A stretch of 64,000 nt of DNA. Origin: Frigoribacterium sp. CG_9.8 (lineage in GTDB: Bacteria; Actinomycetota; Actinomycetes; Actinomycetales; Microbacteriaceae). Below are positions 1-64,000 of the stretch, piece by piece. The translations under genes were made by a program, and so were the position numbers. The stretch is taken from positions 1 to 64,000 of the forward strand of contig NZ_JADOVH010000002.1 in the NCBI RefSeq assembly GCF_015751965.1, written 5' to 3'. Within the stretch, counting starts at the first letter, position 1. Every line of letters begins with the position of its first letter. Below the pieces are notes generated by a model. The model made no database searches. It had not been told where the DNA came from and was given only the letters and a program-made list of their open reading frames with translations.

Positions 1-44
1 CAAAACGCCAACCGAACAGCCAACGGCGAAACAGGTCTTGCCAT
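1..44 (-). pseudogene. IS30 transposase, N-terminal fragment cut by window edge
   Basis: Reading the minus strand from an ATG at 42-44 gives MARPVSPLAVRLAF, which aligns with MGRPWSPLSVRLAF at the start of the IS30 transposase at 33632. Only 14 codons are inside the window, so it cannot be said whether the gene is intact further left. It was found by homology to the second copy. Confidence 0.8.
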
Positions 45-70
45 CGAAAATACCCACTAGAACTCAGGGT

Positions 71-95
71 GTTGCACTCACCACCTGAATTCGCC
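71..95. repeat. IS30 terminal inverted repeat
   Basis: The 25 bases are the reverse complement of the terminal repeat at 33581-33605, which begins GGCGAATTCAGGTGGTGAGT. The match extends inward to about position 58 with one mismatch. Confidence 0.85.
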
Positions 96-345
96 AGGGT
101 GCAAACGATTGCTCACGAGACACCTCGAGGGGCCAATAACGAAGTTGATCGGCTACGCGCGTGCTTCCAGAAGGCGGCAGTCCACCCCGTAAACCGTTCC
201 GTTTACCGCAATGACAGATGCCTACGAATAAAGCCAACTCAGATGTCATCTATTCGTGCAGCAGGCCCCACCTAACCGAGTGGCTGGCTGTCCGCAGTTG
301 CCAGTGAGCGCACGTCACGCTTTGCCGTTCACGCAATAGCTTGCG

Positions 346-1623
346 CTATCGAGCGACTTGGCTGAAGGTCTGTTCGATCGCGTAGTCGATGAACTCGTTG
401 GTGGGCTCGGATCCCTCTTCCAGCTCCGGCGCGAATTTGGGTACAGATTCTTCGTCTTCGTATAAGGCATTCATGGCGTCTTTTGGGGCGCCTTGTTTTA
501 GGTTCATACCGATCGGCAGCGACAGGACACTCAGGCACGCAAGAACAATTTCAGCTGTGCGTCGCACGGACGCTTTAGTGGACGCGGCTTGCTCCGACCA
601 GGCAACATCGTCGAGGCCCGGCATGGCGTGCTCTATGGCGCGTCGGTGATTGCTGCCAGCGAGGAGTGCCACAGTGAGGATCTCGTTAATTCGCATCGCG
701 CGAGCGACGAAGCGGCGCACGATAATCTCGTTGGCGTCGAACTCGCTCTCCGCCTGCTCAATCTCTCGCTCGACTGACTTCTGCTTCTCATATATGCGAC
801 CGCCGCTTGCCAACATCGCACCTGCGACGGCTGCAATCACCGGTAGAGCGACGATCCCGGTGAGCAACGCGGTCCCCCCAGCGATCCCGAGACCGCCGGC
901 AGCCAGGCTCCCTCCGCCGATGGCGGCGAGGGTGGCGGAGGTGGCGGCTGCACCCGACAGGCCGGAGATGGCCGCACCTGTCGACGCCGTGGCGATGCTG
1001 GCGACTGTCATGTAAGTCGCAGTTGCGGCGCCGGCCCCGACTGCTGCGCCGGCTCCGCTTCCGAGGACGCCAGCACCTAGGAGCGAGAAGATGCTCTTGC
1101 TTGTCTTCAGTTGGGCGTCCGTGAGCGCTTCAGCGAATTCAGGGTTCGTGCGTGAGGGGTCGATGTCCGCAGGCACGATTACATCTTCCGGCAGGTCACT
1201 GACTCGACTTGCCAGGCGCGAGAACGGTTCAACGACTTCGCGATCGAACTCCTTGACTTTCTCGTCAAGGAGCTTTGCCACCTCGTCCGCTTGCCGTAAA
1301 ACATACTCGACTCGCGACTTCAGCTGATTAGCGCGCTCACCATTCTTCTTCGCAAGCTTCATCGCCTCGACGATTTTCAGACTTCCGGTCTTTCGTTTAT
1401 CTGACTGTGCCTCAGCGGCGGCAGCTGCCTGGACGGCTTCCACCTTCTCCGGCAGATGCGACGAGAGCGCTTGGATGAACGCTCGCGACGGGGCGCGGAC
1501 ACCGCTTTCGATCTTCGAGATAAGGACCGTACTGAAGCCGAGGGTCTCCGCGAGCTTTGCCTGGCTCCAACCAACAGCCTTCCGCGCCTCAGCGAGTGCT
1601 TCACCGGCAGATCGATCTGTCAT
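346..1623 (-). CDS. HTH-XRE protein with long Gly/Ala-rich membrane region
   Basis: The protein has 425 residues from ATG 1621-1623, preceded by AGGGAG four bases upstream. An upstream in-frame ATG at 1728 would add a low-complexity leader without a ribosome site. Residues ~8-60 form an XRE/Cro-type helix-turn-helix (GWSQAKLAETLGFSTVLISK). Residues ~65-150 are charged and helical with coiled-coil character. Residues ~188-290 are a continuous Gly/Ala/Ser/Thr-rich hydrophobic stretch of glycine-zipper type (for example SGAAATSATLAAIGGGSLAA), followed by a second helical domain and an acidic tail. The membrane stretch suggests a membrane-inserting protein; the HTH suggests autoregulation through the palindrome at 1651-1662. 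I do not recognise a named family. A toxin or abortive-infection effector under its own repressor domain is an inference from architecture and from the neighbouring Mrr nuclease. Confidence 0.8.
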   Translation of the reverse strand: MTDRSAGEALAEARKAVGWSQAKLAETLGFSTVLISKIESGVRAPSRAFIQALSSHLPEKVEAVQAAAAAEAQSDKRKTGSLKIVEAMKLAKKNGERANQLKSRVEYVLRQADEVAKLLDEKVKEFDREVVEPFSRLASRVSDLPEDVIVPADIDPSRTNPEFAEALTDAQLKTSKSIFSLLGAGVLGSGAGAAVGAGAATATYMTVASIATASTGAAISGLSGAAATSATLAAIGGGSLAAGGLGIAGGTALLTGIVALPVIAAVAGAMLASGGRIYEKQKSVEREIEQAESEFDANEIIVRRFVARAMRINEILTVALLAGSNHRRAIEHAMPGLDDVAWSEQAASTKASVRRTAEIVLACLSVLSLPIGMNLKQGAPKDAMNALYEDEESVPKFAPELEEGSEPTNEFIDYAIEQTFSQVAR

Positions 1624-1638
1624 AAATCTCCCTAGATT

Positions 1639-1670
1639 GGTACTTGTACTTGTACTAGTACAGGTAGTAC
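1639..1670. promoter_or_regulatory. palindromic operator candidate between divergent genes
   Basis: The intergenic region between the two divergent genes holds iterated GTAC units: TACTTGTACTTGTACTAGTA followed by CAGGTAGTAC. The core TGTACTAGTACA at 1651-1662 is a perfect 12-bp palindrome, 28 bases upstream of the HTH gene start. Its placement fits autoregulation of both genes by the HTH protein. That link is inferred. Confidence 0.6.
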
Positions 1671-1718
1671 ATTTATGATGACTGATAGATACATATTCTA
1701 AACAGAACGGAACACTCA

Positions 1719-2237
1719 ATGGATACATCTGCTCGTGGAATTTCCGCCCGGGAAATTGGCCGACGCATTGGAGCGAGCGCGATGGAGGTGAATCAGCTGC
1801 TCCTAAGCCAAGAGTTCCTTCGTGGAGAGCCCGGTGCTTATGGGCTCACCTCGAAGGGTGAACAGTTTGGTTCCGAAAGAGAGCACTGGAACGGATATGG
1901 CGGAATCGCCCGCCGATCGTTTGAAACGACGCATTACGACCCGGCTATCGTCGAAGCGCTCGACCTCGCGCCCGAAAACCTCGCAAAGGTGCGCGAGACC
2001 ATCACGATGCGGAAACAAGCGCAGAGTGCCGCAAGTCAGCTCGCGCGAGCCGAAGCTGAGAAGACCTTCAAACAACTCATGGCTAGCAAGGAGGCGGTGG
2101 CTCCCGATAAAGGCATAGATCCAGTCAAGGTGCTGATGGTCGTTGCCGGTGTCGTTGTCGTAGTGGGGGTGAGCTACGGCATCTACAGAGGGGTTGCGCG
2201 GATAAAGCGGGTGAAGGCCGAACGCGCTTCTGAGTAG
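1719..2237 (+). CDS. small winged-helix-like protein with C-terminal TM helix
   Basis: The protein has 172 residues starting at ATG 1719, divergent from the HTH/membrane protein. Residues ~5-50 read as a winged helix (ISAREIGRRIGASAMEVNQL, then a wing ending YGLTSKGEQFG). The middle is charged and helical. Residues ~130-155 form one hydrophobic segment (VLMVVAGVVVVVGVSYGIY) followed by a basic tail, so the wHTH would face the cytoplasm at the membrane. Twenty-three bases separate it from the Mrr gene, so the two are probably cotranscribed. No named family is recognised; a partner or anchor for the membrane protein across the divergent promoter is one possibility. Confidence 0.75.
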   Translation: MDTSARGISAREIGRRIGASAMEVNQLLLSQEFLRGEPGAYGLTSKGEQFGSEREHWNGYGGIARRSFETTHYDPAIVEALDLAPENLAKVRETITMRKQAQSAASQLARAEAEKTFKQLMASKEAVAPDKGIDPVKVLMVVAGVVVVVGVSYGIYRGVARIKRVKAERASE

Positions 2238-2260
2238 AAGCAGGATCGAGAACGATCCGC

Positions 2261-3217
2261 GTGGTGCAGAGTGGTGTCGTGACCATTCCACAAGCACAGA
2301 CGGTGTCAATCGTTCCTATCTGGCCAGCGCTCGTCGTTCCCGTTCTGACCGCCTTGCTGCAGGGCGAAATCCTTCATCGGAAAGATGTGTTCGACGCTGC
2401 ATCGGACATCGCCGGACTCACCGCGCTAGCTCGAGCGGAAACGCTCACGTCAGGGGGCTATCGATACGAACAACGAATGGGGTGGGCACTGAGCCATCTC
2501 TCGAAGGCTGGCTGGATCGATCGGCCGGCGCGTGGTTACTACACAATAAATGACGCCGGTCGCGAGGCGCTCCGCCGCTACCCGAACGGATTCGACTATG
2601 CCAAGGCGCGCGAAATCTTCGCGCCATACTGGCCAGATCCGATTCGAAGTCCTGGAGCAGATGCCGCGGTCGCTGACGCCGTCGCCGCGGCGGTGGAGAT
2701 CCTCGACCCGGTGGAACAAATCGAAGACGGGATCAACCGTATCGAGGAAGAGGTCGGAAGTGAACTACTTAGCCGGCTCCGAGATAGCCATCCAGATTTC
2801 TTCGAACAGGCTGTAGTCGACCTTCTGCTTGCGATGGGGTACGGGGGAGCGGAACAGCGCGGCAAACGTATCGGTGGCCCAAACGATGAAGGCATCGACG
2901 GCATCATCGATCAGGACGCCTTGGGCCTAGATCGAATTTACGTCCAGGCGAAGCGCTACAAAGAGGGCAACAACATCGGCCGAGAAACGATCCAAGCATT
3001 CGTCGGAGCGCTTCATGGACTTGGAGCTACTCGAGGGGTGTTCCTTACGACCAGCGCTTTCACTCCCGGCGCTATCGATTACGCACAGAACGTGCAATCG
3101 CGGGTGATTCTCATTGACGGACAGCGGCTCGTTGGTCTCATGATCAAGTACCGAGTCGGCGTCCAGGTCCAACGGACCTACACGACAGTGGAAATCGACG
3201 CAGATTTCTTCGAGTAG
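2261..3217 (+). CDS. mrr: Mrr-family restriction endonuclease
   Basis: The protein has 318 residues from GTG 2261; GTG 2279 is an alternative start. The first ~110 residues resemble the Mrr N-terminal winged helix (WALSHLSKAGWIDRPARGYY, then an ALRRYPNG-like end). The C-terminal half is the PD-(D/E)XK-type Mrr catalytic domain, with DEGIDGII supplying the acidic residue and YVQAKRYK the QxK motif near residues 228-232, followed by the usual TTSAFTPGAIDYA strand-helix. Mrr-type enzymes are typically methylation-dependent endonucleases acting on foreign modified DNA. The gene follows the winged-helix/TM gene in the same direction, in what looks like a small defence unit. No cognate methylase lies beside it, as expected for this class. 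Confidence 0.88.
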   Translation: MVQSGVVTIPQAQTVSIVPIWPALVVPVLTALLQGEILHRKDVFDAASDIAGLTALARAETLTSGGYRYEQRMGWALSHLSKAGWIDRPARGYYTINDAGREALRRYPNGFDYAKAREIFAPYWPDPIRSPGADAAVADAVAAAVEILDPVEQIEDGINRIEEEVGSELLSRLRDSHPDFFEQAVVDLLLAMGYGGAEQRGKRIGGPNDEGIDGIIDQDALGLDRIYVQAKRYKEGNNIGRETIQAFVGALHGLGATRGVFLTTSAFTPGAIDYAQNVQSRVILIDGQRLVGLMIKYRVGVQVQRTYTTVEIDADFFE

Positions 3218-3286
3218 GAATCCGACCAAATGAAGCACGCCGCCTGGGGACGGCCCCATAGTCATCATGAAGTAAGCGGGGAGGAC

Positions 3287-3652
3287 ATGGCTCAGAAATT
3301 GAAACCCGCCACCGAGCACTTCCCGATTTCCGACCGATACGAGCTCGATTATCTGCCGGGGGAGCATTGGTGGACCAGCCAGCACGAGCATGTCATCGCC
3401 TGGTTCAACGAGATCGACGGGCCGGGCGCATACAAGCGGCGTAGCCGCGGCCTCGGAGCCCGCCACGGCTACATACACTTCCAATGCGCGCCCGGCCTTC
3501 TCTGGATCGCCGAGGCGGTCGGGGTGGATCCCGTGCTCGTCCAACTTGCTGCGGATGCAGCTGCAGGCGTGGGTCGCCCTGCGACTCAGTGCGCAGCCAT
3601 ACGGCGCGTCCTACCCTGGCAACAAATCGAAACACTCGTGCGGGACAGGTGA
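3287..3652 (+). CDS. hypothetical protein, 121 aa
   Basis: The start is ATG 3287, preceded by GGGGAGG about five bases upstream, which decides it over an in-frame ATG at 3230. The protein is soluble, Trp- and His-containing (GEHWWTSQHEHVIAWFNEI), with no signal peptide, TM segment or motif I recognise. It sits 69 bases after mrr in the same orientation and before IS debris. The function is unknown. Confidence 0.6.
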   Translation: MAQKLKPATEHFPISDRYELDYLPGEHWWTSQHEHVIAWFNEIDGPGAYKRRSRGLGARHGYIHFQCAPGLLWIAEAVGVDPVLVQLAADAAAGVGRPATQCAAIRRVLPWQQIETLVRDR

Positions 3653-3713
3653 ATGGCTGTGGCGTAGTGAGCCCGCCGTGCGCCCGTCCTGGCTCGCGAC
3701 ATATGAGTGGCCT

Positions 3714-3782
3714 TGACCCCGTTTGGTGGACATCTCACAAGAGAGAATGTTCATCATGGCAAGGACACGTCGGGAGTTCACT
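3714..3782 (+). pseudogene. IS3-family left-end remnant with orfA start
   Basis: TGACCCCGTTTGGTGGACAT at 3714-3733 resembles an IS3-family terminal repeat. The ATG at 3756 follows an AGAGAG-like ribosome site and begins MARTRREFT, as actinobacterial IS3 orfA proteins often do. After about nine codons the similarity ends and the frame soon stops. The serine recombinase gene begins (its 3' end) at 3811. This is debris from an old insertion. Confidence 0.55.
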
Positions 3783-3810
3783 ATCGACCATCCAGTCCGA
3801 GCCCTTGCAT

Positions 3811-4395
3811 TCAGATGTTGGTCATAGTGAGGTATCGGTAGACGGTGGCGCGGCTAGTCCCGATGATTTTCCCGATGTCTGCCGGTTTCAGGCCTTGGGC
3901 CTTTAATTCGTTGGCACGTTTGACTGCGTGATCGTTAGCCGTGACTTCGCGGCGTCCGGCTTTCCGCCCGTGGGAGGCAGCGACGGCCATGCCGGCCCGT
4001 GTTCGTTCCGAGAGCTGATCGCGTTCCAGCTGCGCGAACGCAGACATGATCGTGACCATGGCCTTCGCCATCGCGCCACCCAGATCGCTGTCCGGATCGG
4101 TAGCGATTCCATCGCGGAGGGAACGGAACTTGGTACCCTGTTCCGCGAACCCGTCAAGCAGTTCCAGGAGGTGGCGGGTGTTGCGTCCGAGCCGGTCGAG
4201 TTTCCATACAACCACTTCATCGCCCCGGCTGAGACGGTCGAGCATTTTGTCCAGCTCGGGTCGGCTGGCTTTGGTCCCGCTGATTCCCTGGTCGCGGTAG
4301 ATCCGTTCACAGCCGGCAGCTTCCAATTCTCGGATCTGCAGCTCCGTGTTCTGGTCCGCCGTACTCACCCGCGCGTATCCGAGACTCGTCATCAC
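3811..4395 (-). CDS. serine recombinase (resolvase/invertase family)
   Basis: The protein has 194 residues. The N-terminal resolvase domain contains GYARVST with the nucleophilic serine, then KLDRLGRNTRHLLELLD and the long E-helix (AFAQLERDQLSERTRAG). A C-terminal HTH follows (KPADIGKIIGTSRATVYRYL). The length is typical of Tn3-type resolvases and invertases. A GTG at 4395 and an ATG at 4392 compete as start; either gives the same domain. No transposase accompanies it. A palindrome 22 bases upstream of the start could be its binding site. It is one of three orphan serine recombinases in this window, all on the minus strand. Confidence 0.92.
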   Translation of the reverse strand: MMTSLGYARVSTADQNTELQIRELEAAGCERIYRDQGISGTKASRPELDKMLDRLSRGDEVVVWKLDRLGRNTRHLLELLDGFAEQGTKFRSLRDGIATDPDSDLGGAMAKAMVTIMSAFAQLERDQLSERTRAGMAVAASHGRKAGRREVTANDHAVKRANELKAQGLKPADIGKIIGTSRATVYRYLTMTNI

Positions 4396-4416
4396 TCCCG
4401 GTTTCTCGTCAAAGGC

Positions 4417-4440
4417 TATTCTCGACCGGATTTGAGAATA
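4417..4440. promoter_or_regulatory. inverted repeat upstream of serine recombinase, possible res/promoter site
   Basis: TATTCTC and GAGAATA flank a 10-bp spacer. A 24-28-bp imperfect palindrome just upstream of a resolvase gene is the usual form of a res subsite. The rest of the gap to nagB (4441-4633) shows no gene. Confidence 0.4.
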
Positions 4441-4633
4441 TCAGCGCGAGACACATTGTTGAGACAAGATACGGCCCGGACACGCCGAGAAAATTAGGTG
4501 TGAGGACGCCGGCCAGTGCGTCTGGTCAAAGGATCCTTTGATGAGACTGTCCGGTCCGCTTCAGGGCGCGTCGAGGAGTCAATCAAACGGGGGGCAGTCC
4601 CGAAGGATCCAGACATCGTTTCTTGAATTGCGG

Positions 4634-5401
4634 TTACTGTTCTGTCGGTCGGTCCTCGAACACACGACGGTAGTAGTCGGCGAGTCTCAGTTCTGATGCT
4701 GCTTCGGGATCGAGGACTACCGTCACACGTGGATGCATTTGCAGGAGGGATGCTGGGCACATGCTGGTGAGCGGTCCCTCGATTGCCTGAGCGATTGCGT
4801 GCGCTTTCCCCTTGCCTTGTGCAATCAGGAGGATATTTTTTGCCTCCATGATGGTTCCCAACCCCTGGGTGATGCAGTGTCGCGGTACCTCGTCGACGCT
4901 ATCGAAGAATCGCGCGTTGTCTGCTCGCGTTGCGTCGGTGAGCGTCTTGATCCGCGTGCGGGAGGCGAGTGACGAGGTTGGCTCATTGAACCCGATGTGT
5001 CCAGATGCCCCAATTCCCAAGATTTGCAAGTCGATACCGCCCGCCGCTGCGATATCTCTTTCATAGTCTGCACATGCTCGCACTATGTCTTGTGCTGCTC
5101 CGTCTGGAACGTGAACTCTGGACGGGTCGAGTCCGAGCGGCCCAGTCACCTCCCGCTGGACAACGGCGTGATAACTTTCCGGATGCGAATATGGCAGGCC
5201 GACATACTCATCCAGGGCAAAAGCGCTGATAGAGCCGAGCTGGGGGGTCCTCTTTTTCACGAGTGAATTATAGATCGGTTGCGGCGATGACCCCGTGGCA
5301 ATCCCGAGGACTTTTATTTCACCGAGTTCCACGCCGCGAGAAATCATGTCTGCCGCGTACTCGCCGACATCGTCTGCATTATCGAAGATGATGACCTGCA
5401 T
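4634..5401 (-). CDS. nagB: glucosamine-6-phosphate deaminase
   Basis: The protein has 255 residues, the usual length for the family. It converts glucosamine-6-phosphate to fructose-6-phosphate and ammonia, the step that feeds amino sugars into glycolysis. Family motifs are present: ATGSSPQPIY for phosphate binding, FALDEYVGL with the catalytic acid region, and GIGASGHIGFNEP with the active-site His. It is the last gene of the minus-strand amino-sugar run, separated from the preceding SIS gene by 117 bases that show no second promoter I can identify. No nagA deacetylase is present in the window. Confidence 0.95.
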   Translation of the reverse strand: MQVIIFDNADDVGEYAADMISRGVELGEIKVLGIATGSSPQPIYNSLVKKRTPQLGSISAFALDEYVGLPYSHPESYHAVVQREVTGPLGLDPSRVHVPDGAAQDIVRACADYERDIAAAGGIDLQILGIGASGHIGFNEPTSSLASRTRIKTLTDATRADNARFFDSVDEVPRHCITQGLGTIMEAKNILLIAQGKGKAHAIAQAIEGPLTSMCPASLLQMHPRVTVVLDPEAASELRLADYYRRVFEDRPTEQ

Positions 5402-5518
5402 GGGAGCTCTTCTCTATTCAGTGGTGCATGCGGAAGACCAATGTGCTTACCACCGCCCCTTTTCGTGAGTGCGGTGTCATGCAGATTTTTGGAGGTTCGC
5501 AATCAGGTGGGAGTCACG

Positions 5519-6265
5519 CTAGAGATAGTTCAGCCGTTCACGGTAGGTCTCGATCCAGCGATCATTCCACGCCGCGGAGTCGTCAAGATTGGCGCTTGCG
5601 AAGACGGGCGGGATGGTGCCGCGTTCGATGAGGACCGTTGCCGTTTCCACCATCAGACCATGAAGAATTGCTGCACCGACTGCTGATGAGGTCGGACCGA
5701 CAGGTGGCACTCCCTCGCCCAGAGCCACCACGGCGTCACCGGCCATCCCGGGGAGATCTATCACCACATCCGCCACTTCGAAGAGCCGAGGCACGCCGCG
5801 ACCCTTTACCGACGAGGAGTAGGTGATGTTTGTTAGTGCCACTACTGTGGCCCCACGCTGCTGCGCTAAAGTACACATTTCCACCGGGACCGCGTTCCGA
5901 CCCGATACCGAAACGATGAGGAGTAAATCCCCCTTCCCGATTGGGACGTCCGCCAGGATTTCCTGCGCTATCCCTCGAGTTTGTTCGAGTGTGCTCGTCG
6001 CAGTAATCGGCGTGACATTCAGCATCAGAGAACTCGGCAGTATTGGCTGGATTGGAACCAGACCACCCGCGCGATAGAACTGGTCCTGGACGAGCAACCC
6101 GGCATGACTGGCCCCAAACGCGTAGATGACCCGATCATCCTGGATGCGGTCAGCGATCAAGTGCGCCGCGGTAACGACCGCAACGCTCACATGATCAGCT
6201 AGGGCATCAACGAGCTGTGATTGCACTACCGCCAGATATCGCTTGTATCCGTCAAGGCTCGTCAT
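5519..6265 (-). CDS. SIS-domain phosphosugar-binding protein (UPF0309-like), copy 1
   Basis: The protein has 248 residues. The fold follows the SIS (sugar isomerase) pattern: VIYAFGASHAGLLVQDQFYR for the first loop, the RAGGLVPI stretch, and LLLIVSVSGRNAVPVEM for the Ser-rich phosphosugar-binding loop. It resembles the sugar isomerase-domain proteins formerly grouped as UPF0309, whose substrate is usually not assigned. Its start overlaps the stop of the next SIS gene by four bases (ATGA), so the two are translationally coupled. It is paralogous to that neighbour. An isomerase, epimerase or lyase acting on an amino-sugar phosphate is plausible from the operon. Confidence 0.88.
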   Translation of the reverse strand: MTSLDGYKRYLAVVQSQLVDALADHVSVAVVTAAHLIADRIQDDRVIYAFGASHAGLLVQDQFYRAGGLVPIQPILPSSLMLNVTPITATSTLEQTRGIAQEILADVPIGKGDLLLIVSVSGRNAVPVEMCTLAQQRGATVVALTNITYSSSVKGRGVPRLFEVADVVIDLPGMAGDAVVALGEGVPPVGPTSSAVGAAILHGLMVETATVLIERGTIPPVFASANLDDSAAWNDRWIETYRERLNYL

Positions 6266-7011
6266 CGTCCGGTCATCCGGTACGTCTCACGGGATGTGCG
6301 GTAGGTCTCTTCGCCCCCGGGCAGGTTATAACTGGTGTAAACCGTTGGAACCGTTTGAGCGGCAAGGCACCGTTCGATAATTCCTGCGGTGACGGCCCAC
6401 ATCAGCGCCGCACCCGCCAGGCCGGACCATGCGATCGCAGGCATAGCAAGCCCGTCGATTGCTAACGCGGAATCTCCGTAGGGCACACGGTTGTCGAGCA
6501 CGATGTCCGCGACTTCGAATAGCCGCTTTCCCGATCCGTGATTACTGTGCAATTCGCTCGAGAAGTCGACGCCCGTGACCGCGATGACCGAGACCTCACG
6601 TTCACGTGCCTGCAGGGCGAGCTCCACGATGAGTGCGTTGGTCCCGGAAACCGAACTGAGTATGAGTGGGTCTTTGGGCTGGATTGTCCCCTGCTCGAAT
6701 AGCCATTCCACGAGCAAACGAGCGGAACTACCGCCGCTGGGATCGACTGGACGGCGGTGGGCTGAGACCCATTCGTTTTCGCGCGAGAGCGATGCCCCGA
6801 ATGTGAGTGCCGTGTAGGCCGCAAGGCCGCCGGTGCGCGCGATGAATTCATGACTGATCAGGTGGCCAGTGTCGTAGATGTGTATCGGACGGCCATCACA
6901 GATTGCCGTGGCGCCAAGCGTTGCCGTCGCAGCTATGGTGACCCGCTGCGACTCCTCCAGTTCTGTTAGACGCGTATGAACGTCAGAGAAATACTCTGTT
7001 ACAGCACTCAT
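6262..7011 (-). CDS. SIS-domain phosphosugar-binding protein (UPF0309-like), copy 2
   Basis: The protein has 249 residues from ATG 7009-7011, which overlaps the nanE stop as ATGA. The frame stays open upstream, but that extension lies inside nanE and is Arg/Cys-rich nonsense. SIS motifs are present: IHIYDTGHLISHEFIARTGG and PLILSSVSGTNALIVELALQ, then VIAVTGVDF. Like copy 1 it lacks the MurQ etherase signatures I would expect for N-acetylmuramate use. Two consecutive, diverged SIS paralogues could form a heteromer or act on two different sugar phosphates. Confidence 0.88.
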   Translation of the reverse strand: MSAVTEYFSDVHTRLTELEESQRVTIAATATLGATAICDGRPIHIYDTGHLISHEFIARTGGLAAYTALTFGASLSRENEWVSAHRRPVDPSGGSSARLLVEWLFEQGTIQPKDPLILSSVSGTNALIVELALQAREREVSVIAVTGVDFSSELHSNHGSGKRLFEVADIVLDNRVPYGDSALAIDGLAMPAIAWSGLAGAALMWAVTAGIIERCLAAQTVPTVYTSYNLPGGEETYRTSRETYRMTGR

Positions 7012-7745
7012 GATGCGGCATCGATCAGTCCGGCAGCGTGAGCAGCCGCGACGAAACGGCGGGTGATGAGCTCGGGCACGGTAATCGCCGAGCCGATAAT
7101 AACAAAGTAGGCGCCCCCCTCGAAGCACCTAGTCACATGGTCGGTCGTCCAAATTCGACCCTCTACGGCGACAGGCACCGGTAATTCACGTATTTCCTCC
7201 AGCAGAGGGAAGGCTGGTCCGAACTTGTCCACGTCAGAGGTGTAAGGCGTGTAGCCCGCGAGCGTCGTCGCGACAATGTCGGCCCCGGCCTCAGCCGCTG
7301 CTTCAGCCTCGCGTCGTGTGGAAATATCAGCCATCACGGGGATGCCAAGCTCGTGGAGCGCCGAAATTATTTGGCTAAGCGTTTCACCATAAGGTCGTGC
7401 GCGTTCCGTGCCATCGAGCGCGACAATATTTGCACCGGCTGCCACAATGTCAAGAGCATCCTTCAAGGTCGGGGTGATTCGCACGTCAAAGCCGTCACGG
7501 TCGACCTTGTTGATCCCCAGGATGGGAAGCTCGCTGACGGCACGCACGGCTGCCACGTTTGCTGGGCCATCAACTCGAAAGCCCTGCGCTCCGCCGAGCT
7601 CGGCGCTTCGTGCCAGTGCCGCGATCATCGAAGGTTGATTCAGCGGGCTGCCTGGGCCGGCCTGGCACGAGGCGACCACGACGCCGTGAAGGCTAGTGAC
7701 GAGTGCGCCTCGAATCTGCTCGGACTCAGTAATCGTGTTGGGCAT
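7008..7745 (-). CDS. nanE: N-acetylmannosamine-6-phosphate 2-epimerase
   Basis: The protein has 245 residues. The start is ATG 7743-7745, chosen because GAGGAG lies eight bases upstream; an in-frame TTG at 7760 overlaps that ribosome site. NanE is a TIM-barrel enzyme converting ManNAc-6-P to GlcNAc-6-P. Visible features are GAQGFRVDGPANV, PILGINKVDRD with the conserved Lys region, ADIVATTLAGYT and PVAVEGRIWT with the phosphate loop after it. It lies 11 bases after the kinase gene and overlaps the next SIS gene. Together with the kinase it points to use of N-acetylmannosamine or a sugar yielding it, in addition to GlcNAc. Confidence 0.93.
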   Translation of the reverse strand: MPNTITESEQIRGALVTSLHGVVVASCQAGPGSPLNQPSMIAALARSAELGGAQGFRVDGPANVAAVRAVSELPILGINKVDRDGFDVRITPTLKDALDIVAAGANIVALDGTERARPYGETLSQIISALHELGIPVMADISTRREAEAAAEAGADIVATTLAGYTPYTSDVDKFGPAFPLLEEIRELPVPVAVEGRIWTTDHVTRCFEGGAYFVIIGSAITVPELITRRFVAAAHAAGLIDAAS

Positions 7746-7756
7746 ATTTTTTCTCC

Positions 7757-8788
7757 TCAAAGCAATTGGTTCGATATGGATGGTGTGGGTGCTGTGGGTG
7801 CTCTTTTGGAGACCAGAGCGGGCAATGAACGAACCTGATGTGCAACTCGTTTTTGAAGAGCATCGTCGACAGGGATTTGGGCTGATTTGAGCGCGAGATA
7901 ATAGGAGCCGATGACCGGCGGCACAGCTGGCGCAACAAGCTCAAATCCAGGAGCACGATGTTGAAGTTCCACTGCCAAGCGGCTAAAAACCCGGCCTTGG
8001 GCATCCAAAACCCCTCCGCACGCGACGATGATGCGTTCATCGGGATCGAGAAAGGGTGCTGCGGCAATCATTGCGACTACCAGATCTGCCAGGCGTGTCG
8101 CGGCATTGCCCAGAATGTCCGCCGCGACACGATCGCCCAACTCCGCTAGCGCAACCACGTGTGGGGTTAACGCGGCAATCGCCGTGCGATCGAGTCGCTG
8201 GCCAGTGACGAAGTTGTAAACCTCACGCATATCCTGCTGCCCGAGTATTTGCGGCAGGTCACGGGTGAGGGTCGTGTGTGGACCCGTCCCGTCAACGTCG
8301 CGCACGGTAGCCTTCAGGGCTTCCATGGCGATCCAAAAGCCACCGCCCTCGTCGCCGAGAAGCCACCCCCACCCGCCAAGAATCACTTGATCACCGGACC
8401 GTCCCAGCGCGAGCGCGACCGTCCCGGTCCCGGCGATCAGGCCGATGCCCCCTCCGCCTGCGGTTCCACTGGCGAGTGCGGCAAGAGTGTCACTTTCCAA
8501 AGCAAGGTAGTGATCCACCGTCACCAAGTCGCGAATAATAAGCTCGGCGATTCTTGCAGACCCAGTCATCGCGACGCAGCAGACCCGGATCTGGCCGCGG
8601 AGACCGCCGAGCATGGCTTCGGTCACCGCGGAGGTCAGTGCATCCCGAGCGAATCGTTCGGCGTTTGGTTCTTCGTGGTGGCGTATTGGGCCGCCACGCC
8701 CCACTCCCATAATTGTCCCGTCCGCGGTCAGCAGAACGGCGACGGTGCCGGTTTGGCCTCCGTCAATCGCCAAGAACAGGCCAGTCAT
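7757..8788 (-). CDS. nagK: BadF/BcrA-type ATPase, N-acetylglucosamine kinase-like
   Basis: The protein has 343 residues from ATG 8786-8788, which follows GAGG/GGAAG sequences; an upstream in-frame ATG at 8809 is not favoured. It shows the ASKHA kinase pattern: LAIDGGQTGTVAVL (phosphate 1), LIAGTGTVALAL, GGWGWLLGDEGGGFWI (adenosine/phosphate 2), and IIVACGGVLD near the C terminus. Proteins of this family in actinobacteria phosphorylate GlcNAc or related amino sugars in the cytoplasm. It is the first gene of the minus-strand run nagK-nanE-SIS-SIS-nagB and is preceded by the operator cluster at 9021-9085. Substrate choice between GlcNAc and ManNAc cannot be read from sequence. Confidence 0.88.
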   Translation of the reverse strand: MTGLFLAIDGGQTGTVAVLLTADGTIMGVGRGGPIRHHEEPNAERFARDALTSAVTEAMLGGLRGQIRVCCVAMTGSARIAELIIRDLVTVDHYLALESDTLAALASGTAGGGGIGLIAGTGTVALALGRSGDQVILGGWGWLLGDEGGGFWIAMEALKATVRDVDGTGPHTTLTRDLPQILGQQDMREVYNFVTGQRLDRTAIAALTPHVVALAELGDRVAADILGNAATRLADLVVAMIAAAPFLDPDERIIVACGGVLDAQGRVFSRLAVELQHRAPGFELVAPAVPPVIGSYYLALKSAQIPVDDALQKRVAHQVRSLPALVSKRAPTAPTPSISNQLL

Positions 8789-9380
8789 TCTTCCGCACTT
8801 CCTCGTCAAGAAATCATTGGATCAATTTCAGCTATCTCATTTTCGGGCCGCCATGCTGAGGCTGGAATAGCGCAGCGGCGGACCTTTTCCGTGCACCTAG
8901 TAGTGACTACCCCAAGAATGGGCAGACAGACGAAGTCTGGCCATGCATGTTCTAACTCCGACACCGCGATGTACCTCGACCACGCTCTGAGTCCTCGGTT
9001 TCTCAATGAATACGAAACCGGGTACGGACCACCGGTCTGGGAATATAAAGTCTGTACCTCTGGAATTTCCAGTAAGGTACGGACCTTTCAGGAGACTCTA
9101 ACCCGCATATCGAATGGTGTCAAGCAAGCGAGAAGTTCATTTTTTGATTTATGCTGTTGCGCTGTGCCGCTATTAAACCCAGCGCGGCGTGGTCTTAGAT
9201 TCCATAAGTGGTCCTTACCAATGTGGAGAGTAGTTTCCGGCAGCGTGCGCCAATGGATAGACCAATGAGATGCTATTGTGCGCAAGTAAGCGAAGGGTGC
9301 CAACCGTGGCTTCTGCGTGAAAGCGACAACGACTCCCGCACAGCGCTGATCTAAGCAACAGAGATTGGAAACAAAGGGGA
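8789..9380. other. non-coding divergent control region between nagK and gntR
   Basis: This 592-base region carries no gene I can support; long open frames here are antisense extensions of nagK. It holds the operator cluster at 9021-9085. On the minus strand a TATATT element (9042-9047) lies between operator copies and may be the -10 box of the nagK operon. The stretch before gntR (9240-9380) shows no clear operator copy. Confidence 0.6.
9021..9085. promoter_or_regulatory. operator cluster of repeated GGTACGGACC boxes plus AGACCGGTG half-site
   Basis: Three related boxes occur at even spacing: GGTACGGACC at 9021-9030, its inverted variant AGTCTGTACC at 9049-9058, and GGTACGGACC at 9076-9085. 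Centres are ~27-28 bp apart. Between the first two lies CACCGGTCT (9030-9038), the reverse complement of the AGACCGGTG found at 10266 and 17070. The cluster is placed to control the minus-strand nagK operon, probably by the GntR protein encoded at 9381. The pairing is inferred. Confidence 0.6.
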
Positions 9381-10154
9381 ATGGGAAGCACGATGCAAGG
9401 CGAGGAGACTGCCTCCGCAGCTAACATGTCAGCCGTCCTTGAGTTTGACTCGGACACCGCGAAACACGAGCAAGTTCGCACTCGCCTAATCGAGGTCATC
9501 GCGACCATGAACACTGGCGACCAGCTGCCATCGGAACGAGAACTCGCCGCACAGTTCGGCGTGAGCCGCATGACCCTTAGACAAGCCATCTCAAGCCTCG
9601 CTCGCGCCGGGTATGTATCACGGCTCCAAGGTGCCGGCACATTCGTCATTGACCGCACCATCTCGAAGAACACCGAACTCACCGGATTTACCGAAGATAT
9701 GGCTGCGCGCGGTTTCAACGCGTCATCGCGCCTTCTCAAGGTCGAGCGCGTCGCGGCGGGGGCCTTTCTCGGGCATGAACTCATATTGAGCCCGGAAGAA
9801 ATGGTCTTCCACATCGAGCGCGTCCGTATGGCGGACGGAATCCCGATGTGTCTGGAAACGATCGACCTTCCTGCGGACCTCACACCCGATCTCGATCAAC
9901 AACCGCTGGAGAAGTCCCTGTATGCAATCCTCGCCACGACTTACGGCATTGAATTATTCGAAGCCGACCAAATCATTACCCCAACAGTTGTCAACCAGGA
10001 ACAGGCAAGACTTCTCCAAGTGCCAATCCACAGCCCGGCCCTTATCGTAAAACGGATTGGATTCGACCGAAAACGGCGCCCTATTGAGCACGCGATCTCG
10101 ATCTATCGAGGCGACCGATACGACATTCGTCTGGTAATCAAGCGCCGAGAATAG
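9381..10154 (+). CDS. GntR-family transcriptional regulator with UTRA domain (DasR/NagR-like)
   Basis: The protein has 257 residues from ATG 9381. ATG 9393, with GGGA six bases upstream, is an alternative start. Residues ~28-95 form the GntR winged helix (QLPSERELAAQFGVSRMTLR, then YVSRLQGAGTFV). Residues ~100-255 form the UTRA effector domain, with the typical GFTEDMAARGF at its beginning and RRPIEHAISIYRGDRY near the end. DasR/NagR/YvoA regulators bind glucosamine-6-P or GlcNAc-6-P through UTRA and repress amino-sugar uptake and catabolism. Its location between the catabolic run and the importer, and the TCTAGACC-like sites around it, support the same role here. Confidence 0.92.
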   Translation: MGSTMQGEETASAANMSAVLEFDSDTAKHEQVRTRLIEVIATMNTGDQLPSERELAAQFGVSRMTLRQAISSLARAGYVSRLQGAGTFVIDRTISKNTELTGFTEDMAARGFNASSRLLKVERVAAGAFLGHELILSPEEMVFHIERVRMADGIPMCLETIDLPADLTPDLDQQPLEKSLYAILATTYGIELFEADQIITPTVVNQEQARLLQVPIHSPALIVKRIGFDRKRRPIEHAISIYRGDRYDIRLVIKRRE

Positions 10155-10250
10155 AACGAGTAAAGGTCCGATCCAATTATGCGATAGCTCACAATTTTAA
10201 GAAAGTAAAGCCACCGTAACCGGGCTTTTCTTAAAATCCAGCATGAACTA

Positions 10251-10280
10251 TTGACATAGATGTCTAGACCGGTGCATTAT
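10251..10280 (+). promoter_or_regulatory. promoter with DasR-like operator for the sugar ABC operon
   Basis: A consensus -35 TTGACA is at 10251-10256 and a CATTAT -10 candidate at 10275-10280 (18-bp spacer). Between them lies TGTCTAGACCGGTGC (10261-10275), close to the published dre palindrome core GGTCTAGACC. A GntR/DasR repressor bound there would occlude RNA polymerase. The leader to the start at 10409 is about 120 bases with no gene seen. Confidence 0.7.
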
Positions 10281-10408
10281 TATTCAAAATCAGCGCACAG
10301 CCGGCGCCGCACTCTGGTGCTTTCCACGACATCGGAGCTGAGGAATGCGTTTTTAATGATGGGCAGACGCCCGGACAGTGTTGTTCTCGAGTTACCAAGG
10401 AGGCCATT

Positions 10409-11743
10409 TTGCGCAATCATTCAGGTCGAAGGCGTCGGCTAATTGCCGTCGCAGCCACCCTTACATCCATCGCACTGCTCGCAACAGGGTGCAGCTACCT
10501 CGGGGGAGACACCGGAGCAGCATCCAATTCGAAATTGCTTCGCATTTTCGTCCACAGCAACGGTCCTACCGACGCTGGTTTCAAGAAGATCAACGCACTG
10601 TTCGAAAAGCAGAACCCAGGCGTGAAGGTCGAGATGACGACGGCCGTCGGGGCGGATTTTGCAACTACTCGAAACACCCGGATGACCGCAAAGGACGTTG
10701 ATATCACCGAGGGATCCGAACAGGGGGGGACGTCGCAGTTGCCTGCGTGGGCCAAAGATCAAAAGCCGACCGCCTGGGTACAGGGCCTGCAGGCTGGGAA
10801 CTGGGTCGACCTCACCGATCAAAGCTTCCTCAAAAACTTCTCGAGCGGAATTCTCAAAAAGTACGAGTTCAAAGGCAAGCAATATGCAGTGCCAACTGGC
10901 ACCAGCCACTTAAGTGGAGTTTTTTACAACAAGGCGCTATTTGCTAAATACAATCTCGCCGTCCCGACCACCTGGGGCAAGCTGGAAACCGTGATGAAGA
11001 CGCTCAAGGCAAACGGCGTCGCTCCATTTATCATCGGCGGCAAGGATTCCTGGCCGGCATCACTGCCTATCGCCGGATTGGTGCAATCGATCTATCCTGA
11101 TCCGGTTGCACTGGATAAGGGCCTCTGGGAGGGAAAGGTAAGCCTGACCGATCCTAAGGCCGTGGAGGTAATGGACAAGCTCAAGACGATCTACGCCAAC
11201 ACTGCTTCGAATTGGGCCGGAATGGACTATGCGTCGATCCCGTCCAGGTTCGTCAAAGGCGAGGGCGCGATGCTCCCCGATGGTGGGTGGGAGATCCCTG
11301 CAATTCAGACAGCTGACCCGAAGTTCGAATTCGGCTATTTCCCGATGCCGGGTAGCGACAACGCGGCGAATAACAAATACATCGCCTCGAAATTGGAGTT
11401 CAGTCTTTCCATTCCCTCGAGTTCCAAGAATCAGGACCTCGCAAAAAAGTGGCTTGCACTGTACTCGGACCCGAAGGTCTATGCGGACTTCATCGGCGGT
11501 TCCGGCTTCGGCCCGGCACAACCTGATCTGAAGTTGCCTGCTGTTCTCTCCGAGATTCAGCAGTACCTGCCCCCGTCTGGATTCACACCGGGCTGGGACC
11601 AGGTATTCCACCCGAACACGAAGGCGGGGCCACTGGCAATGATTCCATTCGCGTTTTCTTCAGTGGCACCCTTGGGAACTGAAACCGACATGGCAGGCCT
11701 GGCACAGAAGATGGACGTCGACTGGAAGGCCGGGTTGAAGTAA
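10409..11743 (+). CDS. sugar ABC transporter substrate-binding lipoprotein (family 1)
   Basis: The protein has 444 residues. The TTG start at 10409 is set by AAGGAGG at 10397-10403. A basic n-region and hydrophobic core lead to the lipobox LATGC near residue 27, so it is an anchored lipoprotein. The mature part follows the bacterial extracellular solute-binding protein family 1 pattern (LFEKQNPGVKVEMTTA, YNKALFAKYNLAVPTTWGKL, PDGGWEIPAIQ). It captures a sugar for the two permeases that follow with start/stop overlap. Operon position and the DasR-like operator suggest an amino sugar or chito-/muro-oligosaccharide. The ligand cannot be deduced from sequence alone. Confidence 0.93.
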   Translation: MRNHSGRRRRLIAVAATLTSIALLATGCSYLGGDTGAASNSKLLRIFVHSNGPTDAGFKKINALFEKQNPGVKVEMTTAVGADFATTRNTRMTAKDVDITEGSEQGGTSQLPAWAKDQKPTAWVQGLQAGNWVDLTDQSFLKNFSSGILKKYEFKGKQYAVPTGTSHLSGVFYNKALFAKYNLAVPTTWGKLETVMKTLKANGVAPFIIGGKDSWPASLPIAGLVQSIYPDPVALDKGLWEGKVSLTDPKAVEVMDKLKTIYANTASNWAGMDYASIPSRFVKGEGAMLPDGGWEIPAIQTADPKFEFGYFPMPGSDNAANNKYIASKLEFSLSIPSSSKNQDLAKKWLALYSDPKVYADFIGGSGFGPAQPDLKLPAVLSEIQQYLPPSGFTPGWDQVFHPNTKAGPLAMIPFAFSSVAPLGTETDMAGLAQKMDVDWKAGLK

Positions 11744-12702
11744 TGAGCGCAAGTCCTGGCGTGACGTTGGGAGCGGGCAGGGCCGCGAGGAAGACGTCGG
11801 CAGGGAACCTGAATCCCTTCGCATCTTCGCGACGTGGGCGAATTCTGCCTTGGCTCGGCATCGCGCCAGGACTGCTGCTGTTCGTCGTCTTCTCCTTGGT
11901 CCCCGCCGTTACGGTGATTTTCTTATCCTTCACGGACATCTCGGGCATACCAGGAGTCCCGTGGAGGTGGATTGGTCTTGACAACTACACACGTTTCTTT
12001 GTCTCAGGAAGTACCACTGCGAACTTCGCAATTGTTTCACGAACGCTGATTTTCGCGTTCAGTGTGACAATTATTTTGAACGCGCTCGCCCTGGTATTTG
12101 CCGTCCTACTCAACAACAGGATACGAGGGGCGAATATCTACCGGGCAATTATCTTCATGCCGGTGGTGCTGGGGGTGACCGTCGTCGGGCTTATCTGGTC
12201 CTTGATCTTCAACCCCACGGGCGGGCCAGCCGCGTCGCTCTGGGGGTTATTCGGAAGTTCGTCAGCATTTCTTGGCGATCCGCGTCTTGCCTTTTCGCTG
12301 ATCATCTTCGTGCAGATTTGGATGTCGCTCGGATACTCGATGATGATCTACCACGCCGGCCTCATGGCAATTCCTTCTGACCTATATGAGGCAGCAATTG
12401 TCGACGGCGCCACGGTAATTCAGCGATTCCGACACGTGACAATTCCCATGATTGCCTCCTCCACCACGGTAAACGTTCTCATCTCTATCGTCGGGTCGCT
12501 TCAGACCTACCAAATTATCTTCGTCCTCACGGGCGACCGCCCTACAACATCGGTTTTGGCCATGCAGATTTTTTCACTTGGTTTCGGTGGATCGTCTGAG
12601 CAGGGATACGCGGCAGCCATTTCGATGATCCAGTTCGTGCTCATCTCAGCGATCACCCTTGTGGCCCTGCGCTACCTCCGAAAAAAGGAAACTCAGCTAT
12701 GA
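11743..12702 (+). CDS. sugar ABC transporter permease (MalF/UgpA-type)
   Basis: The protein has 319 residues; its ATG shares the last base of the upstream TAA stop. It has six predicted membrane segments after a ~35-residue basic N terminus and the cytoplasmic EAA loop EAAIVDGATVIQRFRHVTIP, the contact site for the ATPase. It is the first of two permease subunits for the adjacent binding protein. The stop overlaps the next gene start as ATGA. Confidence 0.93.
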   Translation: MSASPGVTLGAGRAARKTSAGNLNPFASSRRGRILPWLGIAPGLLLFVVFSLVPAVTVIFLSFTDISGIPGVPWRWIGLDNYTRFFVSGSTTANFAIVSRTLIFAFSVTIILNALALVFAVLLNNRIRGANIYRAIIFMPVVLGVTVVGLIWSLIFNPTGGPAASLWGLFGSSSAFLGDPRLAFSLIIFVQIWMSLGYSMMIYHAGLMAIPSDLYEAAIVDGATVIQRFRHVTIPMIASSTTVNVLISIVGSLQTYQIIFVLTGDRPTTSVLAMQIFSLGFGGSSEQGYAAAISMIQFVLISAITLVALRYLRKKETQL

Positions 12703-13604
12703 CAGTTCAGGACAAACCTCGCGTTGTGCGGTACACCCTGAACTCGGGGCTCAGGGGCGAGAGTCCCGTCATGCAGCATCGACGCCGTAAGCCGATCACT
12801 GGTGGTCGATTGCTCAACTACGCACTGGTTGTTGGCCTCGCGGGTCTGTATGTTTTCCCGTTGCTTTATTTGCTCAACACTGCGCTGAAGCAGCCGGCTG
12901 AGTTCATACGCGACCCATCCGGATTGACTCCGGGATTCGCTCTTCAGAACTTCGTGGATGCTTGGCAGAAGGGGGGGTTTGGCGGACTGATTTTGAATAG
13001 CGTCGTCTACGCCTTTGTTTGCGCAGGGGCCAGCACAGCGTTGTCGTTGCTCATTGCATTTCCTGTCGCACGAGGGTACGTACGTGGTTCCAAAGTAATC
13101 GCTGTGCTTTTCGTGCTCTCGCTCTTTCTCCCCAACGTCATCATTACGCAATTTCAATTGATCCTGCAGCTCGGGCTTTACAACTCAAGGATCGGGTACA
13201 TGCTGCTGCTGACATCGGGGTTGGGTATTGGTCCGCTCCTCATCATCAGCTACCTTCGATCACTTCCCAAGGAGCTCGACGAGGCTGCGGCGATGGATGG
13301 ATGCGGGTACTTCCGTTACCTCTGGACTTTCGTGGTGCCCCTCTGCAAGCCTGTGCTGACGACGGTATTCATCCTGCAGACCATTGCAGTGTGGAATGAC
13401 ATCATCGGAGCAACCATCTACCTATCCTCGCCTCAGCTGAAGACCATTTCGCAGGGCCTGTTTGCGTTCCACGGACAGAACGGGAACAACGAGTGGGCAC
13501 TGCTTGCGGCCGCAACCCTGATCGTCGCCGCGCCGCTCATTCTCGTTTACCTGATCTTCCAACGATTCTTTGTCAGTGGCGCGCTGAGCGGTTCTCTCAA
13601 ATAG
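12699..13604 (+). CDS. sugar ABC transporter permease (MalG/UgpE-type)
   Basis: The protein has 301 residues and its ATG overlaps the previous stop. It has six membrane helices and the EAA motif EAAAMDGCGYFRYLWTFVVP. It completes a binding-protein/permease/permease set. No ATP-binding subunit is encoded nearby; in actinobacteria, sugar importers of this class usually share a common MsiK-type ATPase encoded elsewhere, which is the likely case here. Confidence 0.93.
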   Translation: MTVQDKPRVVRYTLNSGLRGESPVMQHRRRKPITGGRLLNYALVVGLAGLYVFPLLYLLNTALKQPAEFIRDPSGLTPGFALQNFVDAWQKGGFGGLILNSVVYAFVCAGASTALSLLIAFPVARGYVRGSKVIAVLFVLSLFLPNVIITQFQLILQLGLYNSRIGYMLLLTSGLGIGPLLIISYLRSLPKELDEAAAMDGCGYFRYLWTFVVPLCKPVLTTVFILQTIAVWNDIIGATIYLSSPQLKTISQGLFAFHGQNGNNEWALLAAATLIVAAPLILVYLIFQRFFVSGALSGSLK

Positions 13605-13630
13605 ATTCTTGTCCGGATTACAATAAAGTG

Positions 13631-14461
13631 ATGGGCCTCGACGAGTTATTCCGGCTCCTAGATGTTGCAGTAGAGGATCGTGTGGAATGCGCGAACTTAC
13701 TCTCTGAAAGCACACGGTCCGCCGATGTGGACCACGCGATAGAGACGCTGACCGCTCGTCTGGGCAGCTACAGTCAGGATCCCCTTGGAGCCATCACGCA
13801 AGATCCGCTGGTATGGCTCACGGCCTTTCTTCGGCTCACCCCCATACTCGTGAACTGGCATCGGCGTCTCGGGGTGAGTTTGGAGGTCACTCGAGCTACC
13901 TTTGCCGACGTCGGTCGTAATATCACCATCCACAGGCGTGCGCACGGAGGCTTCGGTCTCGAGACCTGGGACTGGCTGATTCCTCACTACACCGGCATGA
14001 TGTTCGCGCTTGGCCGTCTCAACTACATGCTGCACCCCACGAAAGAGACGGTGGATGGAGTGATGGTGGCAGGGGATTGGGTGCCTGGTATCCATATCCC
14101 CGAATCCGGCCCGCTCACCCCGCAGGCCGTCGACGATAGTCTCGTCCAGGCTCGAGCTTTCTTCTCCACTCATTTTCCTGACAAGCCCGTCGCAGCCGCG
14201 GCCTGCGTCTCCTGGCTGCTGGACCCTTACCTGGTTGAGCACCTACCAGAGGACACAAATATCGTTTCATTCGTGTGCCGGTTTACCGCTCTCGGGAGAC
14301 CCTACGATGACGCTACAGCGGCATTGTTCTTCATGTTTCGCACCCGCGATCTGCGCAAACTACCTGACCTGCCGCGAGACAGCACGCTGCGTCGATTGGT
14401 CCTCGACCGGGCGCTCACCGGCGACCCGTGGCAGATCGGTTCGGGTTACCTGAGGCTGTAA
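13631..14461 (+). CDS. acyltransferase-domain-like protein, function unclear
   Basis: The protein has 276 residues from ATG 13631; an open frame upstream overlaps the permease and is not favoured. It is soluble with no signal peptide. The Trp/His-rich middle (LETWDWLIPHYTGMMFALGR, then LGRLNYMLHP) and the PESGPLTPQAVDDSLVQA segment resemble actinobacterial proteins annotated as acyltransferase domain-containing (GNAT-like C-terminal part), often found beside sugar-uptake operons. It follows the MalG-like permease by 26 bases and probably belongs to the same transcript. The reaction and substrate are unknown; acetylation of an imported sugar is one guess. Confidence 0.65.
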   Translation: MGLDELFRLLDVAVEDRVECANLLSESTRSADVDHAIETLTARLGSYSQDPLGAITQDPLVWLTAFLRLTPILVNWHRRLGVSLEVTRATFADVGRNITIHRRAHGGFGLETWDWLIPHYTGMMFALGRLNYMLHPTKETVDGVMVAGDWVPGIHIPESGPLTPQAVDDSLVQARAFFSTHFPDKPVAAAACVSWLLDPYLVEHLPEDTNIVSFVCRFTALGRPYDDATAALFFMFRTRDLRKLPDLPRDSTLRRLVLDRALTGDPWQIGSGYLRL

Positions 14462-14502
14462 CCCGGACTTGCTGGCGCAGGACGTCACGCCAGATTTCGT
14501 AG

Positions 14503-15510
14503 CTACCACGCGTAGTCCTCCGGTGCCGGCCTGTGCCCGGGAAAGATCATGTCGAGTCGATCGAGAGTCTCCGTGTCGAGTTTGACATCCAGCGCTCGGA
14601 TTGCTGCGTCCAATTGGCCCCGGGTGCGTGGCCCGATGATCGGAGCCGTGACGGCGGGCTGATGAAGTAACCAGGCCAGGCCGACTTCACCGGGTGCGTG
14701 ACCAACTTCCGCGGCGAGGTTTTCGTACATCTCGATGGCGTCCCGATGCTTCACGAGTCTGCGGACAACCCCCTCGGTAAGGCGGCGTTTACCGTCGAGC
14801 TCGTGCCCAAGCACGCCAGAGAGAAGGCCACCCGCCAGCGGCGACCACGGCACGATTCCGAGGCCATTACTCTCAGCAGCCGGGATGACCTCCAGCTCGA
14901 TGTCGCGCGAAAGTAGATTATAAATTGATTGTTCGCTGACGAGCCCAGTTAAGTTGCGCCGCCGAGCCTCGGCTTGAGCGGTAGCAATATGCCATCCGGC
15001 GAAATTGCTGCTACCCGCGTAGATTATCTTGCCCTGACTAACCGCCGTCTCCATGGCCTGCCAGATCTCATCCCACGGTGTGGCCCTGTCGACGTGGTGA
15101 AACTGGTACACGTCTACATAGTCCGTCTTCAGTCGCATCAGACTCGCGTCGAGAGCGCGGCGGATGTTGAGGGCCGAGAGTTTGGAATTGTTAGGCCAGT
15201 CCGCCATGTCGCTAAACACCTTGGTGGCCAAGACGGTGCGCTCACGACGTTGACCACCCTGCTCGAACCACCTGCCAATCACTGCTTCCGTAGCACCTGG
15301 CCCCAGACTGTCCCCGTACGAATTGGCTGTATCGAAATAATTGATCCCGTTTTCGTGGGCGGAATCCATGATGAAGTGGGAATCGGATTCCCCGGTCTGT
15401 TCACCAAAATTCATCGTGCCAAGGCACAGACGCGAAACCTTCAGGCCGGAGCGACCAAGCTGGGTGTATTCCATCGTCTCAGGATGTCGCAGTCGGACAG
15501 TTGTGTCCAC
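14503..15510 (-). CDS. aldo/keto reductase
   Basis: The protein has 335 residues. GTG 15508-15510 is preceded by AGGAG at six bases, so it is preferred; ATG 15472-15474 matches where many homologues begin (MEYTQLGRSGLKVSRLCLGT). The AKR tetrad is visible: Asp and Tyr in FDTANSYG, Lys in VLATKVF, His in YQFHHVDRA. NADPH-binding sequences lie at the end (APIIGPRTRGQLDAA). It reduces aldehydes or ketones in the cytoplasm; the substrate is unknown. It is convergent with the acyltransferase-like gene. Confidence 0.92.
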   Translation of the reverse strand: MDTTVRLRHPETMEYTQLGRSGLKVSRLCLGTMNFGEQTGESDSHFIMDSAHENGINYFDTANSYGDSLGPGATEAVIGRWFEQGGQRRERTVLATKVFSDMADWPNNSKLSALNIRRALDASLMRLKTDYVDVYQFHHVDRATPWDEIWQAMETAVSQGKIIYAGSSNFAGWHIATAQAEARRRNLTGLVSEQSIYNLLSRDIELEVIPAAESNGLGIVPWSPLAGGLLSGVLGHELDGKRRLTEGVVRRLVKHRDAIEMYENLAAEVGHAPGEVGLAWLLHQPAVTAPIIGPRTRGQLDAAIRALDVKLDTETLDRLDMIFPGHRPAPEDYAW

Positions 15511-15835
15511 TCCGAGCTCCTAATTGCCCTAGACCATTTATCATCACCAATCGATACTTCGGGCGCTTATGCAGGCAAATGGAAGCGAGCGCGCCATAGT
15601 TTCAGCAGTTCAGATACGTCCGATCCGAGTCTTGGGCATTAAAAGCCCATACATTCAGAGTTTTTTTGAGCTGACAGTTGAGTAATAGAGAAAAATAATG
15701 CTTGATCATGGCCGCGGTCTTTGGGCCTTGGCGCTCTAATCCTTGACTTAAAGGTATAGACCGGGGGAAGCTTGCGCGGTAGGCGCAATAGTGCGCTCAA
15801 GTCGGGGTTTTGAATTGACGAGAAGGAGTTCCGCC
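15511..15835 (+). promoter_or_regulatory. control region of the secreted-protein gene with TAGACCGG site
   Basis: This 325-base region has no gene. It holds TTGACT at 15743-15748 and TAGACCGGGG at 15757-15766, eight matching bases of the operator core at 10263 and 17067. AAGGAG at 15823-15828 is the ribosome site for ATG 15836. The overlap of -35-like and operator-like sequences suggests the same GntR regulation, with lower certainty than at 10251. Confidence 0.45.
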
Positions 15836-17044
15836 ATGGCAGGATCATCGAAGTCGTATCGACGCTGGGGAGGCATGATTATCGCGGTTGCGGCAATTGC
15901 GAGTCCCTTGGTTCCTGTGTCTTCCGCAAGCGCAGCAGTGCCGACCAGTTGGGTCGACGAACAGGTCAATTTCATTCTCTCCGAGCAGCTCAGCAGCGGA
16001 GCGATTCTCAGCGTGGGCGGCGCGAAAATCACCCCATACTTTGCCAATATTGCTGCCCTCGGACTCATTAAGGCCGGTACGCCAGCCGCGCGCGCTGGAG
16101 CGCTGAAATGGATGCGATGGTATCTCAATCACCTCAACGCGGCCGCCACCAACGTGCCGGCCAACAGCGTGTTCGACTACAGCTACGACCCAGGAACCCA
16201 GACGGAGACACCGACCGGTGATTTCGACTCCGTCGACAGCTACGCCTCGACAACCCTGAACCTTGCCTACGCGGCCTACTCGAGCGGGGACCCCGCCCTG
16301 CAGAGCTTCGTCACTGCGAACATTCTGACCTACGAAGCGATAGCCAACATCTTGAACTTCGGAGCGCCAGTCGGAGTACGGATCCAAAGCGGTCCTGACG
16401 CTGGTCTGACGATCGCTAAACCGAGCTACGCCATTGCGTACACGATGGACAACGCCGAAGTCTATTCAGGCCTTGCCGAATTTGCGTTGCTCGAAAGCGC
16501 GCTGGGCCGCGGCTCGGAAGCCACATATTACGGCGGCTGGGCGTCTTCGACCAAAGACACCATTCTCGCAAAGCTGTGGAACCCCACGAATCAGAATTGG
16601 GACTGGGCTTACGGGAACATGAGCAATACCAACGTATTTTACGCGCAGGCAACCGCTCAGCTCTGGCCCACACTCTACGGCGTCGTTGCTCCCAACGATC
16701 CGAAAGCAATTTCTGCTTGGACCCAGTTCTCCGCCTCATATCCAGCATGGTTCAACGGTTCGATACCGGATGGGTACCCCTGGGTATCGGTCTCACGTGC
16801 AGCACAAATGATGGGCGAGACCGCCAATGCGGACAGCTACCTCACAAATGTGCACTCGCGTTATGCTCCGGGATTCACGTTACCGACAACCTGCGCTGTT
16901 GCTGTCTGCGGAAGGTGGTACGACAATGAAGCGGGCTGGTTCATCCTCGCTAGTGCCTCAAGTAACGCTAAAAGATCGGCAAATACGAAAAAAAGCCGCG
17001 AACCCATCGAGCATCCTAAAAAGCTAGCTCGCGTTGAATCGTGA
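15836..17044 (+). CDS. secreted alpha/alpha-barrel-like protein, glycosidase candidate
   Basis: The protein has 402 residues from ATG 15836 (AAGGAG upstream). Residues 1-34 are a Sec signal peptide with a basic start, a hydrophobic core and an ASA-like cleavage site after SSAS. The mature part consists of repeated helical hairpins rich in Trp, Tyr and small residues (WVDEQVNFILSEQ, FDSVDSYASTTLNLAY, KLWNPTNQNWDWAYGNMSN, SYPAWFNGSIPDGYPWV), resembling six-hairpin glycosidases such as GH8/GH88-like folds. No catalytic signature can be fixed. The last ~22 residues are Lys/Arg-rich, which may bind the anionic wall. Location beside the amino-sugar importer and the shared operator motif suggest it releases oligosaccharides for uptake. 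Function is inferred. Confidence 0.75.
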   Translation: MAGSSKSYRRWGGMIIAVAAIASPLVPVSSASAAVPTSWVDEQVNFILSEQLSSGAILSVGGAKITPYFANIAALGLIKAGTPAARAGALKWMRWYLNHLNAAATNVPANSVFDYSYDPGTQTETPTGDFDSVDSYASTTLNLAYAAYSSGDPALQSFVTANILTYEAIANILNFGAPVGVRIQSGPDAGLTIAKPSYAIAYTMDNAEVYSGLAEFALLESALGRGSEATYYGGWASSTKDTILAKLWNPTNQNWDWAYGNMSNTNVFYAQATAQLWPTLYGVVAPNDPKAISAWTQFSASYPAWFNGSIPDGYPWVSVSRAAQMMGETANADSYLTNVHSRYAPGFTLPTTCAVAVCGRWYDNEAGWFILASASSNAKRSANTKKSREPIEHPKKLARVES

Positions 17045-17062
17045 TTTTTTAGCAAAAGTACG

Positions 17063-17080
17063 ATGTTCTAGACCGGTGAA
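17063..17080 (+). promoter_or_regulatory. DasR-like site downstream of secreted-protein gene
   Basis: GTTCTAGACCGGTGAA shares the 12-mer TCTAGACCGGTG with the importer promoter site at 10263-10274. It lies 22 bases after the stop codon and before the terminator, an unusual place for an operator unless a short transcript starts here. Confidence 0.5.
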
Positions 17081-17141
17081 ATCTAAGTCCTTCGGGGCGG
17101 GAATGGATGCCAAACTTACGATGATGGTCCTCTAAAGGAAA

Positions 17142-17184
17142 CGCCCTCGGCCGCCTTCGCTCCTGGCCGAGGGCGCTTTCTTTG
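17142..17184 (+). terminator. Rho-independent terminator
   Basis: An 11-bp perfect stem CGCCCTCGGCC / GGCCGAGGGCG (17142-17152 with 17165-17175) has a 12-base loop and is followed by CTTTCTTTGCC. It ends transcription after the secreted-protein gene. Confidence 0.85.
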
Positions 17185-17416
17185 CCCGGATATCGGGCCT
17201 GCGACCGACCATCTCAAGGCAGCATCAGGTGGCAATCGATAACCGACGAAGACTTGAAACGGCTCTCTCCGCTCAGCCACGAACACATTAACTTCCTAGG
17301 TCGATACCAATTCAGCATGCCCGAGCTACCACCTAATCAGCTCCGCCCACTGCGTGACCCCAACAGCCAAGACTGAACCACCGAGCCCTTAGCGGACGAT
17401 TTCGTTCCATTACTAC

Positions 17417-17752
17417 TCAGACCTCGTGTAGCAGCAGCCACGACAATGCGATGCTCAGCAGTGCCAGCAACACGAGCAGCAACTTCGTCACCCCGTGCGC
17501 GCTGGAAGCCTGCACCAGCACGAACGCGACGGAGAACAGCGCGACGATGCTGAGGATCAGCAGGAGAAGATCCGCTGCCGCCCGATTCGGTTCCTCGCGG
17601 CTGGAGTACGCCTTTGTCTGTTGGGCGTCTTGGCGACCGATGACGATCCACACCCAGGATGGGTACAGGGCTGCAGCAAAGCACCAACCAACAGTCGGGG
17701 CGTCGGCCCAGGCCCTACGTGTCAGGGTTGGGTCGGGCCAGAGCAGGCCCAA
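17417..17752 (-). pseudogene. DUF1345 membrane protein, truncated remnant
   Basis: The frame of 111 codons contains the middle part of a DUF1345-type protein: an AALYPSWVWIVIG helix, the REEPNRAAADLLLLILSIVA stretch and VTKLLLVLLALLSIALSWLL. Intact members carry additional N-terminal sequence and continue past the SWLLLH segment into further helices. Here the frame stops at HEV and a TGA sits nine bases upstream of the TTG first codon. Both ends are lost, so this is a decayed gene. The family's function is unknown. Confidence 0.55.
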
Positions 17753-17852
17753 AGCCCTTCACCGCAGCGGTGTTTGGCCCTGCGCTGCCCGCACCAAATG
17801 TCGACGGCCGGTGCCGCTCTGGCAACTCGCGGCTCCGGTGCACGTAAGAGGC

Positions 17853-18293
17853 TTATGGGGTGTCGGATCTCGTCCTGCGTGGGGAAGTCATCGAAGCCGC
17901 GCTTCCGGACCGATCCATAGCGAGCCCGACTCCGAGCAGAAGCACCCCACTGACCAGGTGTAGAAAATGGTCCCCGGTGTTCAGGGCCAGGATGTTGAGG
18001 GTCGAGTCCACGATGAAGAACCCGACGATTCCGAGAAGCAGGTACACCGCGCCGACGAGCGTGTTCACAGCCTTCGCCGCAGACACGTTTGAGAGACCAC
18101 CAATCAGAAGGACCGCGCCGATGAGCAGGTGAACAATGTTGTGCAGTGGGTTGAGCTCGAAGATTCCGAGGAGAAAACCACCCTTGATCGCGGCGAACCC
18201 GACGCCGGAAGTCGCGGCAAAGCCGATCAGACCGGTGAGGAGATACACGGCCCCGAATACTGTTGCAACCAACCTGTTGGGCGATTTAGTCAT
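17853..18293 (-). CDS. DUF4383 membrane protein
   Basis: The protein has 146 residues from ATG 18291-18293, with AAGGAG at 18302-18307 deciding the start. Four hydrophobic segments alternate with short loops (VFGAVYLLTGLIGF, NPLHNIVHLLIGAVLLIGG, VGAVYLLLGIVGFFI, HLVSGVLLLGVGLAM). The pattern is that of DUF4383, small actinobacterial membrane proteins of unknown role, often stress-linked. A charged tail follows. Confidence 0.85.
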   Translation of the reverse strand: MTKSPNRLVATVFGAVYLLTGLIGFAATSGVGFAAIKGGFLLGIFELNPLHNIVHLLIGAVLLIGGLSNVSAAKAVNTLVGAVYLLLGIVGFFIVDSTLNILALNTGDHFLHLVSGVLLLGVGLAMDRSGSAASMTSPRRTRSDTP

Positions 18294-18514
18294 TGTGATA
18301 TCTCCTTTAGATTCCACGGTTCACACGTGCGTTGATAACTGTTCGGAGTTCCCGCTTTCTCGAAGCAGTATCGAACTTTGACACTTTTCTGTGCAAACAT
18401 CATTTCTCTCGAAGCGTAGCCCTGCTGAGGTTTCTCCGAAAGGTGCCGCGTTGACTCAGAAGAAACCTCCGCGTAGCTGGGTGCGTTGCCCCGGTTCAAA
18501 ACCTCCGCTTCAGC

Positions 18515-18565
18515 TGTTAACGCCGACCCAAAACAGGGCCAATAGTGCCGTTTGAAAACAGGACC
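18515..18565. repeat. IS21 left terminal repeats
   Basis: Two copies of the terminal sequence lie here: TGTTAACGCCGACCCAAAAC at 18515 and a second, more diverged copy ending GTTTGAAAACAGGACC. They face the right-end pair at 20599-20649. Confidence 0.85.
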
Positions 18566-18581
18566 ACTATGTGTGTTTCTA

Positions 18582-19337
18582 CTATGCCGTATCGGGTGCC
18601 GGTTGGTGGCTCTTGAGCCGGTAGCTGGTGCCTTTGAGGCTGATGACGTCGGCGTGATGAACGATGCGGTCGATCATTGCGGAGGCGACGGTGGGGTCGC
18701 CGAACACCCCGCCCCAGAGCCCGAATGACAGGTTGCTCGTCATGATCAGCGACGCGTGTTCGTAGCGGGACGCGACGAGCTGGAAGAACAAGTTCGCAGC
18801 GTCCTGATCGAACGGGATGTAGCCGACCTCATCGCAGATCAGGACGCTGTAGCGGCGCAGCCGGGTCAGCTCCGCGGCGAGTTTCCCGCGGGAGTGTGCG
18901 TCGTGAAGGCGGGCGACCCAGCCTGGCGCGGTGTCGAAGAGGACCCGGTGGCCGTGTTTGGCGGCCTGAACGCCCAGTGCGACGGCGAGGTGGGTCTTCC
19001 CGGTGCCGGGTGGGCCGAGGAGGACCACGTTGTTCGCTTCGGTCACGAAGGTGCTCGTGCCCAGGTGCGCGATCAGATTCCGGTCGGCGGAGGGCTGGTG
19101 ATCGAAGTTGAAGTCCTCCAGGGTCTTGTGCCCGGGGAACCGGGCGGCCTTGATCCGCAGGGCGGCGCCGGAGGCCTCGCGTTCGGAGACCTCGCGGGAG
19201 AGGACCGCGGCGAGGTATTCCTCGTGTGACCAGCCGGCGTCGCGGGCTTGGTCGCCCAGACGCCGGAACGCCTCCCCGATCCTCGGGGCGCGCAGTGCGC
19301 GGGCGTAGTACTCGATCTGAGATGCTGCGGTGCTCAT
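18582..19337 (-). CDS. istB: IS21 transposition helper ATPase
   Basis: The protein has 251 residues. It is an AAA+ ATPase of the DnaC/IstB type: NVVLLGPPGTGKTHLAVALG is the Walker A and VLICDEVGYIPFD the Walker B, with a sensor at ASLIMTSNLSFGLWG. IstB remodels target DNA for the IstA transposase. Its ATG overlaps the istA stop (ATGA). Confidence 0.96.
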   Translation of the reverse strand: MSTAASQIEYYARALRAPRIGEAFRRLGDQARDAGWSHEEYLAAVLSREVSEREASGAALRIKAARFPGHKTLEDFNFDHQPSADRNLIAHLGTSTFVTEANNVVLLGPPGTGKTHLAVALGVQAAKHGHRVLFDTAPGWVARLHDAHSRGKLAAELTRLRRYSVLICDEVGYIPFDQDAANLFFQLVASRYEHASLIMTSNLSFGLWGGVFGDPTVASAMIDRIVHHADVISLKGTSYRLKSHQPAPDTA

Positions 19338-20572
19338 GCGATCAGGCTCAGATCAGTCAGGCCGCGACCGGTGTCAACGCCGAACACGTCGTCGTAGGAG
19401 GAGAGGCTGGCCGTCTCCACGAACGCGACGTGAGCCTGGGGTCGTTGATGGCGGAGCAGTGTCTGGAACTGGCGCCGCAACACGGCCGCCTGGGCGACGT
19501 GGTCGGGGTCGGTGACGGTCAGTTGCCTGGCCCAGGCACGCTCGTGGGTGGTGACGGTGACACCGTTGTGAGTGACGTAGATGCGCTCAAGGTCAGCGGT
19601 CACGTCCACGAGCCGGCCGATCAGGCCCGGCGCGACGGAGTAGTCGTTCGAGTGCACCCGAACGTAGTAATCCCGGGGCAGCCGAACCGTGTTGCGAAAC
19701 AACACGTCCGGAACCACGGGCGAGAGCGGGCGCATCGCTGCCCGGTCCTGGGCGATCAGGTCGCTCGGCCTGGCCCGCCGGGAGCGGGAGTGCCGCGCGT
19801 TCGCGATCGGCAGCCAGGCCGCCATCTGCTCGTTGAAGTCCTGCGGTGAGGCGAAGTCGCGGCCCGGCAGAAACGACGAGCGGAAGAACCGGTTGCGGCG
19901 CTCGACCATGCCCTTGGACTCCGGGTCCCTGGCCTTGAGGAGCTTGATCTCGGTGCCCAGCGTCCCAGCGAATGCCGCTGTGGGCTCGGTGAGTTTGCCG
20001 CGACCGATACCGGTCTCGTTGTCCCAGAGCAGCCGCTTCGGAACCGCCTGCGCGGCGTGCAACAGGGACCACATCCCGCCGAGCAGATCGGGTGTCGTCC
20101 GCGACGGCAACATCAGCGCCTGGAAGAACCCCGAGAACGTCGACGTCATCACCAGCACCGGCGGCATGCCCTCCTGCCCGTGTCCCAGCGGCAACGGCTT
20201 GTGCGGGAACCACAAGTCGCATTGGACCTGCTGGCCCGGCTCGTGGACGAGGCGGTCCGCGGGATCCGGCGGGACATACTCCGGCCGGACGCCGGCGACC
20301 TTGTCACGGAACACCGACGCGGACCCGAGCCAGCCGACCCGCTCGGCCAACGTCGACGCTGGCATCGTCGGCGTGACGGCCAACAACGCCCGAACCTGCA
20401 GCGCGAACGCGTCGAAACCCGACCCGACCGCGGCCCGCTGGTACTTCGGCAGCCGGTCTGTTCCCAGCGCCCGCTCCACCGTTCCCCGCGAGACGCCGAC
20501 GAGCCGGCCGATCTCCCGCTTCGAATGCTCACCCGTCGAAAACAGTTGGCGTATCTTCGCCCAATCGTCCAT
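19334..20572 (-). CDS. istA: IS21 transposase
   Basis: The protein has 412 residues from ATG 20570-20572, with GGAAGG eight bases upstream. An N-terminal HTH (GEHSKREIGRLVGVSRGTVE) precedes an rve-type DDE integrase core (VQCDLWFPHKPLPLG, RLLWDNETGIGRGKL, and the ESKGMVERRNRFFRSSFLPG helix with the glutamate). The C-terminal part is the IstA Mu-C-like beta-barrel region. The gene is undamaged. Confidence 0.96.
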   Translation of the reverse strand: MDDWAKIRQLFSTGEHSKREIGRLVGVSRGTVERALGTDRLPKYQRAAVGSGFDAFALQVRALLAVTPTMPASTLAERVGWLGSASVFRDKVAGVRPEYVPPDPADRLVHEPGQQVQCDLWFPHKPLPLGHGQEGMPPVLVMTSTFSGFFQALMLPSRTTPDLLGGMWSLLHAAQAVPKRLLWDNETGIGRGKLTEPTAAFAGTLGTEIKLLKARDPESKGMVERRNRFFRSSFLPGRDFASPQDFNEQMAAWLPIANARHSRSRRARPSDLIAQDRAAMRPLSPVVPDVLFRNTVRLPRDYYVRVHSNDYSVAPGLIGRLVDVTADLERIYVTHNGVTVTTHERAWARQLTVTDPDHVAQAAVLRRQFQTLLRHQRPQAHVAFVETASLSSYDDVFGVDTGRGLTDLSLIA

Positions 20573-20598
20573 ATTAATCACCTTCCATACTGGTCGGT

Positions 20599-20649
20599 GG
20601 TCCTGTTTTCAATCGGCGTTAATGGTCCTGTTTTCGGTCGGCGTTAACA
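20599..20649. repeat. IS21 right terminal repeats
   Basis: Two tandem copies of GGTCCTGTTTTC(A/G)(A/G)TCGGCGTTAA occur here, the outer one ending in ACA at 20649, followed directly by the TTCAGC duplication. Confidence 0.85.
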
Positions 20650-20957
20650 TTCAGCGTGGGTTCTTAATTTTCCGACGGAACTGAACACCGGTGTCATCTG
20701 CTGTCGGTATTGAGGCCACTGGACGCCGACCCGCTCACCTCCGACACACATCACCTCACAGGTTCGCTTGGATGATCAGTGCGAAAACCGCTCACCCCTA
20801 CGTGTCAAGGTTGAGACAAAGGTGCTGCTACCGACGCACCATATCGATCCGAACGTCGACGCCGAGCGTGCTTATATTCTCAACTCGCTGGGCATAACCC
20901 ATTCATAGCGCTCCCGGACGGATTCGCTGATTTCCTCCCATGTGGTGACCATGCGCG
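20650..20957. other. 308-base gap with small gene fragment
   Basis: No complete gene is seen. A 26-codon minus-strand frame (20872-20952) starts MVTTWEEISESVRERYEWVM and stops soon after, five bases from the end of the serine recombinase gene. It resembles the beginning of a longer protein and may be a truncated partner of the recombinase. I cannot assign it. Confidence 0.35.
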
Positions 20958-21542
20958 CTATTGGCTGGGGGAAAGTCCGGCCTGGTGGCGGTAAAAGGTG
21001 GCTCGGCTCCATCCGACCAGCTGCGCTGCGGCGGTGGCACTTTTGCCGCCGGCTCGAGCTGCCTGCACAACTTGGAGCTTCTGTGCGATCAGCTCCGGGT
21101 CCGAGAGTGGTCGGCCGAAGATCGCGCCGGAAGTGCGAGCGGTCGCAATCCCAGCGTTGACCCGTTCGATGATGAGTTCGCGTTCGTACTCGGCCAGGGT
21201 GCTGAGCATATGCAGCAGAAGCCGGCCGCTGGTTGTTGAGGGATCGATCCCGTCTGAGATTGATTGAACCTGAATTCCGCGGGCACGAAAATCAGCAACA
21301 GTAGCGAGGACATCCAGAAGAGAGCGACCCAGCCGGTCGATGCGCCACACCACGATGGTGTCCTCTGCCCGCACGAACTGGAGCAGTTTCATCATGCCGG
21401 GACGGGTGCGAACGTCTTTGGAACCGGAGACCACGTCTGAGTAGATGTGCTCAGACAGGACGCCCGCTTTGAGTAACGCGTCGCGTTGGAGTTGGTCGTC
21501 TTGATGGACGGTGCTGATGCGGGTGTAACCAAGGAGTGCCAT
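20958..21542 (-). CDS. serine recombinase (resolvase/invertase family), second orphan copy
   Basis: The protein has 194 residues. The resolvase domain has LLGYTRIST with the nucleophilic Ser, IVVWRIDRLGRSLLDVLATV, and the E-helix TLAEYERELIIERVNAG. The C-terminal HTH is KSATAAAQLVGWSRATFYRH. It diverges strongly from the copies at 3811 and 32960, so these are independent acquisitions rather than duplications. The ~280-base region upstream (21543-21823) has no gene but includes TGTCT and AGACA arms 20 bp apart (around 21672-21701) that could be a res subsite. Confidence 0.92.
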   Translation of the reverse strand: MALLGYTRISTVHQDDQLQRDALLKAGVLSEHIYSDVVSGSKDVRTRPGMMKLLQFVRAEDTIVVWRIDRLGRSLLDVLATVADFRARGIQVQSISDGIDPSTTSGRLLLHMLSTLAEYERELIIERVNAGIATARTSGAIFGRPLSDPELIAQKLQVVQAARAGGKSATAAAQLVGWSRATFYRHQAGLSPSQ

Positions 21543-21823
21543 TCGATCAGTGTGCCTCAGAAAGTCCTAAACCGAACAGTAAGACACTCCGCTCTATGAG
21601 ACGACTTACCGAGACGGCGAACTACTCCCTATATATAAGGAATGCCATTTGTAAAATTGGTCCAGCTTGAGTGTCTTGATAATCATTAGGTTTTCGAGAC
21701 AGTGACTTGTTGCGTAAGACGCCCCGTCATCGGGCTTAATGTCGAAACACCTAAACGGGCACCCTCGGAAATTTTGATGTCCCGATGCCAGTAACGGCGG
21801 GGAATGCCCGTATGACGTCCGGC

Positions 21824-22564
21824 TTACGGGCCGGTTCGGGCTTGGTGTCGGGCAACTGTTCTATCGTTGTTGGCTTGGGATTCGAGTTCGCCGCCGTGCA
21901 GAAAGCGTGCGTAGCCTCCGTTGGTGCGCCCGATCTGTCGTCCTGATGTTTCTACATCGCATCGATCGGATGCGACGACGCGCGCGCCCGACGCCTTCAC
22001 CTGGTCTACCAGGTTGTTGTCCTCGTGTTCCGGGATCGCGGGAAAGCCACTCGCGCGTATATAAGCACTGGCTCGGATGCCGAGATTCGCGCCGTGCGCA
22101 TGGCCATTGGGCACACCGTGGCGGTGGTTGTGCCGCCAAGCTGCGAGCTGCTCTCGGCTCAAATCCGTGAAGGTCGGATGTACGGTGCCGATCATGAGGT
22201 CGAAACCGGAATGCGCGAGCTCAAGTTGTTCGAGGATCCAGTTCGATGGCACGACAGAGTCCGCATCAGTGTTCGCGATCCAGATTTGATCTGCGGAGTA
22301 ATCGAGGGCGGCCAGAGCGTGGGCGACCCCGGCTCTCCGGGCCGCGCCGACATTTCGCAGGGCAACTTCAAGCACCTCAGTCGCGCCCGCGCTCCGTGCG
22401 ATCGCGACAGTGTTGTCCTCGCAGCTGTCAGCGACAAGGACGACGCGTACTGGGAGGGCTGGGTGTGCTCGTTGGGCCGCGTCGATTGTTTCCTTTACTG
22501 ATTCCAGGCATGCGCCGACAAGGTCTTGTTCGTTATTGGCTGGGATGACCACGGCGACGGCCAT
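21824..22564 (-). CDS. glycosyltransferase family 2
   Basis: The protein has 246 residues from ATG 22562-22564; a GTG at 22576 overlapping the upstream stop (GTGA) is an alternative. The GT-A nucleotide-sugar fold is clear: AVAVVIPANNEQDLVGACLE, then VVLVADSCEDNT, and IANTDADSVVPSNW as the DxD metal/nucleotide motif. There is no TM segment, so it is cytoplasmic. It is the last gene of a three-gene operon with the PIG-L/methyltransferase fusion and the acyl-CoA dehydrogenase-like protein. Substrate is unknown. Confidence 0.9.
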   Translation of the reverse strand: MAVAVVIPANNEQDLVGACLESVKETIDAAQRAHPALPVRVVLVADSCEDNTVAIARSAGATEVLEVALRNVGAARRAGVAHALAALDYSADQIWIANTDADSVVPSNWILEQLELAHSGFDLMIGTVHPTFTDLSREQLAAWRHNHRHGVPNGHAHGANLGIRASAYIRASGFPAIPEHEDNNLVDQVKASGARVVASDRCDVETSGRQIGRTNGGYARFLHGGELESQANNDRTVARHQARTGP

Positions 22565-22572
22565 GATGCGTC

Positions 22573-23922
22573 TCACGCGAGCCCCGTTCGCTCAGCAACC
22601 GATCGATTATCGAGCGAGTACACATCCAAAAGGAAGTCCTTTTCCTCATGGCGGGAGAGTCGGGTGAGTGTGGCCTGACTGTCCATTAGGGCATGCACTT
22701 CGTCACCAGACAGCGGATAGTCGGTGACGGGATGCCGCCAATGACACAGCAGGACCGTTCCGCCCGGCGCGAGGGAGGTGACAATCGTGTCCAGAAGGGT
22801 GCTCAGCGTGGGTACGTCGAGGTAGTAGCCCACTTCGCTAAGTACGACGAGGTCGAACGGCCCGTCCGGGAACGACGTGGTTACATCCCTTCGTTCGATC
22901 GTCACATTCTCGGAAGTCGACCTCTCTCGGGCGCGATCCACCGCGGTCTGTGAAATGTCTACAGCGTGCAGGTGGTCGACCCGCTCGGCGAGGTCGACTG
23001 TGAGTAGTCCGAGCGAGCACCCGATCTCGAGCGCCGAGCCGTAACGCTCGTCGGGGAGCGCCGCGATGGTGATAGCACGCTTCCGCCGCTCATACCACCG
23101 TGAGGCGAATCCCCAGGGGTCATCGTGACGCTCATAAAGGTCGTCGAAATAGCTGGTTCTCAGAGTTTCTTGTTTGATGAGAAAAAGCTCGATCGGGTTG
23201 GTGAAATGTTCGAGGAAACTGGGAGTGAGGACCGCTTCGTCTCCAACTGCGTCGGAGATCGGAAGAATCTGGGATTTGAATACCTGGATCGCCGCAGCTT
23301 TCGCTTGAAAGGCTGTGGAGGAGAGCGCGACCGAGCGGAGCCGGGTCCACGGTATCTGCCCGTCGGAGGGGTGCGACCAATGCCAGAACCAAATCAGATA
23401 TTCGGCGAACGGAAGCGCGAGCTGCTCAGTCAGCTCTGCACAGATTTCACCGACGACTCGGTGATCGCGGTGACCATCGCCGCTCCAGGGGGCGACGACA
23501 AGCGTCAATTCGGACGGGAGTTCGATGAGCATTTCCCTGAGCCAGGTAGTGATCTCCCCGCGGCTCTCCCGCGTGCCGCCATCGACGAATCCAAGCTGGA
23601 TGACGCGGGCATCTGGCGCAAGCGCAGCCACCGCGGTGAGGACTTCCCCGGAGCGGATGCTGGCGAGCTCCTCTGTATTGCGCGTCGCCGATGTGGGGTG
23701 GGAGCCCGCGCCATCAGTCACCACTACGACGGTCACGTCGATGCCTAGCGTCGCACAGGTAGCGATAAGTCCACCGGTGCCGAGGGTCTCGTCATCCGGG
23801 TGAGCAGAGACGACGACCAGTTGTTTCACCTTCGTGAGGTCGAGAGCTGGTTGATCTGTTAGCCGTGAGTCACTTCGCCAGGTGGATGCGGCCGTGCCGA
23901 CCGTGGCTGAATCGAATGTCAC
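22573..23922 (-). CDS. fusion of PIG-L (LmbE) deacetylase and SAM methyltransferase
   Basis: The protein has about 449 residues. GTG 23920-23922 overlaps the upstream stop (GTGA); another GTG precedes it. Residues ~35-225 are a PIG-L/LmbE Zn-dependent deacetylase: VVSAHPDDETLGTGG holds the metal-binding His-Pro-Asp-Asp and SGDGHRDHRVVG the second His pair. Residues ~260-440 are a class I methyltransferase: ALEIGCSLGLLTVDLAERV is motif I, DLVVLSEVGYYLD follows. PIG-L enzymes remove N-acetyl groups from sugars such as GlcNAc-linked small molecules. With the GT2 gene, a glycosylation/deacetylation/methylation sequence on one small molecule is plausible. Confidence 0.9.
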   Translation of the reverse strand: MTFDSATVGTAASTWRSDSRLTDQPALDLTKVKQLVVVSAHPDDETLGTGGLIATCATLGIDVTVVVVTDGAGSHPTSATRNTEELASIRSGEVLTAVAALAPDARVIQLGFVDGGTRESRGEITTWLREMLIELPSELTLVVAPWSGDGHRDHRVVGEICAELTEQLALPFAEYLIWFWHWSHPSDGQIPWTRLRSVALSSTAFQAKAAAIQVFKSQILPISDAVGDEAVLTPSFLEHFTNPIELFLIKQETLRTSYFDDLYERHDDPWGFASRWYERRKRAITIAALPDERYGSALEIGCSLGLLTVDLAERVDHLHAVDISQTAVDRARERSTSENVTIERRDVTTSFPDGPFDLVVLSEVGYYLDVPTLSTLLDTIVTSLAPGGTVLLCHWRHPVTDYPLSGDEVHALMDSQATLTRLSRHEEKDFLLDVYSLDNRSVAERTGLA

Positions 23923-24974
23923 CACGGCGCGATCTGGCCGCTCAGAATCGATGAGCCAAGCGACAGCTGGTCCCGTTCGGCATGATGCTGCCGTACGTAC
24001 AGCTCGAGGTCCGCGACACGTTTCGAATGTGTAGCGTCGAGAGCGAGAGGGCCCGGGCCAAGCGCGTGGCCGACTCGTTGGATGATCTCCTCAACGGCGC
24101 GGGCGACGGTCGCGCGGACACGCCTAGCAAGTAGACGACCGTTCGCTCCGAGCGACTCGCCCGCATCGACGACCGACGCGGCCTCGAGAAGAGCTCGACG
24201 AGCGCTTTCGAGAAGTTCATCAACTGCGCCAAGATGCATCACAACGAGCGTGCGATCTACCTCTGCGGCGGCGAACAGCGACCTGGCAAGTGCAACGGCC
24301 CCCCCGAACCAGCACGCGGCCACACCGATTCCGCCCCAGGAAAAACCCGGGCGTTCGAGATACCACCCCGCATCTCCGACCGGGCGCGCCACGACCGCGC
24401 CAAAACGCACCGGACCGCTTGGTACCTCGACGAGACCCCGCGCCTGCCAGGTGCCCGCCATCACCTGCACGCCGGGAGCGTGGAGGTCGACCGCGAAGAG
24501 CATCCGTCGTCCATCGTGGAGTGCTGCCGAAACCAATGCCGAATCCAGCGACGCAGCAAGCGAACACCACTGCTTATCGCCCTTCAGGGTCCAGCGGCCC
24601 GAGCCGTGCACCGCGATGGCCGGATGATCACCCCCTTCTGAAGCGAAAACACCCCAGGTGGCGTCACCGACATCCACGCTGTCCAGCCCCGCACTCCGCG
24701 CTTGATCGAGAATCGCTACCGCATCGAGATGCGGCTCGAGGGCACGCGCCGCGCCCAAATCAATTGACGCGGCCGTCGCCAGCGCCTCCCAGAGCTCCCG
24801 CGTTGAACCACCACCGGGAACTGCTTCCATCTCGCCCAGCTCGCGAGCGACTTTCAGCGCTTGCTCGACATCGGTCGGAGACGACTTCAGCACCGCAGCA
24901 GCCCAGACGGAGGGATGCGCGGATCGCTGATCGAGCAGCGAAACCGCGCGCTCAGTAGGTGCGCTAATCGTCAC
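23919..24974 (-). CDS. acyl-CoA dehydrogenase-like flavoprotein
   Basis: The protein has ~351 residues from GTG 24972-24974; no start has a good ribosome site and a TTG at 24998 is also open. The fold follows acyl-CoA dehydrogenases: a helical N domain, a middle beta domain (GSGRWTLKGDKQWCSLAASL, where the flavin stacks) and a C-terminal helical bundle with VGHALGPGPLALDATHSKRV. The usual catalytic Glu is not obvious, and the protein is shorter than true fatty-acid enzymes (~380 residues). It may act as a small-molecule dehydrogenase or oxygenase in the pathway with the next two genes. Confidence 0.82.
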   Translation of the reverse strand: MTISAPTERAVSLLDQRSAHPSVWAAAVLKSSPTDVEQALKVARELGEMEAVPGGGSTRELWEALATAASIDLGAARALEPHLDAVAILDQARSAGLDSVDVGDATWGVFASEGGDHPAIAVHGSGRWTLKGDKQWCSLAASLDSALVSAALHDGRRMLFAVDLHAPGVQVMAGTWQARGLVEVPSGPVRFGAVVARPVGDAGWYLERPGFSWGGIGVAACWFGGAVALARSLFAAAEVDRTLVVMHLGAVDELLESARRALLEAASVVDAGESLGANGRLLARRVRATVARAVEEIIQRVGHALGPGPLALDATHSKRVADLELYVRQHHAERDQLSLGSSILSGQIAPW

Positions 24975-25064
24975 ACTGATCAATCTAGGCGGCGGCAACC
25001 TCAGCGACTAGGGGTTGACCTGCGCGACCAGCGTAGGTTCAGCCCAGCCGTAATGTGGAGAACA

Positions 25065-25256
25065 ATGCTGTTTCAGACATGTCCTGGGTGCGACGAAGAC
25101 GCTCACGTTTTCATGTTGGCACGCGATTTCGCAATAAGCAAAGGACTTTCACCGCACGAGCATTCTGTCGCGGTGGGCCTTCCCCTTACTGACACCCCGC
25201 GAGTCGCTGCCATTTGGGCTGAGAACCGGCGCGGTTGCTCGCGGTTGCACGGGTAA
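25065..25256 (+). CDS. small CxxC ORF preceding the PHP-ATPase gene
   Basis: The ORF has 63 codons from ATG 25065, with GGAG five bases upstream. The protein begins MLFQTCPGCDEDAHVFMLAR: a CPGC pair and a later Cys (RRGCSRLHG) may bind zinc. It stops nine bases before the GTG of the PHP-ATPase, so translation could be coupled. It is too short for certainty and no family is recognised. It may be a real accessory protein of the island. Confidence 0.45.
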   Translation: MLFQTCPGCDEDAHVFMLARDFAISKGLSPHEHSVAVGLPLTDTPRVAAIWAENRRGCSRLHG

Positions 25257-25265
25257 ATAGCGTGT

Positions 25266-28031
25266 GTGATCAATCGCGATTTAGCGCTTGGACATTCTCG
25301 ATATGGTTACCTCATGCAACGTCCAGCTGGCGCCTCGTGGAGGAAGATCGACATTCATGCTCACTCGCCTTCGTCCTTCGATTTTGGCGCTGAGGAAGGG
25401 CACCGTTCGGAGTCGACGGTGACCGTCGACGAATGGCTGCAGGCCTACATGGACGCGGGAATCGATGGCCTAGTTTTGGCAGATCACAACACTGGAGAAG
25501 GAATCGAGATTGCAAGGAGCCGACTTCAAGCGTTGAGGGAAACACGAGATCCAAGCTTCCGTGAGCTTGTCATCTTCTCAGGCGTTGAATTGACGGTCAA
25601 TGACGGTTATCACCTGCTTGCCATTTTCGACGTCGATACCCCTTCCTCACGAGTCGATCGCCTCCTCGCGCGCTGCAATTTTCAAGGAAGTCCCGGCAGC
25701 AGCGATGCCACCTCCACTTTGAACTTTGAGCAGGCGGTTGGTGAGATCGTGCGTGACGGTGGCTTGGCGGTGCCGGCCCACGTCGAGACTCGCGGGTACC
25801 TCCAGATTGATGAGCGCAGCCGGAGACCAATCGTCGAGAGCGGCCACGTTGTCGCGGCCGAGGCGACGACGCCGGCCGGACTGCTAAAGGTACGGGGACT
25901 CAAATGGGTGGCGCTTCTGGGATCAGATGCACACCATTTGACCGGTGACGGTGCACCCGATGGTCTCGAAGCGAAATTCCCCGGCAGCCATTACTCATGG
26001 ATCAAGATGGAGCATCCCAATCTCAGCGGCCTTAGGGTGGCGATTTCTGACGGTGACGACTCGGTACGCCTCTCGTCGGAAAGCGGGGACAATCCAAATA
26101 CGTTTTCGCACAGCGTCATTACGCGGGTAGTCGTCATTAAGGATTCGGCCAGATTCGAGCAGGTATTCAGTCCGTGGATGCCCGCAATCATCGGTGGTCG
26201 AGGTGTTGGCAAGTCGACGATATTGGAACTGGTCCGCCTCGCGCTCGGTCGATTCGAGGAGTTGCCTAGCCGCCTTCAAGAGGATCAGTCATACTTTTCA
26301 CCGGCTCCGGGGCGGACGGACGAGTCTCGCTTCTGGGGCAACTCCACGGAGATAGAGGTGCATTTCTCAAAGTTAGGACGCAAGTACAAAATCGCTTGGC
26401 GGGGGAGCGTCCCGGGCGCATCCACAATTTCGGTACTGAGTGAGGGCGCATGGGCGACTGAACCGGGATCTGCTACCGAAAGGTTCCCGGTTGTTATGTA
26501 CAGCCAAAAGCAAATTTACGAGACTGCACAGCGTCCGCAAAGCCTGCTGCGGATGTTGGACCAGCAGCCAGATGTTGACTATCCGAGCTGGAACGAGCGC
26601 TTCGCGCAGTCCTGTAACGAGTACCGCACTCGAAGGTCTGAGATTTCGATGCTCGACGGTGTTATCGAAACTGAAGCGCGACTTCGTGGCGAGCTCGCTG
26701 ACGCTGACGCTGAATTAGCTCAACTCAACGTGATCATAAATTCACCACTCATCAGCGAACTCGATGGCTTGGTGAAACAGGAACAAGCAACGATTGTGCA
26801 AGAACGGGCAGCTGTCCGTTTGGAGGTCGCGATTTCGGAGGCGCTATCAGATTTCGATTCCCTGCAGCCGGAGGAACCGTTGACGGAAAACTGGGCGCCC
26901 GTCGTCGCCAGAGTTGCAGCTGTTGAAGCGAGTGTCGCGGAGTCAAGGACGGCCTTGGCTCGACTCGTCTCGTCGCGCGAGACGTGGATCTTAGAGTCGG
27001 CAACTACACCTTCACCAAGCTCGGTGCGGGTTGAAGAGATTCGAACAACGCTGAGGCCACCGGACTCGGATGGGGAAGCTACAGAGACCGCCGAAGATCC
27101 TGCATCGCGTCGCGAGGTGCTCGCTGAGCGAAAGACTGCACTCGAGCAGTCGCTCCGAGAAGTCGAATCCGCACGAACCCGACAGGTTTCAGAGGTCGCG
27201 TTGGCGAAAGCGCTCTTGCTAGAGATCCGAACACATCGGGGAAACCTGACTTGGTCACGAAAGGCTGCCCTCTCGAAGCTGGAAAGCTCTGAGATCAAAC
27301 TCGATCTGTACGCACAGGCCGACGAGGACTCTCTCGAAAGCGATCTACGGGTTCTCAGTAACAAGCCGACCCTATTCGACGCGATATACGCCAAAGGTTC
27401 GGGACTTCGCTCGGGTCTCGTTCATCCACAGCACAACGACTACCTGGCGTCGATCGACAAGCTGAAGGCTGCCCTCAAAGACCTTCGGACCAACGGAGCG
27501 GACTCGAGCTTCATTGGTTGGTTGGGAACAATCGAAGGTCGGTTCTTTCCTCATTTGGCCGCACTGGATGCGCACAATCTCGAAACTGAAATTGATCTCT
27601 GGTTCCCACAAGATCGGCTTCAGGTGCGCTACCGTGAGGCGCCGGGGGGCCCCTTTCAAAGCATCGACCAAGCCTCGCCCGGGCAAAAGACTGCCGCACT
27701 GTTGGCCGTGATCTTGAAGATGAGTAGTGACCCACTCATCTTGGACCAGCCGGAAGATGATCTCGACAACAAGTTAATTTCTGAGCTCGTGGTGAGTGCG
27801 TTGAAACAATCTAAAGTTTCGAGACAAGTGATTGTTGTGACTCACAACGCAAATGTTGTCGTGAATGCTGACGCGGAGTTGGTTTGTGTCATGGAACACG
27901 GCGCCAATGTTCCTCATCCATCGGCCATCGGATCAATTCAGTCTGACCTCGTCAGGGAGGCGATTTGTTTGATTATGGAAGGCGGCGAACCTGCCTTTGT
28001 CGCGCGATATAAGAAGCTTGTTCGCGCGTAG
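25266..28031 (+). CDS. PHP-domain/SMC-like ATPase (TrlF-family-like)
   Basis: The protein has 921 residues from GTG 25266; ATG 25314 is an alternative and neither has a strong ribosome site. Residues ~27-250 form a PHP phosphoesterase domain: DIHAHSP, LADHNTGEG, FSGVELT, AVPAHVET and LLGSDAHH are the five metal-binding motifs. An ABC/SMC-type ATPase follows, with Walker A IIGGRGVGKST near 310, a coiled-coil insertion (~450-700) and the C-terminal signature ASPGQKTAALLAV, Walker B LILDQPEDDLDN and VVTHNANVVVNAD. This order matches proteins annotated as TrlF-family AAA-like ATPases, which occur in prokaryotic conflict islands. The coiled-coil ATPase is expected to sense DNA or RNA ends and the PHP domain to hydrolyse a phosphoester. 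Target unknown. Confidence 0.9.
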   Translation: MINRDLALGHSRYGYLMQRPAGASWRKIDIHAHSPSSFDFGAEEGHRSESTVTVDEWLQAYMDAGIDGLVLADHNTGEGIEIARSRLQALRETRDPSFRELVIFSGVELTVNDGYHLLAIFDVDTPSSRVDRLLARCNFQGSPGSSDATSTLNFEQAVGEIVRDGGLAVPAHVETRGYLQIDERSRRPIVESGHVVAAEATTPAGLLKVRGLKWVALLGSDAHHLTGDGAPDGLEAKFPGSHYSWIKMEHPNLSGLRVAISDGDDSVRLSSESGDNPNTFSHSVITRVVVIKDSARFEQVFSPWMPAIIGGRGVGKSTILELVRLALGRFEELPSRLQEDQSYFSPAPGRTDESRFWGNSTEIEVHFSKLGRKYKIAWRGSVPGASTISVLSEGAWATEPGSATERFPVVMYSQKQIYETAQRPQSLLRMLDQQPDVDYPSWNERFAQSCNEYRTRRSEISMLDGVIETEARLRGELADADAELAQLNVIINSPLISELDGLVKQEQATIVQERAAVRLEVAISEALSDFDSLQPEEPLTENWAPVVARVAAVEASVAESRTALARLVSSRETWILESATTPSPSSVRVEEIRTTLRPPDSDGEATETAEDPASRREVLAERKTALEQSLREVESARTRQVSEVALAKALLLEIRTHRGNLTWSRKAALSKLESSEIKLDLYAQADEDSLESDLRVLSNKPTLFDAIYAKGSGLRSGLVHPQHNDYLASIDKLKAALKDLRTNGADSSFIGWLGTIEGRFFPHLAALDAHNLETEIDLWFPQDRLQVRYREAPGGPFQSIDQASPGQKTAALLAVILKMSSDPLILDQPEDDLDNKLISELVVSALKQSKVSRQVIVVTHNANVVVNADAELVCVMEHGANVPHPSAIGSIQSDLVREAICLIMEGGEPAFVARYKKLVRA

Positions 28032-28168
28032 CCTTCCTGGGACACACTGCGATCTCCACGACGCGCGGAAGCTCGCACGCTCCCACTTATCGGGTTAGTG
28101 AATCAAATCGACAGCAGACCCCCATCGCCCCATGCCCGCCTAGAAACTCTGCACTACTAATCTGTGGT

Positions 28169-31100
28169 ATGCCCTTCGTAGAAAAGCGGGCCCAGGATCG
28201 TCAATCAGGAATGAGCGCGAATCACGTGGTTGAAAACCCTTTATTGACCTTCGCGCGAGTGTTTGCATCACGAACCGTCGGGCGAGCGGAAGCGGACGTT
28301 CACTCCGCGATCGCGTCTTTTCTCACAGTTGCAGATCTGGGGCTGTTGGTTGGGGCTGTCGCCAAGCTTGAGGATCCGACTGCGGACGGAACTCGGCGCC
28401 GAATCGACATTTCATATGGTCGGCTAATTATCGAAGTGAAGAAGGACTTGACCGTCAAGAATGCGGTTGAGAATGCTGAACCGCAACTCGCGGGTTACTT
28501 GCAGAACAAGATGGACACCACAGGAGATGTTTTCGCTGGCATCATCACCGATGGTGTCCTGTGGCGGCTCTACGCTCTGCACCGTGACGGACTTGCGTTT
28601 GTCACTGAATTCAAACTTGCGCGCGGGGACCATGACTCTGTCGACCGGTTGCAAACTTGGCTAGACGCAATACTGCTCACAGGCCCTAAGCTCACAGCCA
28701 CAAAACCGCGGATCATTGAGCGGCTCGGCTCCGGCTCGCCACGATTTCTCTTTGACCGGGCGCGTCTGGAAAAGCTTTATGAAGAAAACCGGCACAGCCC
28801 GGAAGTTTCCCTGAAGAAAGAACTGTGGGCTCGGCTTTTGCGCACAGCGCTGGGAACAGCATTCACTGACGACGAGAAACTTTTCCTCGACCACACCATG
28901 CTTGTTATCGAAGCAGAAGTCATCGCTCATTTGGTGGTTGGGCTTGAACCAGCTTCGCTGAGCGCCAAAGCTGTGCTGGCCGGCGACCAATTTCATACAG
29001 CGGGAATTACCAATGTGGTCGAGGCCGACTTCTTCGACTGGCCCGCCGAAGTCGATGGTGGCCCCGAGCTTGTGATGGACATTGTTCGAGAGATTAGCCA
29101 GTTCGAATGGTCACACGTGCAGCACGACGTTCTCAAAGCACTTTATGAGGCGGTCATTACCCCCGAGGTCCGAAAAAATTTGGGGGAGTATTACACCGAG
29201 GACTGGTTGGCCCAACGGATAGTTGACCTACAGGTCGACGATCCGTTGAACCAACGTGTAGCCGACGTGGCCTGTGGGTCGGGGACGTTCGTGTTTCATG
29301 CCGTCCGTCGGTACCTTGAAGCCACCGCGGCGGCCGGCATCCGGAACGCAGATGCAATTGACCAACTCCAGGACCGAGTGTTTGGCATGGACATCCACCC
29401 CGTGTCGGTCGTACTCGCACGTGTCACATACCTGTTGGCGATCGGTGCGGACAGGCTCCGCGACCGGCGCCGGCTAACGGTGCCCATCTACTTAGGCGAC
29501 TCAATCCAGTGGGGCCGAGGCTCACGCGCTTTCGACGGCGACGTGATCAGCATCCCCGTCGACGCTGAAGACCTCGCTACCGTGGACACGGAAGCCTACG
29601 AAGCTCTCTTCACGGACAGTCAAGTGCTACGGATCCCCGTCTCCGCTATCAGCGATCCGGCGACTCTCGATCTTCTTGTCAGTGAACTGGCCACCCTCGC
29701 GCAGACGTATACCGACACCAGCGAAAAATATCCGCTCCTAAGTGACACGCTGACGCGATACGAAGTGACTGACGCAGCAGACCGAACGATTCTGACCGAG
29801 ACCTTCCACACGCTCTGCGACCTGAACGCTGCCGGCCGTGACCACATCTGGGGTTACTTCGTGCGCAACCAGATTCGCCCCATCTGGTTATCGCGGCCAG
29901 ATCGCCAACTCGATCGCCTGATCGGCAACCCCCCTTGGTTGTCTTACCGTTTCATGTCCGAGAGCATGCAGGCCCAGTTCAAGCTCATGAGCGAATCCCG
30001 CAACCTATGGGAGGGTGGCAAAGTTGCCACCCATCAAGATCTTGTTGGGCTCTTCATCGCCCGCACGGTCGAACAGTTCCTTCGACCAGGTGGAACCTTC
30101 GCTTTCGTCACACCCTTCGCTGTCCTCTCTCGGATGCAATACGCAGGATTCCGCGCCGGTAAATGGCTGCATAACGGGACCGACCAAGTGACGGCCAAGT
30201 TCAGCGAATCATGGGACCTCTCGGCAATCCGACCGGCGCTTTTCCCTGTTCCGTCAGCCGTCGTATTCGGGGTCAAGACAAACAATGATGCGACAGCCCT
30301 TCCCTCGAGCGTCCTAGAGCTGGCCGGACGCCATGACGAGCTATTTGAAACGCGCGCCTCGATTCAGCAGCTGACTGGCGAGGATACTTACCTGTCGCCC
30401 TACGCCACAGCACCAATTCAGGGCGCGACGATCGTGCCGCGTGTTCTCTTCATGGTTAATGAAGAGGAAGCCGGCCCGTTAGGTCGGCCGGCTGGGACCA
30501 CCGCTGTCGTAAGTGCACGGTCGACGCTCGAGAAGAAGCCATGGTCCGAGGTCGAGACTTTCACCACCACAATTGAGTCAGAATTCGTACACCCCATACT
30601 CCTCGGGTCATCGATCGTCCCTCACCGCATCGCATGGCCAGCCCAGACCGTGCTTCCGGTACGAGCCGGTCGCTTGTTGAATGCGACCGAGATCCGCAAG
30701 CACGAGCTGCTCCACCAGAGATGGTCATTGCTCGGGTCAATGTGGAGCGACCGGAAGAAACAAGGCGCTATATCTCTTCTCGAGCAGGTCGACTGGCAAG
30801 GGAAACTTCACCGGCAGTTCCCCGCCCCGCCAATACGAGTCCTCTATTCGAGTTCAGGGAACAGGATTGCTGCAACCATCTGCAGCGACACTTCCGCCAT
30901 CGTGGACAACACCCTGTACTGGCTGCCCGTTTCCTCCCGAGCGGAGGGGCACTTCCTCTGTGCGATCCTGAATAGTGGCGTCGTTGCTGAACGGATCGGG
31001 AAGCTACAGTCGCGAGGTCTGTTCGGTGCTCGCCACATACATATGATTCCGTGGCGTCTTCCGATACCTCGATACGATCCCGACCACGAAACTCATGCAC

Positions 31101-31279
31101 TACTCGCGTCGCTCGGGGATGAAGCAACAAAGTTGGCCGCGTCTGTAGACCTCACCGCGACAACACGATTCACAGAAGGACGCGCCGCAGTTCGAAAGGC
31201 TCTTTCTGCCAGCGGCACCGCACTCTCCATCGATGAGGCGGTGACGACGCTGTTCGAGGTGGCTGTCCCGGTAAACTGA
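28169..31279 (+). CDS. single-chain restriction-modification protein (type IIG/IIL-like)
   Basis: The protein has 1036 residues from ATG 28169; ATG 28211 is an alternative and neither has a clear ribosome site. The N-terminal ~170 residues resemble a PD-(D/E)XK nuclease: RRIDISYGRLIIEVKKDL gives Asp80, Glu89 and Lys91. The central methyltransferase has VADVACGSGTFVFHAVRRY (motif I, ~367) and IGNPPWLSYR (motif IV NPPW, ~587), typical of N6-adenine methylases of the Eco57I/MmeI group. The C-terminal ~300 residues would hold the target-recognition domain (ILNSGVVAERIGKLQSRGLF). One polypeptide would recognise, methylate and cut. A BREX PglX-type role is less likely because no other BREX genes are present. 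Confidence 0.88.
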   Translation: MPFVEKRAQDRQSGMSANHVVENPLLTFARVFASRTVGRAEADVHSAIASFLTVADLGLLVGAVAKLEDPTADGTRRRIDISYGRLIIEVKKDLTVKNAVENAEPQLAGYLQNKMDTTGDVFAGIITDGVLWRLYALHRDGLAFVTEFKLARGDHDSVDRLQTWLDAILLTGPKLTATKPRIIERLGSGSPRFLFDRARLEKLYEENRHSPEVSLKKELWARLLRTALGTAFTDDEKLFLDHTMLVIEAEVIAHLVVGLEPASLSAKAVLAGDQFHTAGITNVVEADFFDWPAEVDGGPELVMDIVREISQFEWSHVQHDVLKALYEAVITPEVRKNLGEYYTEDWLAQRIVDLQVDDPLNQRVADVACGSGTFVFHAVRRYLEATAAAGIRNADAIDQLQDRVFGMDIHPVSVVLARVTYLLAIGADRLRDRRRLTVPIYLGDSIQWGRGSRAFDGDVISIPVDAEDLATVDTEAYEALFTDSQVLRIPVSAISDPATLDLLVSELATLAQTYTDTSEKYPLLSDTLTRYEVTDAADRTILTETFHTLCDLNAAGRDHIWGYFVRNQIRPIWLSRPDRQLDRLIGNPPWLSYRFMSESMQAQFKLMSESRNLWEGGKVATHQDLVGLFIARTVEQFLRPGGTFAFVTPFAVLSRMQYAGFRAGKWLHNGTDQVTAKFSESWDLSAIRPALFPVPSAVVFGVKTNNDATALPSSVLELAGRHDELFETRASIQQLTGEDTYLSPYATAPIQGATIVPRVLFMVNEEEAGPLGRPAGTTAVVSARSTLEKKPWSEVETFTTTIESEFVHPILLGSSIVPHRIAWPAQTVLPVRAGRLLNATEIRKHELLHQRWSLLGSMWSDRKKQGAISLLEQVDWQGKLHRQFPAPPIRVLYSSSGNRIAATICSDTSAIVDNTLYWLPVSSRAEGHFLCAILNSGVVAERIGKLQSRGLFGARHIHMIPWRLPIPRYDPDHETHALLASLGDEATKLAASVDLTATTRFTEGRAAVRKALSASGTALSIDEAVTTLFEVAVPVN

Positions 31280-31336
31280 CGCGTTAAGGCCGGGAGCCCA
31301 ACGGAGAAGTGTCCAGCTTTATTTTGAGGAGTTCGA

Positions 31337-32200
31337 ATGATTCGCTTCACTGATTTTTTGCCAGTGGCCGAACCTGAGCTGACGAAGGTGAAGTTCAATA
31401 TCCGCGCGGGTATCGGCGGCGCGGAAGCATGGGACCTCCTCTTAGGAAGCGACCTTGACGAGTGGCTCAATATGACTCGCCACCGCGAAGCGGGGAGCAC
31501 AAACAACAACCTGGATAGAGCTGAGTACGTCCTCTCGTTTGCGCAGTACTACCCTTACGGTCCCCAATATTTCATCTTCGGTGGGTTCTTTCGGGTGGAG
31601 AAGTCGATCCCCGAGGTGGACCACGGTTACGGCTACGACCTCGAGCAGCTCGATCGATACTCCGAATACATCAAACGGTTAATCATCAAGTTGGAGCGAC
31701 CCGTCGGACGCGATGTTTATCTTCGTTGGTACGAGTCATTGCAGGGAAGCAAACTCAATCCGGAAATTTACGAGCTGGCATCCGATGTGAAGCTCGGAAC
31801 CTTCTCCGGCTTCCAGAACGTTCGACTCCGCCACCACGAACTCCAGCGCATCATTGCCAACGATGAGCCGAGCTGGAAAGACGCCCTTTCGAGCGTTAAG
31901 GGTGTCTACGTCATCACAGACCTCAGCGACGGTCGGCTATACGTCGGGTCCGCGTCCGGCGAGGCAAGCGGGCTCTGGCAGAGATGGGCGGGCTACGCTC
32001 ACCTTCGCAACCTGACGGGTGGCAATAAGGAACTTGTTCGCCTTCGAGCCGAAAAAGGCGACGCACATATAATCGAGAACTTCCAATATTCCATCCTGGA
32101 AATCTTCGATCCGAAGACGAAGGCCGAAGTAATTCTTAAGCGCGAATCCTTCTGGAAGCTCGCTCTAGATTCCGGCAAGCACGGAATGAATCACAACTGA
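31337..32200 (+). CDS. GIY-YIG nuclease-domain protein
   Basis: The protein has 287 residues from ATG 31337, with a GAGGAG ribosome site. The N-terminal ~180 residues are a separate domain without motifs I recognise (LLLGSDLDEWLNMTRHREAG, YYPYGPQYFIFGGFFRV). Residues ~188-287 are a GIY-YIG domain: KGVYVITDLSDGRLYVGSAS is the core, LWQRWAGY supplies the conserved Arg, and LKRESFWKLALDS and the final MNHN supply the Glu and Asn. The family cleaves DNA with one metal ion. It lies 57 bases after the restriction-modification gene in the same direction and so belongs to the same island. Confidence 0.88.
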   Translation: MIRFTDFLPVAEPELTKVKFNIRAGIGGAEAWDLLLGSDLDEWLNMTRHREAGSTNNNLDRAEYVLSFAQYYPYGPQYFIFGGFFRVEKSIPEVDHGYGYDLEQLDRYSEYIKRLIIKLERPVGRDVYLRWYESLQGSKLNPEIYELASDVKLGTFSGFQNVRLRHHELQRIIANDEPSWKDALSSVKGVYVITDLSDGRLYVGSASGEASGLWQRWAGYAHLRNLTGGNKELVRLRAEKGDAHIIENFQYSILEIFDPKTKAEVILKRESFWKLALDSGKHGMNHN

Positions 32201-32356
32201 CGACGAAACCAAAATCGGCCGGTTATCCCTGTGGGTGCTCGGCCAGCAGATTGCTGGCGGCAGCTCGACTTACGCGAAGTGGGTCCGGCTTAGATTTCCA
32301 AAGTGGGTCCCAGTAACGCTGCCATCGTCCGTGGGGCGACGTGAGAGGCTTCCCTC

Positions 32357-32935
32357 ATGGCTGATACGAAGCAGACGAAGACGATCGGTGAGCACGCCGT
32401 CGCCGCGGAGCTTGCGCGGCATGGGTGGGCACCGGCGTTGACGAGAGATGGCCTGGAACGAACTGACATCCTGGCAGTCGAGCTGTCTGGAAACCGGACC
32501 ATGGTGGAGGTGCAAGTGAAGGCCGCTCGCGGCCGTGGGCACCGATTGTCTTGGCCCCTTGGAGAGAAGTCTCAGCAGCCAGCCCTCCACCCTCGAGAGT
32601 GGTTCGTGATGGTGGCAATCGACGAGCTAGTGACAGAGCCACTGCGCTTCTTCATCGTGCCGAGGGACCACGTCGCGGCCGCGGCATGGATCGAACACAT
32701 GAACTGGCTAACCGAACCCGGGATAGCCCCCGGTGTAAGAAATGTCGGGCCTGAGCGATCCCGTGTGACGCTACCGACTTTCGCCCGCTACGAGAACGCC
32801 TGGTCGACACTCGGTGAACCTACCGACCAGGTTCCGATCTTGTTGCCGCCAAAGTTCCATGACTACGCCGAAGACGCCGCGCGGGTTGGGCTGCGACCTA
32901 ATCACCCATGGAGCAAAGCCCTGCCGAGCTGGTAA
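32357..32935 (+). CDS. small PD-(D/E)XK-like protein
   Basis: The protein has 192 residues from ATG 32357. The N-terminal part reads as a minimal restriction-like core: TIGEHAVAAELARHGW helix, RTDILAVEL for the Asp, and TMVEVQVKAARG for an E-x-Q/V-K-type catalytic strand. The remainder lacks recognised motifs. Many DUF4365-like or Vsr-like accessory nucleases have this size and shape. It is the last gene of the island, 156 bases after the GIY-YIG gene and convergent with a serine recombinase. Nuclease activity is inferred. Confidence 0.65.
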   Translation: MADTKQTKTIGEHAVAAELARHGWAPALTRDGLERTDILAVELSGNRTMVEVQVKAARGRGHRLSWPLGEKSQQPALHPREWFVMVAIDELVTEPLRFFIVPRDHVAAAAWIEHMNWLTEPGIAPGVRNVGPERSRVTLPTFARYENAWSTLGEPTDQVPILLPPKFHDYAEDAARVGLRPNHPWSKALPSW

Positions 32936-32959
32936 TAGCTCCACGTCGCTAGTGTTCTG

Positions 32960-33541
32960 CTAACCGGCGAGAGCTCGAGATCTTCTGTAGAACGTCGCTC
33001 GCGACATTCCGAGATCACGGGCAACCTGAGCGGCTGGGTCGCCGCCTTCGACGAGGCGGATGGCGCTGCGGATCTGGCTGTCGGTGACGCGTTGTGGGCG
33101 TCCGCCGAGATCCTTCCCGGCGTCGCGGCGCTTGCTGACGGAGTCGATGATCCGCTCGCGCTTGATATCGTGCTCCATCTGCGCGAGAGCCGCCATGATC
33201 GTGAAGAGCATCGATCCCATCGGGGTCGAGGTGTCCACGTCGCCACCGCCGAGGTTCAACGCGCGAAGGCCCGCGCCACGGTCGCGGAGCCCTTGAGCGA
33301 AGTCGAGCATGTTCTGCGTTGATCGGCCGAGCCTGTCCAGAGTTGTGATGACGAGGGTGTCTCCTGCTTCGAGCGCGGTGAGGGCGCGATCGAACTGCGG
33401 GCGGGAGGCACGAGCGCCTGAGACGCCCTGGTCGATGTAGAGATCATCGCGCCGGACGCCGGCGGCGAGCAGATCGGTTTCTTGCCGATCCGTCGATTGC
33501 GGCCCGGTCGATAGGCGCGCGTAACCGATCAGTTTCGTCAC
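32960..33541 (-). CDS. serine recombinase (resolvase/invertase family), third orphan copy
   Basis: The protein has 193 residues. It contains IGYARLSTGPQSTDRQ with the nucleophilic Ser, VITTLDRLGRSTQNMLDFAQ, and AALAQMEHDIKRERIIDS. The HTH is DPAAQVARDLGMSRATFYRR. It ends 25 bases from the stop of the preceding gene and its start lies 40 bases from the IS30 end, so it marks the island's right border. No partner transposase is present. Confidence 0.92.
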   Translation of the reverse strand: MTKLIGYARLSTGPQSTDRQETDLLAAGVRRDDLYIDQGVSGARASRPQFDRALTALEAGDTLVITTLDRLGRSTQNMLDFAQGLRDRGAGLRALNLGGGDVDTSTPMGSMLFTIMAALAQMEHDIKRERIIDSVSKRRDAGKDLGGRPQRVTDSQIRSAIRLVEGGDPAAQVARDLGMSRATFYRRSRALAG

Positions 33542-33631
33542 AACGCTCCAGGTGTCTCGTAACTAGCAGTGAGTACTGAAGGCGAATTCAGGTGGTGAGT
33601 GCAACGCCCTGAGTTCTAGTGGGTGTTGTCG

Positions 33632-34652
33632 ATGGGTAGACCGTGGTCGCCGTTGAGTGTTCGGTTGGCGTTCTGGAAGGGAATGGATGAGGGGCTGCCA
33701 ACGTCGGCCGCGGCGCGAGCCGCGGGGGTGTCGCGGGCGACCGCGTATCGGTGGCTCGGCGAAGATCGGCAAGTGCTGCCATCACCTTTTCAGAATTTCG
33801 CTGTCACTCGTCCCGGGTCTTTGTCGTTGCGGGAGCGGGAGGAGATCGGTTTCCAACTCGCCCGCGGCCAAGGCGTGCGGCAGATCGCGGTGGTGCTGGG
33901 CCGGGCGCCGTCGACGATCAGCCGCGAGGTGGCAAGGAACCGCGTCTATGACCGGTATGTCCCCTCGTTCGCGCAGGAGCAGACGTGGGCGCGAGCCCGC
34001 CGGCCGAGAGCCCGGAAGTTGGACGGGTTAGCGTTACGGGGACAGGTCATATCAATGCTCACCGAACGGTTCAGCCCCGAACAGGTCGCGGGCCGGTTGC
34101 GGCTCGAACATCCGGAGAATGTGGAGATGCAGGTGTCCCACGAGACGATCTACCAGGCCCTTTACGTGCAAGGCCGCGGCTCATTGCGCCTGGAAATCGC
34201 GACCGCTCTGCGATCTGGGCGTGCGCGGCGCCGCCCACAGAAACCGGACGGCCCACGTCCGGGACGGCTCAAGGGCATGGTCATGATCTCCGACCGGCCG
34301 CCCGAGATCGAAGACCGCGCTGTTCCCGGGCATTGGGAGGGAGATTTGATCATCGGCTCGACGTCGACCAAGTCGGCGATCGGGACCCTGGTCGAGCGGA
34401 CAAGCGGTTTCGTGATGCTGCTGCATCTACCCGGGGATCACACCGCAGCCACTGTCTCCGCCGCGATGATCGAGGCGATGATCGAGGCGATGAACACTCT
34501 CCCGGAGCAGCTGCGCCAGTCGGTGACCTGGGACCAGGGACGAGAGATGGCCAAGCATCAACAGATCACGATGGCGACGGGGATGCCGATCTACTTCTGC
34601 GATCCGCACTCGCCCTGGCAACGGGGCAGCAACGAGAATACGAACGGGCTGC
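33632..34652 (+). pseudogene. IS30 transposase, N-terminal part interrupted by IS3
   Basis: The start is ATG 33632 (MGRPWSPLSVRLAFWKG). HTH regions come first (SAAARAAGVSRATAYRWL, then GVRQIAVVLGRAPSTISREV), followed by the DDE core: GHWEGDLIIGS gives the first Asp, SVTWDQGREMAKH the second, and NENTNGLL the catalytic Glu. The IS3 insertion lies directly after this Glu, between the two CTG codons for Leu-Leu. The reading frame runs a further ~11 codons into the IS3 before stopping. Transposase is inactive unless the IS3 excises precisely. Confidence 0.93.
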
Positions 34653-34712
34653 TGGAGTGGTCCCCGAAAGTTGGACACCTAATTTAGGGTTCCATCTTCA
34701 GGGAGTAGTCAG

Positions 34713-35195
34713 ATGTACTTGAAAAGCACGTTGAGTCATTCCGACGCCGTTTCGGCGGTCGAAATGTTTGAGCAGGGGTTCACTGCGAAGTCGGTGGCCA
34801 TGTCTCTTGACCTTGCCCGGTCTCCGGTCCAAATGTTGTATCAGCGATGGCAGCTACGAGGTTCGGGGGCATTGGTGACGAGAGGCCGAAAACAGTACGA
34901 TTTCGAGATCAAGCTCGAAATTGTGCGCCGCCATGTCAGGGGTGAGTCCGGGAGGGCTCTGGCAGAGGAGTATGGCCTTCCGTCGCCCAATACCGTGGCG
35001 ACCTGGACGGGCATCTATCGGCGTGACGGGGAAGATGGGCTCCTCCCGAAGCGGCGAGGCAGACCGCCAACCGATCATAGGGATTCCCCTCCGAAGTCCG
35101 AGATCGAGACGCTGCGGGTCGAGAACGAACGGCTTCGCGCTGAGGTCGCCTATTTGGGAAAATTGCGGGCCTTGAGGTCACAGGAACGACGCTGA
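34713..35195 (+). CDS. IS3 OrfA (HTH protein), frameshift donor
   Basis: The protein has 160 residues with two HTH units (HSDAVSAVEMFEQGFTAKSV; SGRALAEEYGLPSPNTVATW) and a terminal leucine-zipper-like stretch (IETLRVENERLRAEVAYLGK). It binds the IS ends. The slippery heptamer G GGA AAA is at 35156-35162; a -1 shift there fuses it to orfB (…AYLGK-IAGLEVTG…). Confidence 0.9.
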   Translation: MYLKSTLSHSDAVSAVEMFEQGFTAKSVAMSLDLARSPVQMLYQRWQLRGSGALVTRGRKQYDFEIKLEIVRRHVRGESGRALAEEYGLPSPNTVATWTGIYRRDGEDGLLPKRRGRPPTDHRDSPPKSEIETLRVENERLRAEVAYLGKLRALRSQERR

Positions 35196-36049
35196 AAGTT
35201 CAAGCTGTCGATGATCTCAAGGCGCACTACCCGTTACCTCTGTTGCCGCAGCTCGCGGACCTTCCCCGGTCGACGTTCTACGACCACCGGCGCAGGCTTA
35301 ACCGCAGCGACACTCGGGCCGGTATCAAGGAAGCTATCCGTGGCGCATTCGAGGCGGCCAAGAGTGCCTACGGGCACCGGCGCGTCCGTGCTGTTCTGCT
35401 CCGACAGGGGTGGACGGTGTCTAAAAAGACGGTGCTCAAACTGATGCGCGAGCTTGGGTTGCAGTGCCCGGTGCGGCGGCGTAAACGGTACAACTCGTTC
35501 CGAGGCGAGGTCGGGGAGGCAGCCGACAACGTGTTGAACCGCCAGTTCGCCGCAGAATCCAGACACACAAAGTGGGTCACGGACGTGACCGAGTTCAACA
35601 TCGGCGCTACCAAGGTCTACCTTTCGCCGGTCCTGGATCTCCACGACAATCGGATCATCTCTGCCACGGCGGGGCCCTCTCCGAGCGTGAAGATGGTCAC
35701 CGACGGCCTCCGCACGGCAATAGACGCTCTCGGCCCCGGCGAGAAACCCCTCGTCCACTCCGACCAGGGATTCCAGTATCGCCACACCCTCTGGCGAGAC
35801 ACATTGCGCGGCGCCGGGCTCACCCAGTCGATGTCTCGCAAGGGCACGTGCCTGGATAACGCCGTCATGGAGGGATTCTTCAGTCATCTCAAGGAGGAAT
35901 GGTTCCGCATCCAGAAACCCGAAACTCTCGACGAATTTCACGAAGGTCTCACTGACTACCTCCGATGGTGGAACACCACCCGAATTCAACAGCGGCTCGG
36001 CTACCTCAGCCCCGACGAGTACCGCGCCCAAACAACCGCCACCACATAG
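35162..36049 (+). CDS. IS3 OrfB transposase domain (made by -1 frameshift)
   Basis: The coordinates begin at the first -1-frame codon after the G GGA AAA slippery site; the earliest independent start is a TTG at 35243. The domain has the IS150-type OrfB features: STFYDHRRR, YGHRRVRAVL, then the rve DDE core with TDVTEFNIG (D), LVHSDQGFQY (D) and DNAVMEGFFSHLKEEW (E). It ends with the YLRWWNTTRIQQRLGYLSP tail. All catalytic residues are present. Confidence 0.9.
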   Translation: MAGLEVTGTTLKVQAVDDLKAHYPLPLLPQLADLPRSTFYDHRRRLNRSDTRAGIKEAIRGAFEAAKSAYGHRRVRAVLLRQGWTVSKKTVLKLMRELGLQCPVRRRKRYNSFRGEVGEAADNVLNRQFAAESRHTKWVTDVTEFNIGATKVYLSPVLDLHDNRIISATAGPSPSVKMVTDGLRTAIDALGPGEKPLVHSDQGFQYRHTLWRDTLRGAGLTQSMSRKGTCLDNAVMEGFFSHLKEEWFRIQKPETLDEFHEGLTDYLRWWNTTRIQQRLGYLSPDEYRAQTTATT

Positions 36050-36091
36050 AGTTCCATTACCGAGTCCAACTTTCGGGGACCACTCCACTGC

Positions 36092-36273
36092 TGCGGCAGT
36101 ACTTCCCGAAGGGCACCAACCTCTCCTTCCACGGGCCCGGGATCCTGGACAATGTTGCCGCGGAACTGAACGCCAGGCCACGCAAGCGCCACGGCTACCG
36201 CACTCCCGCAGAAGTCCTCGCCGAGCTACTCTCGAACCCAACAAATCAAAATGGTGTTGCGACCACCGCCTGA
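36092..36273 (+). pseudogene. IS30 transposase, C-terminal part after the IS3 insertion
   Basis: The frame resumes as LRQYFPKGTNLSFHGPGIL and ends …NQNGVATTA with a TGA inside the right terminal repeat. It is the C-terminal remainder of the transposase begun at 33632. The RPRKRHGYRTPAEVL stretch is typical of IS30-family C termini. Confidence 0.9.
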
Positions 36274-36421
36274 ATTCGCCAAGCATCAAGTCCTGTGTGC
36301 GTTACGAAAGCTATAGGGGTTCGCTGCGATTTGTCGTCCAAAGCGAATCGGCTCCAGCACGTCTTACAACGTAAACTGCGGCCGCCGCCGCGCTGGACCC
36401 GAGATGGGTTAGGTCGGGGAT

Positions 36422-37831
36422 GGTTGCGTCCTTTAACGTGGTGTATCGGATCCGGGCGAGCGTGTCGTCAGAGATGGCGACGGTCACCGCGTGATCCTTC
36501 GAGAAGAACCTTCTAAACCCATCTCGAAAGGAACTACGACGATGACCGTCGCACCCAGTATCGACCCTGCCCGCTTCATTGACGACCACCTCGAGCAGGC
36601 GTCCCCGGACTTGCTTCGGGACATGCTCACCACCTTCATCAATACCCTGCTGTCGGCGGATGCTGACGCGGTCTGCGGTGCCGCTTACGGCACCGTGTCG
36701 GACGATCGAATCAACCGGCGCAATGGTTACCGGCACCGTGACTTCGACACCCGCACGGGAACGATCGATGTCCAGATTCCGAAGTTGCGGCAGGGCACCT
36801 ACTTCCCCGATTGGCTACTGGAGCGCCGCCGCCGCGCGGAACGGGCCCTGACCACGGTTGTGGCGACCTGCTACCTACTTGGCGTCTCGACCCGTCGGAT
36901 GGAGAAACTGGTCGACTCCCTCGGGATCACCTCGTTGTCGAAATCACAGGTATCCGTGATGGCGAAAGAGCTCGACGAGCATGTCGCAGACTTCCGCACC
37001 AGGCCCCTGGACGCTGGCCCCTACACGTTCGTCGCCTGCGACGCCCTGACGATGAAAGTGCGCGAAGGAGGCCGAGTCGTGAACGTGTCAGTCATGGTCG
37101 CCACCGGCGTGAACAGTGACGGGCATCGCGAGATCCTGGGGCTGCAAGTCGCTTCCACCGAGGACGGGGCCGGCTGGTTAGCGTTCTTCCGCGACCTCAC
37201 CGCGAGAGGACTCACCGGGGTGATGCTCGTCACCTCCGACGCCCACGCGGGACTTGTCGCAGCAACAGCAGCGACCTTGCCCGGAGCGTCCTGGCAACGA
37301 TGCCGAACCCACTACGCCGCGAACCTGATGAGCACCGTCCCGAAGTCCTCCTGGCCCTGGGTGAAAACACTGCTGCACTCCGTCTATGACCAACCCGACG
37401 CGGACTCAGTCCACGCCCAATTCGACCGAGTCCTCGACGCTCTGGAACACAAACTGCCGAAAGCGTTCGCCCACCTCGACGCCGCCCGTGCCGACATCCT
37501 CGCGTTCACCGTGTTCCCGAAAGAGCTCTGGCGACAGATCTGGTCCAACAACCCCAACGAGCGCTTGAACCGCGAGATCCGACGCCGCACCGACGTCGTC
37601 GGGATATTCCCCAACCGTGACGCGATCATCCGCCTCGTTGGCGCTGTCCTCGCCGAGCAACACGACGAATGGGCGGAATCCCGCCGCTACCTCGGCCTCG
37701 ACGCCCTCCAGAAATCACAGACCGCCGGCACCACCAACACCACCGAGGAGGCCACCCCAGACCTCGCCCTCACCGCCTGACCCACCGAAGGATCACACCG
37801 ATTCAGATACACCACGCAAAAGGACTTGACC
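36422..37831 (+). mobile_element. IS256-family element
   Basis: The ends are imperfect inverted repeats: GGTTGCGTCCTTTAACGTGG at 36422 and the complement of its counterpart ending at 37831 (26 of 34 positions agree, sharing CGTGGTGTATC). No 8-9-bp target duplication is visible, so one flank may have been rearranged. The transposase gene is intact. Confidence 0.88.
36542..37780 (+). CDS. IS256-family transposase
   Basis: The protein has 412 residues from ATG 36542, after an AAGGA ribosome site; an upstream frame begins in the terminal region and is not favoured. It belongs to the Mutator-type family: RINRRNGYRHRDFDTRTGTI, IPKLRQGTYFPDWLLERRRR, TFVACDALTMKVREGG (first Asp), VMLVTSDAHAGLVAA (second Asp), the WQRCRTHYAANLM signature, and SNNPNERLNREIRRRTDVVG with the Glu. 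The gene looks functional. Confidence 0.95.
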   Translation: MTVAPSIDPARFIDDHLEQASPDLLRDMLTTFINTLLSADADAVCGAAYGTVSDDRINRRNGYRHRDFDTRTGTIDVQIPKLRQGTYFPDWLLERRRRAERALTTVVATCYLLGVSTRRMEKLVDSLGITSLSKSQVSVMAKELDEHVADFRTRPLDAGPYTFVACDALTMKVREGGRVVNVSVMVATGVNSDGHREILGLQVASTEDGAGWLAFFRDLTARGLTGVMLVTSDAHAGLVAATAATLPGASWQRCRTHYAANLMSTVPKSSWPWVKTLLHSVYDQPDADSVHAQFDRVLDALEHKLPKAFAHLDAARADILAFTVFPKELWRQIWSNNPNERLNREIRRRTDVVGIFPNRDAIIRLVGAVLAEQHDEWAESRRYLGLDALQKSQTAGTTNTTEEATPDLALTA

Positions 37832-37858
37832 CACAGGACATCGACTATCTGCCCACAT

Positions 37859-37880
37859 TTTGCCCACACTCGTGGGCAAA
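37859..37880. repeat. perfect 9-bp inverted repeat near the att remnant
   Basis: TTTGCCCAC and GTGGGCAAA flank a 4-base loop. Such repeats occur downstream of integrase genes beside attachment sites. No T-run follows, so an ordinary terminator is less likely. Confidence 0.55.
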
Positions 37881-37963
37881 CGAGCCAGATCAAGCATGGT
37901 CCCAATCACCCAAGAACCCCTTGTTTCCAGGAGTTTTGATCGATTTCAGTATGCTGTCAGGAG

Positions 37964-37996
37964 TTGCAGTGGGGTTCGAGTCCCTGTGGGGGCACC
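37964..37996 (+). other. tRNA 3'-end remnant, probable attachment site
   Basis: TGGGGTTCGAGTCCCTGTGG followed by GGGCACCG has the T-arm (TTCGAGT loop with a 5-bp stem) and an acceptor strand TGGGGGC-ACC. The end most resembles the 3' end of a tRNA-Arg. No D-arm or anticodon arm can be found upstream, so this is only the 3' part, as left by site-specific integration of an element into a tRNA gene. No integrase gene remains nearby; IS elements now occupy its place. Confidence 0.6.
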
Positions 37997-38114
37997 GGGT
38001 GGTTGGTGCTGCTGTCTCCCTGGCTCTGGGCGGTCCACATCCCGTCCAATACGGCCCACATCCGGACGATGTGACTTACGCTGGCGAACAACATGATGGG
38101 AACCGGTGGATCAG

Positions 38115-38510
38115 ATGACCGACACTAGCCAAGGCCTCTCGCGGGTCATGCGCATCCTCAGCGCGATCATCCTCATTGCGGCTGGGGGTATTCATCTGCT
38201 TCTCGTCTTCGACGGCACCGGGGGAGTGCTCGGAGTGCTCTTCGTACTCAACGGAATCGCCGGGATCGTGCTCGGGGTCGGGATGCTCGCCCTCCGCAAT
38301 GGACTGCTGCTGCTCACATCGGTTCTCGGGCTGCTATTTATCGCCGCGAGTTTTTTCGCACTCCTGCTCGCTCTGACCGTCGGGTTATTCGGTATTGCCG
38401 CGATCTGGAGCCTCTTCCTGGTGCCGCAGACCTTTGTGATCGAGGGCATCGGCATCATTGTGCTCGCCGTCACCGTTGCCCTCGTGGTGCGCGACCGCCG
38501 CGCGGCGTGA
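38115..38510 (+). CDS. small four-TM membrane protein, unknown function
   Basis: The protein has 131 residues from ATG 38115; a GTG nine bases upstream is also open. It consists almost entirely of hydrophobic helices (AIILIAAGGIHLLLVF, VLGVLFVLNGIAGIVLGVGM, FIAASFFALLLALTVGLFG, IIVLAVTVALVV). It overlaps the 3' end of the convergent CDP-alcohol phosphatidyltransferase-like gene by 126 bases. No family is recognised. Confidence 0.7.
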   Translation: MTDTSQGLSRVMRILSAIILIAAGGIHLLLVFDGTGGVLGVLFVLNGIAGIVLGVGMLALRNGLLLLTSVLGLLFIAASFFALLLALTVGLFGIAAIWSLFLVPQTFVIEGIGIIVLAVTVALVVRDRRAA

Positions 38511-39164
38511 CTCCGCCACTCGCTGTGCGACCAACCACAGGGCATCTCGACCGAACGACTCGATCAGAAGCGCAAGCGCAATAGCAACGCATACCGCGTT
38601 GACGACGGGCAGTACCGCGGTGATGGCGATGGACAGCGCTATGCCTTGCACCGCAGTGACGACCTTGCGCCAGTATCGGAATGGCAGTCGTCGACGCAGC
38701 CAGGGGAAAATCCATCCGGCGGCCACGAATGCGTACCTCATGAGCCCAATGGACAGCACCCAGATTCCCAGGGTCTGCGAGACGTAGGCGCTCAGCACGA
38801 GCAGAAGGAAGGCATCGACCTCCATATCGAACCGCGCACCGAGTTCGCTCGCGGATCCCGTGCGCCGGGCGACCCAGCCATCCACCGCGTCGAGCAGCAG
38901 GGTAGGCACGACCAGAGCGAGCACGATCCAGACTGGCACTGGCGCGAAGAACGATAAAACGACAATCCCGGTGATGACCCCCACCAGAGTAGACCGCGCC
39001 GCAGTAACCACATTGGCTTGCCCGAATCGGGTGCCCGGTCGTTTTCTCAGTGCACGCACGAGCAGGATGTTTGACGCTACGAGGTAGCTGAGCGCCGCAA
39101 GCAGGCTCACGAAAATTGCGCCGCCCACGGCTGTCACGGTCGATGCGAATTGAATCTGAGCCAT
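38385..39164 (-). CDS. CDP-alcohol phosphatidyltransferase-family membrane protein
   Basis: The protein has 259 residues from ATG 39162-39164. The family signature D-x2-D-G-x2-A-R-x8-G-x3-D-x3-D is complete in DAVDGWVARRTGSASELGAR followed by FDMEVDAF. About six TM segments surround it. The enzyme would transfer an alcohol onto a CDP-activated lipid head or sugar. The C-terminal ~40 residues are hydrophilic, His/Glu/Asp-rich, and lie in the convergent overlap with the neighbouring gene, so the tail may be a read-through extension. It is divergent from the 39246 operon and may share its promoter region. Confidence 0.88.
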   Translation of the reverse strand: MAQIQFASTVTAVGGAIFVSLLAALSYLVASNILLVRALRKRPGTRFGQANVVTAARSTLVGVITGIVVLSFFAPVPVWIVLALVVPTLLLDAVDGWVARRTGSASELGARFDMEVDAFLLLVLSAYVSQTLGIWVLSIGLMRYAFVAAGWIFPWLRRRLPFRYWRKVVTAVQGIALSIAITAVLPVVNAVCVAIALALLIESFGRDALWLVAQRVAESRRAAVAHHEGNGDGEHNDADALDHKGLRHQEEAPDRGNTE

Positions 39165-39245
39165 CCCTCTCAGGAGTCTATGAGGGGACACTTGTTAACT
39201 GAGAAGGCCTTATTCAGAAACCGGCGTTCATGAAAGCGAGGAAAA

Positions 39246-40226
39246 ATGCTCGAAGCAATCGCCTTCTGGATCGAAAAACCGGGGGTGGGAGCACTTCGCC
39301 TCGAGCACCTTCCGCCGATAAACGAGGGCGATGTGCTGGTGAACACTCTCTTCACCGGCGTGAGTCGCGGTACCGAGGCATCTGTCTTCGGCGGGCACGT
39401 GCCGGACAGCGAACGCGAACGTATGCGCGCCCCGTTCCAGGCGGGCGACTTCCCTGGGCCGGTCAAGTACGGCTACCTCAATATTGGGGTGGTGGACACT
39501 GGTCCCGACTCTCTCGTGGGATCTACGGTCTTCACGCTCTATCCCCACCAGTCTGCGTTTGTTGTGCCAGCCACCGCGGTCACGCCAGTGCCTCACGACA
39601 TCCCGCCGCGGCGTGCGGTTCTTGCCGGTGCCGTCGAAACGGCTATCAACGTGCTCTGGGATGCCGCCCCGATGCTCGGCGACCGAATCTCAGTCGTTGG
39701 TGCGGGGATGATCGGATGCTGCGTGGCACGCCTCGCACGCGGCATCCCGGGTGTCTCCGTCACGCTCGTCGACGTTGACCCGGCACGGAAAGTGGTCGCC
39801 GACCAGCTCGGCGTGAGCTTCTCAGACGCGGCACATGCACCGGCGGACCGGGACATCGTGATCAACACGAGCGGCTCCGGCTCCGGGCTGCAGCTCGCTC
39901 TCGAGACGGTGGTGACCGACGGCACGGTGATCGAGGCGAGCTGGTACGGGGATCGCCAGGCAACGCTGATGCTCGGTGCAGACTTCCACTCGCGACGATT
40001 GACGATTCGATCCAGTCAGGTCGGAGCTGTCGCGCCGTCGCGACGAGGATCCCGCACCACTCACGACCGGCTCCTGCTTGCTCTCGAACTCCTGCGCGAC
40101 CCCGCCTTCGATGCGCTGCTCACGGGCGAATCCTCATGGCGTGCTCTGCCCGAGGTGATGGCGAGCCTCGCCGACGGATCGCGGACTGACCTGTGCCACA
40201 CGATCGACTGGAGAGACGCCGCATGA
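39246..40226 (+). CDS. MDR zinc-type alcohol dehydrogenase-like protein
   Basis: The protein has 326 residues from ATG 39246 (GAGG upstream). It has a medium-chain dehydrogenase fold: [20 protein letters not shown] in the GroES-like half, and [20 protein letters not shown] as the Rossmann nucleotide-binding loop with [11 protein letters not shown] behind it. The Cys ligands of the catalytic zinc are not evident in the usual place, so the enzyme may be zinc-independent. It is the first gene of a seven-gene run joined by four-base overlaps, and its stop overlaps the PTPS-like gene (ATGA). Confidence 0.9.
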
Positions 40227-40621
40227 CATTCACGGTAACCGTTCGAGACCACATGATGATCGCCCACAGCTTTGCCGGTGAATCCTTTGGGCCCGCACAG
40301 CGGCTCCACGGAGCCACGTTCATCGTCGATGCCACCTTCGGCGCAGCAGCCCTCGATGCGTCAGGTGTCGTGATCGACATCGGTCGAGCGGCCGAAATCC
40401 TCGGCGAGATCACCGGATCGCTCACCTATCGCAACCTTGACGACGAGCCCGACTTGCAGGGCAGCAACACGACCACCGAAGTGCTCTGCCAAGTGATCGC
40501 TGACCGGCTCGCCGAACGGGTGCACGACGGAACTCTGGGGGCCGGCCAGCAGCTGCAATCACTCCTCGTCACGCTGCATGAATCCCATATCGCGTGGGCG
40601 AGCTATTCGAGATCACTGTGA
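40223..40621 (+). CDS. divergent 6-pyruvoyl-tetrahydropterin synthase/QueD-like protein
   Basis: The protein has 132 residues, family length. The T-fold pattern is seen: [20 protein letters not shown] corresponds to the sAaH…HGH segment, and [17 protein letters not shown] to the vvDf strand-helix. One zinc His is present in AHSF and one in LHG, but the third is Ala (HGA instead of HGH). The catalytic Cys is absent, and the usual DH motif reads LTYRNLDD. The NTTTEVLCQ segment stands for the family's PTxEN. It may bind a pterin-like substrate but use a different chemistry. It overlaps both neighbours, so it is translationally coupled. Confidence 0.82.
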
Positions 40622-41691
40622 GTGAAGCAGCCACCGTCAGTGAAGCAGCCACCGCGGTTCATTTCGTCGTCCCCGACGCGATCGACGATCCGCAGAGGGT
40701 GAGCGGTGGCAACACCTATGACCGGCATGTGCGCGACGGACTTCGCAGCGCCGGCTGGGACGTGCGGATGGTTCCGATCGTGGAGGGCGGGCTACTCGCG
40801 GCGCAGGTGCTGGCAGAGCTGCCCGATGGTGCCCTGGTCTTCATCGATGGACTCATCGCCGTGCGCGAATCAGTCGCCCTCGCAGTGCAGTCGCCGAGGC
40901 TGCGGATGATCGTTCTCGCGCACATGGTCGAATCAGCCGCTCTGACGTGGGCAGATCGTGTCATTGCGACGAGTGAGTGGACTCGCTCCGAGCTCATTTC
41001 GCGCATCCTCGTGCGCCCTGAAGATATTGTCACCGCCCATCCGGGGACCGATCCGGCGACGATGACGGAGGTGTCACCGGCCGGTGGCCGACTGCTGTGC
41101 GTCGGAGTCGTCGCACCGCACAAAGGTCAAGACGTTCTCATTGCTTCGCTGACGCACCTCACGGGGGTGAGCGACTGGACCTGCACATTCGTGGGATCCG
41201 TCACGACAGCACCGGATTTTGTGGCCGACCTGAGGCGCACCGTGCGAGATGCGCAATTGGCGACGAGAGTGAATTTCGCTGGCACGCTCGAGGGCGCGGC
41301 GCTGGATGCGGCATACGGGCGCGCGGACCTCGTCGTTGTGCCGTCGCGCTCGGAGAGTTTCGGCATGGTCATCGCCGAGGCGTTGGCGCGGGGCATCCCG
41401 GTGATTGCGTCCCGCGTTGGTGGCATACCCGAGGCAGTGTCGAGCAGCGGTGCGGCAATGTTGGTTGCCGCAGACGATGCCGAAGCGCTGGAAGCCGCAT
41501 TGCGCGAATGGTGGGTGAGTGAAGCGGTTCGAACCGAACTTACCGCTGCCGCGGTGGAGGCCAGAGCCACTGTCAGATCATGGCGTTCGACCGTGTCGAG
41601 AATCGAATCGGTGCTCCATGAGGTGTCGCATAGCAGAGACGTGTCGCAAAGCGCAGACGTGTCGCACAGCAGAACGGCGGTGTGGGCATGA
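40618..41691 (+). CDS. glycosyltransferase family 4
   Basis: The protein has 357 residues from GTG 40618, overlapping the previous stop (GTGA). It has a GT-B fold: [20 protein letters not shown] at the acceptor side, [20 protein letters not shown] for the donor domain, and [20 protein letters not shown] with the E-x7-E pattern. The first codons are a tandem 18-bp duplication (SEAATV twice) and the last ~18 residues a threefold 18-bp repeat ([18 protein letters not shown]). Both lie outside the fold. It would attach a hexose to the pathway intermediate. Confidence 0.9.
40621..40656 (+). repeat. 18-bp tandem duplication at GT4 start codon
   Basis: AGTGAAGCAGCCACCGTC is followed directly by AGTGAAGCAGCCACCGCG. 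It begins one base after the GTG start and keeps frame. Confidence 0.9.
41623..41676 (+). repeat. 18-bp tandem triplication at GT4 3' end
   Basis: Three units begin GTGTCGCA at 41623, 41641 and 41659 and diverge at a few positions. They encode the extreme C terminus of the glycosyltransferase, in frame, just before the stop at 41691. Confidence 0.9.
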
Positions 41692-42527
41692 GTGAAATCC
41701 TCGAGACCAGTGGTGACTGGCTCGACCTGCGTGAGCCGGAAGACGCGGTGGCCCGATCGCTGGACCTCGCCCGTGCCGCCGCCGCACTGCTCACCGAAGG
41801 CCCGGTCGTAGTGCATGACCTCGGCAGCGGAACCGGTTCGATGATGCGGTGGCTCGCACCTCTTCTTCCGGGACCGCAGAGCTGGTTTCTGCACGATTGG
41901 AGCTCGCTTCTGACCGGGCAGGCCATCACACAGGCGCGTCCATCCGACCGTGACAACGCCGAAATCTCCGTCTTCGGCCGCACCGGGAATCTCGTCGACC
42001 TGAGCGCGGAAGACCTGGCCGGGGCATCTCTCGTTACCGCATCGGCACTTCTCGATGTGCTCACGTCGCCGGAGATCCACACCATCGTCGGCGCGTGCAT
42101 CGCAGCCAGGGCTCCCGCGCTGTTCTTGCTCAGTGTGACCGGTGGCGTGCACTTCGACCCGGCAGACGAGCGTGACGCGGCGTTCGAGAGCGCCTTCAAC
42201 GCGCATCAATTGCGTGACGCGAATGGACGACGCCAGCTGGGCCGGTACGGCGCACCGATTGCCAGCGGACTCTTCGCCGAGGCCGGCTGGCAGGTGTGCA
42301 AGACCACCACCCAGTGGCGGCTCGACCACCACCAGTCCGGGCTGCTGGGCGAATGGTTCTGCGGGTGGGTCGATGCTGCCGTGGAACAGGACCCCCAGTT
42401 GCGCACCGAAGCCGACCGCTACCGCCGAGATCGCTTGGCCCAGATCGAACTGGGAGAACAGGGCGAACTGGGGGGACTGAGCGTTCTCGTCGATCATGTG
42501 GATGTTCTGGCCTGGCCGAGTCCATGA
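41688..42527 (+). CDS. class I SAM-dependent methyltransferase
   Basis: The protein has 279 residues from ATG 41688, overlapping the glycosyltransferase stop (ATGA). Motif I VVVHDLGSGTGSMMRWLAPL is clear, followed by SWFLHDWSSLL (acidic-loop motif) and LVTASALLDVL (motif IV-like). The C-terminal region carries a GEQGELGGL repeat encoded by an 18-bp periodicity (42446-42472). Acceptor unknown; a tailoring role in the operon's pathway is likely. Confidence 0.87.
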   Translation: MSEILETSGDWLDLREPEDAVARSLDLARAAAALLTEGPVVVHDLGSGTGSMMRWLAPLLPGPQSWFLHDWSSLLTGQAITQARPSDRDNAEISVFGRTGNLVDLSAEDLAGASLVTASALLDVLTSPEIHTIVGACIAARAPALFLLSVTGGVHFDPADERDAAFESAFNAHQLRDANGRRQLGRYGAPIASGLFAEAGWQVCKTTTQWRLDHHQSGLLGEWFCGWVDAAVEQDPQLRTEADRYRRDRLAQIELGEQGELGGLSVLVDHVDVLAWPSP

Positions 42528-43522
42528 CGCCCGCAGAACCCTCACGCCTGCGCGCGGCACTGCGATCGCGCTGGCTTCGCGTGACCATTCGATTGGTCGT
42601 CGGCCTTGCAGCGCTGCTCACAGTGATTGCGTATGTGGGAACCGGGCCGCTGCTCACGGGCATCCTCAGCATCGATGCAGGCACAATCGCTGCGGCCCTT
42701 GCGCTTTCCGCAGTCGCCACAGCTGCCGCAGCATGGCGCTGGTGCGTCATCGCCACTCGGCTCGGGCTCGACCTCTCCTGGGCAACCGCGTTTGGCCGGT
42801 ACTACCAGTCCCAATTTCTGAACACGGTCATCCCGGGTGGGATCGTGGGGGATGTGCACCGCGCGGTCGGGCACGGCCAGAGCGCCGGGAACATCACGCA
42901 GAGTGCTCGCGCGGTCGTGATCGAGCGCACCGCCGGCCAACTTGTGCAGATATCCCTCTCGCTGATAATTTTCCTCTTTGTCGGTGCACAGTTCGTCGGG
43001 TTACTCCTCGCGGGTGTCGCGGTCGTGCTCGGCATCATCGTGGTCACACTTGCGGTAGCAGTACTGCCCTACCCGCGCGGGAGAGCCGCCGTGATGCGGG
43101 AAGTGCGAGAGCTGCATGCGGGTCTCGGATCGACACGCGCACTGGCCCAGGTCTCTGTCGCGTCGGTCATCGTGATCTCCTGCCATGTGGCGACCTTTGC
43201 CATTGCGACGGCGGCCATTGGAGTGACCGTGTCTGGCAGCCAACTGCTCGTGCTCGCACTGCTGGTTCTGCTCGGAGCATCGATTCCATTCAGCATCGGC
43301 GGATGGGGCCCCCGCGAGGGGATTGCCGGCTGGTCTTTCGCCGTGGCCGGGCTCGGCGCTTCGGCCGGGGTCGCGGCATCCGCACTGTTTGGAGTTTTGA
43401 CCATCATCGCCGTCGCACCCGGTGCAGTCATGACGCTGGTCTCGGTGATCCGGAGGCGCGCCTCTGACCGCTTGGAGGCGAGGCCGGTGCTCGTCACACC
43501 AGACCTGGAGACGTCACCGTGA
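42524..43522 (+). CDS. polytopic LPG synthase-like membrane protein (AglD2/MprF TM domain)
   Basis: The protein has 332 residues from ATG 42524 (ATGA overlap). It has about eight TM helices with the lysylphosphatidylglycerol-synthase TM pattern: WRWCVIATRLGLDLSWATAF, FGRYYQSQFLNTVIPGGIVG and the IPFSIGGWGPREG loop are the family hallmarks. No C-terminal aminoacyltransferase domain is present, so it is a flippase-like or scaffold module rather than a full MprF. It may export or anchor the operon's product. Confidence 0.88.
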   Translation: MTPAEPSRLRAALRSRWLRVTIRLVVGLAALLTVIAYVGTGPLLTGILSIDAGTIAAALALSAVATAAAAWRWCVIATRLGLDLSWATAFGRYYQSQFLNTVIPGGIVGDVHRAVGHGQSAGNITQSARAVVIERTAGQLVQISLSLIIFLFVGAQFVGLLLAGVAVVLGIIVVTLAVAVLPYPRGRAAVMREVRELHAGLGSTRALAQVSVASVIVISCHVATFAIATAAIGVTVSGSQLLVLALLVLLGASIPFSIGGWGPREGIAGWSFAVAGLGASAGVAASALFGVLTIIAVAPGAVMTLVSVIRRRASDRLEARPVLVTPDLETSP

Positions 43523-44265
43523 GCGAGCTGCCTTACGTCACTCTGAGTAGTGCAACTTCTCTCGACGGATATCTCGATACGGCGGATCCCCCGCGCCTTA
43601 CGCTGTCCAATAAAGAGGACAGCGACCGGGTCGACGGTGTGCGCGCGCACAGTGATGCGATTCTGGTTGGCGCACGCACCGTGCGGCGGGATAACCCGCG
43701 CTTACTGGTGCGGAGCCCCGCGCACCGGACGCGGCGAGAGGCCGCGGGGCTGCCACACTCGCCGTGGAAAGTGACGGTGACCACCACAGGCGATCTTGAT
43801 CCGCGCGCGGCATTTTTCACGACCGGCGAGATACCGAAACTCGTGTATTGCCCAACCTCGGCAGCGGCACGCATCCGTCAGAACCTCGGTGACTCAGCGC
43901 TGGTTGTCGGCCTCGGCGCCGAAGTCGAGATGCGCGAGCTCGTCGCTGACCTGGCGGATCGTGGCATTCGCGAGCTGATGGTCGAGGGAGGGGCGACCGT
44001 GCACACCCAGTTCTTGGCTGCGAATCTTGCCGATGAACTTCATTTGGTTGTGGCGCCACTGTTCGTTGGCGACTCCCGGGCCCCGCGTTTCGTCGGTGAT
44101 GCCGCGTTCCCGTGGGCTGGCGACCGTCGTGCCACTCTCGCCGACGTGCGGCAGATCGGGGATGTTGTGCTGATGCGGTACGCGCTTTCGACCCGATTCG
44201 CGGCCCATGATGCCGCACACACGCCGTGGCACAGTGGGCCGCCGGTGGGAATTGGAATACCGTGA
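43519..44265 (+). CDS. RibD C-terminal/dihydrofolate reductase-like protein
   Basis: The protein has 248 residues from GTG 43519 (GTGA overlap). It has the RibD-C fold: YVTLSSATSLDGYLDTADP at the N terminus, VDGVRAHSDAILVGARTVRRDNPRLLVR for NADPH/substrate contacts, and RGIRELMVEGGATVHTQFL for the cofactor loop. In riboflavin and pterin pathways this domain reduces a ribosylamino-pyrimidine or pterin. There is no deaminase half. Together with the PTPS-like gene it points to a GTP-derived small molecule. Confidence 0.9.
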   Translation: MSELPYVTLSSATSLDGYLDTADPPRLTLSNKEDSDRVDGVRAHSDAILVGARTVRRDNPRLLVRSPAHRTRREAAGLPHSPWKVTVTTTGDLDPRAAFFTTGEIPKLVYCPTSAAARIRQNLGDSALVVGLGAEVEMRELVADLADRGIRELMVEGGATVHTQFLAANLADELHLVVAPLFVGDSRAPRFVGDAAFPWAGDRRATLADVRQIGDVVLMRYALSTRFAAHDAAHTPWHSGPPVGIGIP

Positions 44266-45923
44266 CCGCATTTTTTACCCGGGGCCCGCGCACCGACCGT
44301 CTGCGAGCGGTGCGAGCATCGATGCGAACTCCGGTGCGTGTCGCGAGCTCCGCTGTGATCGTTTTGCTCGGCGTAAACGCTCCAGGTGTCATCAGTTCCG
44401 GATCCGCGCTCGCGCTGCTGCGGGTGCCACTGGAAGCGATTCTCGCGCTGGTGATTCTCGCAGTGTTGCCCTGGACTCCCGTCCGTCGGATCGTTGCAAG
44501 CCTCGCTGCTCTGGTCTTCATCGCCACCATCCTCGGTGCCGCACTCGATCGTGGGTTCGTTTTGGCCGTGGGTCAACCGTTCAACGTGGTCACCGGTTGG
44601 CCGGATTTGGCCAGTGCGTATGGCGTAATGAGCGACTCGACCGGAGCCGCGGTTGCGCCCGTGATCGTTGGGCTCCTCGGGATCGCCGCTGCTGTCGTCG
44701 CTCTCGTCCTCACTCGAGCGCTGCTCCAGCTTGCTGCGGTCATCCGTCAGCGAGCGCGCATAACCCGCATCGGGGCAAGCGCCGTCGCGGCGGCCTGGAT
44801 CGTGCTGGCGCTGGTCGGCGTCCAGATCGTGCCAGGGCAACCGGTCGCTGCGGCAGATACCGTGCGCATGACCGTGACGAAGGCCGATCAGGTGACGACC
44901 GCGGTGGCAGAGCAGGCGGCATTTGAGCGCGCGGCTGCAACGGATGCTTTCGCGGACGTGCCAGCATCCGATCTTCTTGGCGGGCTGAAGGGCAAAGACG
45001 TGATCGTCGCGTTCGTCGAAAGCTACGGCCAGGTCGCCGTGCAAAACACGGCGTTCTCGAAGGGTGTCAACGACGTGCTCGTGAAGGGAACCGCGGATCT
45101 GGCCGCGCACGGCTACTCACAACGCAGTGCCTTTCTCACCTCATCCACGTTCGGGGGAATCAGCTGGCTCGCGCATTCCACCCTCCAAACCGGTCTCTGG
45201 ATCGACTCGCAACACAAGTACGACCAGGTGACCTCGGGGAACAGACTCACCCTGAGCTCGGCGTTCAAGAAAGCGGGCTGGCGCACGGTGAGCGTCGTCC
45301 CCTCGAACGATCGACCTTGGCCAGTCGGCAAATCTTTTTATCACTATGACGCCGAGATCAACTCAACGAACATGGGATACCGGGGCCCGAGATTCAGCTA
45401 CGCGCGGGTTCCGGACCAATTCACGTTGGCCCACGTGCAGAAAACCGAACTTGCTCAACCACACCGACCGCTGATGGCGGAGATCGACTTCGTGTCATCG
45501 CACACACCGTGGACCCCCCTGCCCAATGAGGTGCCCTGGGACTCGATTGGGGACGGCGCGATCTATGACCCGCAGCCCGCGCAGGGGCTGGCACCGAGCG
45601 AGGTGTGGCAGAGCGCACAGCGCGTGCAGCAGCTCTACGGCCGATCCATTGAGTATTCGATGAGCACCCTGTTTTCTTTCCTCACGACGTACGACAACCC
45701 CAATCTGGTTCTGGTTGTGCTCGGCGACCACCAGCCAGCTGCGGTGGTCAGCGGGGCGGACGCCAACCACGTCGTGCCCATCAGCGTCATCTCCAAAGAT
45801 CCTGCGGTCATCGATCGGATTTCGTCGTGGGCGTGGGATCCCGGGATGCTTCCCTCGCCGAACGCGCCGCTGTGGCGGATGGATGAATTCCGCGATCGTT
45901 TTCTCACGGCTTTCCAGCGGTAG
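44262..45923 (+). CDS. membrane sulfatase/LTA synthase-like phosphotransferase
   Basis: The protein has 553 residues from GTG 44262 (GTGA overlap). About five N-terminal TM helices (to ~residue 190) anchor a large extracytoplasmic domain of alkaline-phosphatase/sulfatase type: KDVIVAFVESYGQVAV holds the metal/nucleophile region, FLTSSTFGGISWLAHSTLQT follows, and LVVLGDHQPAAVV is the C-terminal metal site. LtaS and related enzymes move phospho-alcohols or phosphate groups at the outer membrane face. Last gene of the operon; it would act on the exported product or on wall polymers. Confidence 0.85.
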   Translation: MTAFFTRGPRTDRLRAVRASMRTPVRVASSAVIVLLGVNAPGVISSGSALALLRVPLEAILALVILAVLPWTPVRRIVASLAALVFIATILGAALDRGFVLAVGQPFNVVTGWPDLASAYGVMSDSTGAAVAPVIVGLLGIAAAVVALVLTRALLQLAAVIRQRARITRIGASAVAAAWIVLALVGVQIVPGQPVAAADTVRMTVTKADQVTTAVAEQAAFERAAATDAFADVPASDLLGGLKGKDVIVAFVESYGQVAVQNTAFSKGVNDVLVKGTADLAAHGYSQRSAFLTSSTFGGISWLAHSTLQTGLWIDSQHKYDQVTSGNRLTLSSAFKKAGWRTVSVVPSNDRPWPVGKSFYHYDAEINSTNMGYRGPRFSYARVPDQFTLAHVQKTELAQPHRPLMAEIDFVSSHTPWTPLPNEVPWDSIGDGAIYDPQPAQGLAPSEVWQSAQRVQQLYGRSIEYSMSTLFSFLTTYDNPNLVLVVLGDHQPAAVVSGADANHVVPISVISKDPAVIDRISSWAWDPGMLPSPNAPLWRMDEFRDRFLTAFQR

Positions 45924-46008
45924 CAGGCCCCCAAACATTCACCTGTCCCTCAGCCCCCGGACACCCGATTGCGGATCGGTAAAAAGCCGAGGGTGAGAAA
46001 GTCTTCGC

Positions 46009-47142
46009 ATGAGGATCGCGATAGTCGCTGAGACCTACCTTCCCCTCGTCAATGGAGTCACGCATTCGCTGCAGCGCGTACTCGAGCATCTCGTCCGTCG
46101 GGGCGACGAAGTGCTGGTTATCGCCCCGTCGGCAGTCGGGGCAAACGACCTCGACACCGGTGACGGCGTGCGGGTCGTGCGCCTGCCATCCGTCTCTGTC
46201 GCCGGATATTCCGATATCCGGCTCGCCGTCGGTGGAGTCTCGCGAGTGCGTCGCCTCCTCGCTGACTTCGCACCGGATGTCGTTCACCTCGCGTCTCCGT
46301 TCGAGCTCGGGCGCCGAGCAATGCGGGCCGCCGATCAACTGGACATACCGACCGTGGCGGTCTATCAAACGGATGTGCCCGGGTACCTCGGAAAGTACGG
46401 TCTTGCGTTTCTCGAAGCGTGGGCCTGGCAGCGGGTCATCGCAATCCACCAGTGCGCAACCCGCACTCTCGCACCATCTCTTTCTGCCGCGCGGCAGCTG
46501 GAACTCCACGGCATCCCGAGAGTCGAACTGTGGGGCCGCGGAGTCGATACGACGCGCTTTCACCCGGGCAAGCGAAGCGCCGCATTCCGTGCTGAGGTGG
46601 CGCCGAACGGAGAACTGCTGATCGGCTATGTCGGCCGCCTCGCCGTCGAGAAGCAGGTGGAAGATCTCGCCGCGCTCGCCGGAATCGGCGATACCCGGCT
46701 GGTGATCGTCGGTGACGGACCCGAGCGCGAGACGCTCGAAGCCCTGCTGCCGGAGGCATACTTCACCGGACTCCTGGGTGGCGAAGAGCTCGCGATCGCG
46801 CTCGCCACCGTCGATCTCTTGGTGCACCCCGGTGAATTGGAGACTTTTTGCCAAACGATCCAGGAGGCGATGGCATCCGGAGTGCCGGTGGTCGCGACTG
46901 CGCGGGGCGGACCGGTTGATCTCGTCGACTCCTCGCGCACCGGATGGTTGCACACCCCTGGCGATCTCGGGCAACTTCGGCGACACGTCATGGATCTGAT
47001 CGGGGATGACGCGAAACGGGCGGCATTCGGTGAGGCCGCCTTCGAGAGCGTGCAGGGGCGCACCTGGCCCGTAGTCTGCGAGTTGCTCATCCACCACTTC
47101 GAGTGCGCGATCACCCAGCACGCGCTGCTTCTGCGGCGGTGA
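46009..47142 (+). CDS. mgtA: GDP-mannose-dependent glycosyltransferase, MgtA/PimB-like
   Basis: The protein has 377 residues from ATG 46009. The GT-B N half begins RIAIVAETYLPLVNGVTHSL; the donor half has IGYVGRLAVEKQVEDLAALA, VIVGDGPERETLEALL and HPGELETFCQTIQEAMASGV (E-x7-E). Actinobacterial homologues mannosylate diacylglycerol or glucuronosyl-diacylglycerol in glycolipid and lipomannan synthesis at the inner membrane face. It stands alone with an 85-base upstream gap, so it is probably transcribed separately from the operon before it. Confidence 0.88.
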   Translation: MRIAIVAETYLPLVNGVTHSLQRVLEHLVRRGDEVLVIAPSAVGANDLDTGDGVRVVRLPSVSVAGYSDIRLAVGGVSRVRRLLADFAPDVVHLASPFELGRRAMRAADQLDIPTVAVYQTDVPGYLGKYGLAFLEAWAWQRVIAIHQCATRTLAPSLSAARQLELHGIPRVELWGRGVDTTRFHPGKRSAAFRAEVAPNGELLIGYVGRLAVEKQVEDLAALAGIGDTRLVIVGDGPERETLEALLPEAYFTGLLGGEELAIALATVDLLVHPGELETFCQTIQEAMASGVPVVATARGGPVDLVDSSRTGWLHTPGDLGQLRRHVMDLIGDDAKRAAFGEAAFESVQGRTWPVVCELLIHHFECAITQHALLLRR

Positions 47143-47234
47143 CGAGGACCGCCGCAACACCGGGCGCGAGCTGGGGTATTGTGGCCACCGGATGACACCT
47201 CGTCGGCTCGTGCTGGAGTGGAAGGAGAGCGCCG

Positions 47235-47846
47235 GTGACTGAGTTCGCGGATCTGATCTTTACGATCGCGCGGTCACCGTGGGCACTTGTCGCACTCGTG
47301 GGATTGCTTGTCGTCGACGGATTCTTCCCCCTTGTTCCGGGAGAAACGATGGTGGTCACTCTCGCGGCCCTCGGCGCGTCCGGCCACGGGCCTGAGCCCG
47401 TCATTGTGCTGCTGGTGGCGATCGCCGCGACGATGGTCGGAGACGGAATCGCCTTTCTGATCGGTCGTTCGGTTCATCCGACGCGGTGGGTCTGGATGCG
47501 CGGAACGAGGGCGCAGCGCGGTCTGGAATGGGCATCCGCCCGCATCGAGCACAATCCCGGTGTCATCCTCGTCGGCGCGAAGTTTCTGCCTTTCGTTCGC
47601 GTGGCGGTGACGATGACAGCGGGGGCGAGTGCCCTCCCCGTGAAGAGGTACCTCGTCTACTCATTCTTCGCCGCGACCCTGTACACCGGATACCACGTTG
47701 CCGTCGCGATACTGGCGGGAGGGCTGTTCGCCGCCAATCCGTTTCTCGCCCTGGCGGCGTCCATCGCGTTCGGGGTGCTGTCCGGGGCAGTGATCGGTGG
47801 TGTCCACCGGCTGGTGACCCTGCGGAGGGCGCGAACGTCCAGATGA
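47235..47846 (+). CDS. DedA-family membrane protein
   Basis: The protein has 203 residues from GTG 47235, with GGAGAG ribosome-site sequence upstream. Family motifs are LVPGETMVVTLAALGASG, MVGDGIAFLIGRSV and LVGAKFLPFVRVAVTMTAGA (the conserved F/R…R-T-like helix). Four to five TM segments. DedA proteins work in lipid-carrier recycling and envelope homeostasis. A hydrophilic His/Arg tail ends the protein. Confidence 0.92.
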   Translation: MTEFADLIFTIARSPWALVALVGLLVVDGFFPLVPGETMVVTLAALGASGHGPEPVIVLLVAIAATMVGDGIAFLIGRSVHPTRWVWMRGTRAQRGLEWASARIEHNPGVILVGAKFLPFVRVAVTMTAGASALPVKRYLVYSFFAATLYTGYHVAVAILAGGLFAANPFLALAASIAFGVLSGAVIGGVHRLVTLRRARTSR

Positions 47847-47959
47847 ACGCAAACGGGCAAGTGACGCGTGTCCTAGGCTGGTAAACGGTCTCGAGAGCGA
47901 GCGTCGCGACCCAGGCCAGCCCTGTCTGGAGCGGCCTGCGACCGCCCAGGGATACCCAC

Positions 47960-49732
47960 ATGTACAGAACCATCTACGCGTCCGCCCTCCAGCGATCTGA
48001 TGCCGGAAGCGACGTCACGCTCGCCGGCTGGGTGGCCCGGATCCGCAATCACGGTGGGGTGGTGTTCATCGATCTGCGCGACTCATCCGGCATCGCCCAG
48101 GTTACTTTTCGCGACGCCCAGGTGGCCACAGCCGATAGTCTGCGGGTCGAGTCGTGCGTGAAGATCACCGGCGTCGTGCGCGAGCGTCCCGAGGGCAACG
48201 TGAACGAGGCAATCGCCTCGGGTGAGGTAGAGATCGAAGCCACCGTGCTCACCGTGCTCGCGGCAAGTGATGTGCTGCCGTTCCAACTTGACGATGAACC
48301 GGGCGAGGAGACTCGCCTGGCCTACCGCTATCTCGACCTGCGTCGGGAGTCGGCCGCGTATCCGCTCAAGCTGCGCTCCAAGGTGTCTGCCGCGGTGCGC
48401 AACGTGCTCGTCGACCGCGATTTCGTGGAGGTGGAGACTCCCACCCTGACCCACTCCACCCCGGAGGGGGCTCGCGACTTTCTCGTGCCGGCCCGCCTCA
48501 AGCCCGGCGCGTTCTATGCCCTTCCGCAAAGCCCGCAGCTATTCAAGCAACTGCTGATGGTCGGTGGCTTCGAGCGCTACTTCCAGATCGCCCGCTGCTA
48601 CCGTGACGAGGATTTTCGTGCCGACCGCCAGCCCGAATTCACCCAGCTCGATGTGGAGATGAGCTTCGTCGAACAGGATGATGTCATCGCGCTCGCCGAG
48701 GAGCTGCTCTCGGCGATGTGGAGCACGATCGGGGTCACGCTGACCACTCCCATCGCTCGGATGACCTACGCCGAGGCGATGCGGCGCTACGGATCCGATA
48801 AGCCAGACCTTCGATTCGCACTGGAGCTTGTCGAGTGCACCGACTACTTTGCCGGCACCGACTTCGGCGTATTCTGTGCGCCATATGTGGGCGCAGTGGT
48901 CATGCCCGGCGGTGCGGACCAGCCCCGACGCACCCTCGACGCCTGGCAGGAGTGGGCGAAGCAGCGCGGCGCGAAGGGTCTCGCCTACGTGCTTGTCGGC
49001 GAAGATGGCGAGTTGCGTGGCCCGGTGGGCAAAAACCTCTCGGATGCGGAGCGGGACGGCCTCGCCGCCCACACCGGGGCGAAACCGGGCGACTGCATCT
49101 TCTTCGCGGCGGGAGCGGTCAAGTCATCCCGCGGACTGCTCGGTGCTCTTCGTGGTGAGATCGCTGCACGCCTCGACCTGATCGATACGACAGCCTGGGC
49201 CTTCACCTGGATCGTCGATGCCCCACTGTTCGAGCCGGCCGGTGAGGCCGTTGCCAGTGGTGATGTCGCGGTCGGCGCTGGTGCGTGGACGGCGGTACAC
49301 CATGCTTTCACCTCACCGAAGGACGAGTTTCTCGACAGCTTCGACACCCATCCGGAATCCGCGCTGTCCTGGGCCTACGACATCGTCTGCAACGGCAACG
49401 AGATCGGCGGCGGCAGCATCCGCATCAACACTCGTGAGCTGCAGGAACGTGTCTTCGCGGTCATGGGGATCTCGCCGGAAGAGGCACAGGAGAAGTTCGG
49501 ATTTCTGCTGCAGGCCTTTGCGTTCGGAGCGCCTCCGCACGGCGGTTTCGCCATGGGCTTCGACCGCGTCGTGGCGTTGCTTGCTGGCACGGAATCGATC
49601 CGCGACGTGATCGCCTTCCCCAAGTCGGGCGGCGGCAACGATCCGCTCACCGGCGCGCCAGCCGAGCTCGAGCCTTCCCAGCAGACTGAGCTGTACCGCA
49701 CGCTCGGCGTGCGCGCCGTAGCGAGGGGCTGA
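47960..49732 (+). CDS. aspS: aspartate--tRNA ligase
   Basis: The protein has 590 residues, standard for bacterial AspRS. An N-terminal OB-fold anticodon domain ([20 protein letters not shown]) precedes the class II core with motif 2 [20 protein letters not shown] and motif 3 [16 protein letters not shown], with the bacterial GAD insertion between them. It charges tRNA-Asp, perhaps also tRNA-Asn if AsnRS is absent. A 113-base leader separates it from the DedA gene. It is the best core-genome anchor in the window. Confidence 0.98.
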
Positions 49733-49736
49733 GGGC

Positions 49737-50999
49737 GTGAACGGGGTAGTTGGCGTCAACTGGGCTGGCAACACCGTATTCGGTGCGGCGGAGCTGCGCA
49801 CTCCCGAAACAGTGGAACAGCTGCAGGAGCTGGTGAGTGCGCGCCCGCGGATCCGCGCCCTCGGAACGCGCCACTCGTTCAACGATCTCGCTGATAGCTC
49901 CGGCACTCTCGTGTCGCTGGTCGATCGCGCCCCGGAGCCGCGTCTCGATACCGAGCGGATGACCGTTTCGGTGGCCGCCGGCACCCGGTACGGGGTGCTT
50001 GCCAGCTGGCTGCACGCGCGGGGATACGCCCTGCACAACATGGGATCCCTCCCGCACATCTCGGTTGCCGGTGCGATCGCGACCGGCACCCATGGCTCCG
50101 GAAATGCCCTCGGAACCCTGTCGACCGCGGTGGCCGGGCTGCAGCTGGTCTCCGGTCAGGGGGAGCTGCTCGAGATCGACCGCACCCATCCCGAGTTCAC
50201 CGGAATGGTTGTCTCACTCGGAGCGCTCGGCATCGTCACGCGCGTGACGCTCGACATCCAGCCGACGTTCGACGTGCGCCAGGATGTCTACGAAGGCCTG
50301 CCCTGGGATATCGCGCTCACCGAGTTCGAGGCCATCACATCGAGTGCGTATAGCGTGAGCCTGTTCACCGACTGGCTCGGCGACACCATTCAGGGCGCAT
50401 GGTTCAAGACCCGGCTGGCAGCAGGTGAAACTGGATCGATGCCGCCGAGCATGTTCGGTGCGACGGCGGCGACCACAGAGACATCGCTGGTGGAGGGCGA
50501 GGACAACACCACGGTACAGGGCGGCATCCCCGGCCCGTGGTCGGAACGCCTGCCGCACTTTCGGCTCGATTCGACGCCGAGTAACGGGGATGAGCTGCAG
50601 ACCGAGTACTTCGTGGATCGCCGCCAGGCCCCCGACGCGTTGGCTGCTGTTCGTGCGCTCGGCGCGTCCATTGCTCCGCACCTGCTGATTACCGAACTGC
50701 GCACAATGGCGGCGGATGAGCTGTGGCTCAGTCCCGCGACGGGACGCCCGAGCCTCACCATCCACTTCACCTGGAAGAACGAGCCCGCAGCGGTCGCCAG
50801 GCTCGTGCCACAGATTCAGGCTGCTCTGGAACCGTTTAGCGCTCGTCCGCACTGGGGCAAGGTGAACACGATGACCGCGGCGGAGATCGCGCCGCTCTAC
50901 CCGAGGCTTCCCGAGTTCGCAGCGCTGTGCGAGCGGATGGATCCGCAGCATCGGTTCCGTAACAGCTATCTCGAGCGGGTGCTTGGGCTGGCCGACTGA
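49737..50999 (+). CDS. alditol/xylitol oxidase-type FAD protein
   Basis: The protein has 420 residues from GTG 49737, four bases after the aspS stop. It belongs to the vanillyl-alcohol-oxidase flavoprotein family: RIRALGTRHSFNDLADSSGT contains the His expected to hold FAD covalently, and SLPHISVAGAIATGTHGSGN the second FAD segment. C-terminal TIHFTWKN and YPRLPEFAALCERMDPQHRF match AldO/gulonolactone-oxidase ends. Streptomyces AldO oxidises the C1 hydroxyl of xylitol or sorbitol with O2. The next gene is a sugar kinase, so a polyol-to-ketose/aldose-phosphate step is plausible. Confidence 0.9.
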   Translation: MNGVVGVNWAGNTVFGAAELRTPETVEQLQELVSARPRIRALGTRHSFNDLADSSGTLVSLVDRAPEPRLDTERMTVSVAAGTRYGVLASWLHARGYALHNMGSLPHISVAGAIATGTHGSGNALGTLSTAVAGLQLVSGQGELLEIDRTHPEFTGMVVSLGALGIVTRVTLDIQPTFDVRQDVYEGLPWDIALTEFEAITSSAYSVSLFTDWLGDTIQGAWFKTRLAAGETGSMPPSMFGATAATTETSLVEGEDNTTVQGGIPGPWSERLPHFRLDSTPSNGDELQTEYFVDRRQAPDALAAVRALGASIAPHLLITELRTMAADELWLSPATGRPSLTIHFTWKNEPAAVARLVPQIQAALEPFSARPHWGKVNTMTAAEIAPLYPRLPEFAALCERMDPQHRFRNSYLERVLGLAD

Positions 51000-51982
51000 T
51001 GTGCGCTCCCACCGTGCCACAGCCGAGCGGGCCTGGCGTGCTGGTGATTGGGGAGTCACTCATGGATATCGTGCACTCGCCGACCGGCACCGACGAGCAT
51101 GCGGGCGGATCGCCGATGAACGTCGCCGTCGGTCTCGCGCGTCTCGGCTGTCCGGTGCAGCTGCTCACCCGGATCGGAACGGACGCTCGCGGCGCCGTCA
51201 TCGCCGACTACCTGGCGTCGGTCGGTGTGCCCCTCGTCCCCGGCTCGATCGTGGCGGGCCGCACCTCCACCGCCCGTGCCACCGTCGATAGCGACGGATC
51301 GGCGAGCTACGAGTTTCTGATCGACTGGTCACTCGATACGGTCGCGGAGCTGCCCGAGAGTTCGATCATGCACGCGGGTTCGATCATGCAGACGGGTTCG
51401 ATCGTGCACACGGGTTCGATCGCCGCGTTTTTGGAGCCGGGGGCATCCCAGCTCGAGACCATGCTGCGCGCTGCCGTTGGGCGTCACGCGATCGTCACCT
51501 TCGACCCCAACATCCGCCCCTCGATCATCGGCTCGAAAGCGCTCTCCCTGGCTGTGGTGGAGCGATTGGCTGCTCTGGCAACGGTGGTGAAGGTGAGTGA
51601 TGAAGACGCGGCCTGGCTGTTCGGGGAGCTCACTGCCGACAGGGTGGCCGACCGACTGCTCGCGCTCGGGGCGACCCTGGCGATCGTCACACTCGGGGCA
51701 TCTGGGGCACTGTTGGCAACCGCGCGGCACCGGGTGCGGCTGCCGGGCCGCACGGTTGCCGTCGCTGACACGATTGGTGCCGGTGATTCTTTTATGAGTG
51801 CGGTTGTGCAGAAACTCTTCACACTGCTGCTGTCGCGAACGGATGCTGCAGCCCTCACCGACGGCAGTGCGCTCGACGAGTCTGTGCTGCGCGACATCGG
51901 GGAATTCGCCGTCTCCTGCGCGGCAATCACCGTCTCGCGTATCGGATCGAATCCGCCAACACTGGCCGAAGCGCTCGCGTAG
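50999..51982 (+). CDS. PfkB-family carbohydrate kinase (fructokinase-like)
   Basis: The protein has 327 residues; its ATG overlaps the oxidase stop (TGATG). PfkB signatures: EHAGGSPMNVAVGLARLGCP near the start and VADTIGAGDSFMSAVVQKL with the catalytic Asp near residue 262. Within residues ~121-140 lies an expanded repeat (SIMHAG-SIMQTG-SIVHTG-SIAAF) produced by 18-bp tandem copies, where relatives have a single HTGSIA. The lid and active site are otherwise intact, so activity is probably kept. Operon with the alditol oxidase. Confidence 0.9.
   Translation: MCAPTVPQPSGPGVLVIGESLMDIVHSPTGTDEHAGGSPMNVAVGLARLGCPVQLLTRIGTDARGAVIADYLASVGVPLVPGSIVAGRTSTARATVDSDGSASYEFLIDWSLDTVAELPESSIMHAGSIMQTGSIVHTGSIAAFLEPGASQLETMLRAAVGRHAIVTFDPNIRPSIIGSKALSLAVVERLAALATVVKVSDEDAAWLFGELTADRVADRLLALGATLAIVTLGASGALLATARHRVRLPGRTVAVADTIGAGDSFMSAVVQKLFTLLLSRTDAAALTDGSALDESVLRDIGEFAVSCAAITVSRIGSNPPTLAEALA
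51361..51420 (+). repeat. 18-bp tandem array inside PfkB gene
   Basis: Units TTCGATCATGCACGCGGG, TTCGATCATGCAGACGGG and TTCGATCGTGCACACGGG start at 51361, 51379 and 51397, with a partial fourth (TTCGATC) at 51415. In frame. Confidence 0.95.
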
Positions 51983-51984
51983 AC

Positions 51985-52022
51985 CCCGTGTTAGCCAGCA
52001 CCCGTGTTAGCCAGCACCAGTG
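51985..52022. repeat. 16-bp tandem repeat across the stop codon of the 52007 gene
   Basis: CCCGTGTTAGCCAGCA at 51985-52000 is repeated exactly at 52001-52016 and partly after it. The minus-strand stop TAA (52007-52009) lies in the second unit, so each unit carries a copy of the stop. Confidence 0.9.
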
Positions 52023-54232
52023 TTAGCGGCGACTGGATCGACGAAGCGCAGCCAGCCCCAGACCGCCACGCTGAGCGCCGCGAAGGCGCCGGCAGTGAGT
52101 ACGGCACCGATGATCGGGAACGCCGTCCCTGCGCGGCCGAGGATCACCGCAGAGGCGAGGAGTGCCACCACCAAGACTGTTGCAAGCCAGGCCGGTCGGG
52201 ACCACTCGAATACTGCTCGTCCAGGAAGTGTGGCGATGGGCAGAACAAGGACCACCACCGAGCCGAGTCCCGCAAGCGCAATCGTGGTGAGGGACTCGGT
52301 GGCAAGGAGCGGCCAGAAGCCCTCGGGCGACACGAACAGTGCGTGAAGCAGCCACGCGACTGACGCAAGGGCGGTCACCGCAGAGATCTCCACCAGACTG
52401 ACGATCGCCCGCGCGCGAACCCCGACGGTCTCAGCGAAACTGACCCCGATCAGTACTCCGGCGATGACGGGAGGCTGGATGCCGCTGACGCGTGACAGCA
52501 CCGCCGCGAGGAGTACGGCGAGCAGCAACATTGGCACGAACCGCAGTCGACCGCTCACCCCCTGCGCGGTGGACCCCAGCCGGGTGGCGATCGCAACGCC
52601 AACGACATTGAGCACGGCGAGGCCGACTACCACGGCAATGGCAAGTCTCAGATAGCGCACCTGGTTGTCTACTCCGCCCGCGATCAGGATGAGCCCGGCC
52701 GCGGCGGCGAGCGGAATGGCTCCCGCGAGCCAGGGATTCACCGGTGTCGACGTGGCCGCCGCCGCCGAGGCCGTGATGCGCGAACGGTTACGACCGGTGA
52801 ACTGGATCGAGGGGATCCGAAAGTGTCCGTCAAGAGCACCGGTGAGCAGCCGGAGCGGGAGGGCTACGAGCACGACGAAGGCCAGGGCGAGGAGAGGCAC
52901 CAGCAGCATATTGCCGGCCGTTGCACTGCTCGAGAGGGTGGGGAGCATGGCGCCGAACGCCGTGGGGGTGCCCCAGTTGTCCCCCGAACCGCCGGGGGGA
53001 GCTGCCGGTGAGAAATTATACGGACCTAGCCCCGCGCTCGGCGGCCCGCTCGGTTGCTCTGACGGGGGCGACGCGGATGGGTCTGATGAGGATGGGGGCG
53101 ATGCGGACGGGTCTGATGAGGGTGGGTCTGATGAGGATGGGGGTGACGCGGATGGGCCTGACGAGTTCGGCGGGGAGGAGGATGACCCGTTTTTGACCCC
53201 GAAGTAGACCGTGATCGGCTGGCTCGGCGCACTGTAGTTGCCCGCTGCATCGCGCTGGATCACTCGCAGGGTGTGGGCGCCCGGTGTCACCCTTTCCAGC
53301 GCACAGCTGAACGCCCCGTCGACGATCCTGGACTGGCAGGCGGGAGCGTTGTCGAGGTACAGGTCTGCCACTCCGACGAACCGGGAGGGCGCGGTCTCTC
53401 CGGTTCCCGTGATGGTCACCGTGGCACTCGTCACCCGGCTGCCTGCCGCAGGCGAGGTGATGACGGCTCTGGCCGGGGCATCCCGGTCGACCACGAGCGT
53501 TACTGACCCGGAGAGCGACGACGACGCTCCTCCGCCGAGATCGGCGCGCGACTGTTGCACCCGCACGACGTAGTCTCCGGAGGGCACCGTGAGCGGGCAG
53601 GACCAGAAGCCCGTGTCGGTGGCTGTCGAGGAGCATCCGATCGTTCCGTCGTCGAAGACCGGGGTCACCGTGCTGCCGGCGAAACCGTAGCCGGAGACGA
53701 TTCCCGTCGTATGGAAGCCTTCCGCGCCATCCATGGTGGGGGCACCGAGCACGTCGATCGTGGCAGAACGGGGGTCGGATGCCACGCCGTCGCGGGTCTG
53801 CACCGCGGTAAGGGTGATCGCGCCACCGTTAGCCAGCGCGGCGATGCAGCTGAAGTCGGTATCGCTTGATGCGGGGATCGTGCAGAGCGGGGTACTCCCG
53901 GTGGACTGGCGGGTGACCACCACGCTGCTTCCCGCGTCTTTGGTGCCGGTGAGTTGCACAGCGTTGGTGGGGGAGAACGTGGGCGCATCGAAGCTGAAGT
54001 TCGCGCCCGGCGCAATTTCAGCCGCACCTATCAGCACAACGGACTGGACTGCGAAGCCGGTGATCGCGAGTGTCACCAGGAGGCTGCGCCGCCACTGTTC
54101 TCGCCGCCACTCTTTTGGATGCGACTGTTTTTGCGATGCAGGTGGTCGACGGCGTGCGCTCGCTCCGCGATCGCGAAACAAACGCGGGGAAACGTTCGAG
54201 AGGGAGGGCTGCACTGTGACTCCATTCAGCAC
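52007..54232 (-). CDS. large Ig-like/polytopic membrane protein with S/P-rich linker
   Basis: The protein has 741 residues from GTG 54230-54232; inner GTG/TTG starts are possible. A basic N-terminal ~50 residues lead to one TM/signal segment (LLVTLAITGFAVQSVVLIGA). Two or three Ig-like beta domains follow (ANFSFDAPTFSPTNAVQLTG; VITSPAAGSRVTSATVTITG; GAHTLRVIQRDAAGNYSAPS), then an S/P/D-rich linker of SSDPSASPPS-type repeats (~350-395), and a C-terminal membrane domain with eight or more helices. The layout suggests an extracellular adhesive or sensing region on a membrane core. I do not recognise a named family. It is convergent with the kinase. Confidence 0.75.
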   Translation of the reverse strand: MLNGVTVQPSLSNVSPRLFRDRGASARRRPPASQKQSHPKEWRREQWRRSLLVTLAITGFAVQSVVLIGAAEIAPGANFSFDAPTFSPTNAVQLTGTKDAGSSVVVTRQSTGSTPLCTIPASSDTDFSCIAALANGGAITLTAVQTRDGVASDPRSATIDVLGAPTMDGAEGFHTTGIVSGYGFAGSTVTPVFDDGTIGCSSTATDTGFWSCPLTVPSGDYVVRVQQSRADLGGGASSSLSGSVTLVVDRDAPARAVITSPAAGSRVTSATVTITGTGETAPSRFVGVADLYLDNAPACQSRIVDGAFSCALERVTPGAHTLRVIQRDAAGNYSAPSQPITVYFGVKNGSSSSPPNSSGPSASPPSSSDPPSSDPSASPPSSSDPSASPPSEQPSGPPSAGLGPYNFSPAAPPGGSGDNWGTPTAFGAMLPTLSSSATAGNMLLVPLLALAFVVLVALPLRLLTGALDGHFRIPSIQFTGRNRSRITASAAAATSTPVNPWLAGAIPLAAAAGLILIAGGVDNQVRYLRLAIAVVVGLAVLNVVGVAIATRLGSTAQGVSGRLRFVPMLLLAVLLAAVLSRVSGIQPPVIAGVLIGVSFAETVGVRARAIVSLVEISAVTALASVAWLLHALFVSPEGFWPLLATESLTTIALAGLGSVVVLVLPIATLPGRAVFEWSRPAWLATVLVVALLASAVILGRAGTAFPIIGAVLTAGAFAALSVAVWGWLRFVDPVAANTGAG
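53060..53168 (-). repeat. coding repeats of the S/P/D linker
   Basis: Imperfect units of GGGTCTGATGAGGATGGGGG type and GATGCGGACGGG type alternate and encode the SDPSASPPS linker. Copy number is likely variable. Confidence 0.8.
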
Positions 54233-54257
54233 GGCATCGTCACCGGTGTCAAATATG

Positions 54258-54287
54258 TGTGCGTTGTAATGATGTGCGTTGTAATGA
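54258..54287. repeat. 15-bp perfect tandem duplication upstream of the 52007 gene
   Basis: TGTGCGTTGTAATGA occurs at 54258-54272 and again at 54273-54287. It lies 26 bases upstream of the minus-strand start codon. Confidence 0.9.
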
Positions 54288-54320
54288 ACTGTGCACCAGA
54301 ACAGACTTGATGTGCCCTCA

Positions 54321-54431
54321 GCTGACGTGCTTGGCTAGCTGACGTGCTTGGCTAGCTGACGTGCCTGGCTAGCTGACGTGCCTGGCTAGCTGACGTGCCT
54401 GGCTAGCTGACGTGCCTGGCTAGCTGACGTG
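54321..54431. repeat. 17-bp x 6.5 tandem array over the APC permease stop codon
   Basis: The unit GCTGACGTGC(T/C)TGGCTA repeats from 54321 to 54422, followed by a partial copy. On the minus strand each copy reads …CACGTCAGC-TAG, duplicating the last codons and the stop of the permease gene. A 17-bp period does not keep frame, but the first stop ends translation. Confidence 0.95.
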
Positions 54432-56378
54432 TACGGCGGGCCGGCGCTTCGAGTCTCGCTCCGACTCACGCAGGATCTCGCGGGTCACCGGTGCGATGTC
54501 GCCCACCCCAGTGACGAGGAATTTGAACATGTTGGAGATCGGGTTGCCTGAGCTCCACTCGAAGTAGATCGTCGGCACGATCGATGTCTCGTCACGGATC
54601 TGCAGCAGCACCGCGGCAATCGTGTTGGGGATGGTGCCACTGTTCACCTCGAGCACCCGATAGCCGTGCTTATCGATGCCGCGCACGATCAGGTCCTCCT
54701 CGAAGTCGGAGGAGTCAGACGGGTGCACTTCGAGGAAGATGGTCTTCGACCGCTGCGGAATGTGGCTGAAGCGACGCTCGTCTGAGTTCTTATTCTTATA
54801 TTCCGACTTGCTCCCGTCATCCGGCTCGTTCGCGATGATGCGGATGTGGCCACTGGCAGCGTCCGCGGTCAGGAACTCGAGGGCCGCAGCATCCAGCACG
54901 ACCGACGTAGCCCGCAGCTGCAGCGCCCGCTGAATGCGGGAGACGACGGAGATGACGAGAATCGCGATGATGAAGAGTGCGGCGATGCGGATGCCGTCCG
55001 GGCGCTCTCGGATGTTCTGGAAGGTCGTGTAGACGAACACGAGGGCGATGATGGCGAACCCGATGGTGCGTTTGCGCTGCTTCTTCGCCCGGGCGGACAG
55101 CGTGACCGCGACGGATGCCGAGGTGATCAGCACGAGCACTCCGGTTGCGTAGGCTCCGGCCTGGGCGTCGACGTTAGCCTGGAAGACCACCGTGATGAGG
55201 AACGCGATGGCGGTGAAGACGAGCACGAGGGGACGCACGGCCCTCGCCCAGTTCGGCGCCATTCCATACTTGGGCAGGTAGCGCGGCACGAGGTTGAGCA
55301 GTCCGGCCATTGCGGACGCCCCGGCAAACCACAGGATGCAAATGGTCGAGATGTCGTAGACCGTGCCGAAGATCGGCCCGAGATACTCGTGAGCGAGGTA
55401 GGCGAGGGCACGGCCATTGGCTGGTCCACCGGATTGGAATGCTGCCTGTGGAATGAGAATCGTCGTGACCAGGCTCGACGAGATGAGGAAGGCGCTCATG
55501 ATGATCGCGGCATTGGTGAGCAGGCGGTGTGCACCGCGGATGCGTCCGGCCGGGTTCGCGTCGGTGTCACCCGGGTCCCCCTTTATTTGGGGCATCACGG
55601 CGACGCCGGTCTCGAAGCCGGAGAGGCCAAGCGCGAGCTTCGGGAAGACGATGAGTGCGATCCCGATGATCATCAGGGGATTGCCATGCTGCGTATTCAC
55701 CGCGCTCCACCAGTCGGTCACGGCAATCGGGTGGGTGAAGATCTGGCCCATCGACACCAGGATGACGACGAGGTTGAGCGCCAGGTAGACGGCGACGAGC
55801 ACGACTGCGATGCCGATTGCTTCTTTGAACCCGCGGAGGAAGACTCCCCCGAGCAGGGCGACGAGTACGAGTGTGATCGCCACTTGGTGACCCTGAAACC
55901 ATGCGGGTGCGAAGGGGTTCTCGATTGCGTGAGCTGTAGCATCCGCTGCGGAGAGGGTGATTGTGATCATGAAGTCGGTGGCAGCAAATCCGAGCAAAAC
56001 CAGCACGAACAGCTTGCCGGCCCACCATGGCAGCAGTCTCTCGAGCATCGCGATCGAGCCGGAGCCGCGGAAGCTCTCGCGGGCCACCCGGCGGTAGACC
56101 GGCAGAGCACCGAACAGGGTGAGGGCCACGAGCACGAGGGTGGCGAAGGGGGAGAGCAACCCCGCAGCGACAGCGGCGATGGCTGGCTGGTATCCCAGCG
56201 TAGAAAAGTAGTCGACACCGGTGAGGCACATCACCCGCCACCAGGAGTGGGTATTCTCCACGACGGCCGCGTGCGGACCCTGGAACAGCCCGGTTCGGTC
56301 TGCGAGCCCGTGCAACATCCACCGGCGGAACGATCCGGATCTTCGCAGTGCTGCAGGCGTGAGAGCCATTGGTGCCAT
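54420..56378 (-). CDS. APC-superfamily amino acid/cation permease
   Basis: The protein has 652 residues from ATG 56376-56378; ATG at 56369 is the alternative. Twelve or so TM helices occupy residues ~45-490. The first helix carries [20 protein letters not shown], the unwound ligand-binding segment of APC transporters; [20 protein letters not shown] corresponds to helix 6. A ~160-residue cytoplasmic C domain follows ([38 protein letters not shown]), larger than usual. It could be regulatory, as in KimA-like potassium importers, but ligand and substrate are not determined. The stop codon is inside a tandem array. Confidence 0.88.
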
Positions 56379-56481
56379 TCTTTCGACAGGTGAAGTCTTG
56401 TGGGGGTCGTGTCTCGGTGGATAAGAATAACGGTCGGATGCTGAGTAGCGAATGCACCCGTCTTCCTGAATCGCGGCAGCG

Positions 56482-56524
56482 ACTGTGCTGGAGGGATAAC
56501 TGTGCTGACGAGATAACTGTGCTG
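56482..56524. repeat. 17-bp periodic repeat between APC permease and lemA
   Basis: ACTGTGCTG occurs at 56482, 56499 and 56516; the last two copies extend to GATAACTGTGCTG. The stretch lies in the divergent promoter region upstream of both genes. Confidence 0.8.
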
Positions 56525-56640
56525 CCTCAGTATTGGCTCGGAGTGTGCATCGAACCGTCAGCGCAGGAATCCGCCGCGGCTATAGTTATCGCGTCATGCG
56601 GTTCGCCGCCTCGCAACACCCACTGTGTGAAAGATCGGTC

Positions 56641-57207
56641 ATGGAAATCCTTATCGTCCTCGGCGTCATTGTCGTACTCGTCGCCATCATCGGGATTTAT
56701 CTGCTGACGACCTACAACGGTCTCGTGCGCCTCAATGTGCGGGTCGATGAGGCATGGAGCGACATCACCGTCCAGCTCAAGCGACGAGCCGACCTGCTTC
56801 CGAACCTCATCGAGACTGTCAAGGGGTATGCCGCCCACGAGTCCGGAGTCTTCGAGGCCGTAACCCGGGCGCGCGCGGAGTCGATCAACGCGTCGTCACC
56901 GGCAGACGCCGCGGTCGCCGAGAACCACATCCAGAGTGCGCTGAAGAGCATTTTCGCCGTAGCGGAGGCCTACCCTCAACTCCAGGCCAGTCAGAACTAC
57001 CTGCAGTTGCAGGGCGAGCTCGTCGACACCGAGGATAAAATCCAGGCCTCGCGCCGCTTCTACAACGGTGGCGTTCGCGAGCTCAACACCAATATCAAGA
57101 CCTTCCCGAACACGCTGTTCGTGCGCGGCCTCGGATTCACCGAACGCGACTTCTTCGAGGTAGCAGACTCTGCCGCGATCGCGGAACCGCCCCGCGTGCA
57201 GTTCTAG
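56641..57207 (+). CDS. lemA: LemA-family protein
   Basis: The protein has 188 residues from ATG 56641. A single N-terminal TM segment (ILIVLGVIVVLVAIIGIYLL) precedes the helical LemA domain: LVRLNVRVDEAWSDITVQLK, RRADLLPNLIETVKGYAAHE, the VEDKIQASRRFYNGGVRELN-like stretch (read here as TEDKIQASRRFYN) and NTLFVRGLGF. LemA proteins of bacteria anchor in the membrane and commonly pair with HtpX-type proteases, as here, eleven bases before the next gene. Confidence 0.95.
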   Translation: MEILIVLGVIVVLVAIIGIYLLTTYNGLVRLNVRVDEAWSDITVQLKRRADLLPNLIETVKGYAAHESGVFEAVTRARAESINASSPADAAVAENHIQSALKSIFAVAEAYPQLQASQNYLQLQGELVDTEDKIQASRRFYNGGVRELNTNIKTFPNTLFVRGLGFTERDFFEVADSAAIAEPPRVQF

Positions 57208-57217
57208 CTGAAGCCTT

Positions 57218-58111
57218 ATGTATCGCGCGATAGCGAAAAACAAACGCAACACTGTCTTCATCATCCTGCTGTTTCTGCTGATCATCGGCGGTCTGGGTGC
57301 ACTCGCGGCCTACGTCTACAACAGCCCCTCGGTCGCGATCACCGTGGTCGTGATCGCGGTGGGTTACGCCACGATTCAGTATTTCGCCGCGTCCCGACTG
57401 GCAATCTCCATCTCTGGCGGCCAGCAGATCCAGAAGGCCGATAACCCGCGGCTATATCGCATCGTGGAAAACCTGTCGATAACCAACGGATTGCCGATGC
57501 CCAGGGTCTACATCATCAGTGACCCGGCACCGAATGCATTCGCGACCGGGCGCGACCCTCAGCACGCCTATGTCGCCGCGACCACCGGCCTGCTTGACCT
57601 CATGGATGACTCGGAGCTCGAAGGCGTGATGGCCCACGAGATGGGCCATGTGCAGAACTACGACACGCGGGTGTCGATGATCGTTTTCGGGCTTGTCGTG
57701 GCAATCGGCTTCATCGCCGACCTGTTCCTGCGCTTCGCCTTCTTCGGTGGCGGGCGTGGCAACGACCGTAACGGCGGTGGCGGAGGTAACCCCATCGTCA
57801 TCGTGTTCGGCATTGCCGCGATGATCGTCGCGCCACTGGTCGCCGCGGGCGTGCAAGCCGCAATCTCACGCCAGCGCGAGTACCTCGCCGATGCCACCAG
57901 CGCGATGACGACCAGAAACCCGGACGCTCTGGCTAGCGCGCTCGAGAAGCTCGGCCAGTACGGCCGCCCCATGCAGAAACAGAACTCGTCGATGGCCCAC
58001 CTGTGGATCTCCGACCCGACCAGGCCGGGCTTCCTTTCTCGCCTCTTCAGCACCCACCCGCCGATCGAAGACCGGGTCGCCCGCCTGCATAAGATCGGCG
58101 GTGAGTTCTAG
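57218..58111 (+). CDS. htpX: M48-family zinc metalloprotease (HtpX-like)
   Basis: The protein has 297 residues from ATG 57218. Two N-terminal TM helices precede the protease domain, with the zinc motif HEMGH in EGVMAHEMGHVQNYDTRVSM and the third ligand in QREYLADATSAM. Two further TM helices lie between these motifs, with a Gly/Asn-rich loop (GGGRGNDRNGGGGGN). The family degrades misfolded membrane proteins. Cotranscribed with lemA. Confidence 0.95.
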   Translation: MYRAIAKNKRNTVFIILLFLLIIGGLGALAAYVYNSPSVAITVVVIAVGYATIQYFAASRLAISISGGQQIQKADNPRLYRIVENLSITNGLPMPRVYIISDPAPNAFATGRDPQHAYVAATTGLLDLMDDSELEGVMAHEMGHVQNYDTRVSMIVFGLVVAIGFIADLFLRFAFFGGGRGNDRNGGGGGNPIVIVFGIAAMIVAPLVAAGVQAAISRQREYLADATSAMTTRNPDALASALEKLGQYGRPMQKQNSSMAHLWISDPTRPGFLSRLFSTHPPIEDRVARLHKIGGEF

Positions 58112-58116
58112 CGGCT

Positions 58117-59376
58117 CTACACCGTGCTGTTCTGCACTGCGCTGTTCTGTACTGACACGCCGAGTTCGGCGGCGACAGCGGCTGCGAGGTCCCCGCGCCC
58201 CATCACCTCCACACGCTCGAGCCCCTGCCAGGCGGCGGTCTCGCGCAGCAGGATGGCGAGGCGCGCTGCTGTCTCGGCCGGGGCATCCGTCTGAGTCCAT
58301 GCCGACTGCACCCGGAGGATTCGATTCTGGCGGTCGTTCTTGAGGTCGACCCGACCGTCCAGCTGATCATCGATCAGCAGCGGCAGCGTGTAATACCCAA
58401 ACACTCTTTTGTGCGCTGGCGTGTAGATCTCGATTCGATAGTGAAAGCCGAACATGCGCTCGGCGCGGTTACGTTCCCACACCACCTGATCAAAGGGGGA
58501 GAGCAGCGCCGTCGCCCCGATGCGGCGCGGGAAACGGGCGTCACGATGCAGGTAGGCCGGGCGATTCCAACCCTGCACCGTCACCGGCAGCAGCTCCCCG
58601 GCATCCACCAGTTCGTGCACCGCGGCCCGGGCAGGTTCGATCCCGATCCGGTAGTAGTCAGCAAAATCGCTGAGGGTGCCGATACCGTGGGCGCGCGCCG
58701 ACAACAGCAGCAACTCGCGGATGGCGTCGGACCGTGTCACCTTGCGCTCGGATACTGCCGGGGGGAGGTCCGTGGATGCGAGCGCATACCGGCGCTCGAA
58801 CCGTGAGCGACCGGCCGACACTGCCTCGCCGAAACGGAAGAGCCACTCGAGCCCGGTCTTGACCTCCGACCACCCCCACCAGCCGCCGGCCCCCTTACCG
58901 GAATCGTGCTCGATCTCACTCGCGGCGACAGCACCGCGGTCGACCAGCTCGGCACGCAACCAGTTGAGCATCGGGCCATTCTCGGCCACCCAGCTGCCGG
59001 GTGTTGAGTATCGCGCGCAGTTATCGTCCATGCGCCAGCGGAATAGTGGCCAGGCATCTACCGGGATGATTGCGGCCTCGTGGGCCCAGTATTCGACGTA
59101 GTTGCCTCGGCGGTCGAAAACCAGCCGGTCGAACACAGACTTGTCGTAGGCGCCGAGCCGAGCGAACAGCGGAAGGTAGTGACTTCGCTCGAACACGTTC
59201 ACCGAGTCGAGTTGCACGAGACCGAGGCGGTCGAGAACTCCACTGATTTGCCTGCTGCCCACTGCGGTGGGAGCAGGTCGCCCGAATCCCTGTGCAGCGA
59301 GAGCAGTGCGCCGAGCCTGGGCTGCAGACAGCGTGTGCGCGGTCCTGGTGTGCGCGGTCTTCGTGTGCGCTGTCAT
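58117..59376 (-). CDS. YcaQ-family winged-helix DNA glycosylase-like protein
   Basis: The protein has 419 residues from ATG 59374-59376. The YcaQ/AlkX pattern is seen: RLGLVQLDSVNVFERSHYLP near residues 48-67 (the QLDSVN segment of the active site), DYYRIGIEPARAAVHELVDA as a wHTH, and ALLSPFDQVVWERNRAERMF with the FHYRIEIYTP strand. YcaQ enzymes unhook DNA interstrand crosslinks. The first 15 residues (TAHTK/TAHTR/TAHT) and the last ~10 (QNSAVQNSTV) are tandem 15-bp duplications outside the fold. Convergent with htpX. Confidence 0.88.
   Translation of the reverse strand: MTAHTKTAHTRTAHTLSAAQARRTALAAQGFGRPAPTAVGSRQISGVLDRLGLVQLDSVNVFERSHYLPLFARLGAYDKSVFDRLVFDRRGNYVEYWAHEAAIIPVDAWPLFRWRMDDNCARYSTPGSWVAENGPMLNWLRAELVDRGAVAASEIEHDSGKGAGGWWGWSEVKTGLEWLFRFGEAVSAGRSRFERRYALASTDLPPAVSERKVTRSDAIRELLLLSARAHGIGTLSDFADYYRIGIEPARAAVHELVDAGELLPVTVQGWNRPAYLHRDARFPRRIGATALLSPFDQVVWERNRAERMFGFHYRIEIYTPAHKRVFGYYTLPLLIDDQLDGRVDLKNDRQNRILRVQSAWTQTDAPAETAARLAILLRETAAWQGLERVEVMGRGDLAAAVAAELGVSVQNSAVQNSTV
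58124..58153. repeat. 15-bp tandem duplication at the YcaQ-like gene 3' end
   Basis: GTGCTGTTCTGCACT at 58124 and GCGCTGTTCTGTACT at 58139 encode VQNSTV/VQNSAV-type residues immediately before the stop at 58117-58119. Confidence 0.9.
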
Positions 59377-59377
59377 C
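59333..59377. repeat. 15-bp tandem triplication at the YcaQ-like gene start
   Basis: Units GTGTGCGCGGTCCTG, GTGTGCGCGGTCTTC and GTGTGCGCTGTCATC start at 59333, 59348 and 59363. On the minus strand they read TAHTR, TAHTK and the start codon plus TAHT. Confidence 0.92.
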
Positions 59378-59444
59378 CCTTGACCCTATGGAGACCAACC
59401 GACTTCCCCACGGCCACGGTGGGGTGCCGTATGGTCATCGTTAG

Positions 59445-59472
59445 TTAGTCTCCCGTTCACCGACGGGACTAA
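59445..59472. promoter_or_regulatory. inverted repeat upstream of ABC importer operon
   Basis: TTAGTCTCCCG and CGGGACTAA pair around an eight-base loop with two unpaired bases. It lies ~100 bases before the binding-protein start. It could be an operator or part of a leader hairpin. No metal-box or riboswitch consensus is convincing. Confidence 0.45.
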
Positions 59473-59568
59473 TGGCGGACAGCGCTGTTGCATAGCCTCA
59501 CCGGAGGTCGTGACGGTACCCACTGTCTGCTCACAGCGCAGGCGGCCACGCGGCCAAACGGAGGAAAA

Positions 59569-60696
59569 TTGTTCAATAAGCGCATCATTGTGACAGTTGC
59601 GGCTCTCGCGGCGATCACCATTTCACTCAGCGCATGCTCGAGTACGCCCACTCCAGCGGCATCCGGTGCTGTCGACGCGAAGACCGCAACCAGCGTGTCC
59701 GCCTTCGGCGGTATGGCGGGGCTCGTGAAGGCAGCGAACGCGGAAGGTGCGCTCAACGTGATCGCCCTGCCCGACAACTGGGCCAATTACGGCAAGATCA
59801 TCGCCGCGTTCAAGGAAAAGTACCCGAAAATCACCGTGAACTCGGCGCTTCCCGACGGCTCGAGCGCCGAAGAGATTAAGGCAGCAGATGACCTCGCCGG
59901 CCAAGACACGGCTCCGGATGTGTTCGACCTCGGTCCCGCCGTCACTCTCGCAAGCACCGCGAAGTTCGCCCCGTACAAGGTCGCGACCTGGGCCGACGTG
60001 CCCACGGCGAACAAAGAGAAGACCGGGCTCTGGGTCAACGACTACACCGGACTGATGTCGGTCGGGTACGACTCCTCGGTGATCAAGACCGCGCCGAAGA
60101 AGCTCTCCGACCTGCTCGGTAGTTCCTATAAGGGCAAGGTCGCGATCAACGGCGACCCGACGCAGGCCGGAGCAGCGTTCGCCGCCGTCGGTCTTGCGGC
60201 GATCCAGAGCGGCGGCTCTGCCGCCGATTTCCAGCCGGGCGTCGATTTCTTCTCCAAGCTGGCTAAGGCGGGCAACTTCCTTCCGCTCGACCCGACACCA
60301 GCCACGATCGCCTCCGGGGAGACACCGGTCGTCTTCGACTGGAGCTATAACAACCTGGCACAGGCCACGACCACGCCGAACTGGAAGACCGTCGTCTTCT
60401 CGGGAAGTGCCTACGGCAGCTACTACAGCCAGGCGATCAACAAGGGTGCTCCGCATCCCGCCGCCGCCCGCCTCTGGCAGGAATTCATCTACAGCCCCAC
60501 CGCGCAGAACCTGTACCTGGCTGCAGGCGCCTTCCCCGTGCAGATCGCCGCGATGGATAAGGCCGGCACGACCGACGCGAAGGCGCTGGCAGTCGCCGGC
60601 AAGATGCCCTCGCAGTTCGTCTCGCCTACCGAGGCCCAGACAACAGCCGCGGGTGCACTGCTCACCGCAAAGTGGGCCGCGGCGGTCAGCCAGTAA
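59569..60696 (+). CDS. ABC transporter substrate-binding lipoprotein (iron/polyamine/thiamine class)
   Basis: The protein has 375 residues. The TTG at 59569 follows GGAGG, which decides the start over earlier in-frame codons. A signal peptide ends in the lipobox SLSAC, so it is a lipoprotein. The mature sequence (GALNVIALPDNWANYGKIIA, YTGLMSVGYDSSVIKTAPKK, NKGAPHPAAARLWQEFIYSP) follows the type 2 binding proteins of the Fbp/PotD/ThiB group. No conserved Tyr pair for ferric iron can be fixed. It is the first gene of a complete importer with two permeases and an ATPase. Confidence 0.92.
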   Translation: MFNKRIIVTVAALAAITISLSACSSTPTPAASGAVDAKTATSVSAFGGMAGLVKAANAEGALNVIALPDNWANYGKIIAAFKEKYPKITVNSALPDGSSAEEIKAADDLAGQDTAPDVFDLGPAVTLASTAKFAPYKVATWADVPTANKEKTGLWVNDYTGLMSVGYDSSVIKTAPKKLSDLLGSSYKGKVAINGDPTQAGAAFAAVGLAAIQSGGSAADFQPGVDFFSKLAKAGNFLPLDPTPATIASGETPVVFDWSYNNLAQATTTPNWKTVVFSGSAYGSYYSQAINKGAPHPAAARLWQEFIYSPTAQNLYLAAGAFPVQIAAMDKAGTTDAKALAVAGKMPSQFVSPTEAQTTAAGALLTAKWAAAVSQ

Positions 60697-60742
60697 TCGC
60701 AACCTCACCGCGGTAACCCATCACAATGAACAGCTCATCGCT

Positions 60743-61630
60743 GTGACCACCGGAACGAGTCGACCGCGTAATGCGCGGCGGCTCGTCTCCGTGCGCCCCT
60801 CGGTCATCGGGCTCACGCCCTTTGCAGCGTACGTGCTGCTATTTCTGGTCATCCCCACCCTGCTCGCGGTGCTTTCGGGGCTGTTCGATGCCCGCGGCAA
60901 CTTCACGGTCGCCAATGTCGTGGCACTCTTTACCCCCGACATTCTCAAGATCTTCGCCAGTTCTTTCTGGATCTCTGCCGTCACCGCGGTCGGAGGGGCC
61001 GTGGTCGGCGCACTCGTCTGCTACGCCCTCCTCGGCATGAATCCGCAGGGCACCCTGCGCTCAATGGTCGACTCCGCAGCGAGCGTGCTCGCCCAGTTCG
61101 GTGGGGCGATGCTGGCCTTCGCGTTCATCGCAACGATCGGGCTCCAGGGCTTCGTCACCGTGATCCTCCGGGATCTCGGCATCAACATCTTCGCCAACGG
61201 CGTCTGGCTCTACCAGGTGCCCGGACTGGTGCTGCCATACCTCTATTTCCAGGTGCCGCTCATGATCATCACGTTCATGCCGGCGCTTGAGGGACTGAAA
61301 CCGCAGTGGGCCGAAGCCAACGCGACCCTGGGTGGCACTCGTCTCACCTACTGGGTGCGCATTGCCGGCCCCGTGCTTGCGCCATCCTTCCTCGGGAGCC
61401 TGCTTCTGTTGTTCGCCAATGCATTTTCGTCCTACGCCACCGCGGCCACCCTGATCAGCCAGGGCGCCCAGATCGTGCCGCTGCGGATTCGCGCCGCCCT
61501 CATCAGCGAGACCGTGCTCGGCCGCAGCAGCACCGCCGGCGCGTTGGCGCTCGGCATGATCGTGGTCATGATCGTGTTGATGTGGGGCTACTCCGCCCTG
61601 CAATCCCGCACGACGCGGTGGCAGCAGTGA
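60743..61630 (+). CDS. ABC transporter permease (first subunit)
   Basis: The protein has 295 residues from GTG 60743, chosen because upstream sequence in this frame overlaps the lipoprotein gene and is Arg/Ser-rich nonsense. Six TM helices; the ATPase-contact loop is EANATLGGTRLTYWVRIAGP. Stop overlaps the next start (GTGA). Confidence 0.88.
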   Translation: MTTGTSRPRNARRLVSVRPSVIGLTPFAAYVLLFLVIPTLLAVLSGLFDARGNFTVANVVALFTPDILKIFASSFWISAVTAVGGAVVGALVCYALLGMNPQGTLRSMVDSAASVLAQFGGAMLAFAFIATIGLQGFVTVILRDLGINIFANGVWLYQVPGLVLPYLYFQVPLMIITFMPALEGLKPQWAEANATLGGTRLTYWVRIAGPVLAPSFLGSLLLLFANAFSSYATAATLISQGAQIVPLRIRAALISETVLGRSSTAGALALGMIVVMIVLMWGYSALQSRTTRWQQ

Positions 61631-62448
61631 GCGGCAATCCCACGGTTGGAGCTGCCCCCGGACGTCTCGCTCGCACCGTGATCCTCAGTGTCGTGGGCAT
61701 CGTGTTTGCCATCCCGATCATCGCCATGGTCGAATTCAGCCTCCGGAACCTCGCCGGCGGCTACACGATCGCCCACTGGGCCGGAGTATTCTCGCCGACG
61801 GCCACCGTCACCTACGCCATCGTCTTCACGGGCCTTGGCAATTCGCTTGTGCTTGCGGTGGTGACGGTCATCATCATCCTGGTGATCCTGCTGCCGACAA
61901 TGGTGCTCGTGCAACTGCAGTTTCCGCGTCTGCGGCGGGTGCTCGAGTTCGTCTGCATCATCCCGATCACGGTGCCAGCTATCGTGATGGTCGTGGGCCT
62001 CGCACCGGTCTATTCGGTAGTGGCGCGACTCGCGGGCTCCTCGATCTGGACGCTCGCCTTCGCGTACGGGATCACCGTGTTGCCCTACGCCTATCGCGCA
62101 ATCCAGTCCAATCTCAGCGCGGTAGATGTGGTGACTCTGTCTGAGGCCGCTCGCTCGCTCGGCGCGGGCTGGGGCAGTGTGCTGTGGCGAATTATTTTGC
62201 CGAATCTGCGCCGGGGGACCCTCGCAGCCGCATTCATCACGGTGGCCGTTGTGCTCGGTGAGTTCACTATCGCCTCCCTTCTCAACCGGGTGAACCTGCA
62301 GACCGCCCTCGTTCAGGTCTCCCGCAGTGATCCGTTCGTCGCCGTGATCTTCTCCCTGCTCGCTCTCCTATTTGCGTTCGTTCTGCTGCTTCTCATCGGT
62401 CGCCTCGCGTCCGACCGCCGCACTCGCGACCACAGGAAGGCCTCATGA
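61627..62448 (+). CDS. ABC transporter permease (second subunit)
   Basis: The protein has 273 residues from GTG 61627, coupled to the previous gene by a four-base overlap. It has six TM helices and the contact loop SEAARSLGAGWGSVLWRIIL. The C-terminal segment GEFTIASLLNRVNLQTALVQ is typical of PotC/FbpB-type permeases. Its stop overlaps the ATPase start (ATGA). Confidence 0.92.
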   Translation: MSGNPTVGAAPGRLARTVILSVVGIVFAIPIIAMVEFSLRNLAGGYTIAHWAGVFSPTATVTYAIVFTGLGNSLVLAVVTVIIILVILLPTMVLVQLQFPRLRRVLEFVCIIPITVPAIVMVVGLAPVYSVVARLAGSSIWTLAFAYGITVLPYAYRAIQSNLSAVDVVTLSEAARSLGAGWGSVLWRIILPNLRRGTLAAAFITVAVVLGEFTIASLLNRVNLQTALVQVSRSDPFVAVIFSLLALLFAFVLLLLIGRLASDRRTRDHRKAS

Positions 62449-63527
62449 CCTCTACCCCGCATTCCACTCCGGCTGGCGCGGCAGTCGAGCTGATCGATGT
62501 CGTGAAGGACTATGCGGCACACCGCGCCCTCACCGGAGTGAACCTCTCGGTGCGGCCCGGCGAATTCGTGGCGTTGCTCGGGCCGTCGGGCTGCGGCAAG
62601 ACCACTGTGCTGCGCGCTCTGTCGGGACTCGAGCGGGTAGACGCGGGCAACATCCTCATCGATGGAGTCAATGTGGTCGATGTGCCTGTCAACAAACGGG
62701 ACATCGGTATGGTTTTTCAGTCCTATTCGCTTTTTCCCCATCTCACATCGGTCGAGAATGTGGAGTTCGGGCTGCGGATGCGCAAAATTCCGACTGCCGC
62801 CCGCCGCACTCGCGCGGCAGAGGCGCTCGATCTCGTGGGTCTCGGCCACCTCGCCGGGCGGTACTCACACCAACTCTCTGGAGGTCAGCAACAGCGGGTT
62901 GCCCTCGCGAGGGCACTGGTGACCCGACCCCGGGTTCTGCTGCTCGACGAACCGCTCTCTGCTCTTGATGCCAAGGTTCGGGTGCAGCTACGCGATGAGA
63001 TCCGACGCATCCAGACCGACCTCGGTATCACGACGCTCTTCGTCACCCATGACCAGGAAGAGGCGCTCGCGGTCGCCGACCGGGTTGCTGTAATGAGGGA
63101 GGGCAACATCGAGCAGATCGGCACACCGGAAGAGCTCTACACCGCCCCCGCCACCGCGTTCGTGGCCGCATTTGTCGGCTTGAGCAACCGGATGCCCGCC
63201 ACACTGTCGGGTGCGCAGGTCACCCTCTATGGCCAGACCCTTGGGGTGCTCGGCTCCCCATCCGCGGCCGGAATTCTCACTGGTCCGGTGCTCGCCCTCG
63301 TGCGCCCGGAGGACCTGCTTCTGGTTTCTTCCGCAACCCCCGGCAGTATCGCGGCGACCGTCGTCGCGTCGAGCTTCCTCGGATCACTGCGGCGCACCCA
63401 ATTGGCACTCGCCGACGGCATCCTCGTGTCAGTTCAGCACGATGTATCGGAGCATCCGCAGCCCGGCGAAAGTGTGGCAGTGCGGTTGCGCGGAAACCCC
63501 GTCGCAGTGAGTAGCATCGACGGCTGA
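62445..63527 (+). CDS. ABC transporter ATP-binding protein (PotA/FbpC-type)
   Basis: The protein has 360 residues from ATG 62445. Walker A LLGPSGCGKTTVLRALSG, Q-loop VFQSYSLFPHLT, signature LSGGQQQRVALARALV, Walker B VLLLDEPLSALD and H-loop TLFVTHDQEEAL are complete. A C-terminal TOBE-like domain (LALVRPEDLLLV, SVQHDVSEHPQPGESVAVRL) may regulate it. It energises the importer formed with the three genes before it. Confidence 0.96.
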   Translation: MTSTPHSTPAGAAVELIDVVKDYAAHRALTGVNLSVRPGEFVALLGPSGCGKTTVLRALSGLERVDAGNILIDGVNVVDVPVNKRDIGMVFQSYSLFPHLTSVENVEFGLRMRKIPTAARRTRAAEALDLVGLGHLAGRYSHQLSGGQQQRVALARALVTRPRVLLLDEPLSALDAKVRVQLRDEIRRIQTDLGITTLFVTHDQEEALAVADRVAVMREGNIEQIGTPEELYTAPATAFVAAFVGLSNRMPATLSGAQVTLYGQTLGVLGSPSAAGILTGPVLALVRPEDLLLVSSATPGSIAATVVASSFLGSLRRTQLALADGILVSVQHDVSEHPQPGESVAVRLRGNPVAVSSIDG

Positions 63528-63590
63528 GACACATACTCGCCAGTGCATGTATTCGGGATTTGCGCAAGTGCACCGGCATAGACTGACTCG

Positions 63591-64000
63591 ATGAAGTTCG
63601 GATCGCCCAAACGCACCCCCGCGGTGATCGCGTCGGCAGAGGCGAATACCGCGAGGCAGCAGGCCGATGCGACACTTCCGGTCGGCATTCGGATCGCGGG
63701 AGCCTGGTCGTGGCGGATACTTCCGATCGCCGCCGTGATCGCTCTGTTCATTTATCTTGTGATCACGCTGCGCGAGATCGTGGTTCCGTTCATGGTCGCC
63801 ATCCTGCTCGCGGCGCTGCTCGTGCCGCTCGTGAAATTTCTCGTGCGCCACCGCTGGCCCAAGTGGCTTGCCGTTGCTCTCGTGGAGATCGGGCTGTTGG
63901 CCGTGGTGTTCGGCCTCATCTTTCTCGTGGTCGTCCAGGTGCGCAGCGGGTTCCCCGATCTGCAAAAGCAGAGCATCGAGGCATACGACAACTTCACACG
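63591..64000 (+). CDS. AI-2E family transporter, N-terminal part (cut by window edge)
   Basis: ATG 63591 opens a frame that reaches the end of the window without a stop. After a ~45-residue hydrophilic start come the TM segments IAAVIALFIYLVITLREIVV, VAILLAALLVPLVKFLV and LLAVVFGLIFLVVVQV, with the RHRWPKWLAV linker and the start of the amphipathic FPDLQKQSIEAYDNF stretch. This matches AI-2E/PerM-type exporters (usually ~350 residues). About 135 residues are inside. Confidence 0.88.
   Translation, partial: MKFGSPKRTPAVIASAEANTARQQADATLPVGIRIAGAWSWRILPIAAVIALFIYLVITLREIVVPFMVAILLAALLVPLVKFLVRHRWPKWLAVALVEIGLLAVVFGLIFLVVVQVRSGFPDLQKQSIEAYDNFT

Follow-up and report, generated by a model that had tools for sequence, protein, structure and literature searches.

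The window analysed here, a stretch of 64,000 nucleotides from Frigoribacterium sp. CG_9.8, carries four nuclease- or phosphoesterase-type genes in a row. This raises the question whether they form one composite defence system, as a reading of the sequence alone had proposed, or whether each of them acts by itself. We conclude, with a probability of roughly 0.7, that the locus is a defence island built from four autonomous modules and not one machine.

The gene row and its surroundings

An ORF check confirmed that the four frames, coding in turn for a TrlF/Ppl-family protein, a type IIG restriction-methylase, an UzuA-type nuclease and a small protein called PDx, are all open and lie head to tail on the plus strand as had been described, with intergenic gaps of 137, 57 and 156 bp. 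The serine recombinase and the IS elements reported next door were recovered as well. A resolvase/invertase-type recombinase gene on the minus strand (32960..33541, Pfam Resolvase 2.1e-36) ends 24 bp past PDx, a second one is found on the minus strand at 20958..21542 (Pfam Resolvase 6.5e-39), and IS elements flank the row on both sides. The idea that one mobile element, bounded by end repeats of its own, encloses the four genes was rejected, since the clear inverted repeats are those of the IS elements. Intrinsic terminators and promoters were discarded as evidence on the operon structure because the scans gave no more sites than shuffled sequences.

The small CxxC ORF which had been placed in front of the row (25053 or 25065 to 25256, plus strand) is indeed an open frame, but its status as a gene did not hold up. 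No match was obtained in NCBIfam, Pfam, PADLOC or PHROGs and the comparison with plasmids returned a single match with an E value of 0.9. Judged from these searches the ORF is probably not a gene, and we rejected it as a fifth part of the locus.

The four proteins

The first gene (25266..28031, plus strand) codes for a protein of 921 aa in which an N-terminal PHP phosphoesterase/exonuclease domain is joined to an SMC/ABC-type ATPase with a coiled coil. The protein belongs to the TrlF family, matching NF045780 with 451.7 bits (curated cut-off 350) over residues 22-918 and profile positions 2-943; with 448.1 bits against a curated cut-off of 1000 it falls outside the Ppl equivalog NF042955. The PADLOC profile Ppl matches at 8.2e-123. 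Candidate PHP ligands are H31, H33, D73/H74, E108, H172 and D221/H223, and the ATPase part contains a Walker A motif at 310-318, SPGQK at 804 and LILDQPEDD at 824, motifs whose roles we take to be those generally ascribed to them. The fusion of a PHP metal-site set to an SMC-type ATPase had thus been recognized correctly. In the window's own family TrlF is present in two of 349 genomes, one of them that of the window and the other holding a broken copy (G518). The nearest relative (L035) is 52% identical, and its flanks contain no restriction gene. Some relatives were possibly missed, as the first survey for long proteins scored two candidates per genome; a scan of genome contigs, with patterns lying off the conserved motifs, gave only two relatives.

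The second gene (28169..31279, plus strand) encodes a BseRI-like type IIG restriction enzyme/N6-methylase of 1036 aa, matched by PADLOC REase_MTase_IIG (1.9e-76) and by Pfam N6_Mtase (3.6e-08) and Eco57I (9.6e-06). As had been claimed, an ExK-bearing N domain (RIDI-x7-EVKK at 78-92) precedes a methylase with ACGSG at 368 and NPPW at 587. As in type IIG enzymes, one chain unites the nuclease motif with the N6 methylase core and a specificity domain; this last domain is weak because its TaqI_C-like stretch is detected only at an E value of 0.026. Among 349 genomes of the window's family the enzyme is found in its own and in one other (G383), matched over the C-terminal part only. The suggestion that it marks self DNA is plausible, as it would fit any type IIG enzyme.

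The third gene (31337..32200, plus strand) codes for a GIY-YIG nuclease of 287 aa which belongs to Uzume (UzuA) by its profile match and its GIY-YIG core. It is matched by PADLOC UzuA (3.6e-52), Pfam GIY-YIG (5.1e-06) and phrog_26160 (1.6e-63), and the core proved as intact as had been noted, with GVYVI at 189 and YVGSA at 202. UzuA occurs in 4 of 296 genomes of the phylum, the window's own included, and the viral contigs scanned with it contained no relative.

The fourth gene (32357..32935, plus strand) encodes PDx, a freestanding PD-(D/E)XK-like protein of 192 aa. Searches of NCBIfam, Pfam and PADLOC gave nothing up to an E value of 0.1, and there is a weak match (5e-06) to a PHROG of unknown function. 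The reported EVQVK strand is present (VEVQVK at 50), preceded by TDILAV at 36. An AlphaFold model (mean pLDDT 78.6, pTM 0.79) found PD-(D/E)XK nucleases as its best matches in the PDB, all of them weak with E values above 0.001 (0.0012 at best); strand order and residues fit a D...ExK arrangement on adjacent strands. The family search found PDx in 7 of 199 genomes, that is in six besides the window's own, and the scan of viral contigs found no relative.

TrlF beside restriction and methylation genes

At other loci TrlF adjoins or sits inside operons for restriction-modification (R-M) or methylation, of types I, II, IIG and III, of DUF1156/DUF499 and of BREX. A methylase or restriction operon accompanies it at seven of the 14 other actinobacterial loci over the cut-off (types II, IIG/MmeI, I and III, the last at three loci, and DUF1156) and at 7 of 19 plasmid loci hand-picked for diversity. 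On viral contigs this holds for only 2 of 22 loci, where methyltransferases were recognized by motif plus similarity and several loci lie near contig ends with short flanks. Methylases further off at three plasmid or genome loci were left uncounted (L076, 3.4 kb; L100, 3.5 kb; L036, 4.7 kb). Within 5 kb, 5 of 15 TrlF loci, one broken copy (G170) included, have restriction neighbours, compared with 0.45 expected at random and with 1 of 27 control loci of ATPases, housekeeping ATPases among them (Fisher p 0.016). Enrichment over these controls was also seen at 2, 5.5 and 10 kb; of these distances, 5.5 kb was added post hoc, after a type I locus had been seen at 5054 bp. As a control family, GajA was present in only 4 of 198 genomes.

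One could therefore suppose that TrlF and the type IIG enzyme are a pair with UzuA and PDx as bystanders: cuts in unmodified phage DNA would supply 3'-OH ends for TrlF, or TrlF would be a second line when restriction is blocked, in the manner of PrrC/RloC. Since a review (PMC12904381) describes E. coli Ppl as a 3'-5' exonuclease that DNA ends activate, restriction cuts could feed TrlF. Besides the frequencies and the enrichment just given, locus L070 speaks for a pair, as TrlF lies there between a methylase and a helicase with gaps of 4-5 bp. On a TrlF tree the R-M label, which also takes in L071 (helicase only) and L095 (brxL), is scattered with ten changes, pointing to many independent gains or losses of the link; L098 was left out of the tree, the start used preceding a stop and the annotated start following it. 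The ABC-ATPase nucleases PrrC/RloC, tied to R-M systems (PMC2610378), offer a precedent. However, the R-M neighbour is absent at no less than half of the TrlF loci and at nearly all viral ones, and the link is volatile: of two TrlFs 96% identical to each other, one (L092) is accompanied by a type IIG enzyme and the other (L151) is not. In the window itself the gap is 137 bp and the sister L035 is unpaired, three solitary loci of true Ppl (L064-L066) suggest that Ppl works alone, housekeeping ATPases are among the controls, and defence genes cluster anyway. On balance we regard the pair as rather improbable.

In a broader form, TrlF-family PHP-ATPases might be interchangeable accessories of restriction systems in general, whatever their type, recruited repeatedly beside end-makers (I, II, IIG, III) or self-markers (BREX, DUF1156). 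With them, a cut that could be repaired would end in the phage DNA being lost for good, or they would act as a guard against restriction-blocking phages; the window would hold an actinobacterial IIG version. We offer this as a tentative and on present evidence unlikely generalization. No named link between TrlF and restriction was found in openly licensed papers; two papers already touch on it.

Neighbourhoods of the four genes

By tblastn with all four proteins we searched 42 + 60 = 102 neighbourhoods. None held more than the anchor gene except two remote cases: at L092 a type IIG core of 24% identity adjoins TrlF beside serine recombinases, and at L127 a PDx-like gene of 28% identity stands near TrlF, with methylase, TrlF and this gene following one another among genes that share a strand. 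Homologues thus lie in differing contexts, which is largely the picture that the sequence-only reading had named as the mark of a chance accumulation. Its family assignments are right (NCBIfam, Pfam, PADLOC and motifs, with a weak fold match for PDx), and TrlF does recur in the company of restriction enzymes and DNA methylases, which however belong to many unrelated types and are often missing altogether. The dedicated four-part system which it proposed from the shared strand, the head-to-tail order and the complete motifs, and to which the row at L127 lends some colour, is very improbable, as no other locus among the 102 has three of the four specific genes together and UzuA and PDx have unrelated contexts elsewhere.

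A probable defence island of autonomous modules

Four proteins of assignable family with intact motifs whose linkage is not conserved are best read as separate modules. Counted against this are the single strand, the one short gap (57 bp), the R-M neighbours of TrlF being commoner than those of the ATPase controls, and the loci L092 and L127; on the other side, the two wider gaps (137 and 156 bp) make tight coupling less likely. Each biochemical step is carried over by analogy, for the restriction enzyme from the general properties of type IIG enzymes. For TrlF the model is E. coli Ppl (PMC12904381). The type IIG enzyme would place methyl groups on the sites of the host itself and cleave incoming DNA that lacks them. 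TrlF/Ppl would stay silent while nucleotides are plentiful; an infection depleting nucleotides and making ends would lead it to chew single strands from 3'-OH ends. UzuA and PDx would be separate nucleases, each set off by triggers of its own. The effects of the modules are probably additive, and we see no sign that the four form one machine.

To sum up, the defence island is of an ordinary kind and yields one idea that is open to test. Only the link between TrlF and restriction enzymes recurs in other microbes, in general form. The main use of the island is as a caution that head-to-tail gene order is no evidence of one system. If restriction-linked TrlF proved true, two well-known defences would share one principle, a cut followed by degradation from the end, and it would become clear why restriction operons so often contain what passes for a single-gene system.

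Comparison with known systems

For Uzume, whose PADLOC profile UzuA the window's protein matches, we know of no described partner gene; here UzuA sits third in a gene row. PMC10482375 lists Uzume as enriched in Actinobacteria and its mechanism as not known. Full-length homologues of the BseRI-like enzyme, 40-44% identical and one of them annotated BseRI, reside on plasmids of Corynebacterium, Rhodococcus, Kocuria and Rhizobium; unlike the window's gene, the six inspected (L027-L032, of 37 matching records) adjoin replication or other genes and have no TrlF.

The window's TrlF shares PHP and SMC/ABC ATPase over the full length with Ppl/TrlF of enterobacterial and Vibrio plasmids (27-32% identical), but its score, which passes the TrlF cut-off, falls short of the one for the Ppl equivalog (448 bits where 1000 are required). 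Its name derives from the Photorhabdus temperature restricting locus trlR-trlF-trlG, in which the mutations hit trlG (PMC7554251); the same paper notes that on plasmid pYR3 the trl genes are separated by genes for type I methyltransferases. In contrast, the window has neither a trlG-like (SLFN_AlbA_2) nor a trlR-like gene, and TrlF adjoins a type IIG gene instead of a TrlG/TrlR partner. The RptR-controlled type I restriction islands, whose site is treated as a recombination hotspot in PMC12255303, may have TrlF/TrlG as a component; they differ by their type I system from the type IIG enzyme of the window. PrrC/RloC anticodon nucleases are analogous in fusing an ABC ATPase to a nuclease and in being genetically tied to restriction systems (PMC2610378), whereas the window's TrlF carries a PHP domain in place of an anticodon nuclease and stands outside that family.

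Composition and surroundings of the island

Four ORFs stand in line on the + strand between 25266 and 32935, separated by gaps of 137, 57 and 156 bp. The first (25266-28031, +) codes for a TrlF-family protein (NCBIfam TrlF 451.7 bits, cut-off 350; PADLOC Ppl 8.2e-123), which scores under the curated cut-off of the Ppl equivalog and has the full set of PHP and ATPase motifs. It is followed by a single-chain type IIG restriction-methylase (28169-31279, +; PADLOC 1.9e-76), by a UzuA-type GIY-YIG nuclease (31337-32200, +; PADLOC 3.6e-52) and by a small protein, PDx (32357-32935, +). Searches of Pfam, NCBIfam and PADLOC gave no match for PDx; its predicted model (pLDDT 78.6) resembles PD-(D/E)XK nucleases, with likeness to the SPARDA nuclease, Hjc, EcoRV and I-Ssp6803I, none of these matches reaching E 0.001. 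Apart from this proviso for PDx, ORFs and profile matches agree with the sequence-only reading, which had seen four genes of these nuclease and ATPase families head to tail. Its further proposal, a small CxxC ORF upstream of TrlF as front member, was not borne out, no homologue of this ORF being detected.

The same reading had placed the island beside a serine recombinase and IS elements, and such elements are present at both sides. To the left we find an IS21-type element (18515-20649) with 53-nt inverted repeats and a serine resolvase (20958-21542), and to the right another serine resolvase only 24 bp beyond the end of PDx. Further to the right, 28-nt inverted repeats at 33581 and 36280 (82% complementary) flank a transposase gene with an rve domain. 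Nested within them is another element (34653-36087), whose 24-nt inverted repeats are perfect; it seems that one IS has inserted into another here. A Mutator-type element follows (36428-37825). No repeat pair framing the four genes was found, nor any tRNA gene within the 64-kb window.

TrlF beside restriction and methylation genes

In 396 genomes of the phylum TrlF exceeded the cut-off at 15 places, 14 of them outside the window, including one on a 5.3-kb contig (G030) which was left without annotation. At 7 of these 14 places a DNA methylase stands in the same gene row: an Eco57I methylase with an XhoI-type nuclease (L067), type III-like Mod and Res (L069, L070, L074), an MmeI-type IIG enzyme 9 bp from TrlF (L077), type I M and R, the S position being taken by a 460-aa gene that lacks a Pfam match (L078), and a DUF1156 methylase accompanied by an SNF2 helicase, DUF499 and also a TrlG-like gene (L081). 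L071 has only a helicase and a TrlG-like gene. Judged purely by position, a methylase profile match within 5 kb was present at 5 of 15 non-window TrlF loci, against 0.45 expected at random and 1 of 27 AAA_15/AAA_21 control loci taken from those genomes (Fisher p 0.016), the latter being a rough yardstick since these controls include housekeeping ATPases.

Among 19 plasmid TrlF loci chosen for diversity, 7 show restriction or BREX linkage (L037, L062, L092, L094, L095, L097, L098) and 12 do not. Of the 22 long PHP-type TrlF loci examined in viral contigs, 2 have a gene with methylase motifs at a distance of up to 4.5 kb. In a tree built from 33 TrlF proteins, 15 of them carrying the restriction label, this label requires 10 changes and is clustered no more strongly than shuffled labels (mean 11.2 changes). 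Two TrlF proteins are 96% identical, one with a IIG enzyme (L092) and one without (L151). Being present at part of the loci, scattered on the tree and differing between near-identical proteins, the link of TrlF with restriction is recurrent but facultative.

Closely 3′ of TrlF a TrlG-like gene with HATPase_c_4 was seen at L071, L081, L036 and L076, three of the four also with SLFN_AlbA_2; the TrlF-TrlG pairing thus occurs outside Photorhabdus. In the L071, L072 and L074 proteins the first PHP motif reads HVN, QAN and QVH in place of HxH, so that these PHP domains may lack activity.

On the simplest reading, the island's modules act side by side. That TrlF and the IIG enzyme function as a pair is a modest, testable idea. 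In a review, E. coli Ppl is described as a single-gene 3′-5′ ssDNA exonuclease requiring NTP depletion and 3′-OH ends (PMC12904381); if the TrlF of the window acts likewise, cleavage of unmethylated phage DNA by the IIG enzyme would provide such ends.

The four-gene set in other genomes

Counting the window's own genome, TrlF and the IIG enzyme were each found in 2 of 349 genomes of the family, PDx in 7 of 199, and UzuA in 4 of 296 genomes of the phylum, all lower bounds because in this first look only two candidates per genome were scored for long queries. The other TrlF of the family is a remnant (L082 in G518, 9621-10455; C-terminal part, two frames, one stop, 54-68% identical), and the other IIG match covers the C-terminal residues 765-1029 only (L083 in G383, 9707-10499).

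When all four proteins were searched against 42 fetched neighbourhoods and then 60 further ones, the anchor gene alone matched, with two exceptions. On a Chitinibacter plasmid (L092) an IIG enzyme, 24% identical in the methylase core, lies 91 bp upstream of TrlF and adjoins two recombinases. On a viral contig (L127) TrlF is preceded by a methylase and followed by a PDx-like protein (28% over 119 aa, E 9e-05), with other genes interspersed. This 174-aa PDx-like gene (9556-10080), a remote match 0.8 kb past TrlF, makes L127 the sole other place found with both.

PDx contexts vary: at L015, for example, PDx has a SMODS/AGS_C (CBASS-type) gene nearby and an IS element at a distance of 1.4 kb, and at L016 it lies, as judged from ORF sequences, in the vicinity of a type I restriction operon. 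The surroundings of UzuA, compared in three genomes and four plasmids, had nothing in common with the window. A protein with a match to phrog_9827, a profile with no assigned function, adjoins PDx at L013 (9923-11824) and the broken TrlF at L082 (7240-9051), in two genomes of one family, and is a passenger common to these islands.

As the anchor gene alone matched in these neighbourhoods bar L092 and L127, and PDx and UzuA contexts differ, the situation is largely the one which the sequence-only reading had itself named as speaking against a composite four-part system, and such a dedicated system is not supported.

Comparison with known systems

TrlF owes its name to the Photorhabdus temperature restricting locus; on plasmid pYR3 type I methyltransferase genes lie among the trl genes (PMC7554251). 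According to a paper on the RptR regulator (PMC12255303), the interval from hsdS to hsdR contains, in four genomes, an AAA-like ATPase together with a putative RNA-binding protein; these may be TrlF with TrlG. In the openly licensed literature we found no description of TrlF as a general restriction partner. The island is a real defence island made of known kinds of module, and multi-system defence clusters are reported to be common in Actinobacteria (PMC10482375).
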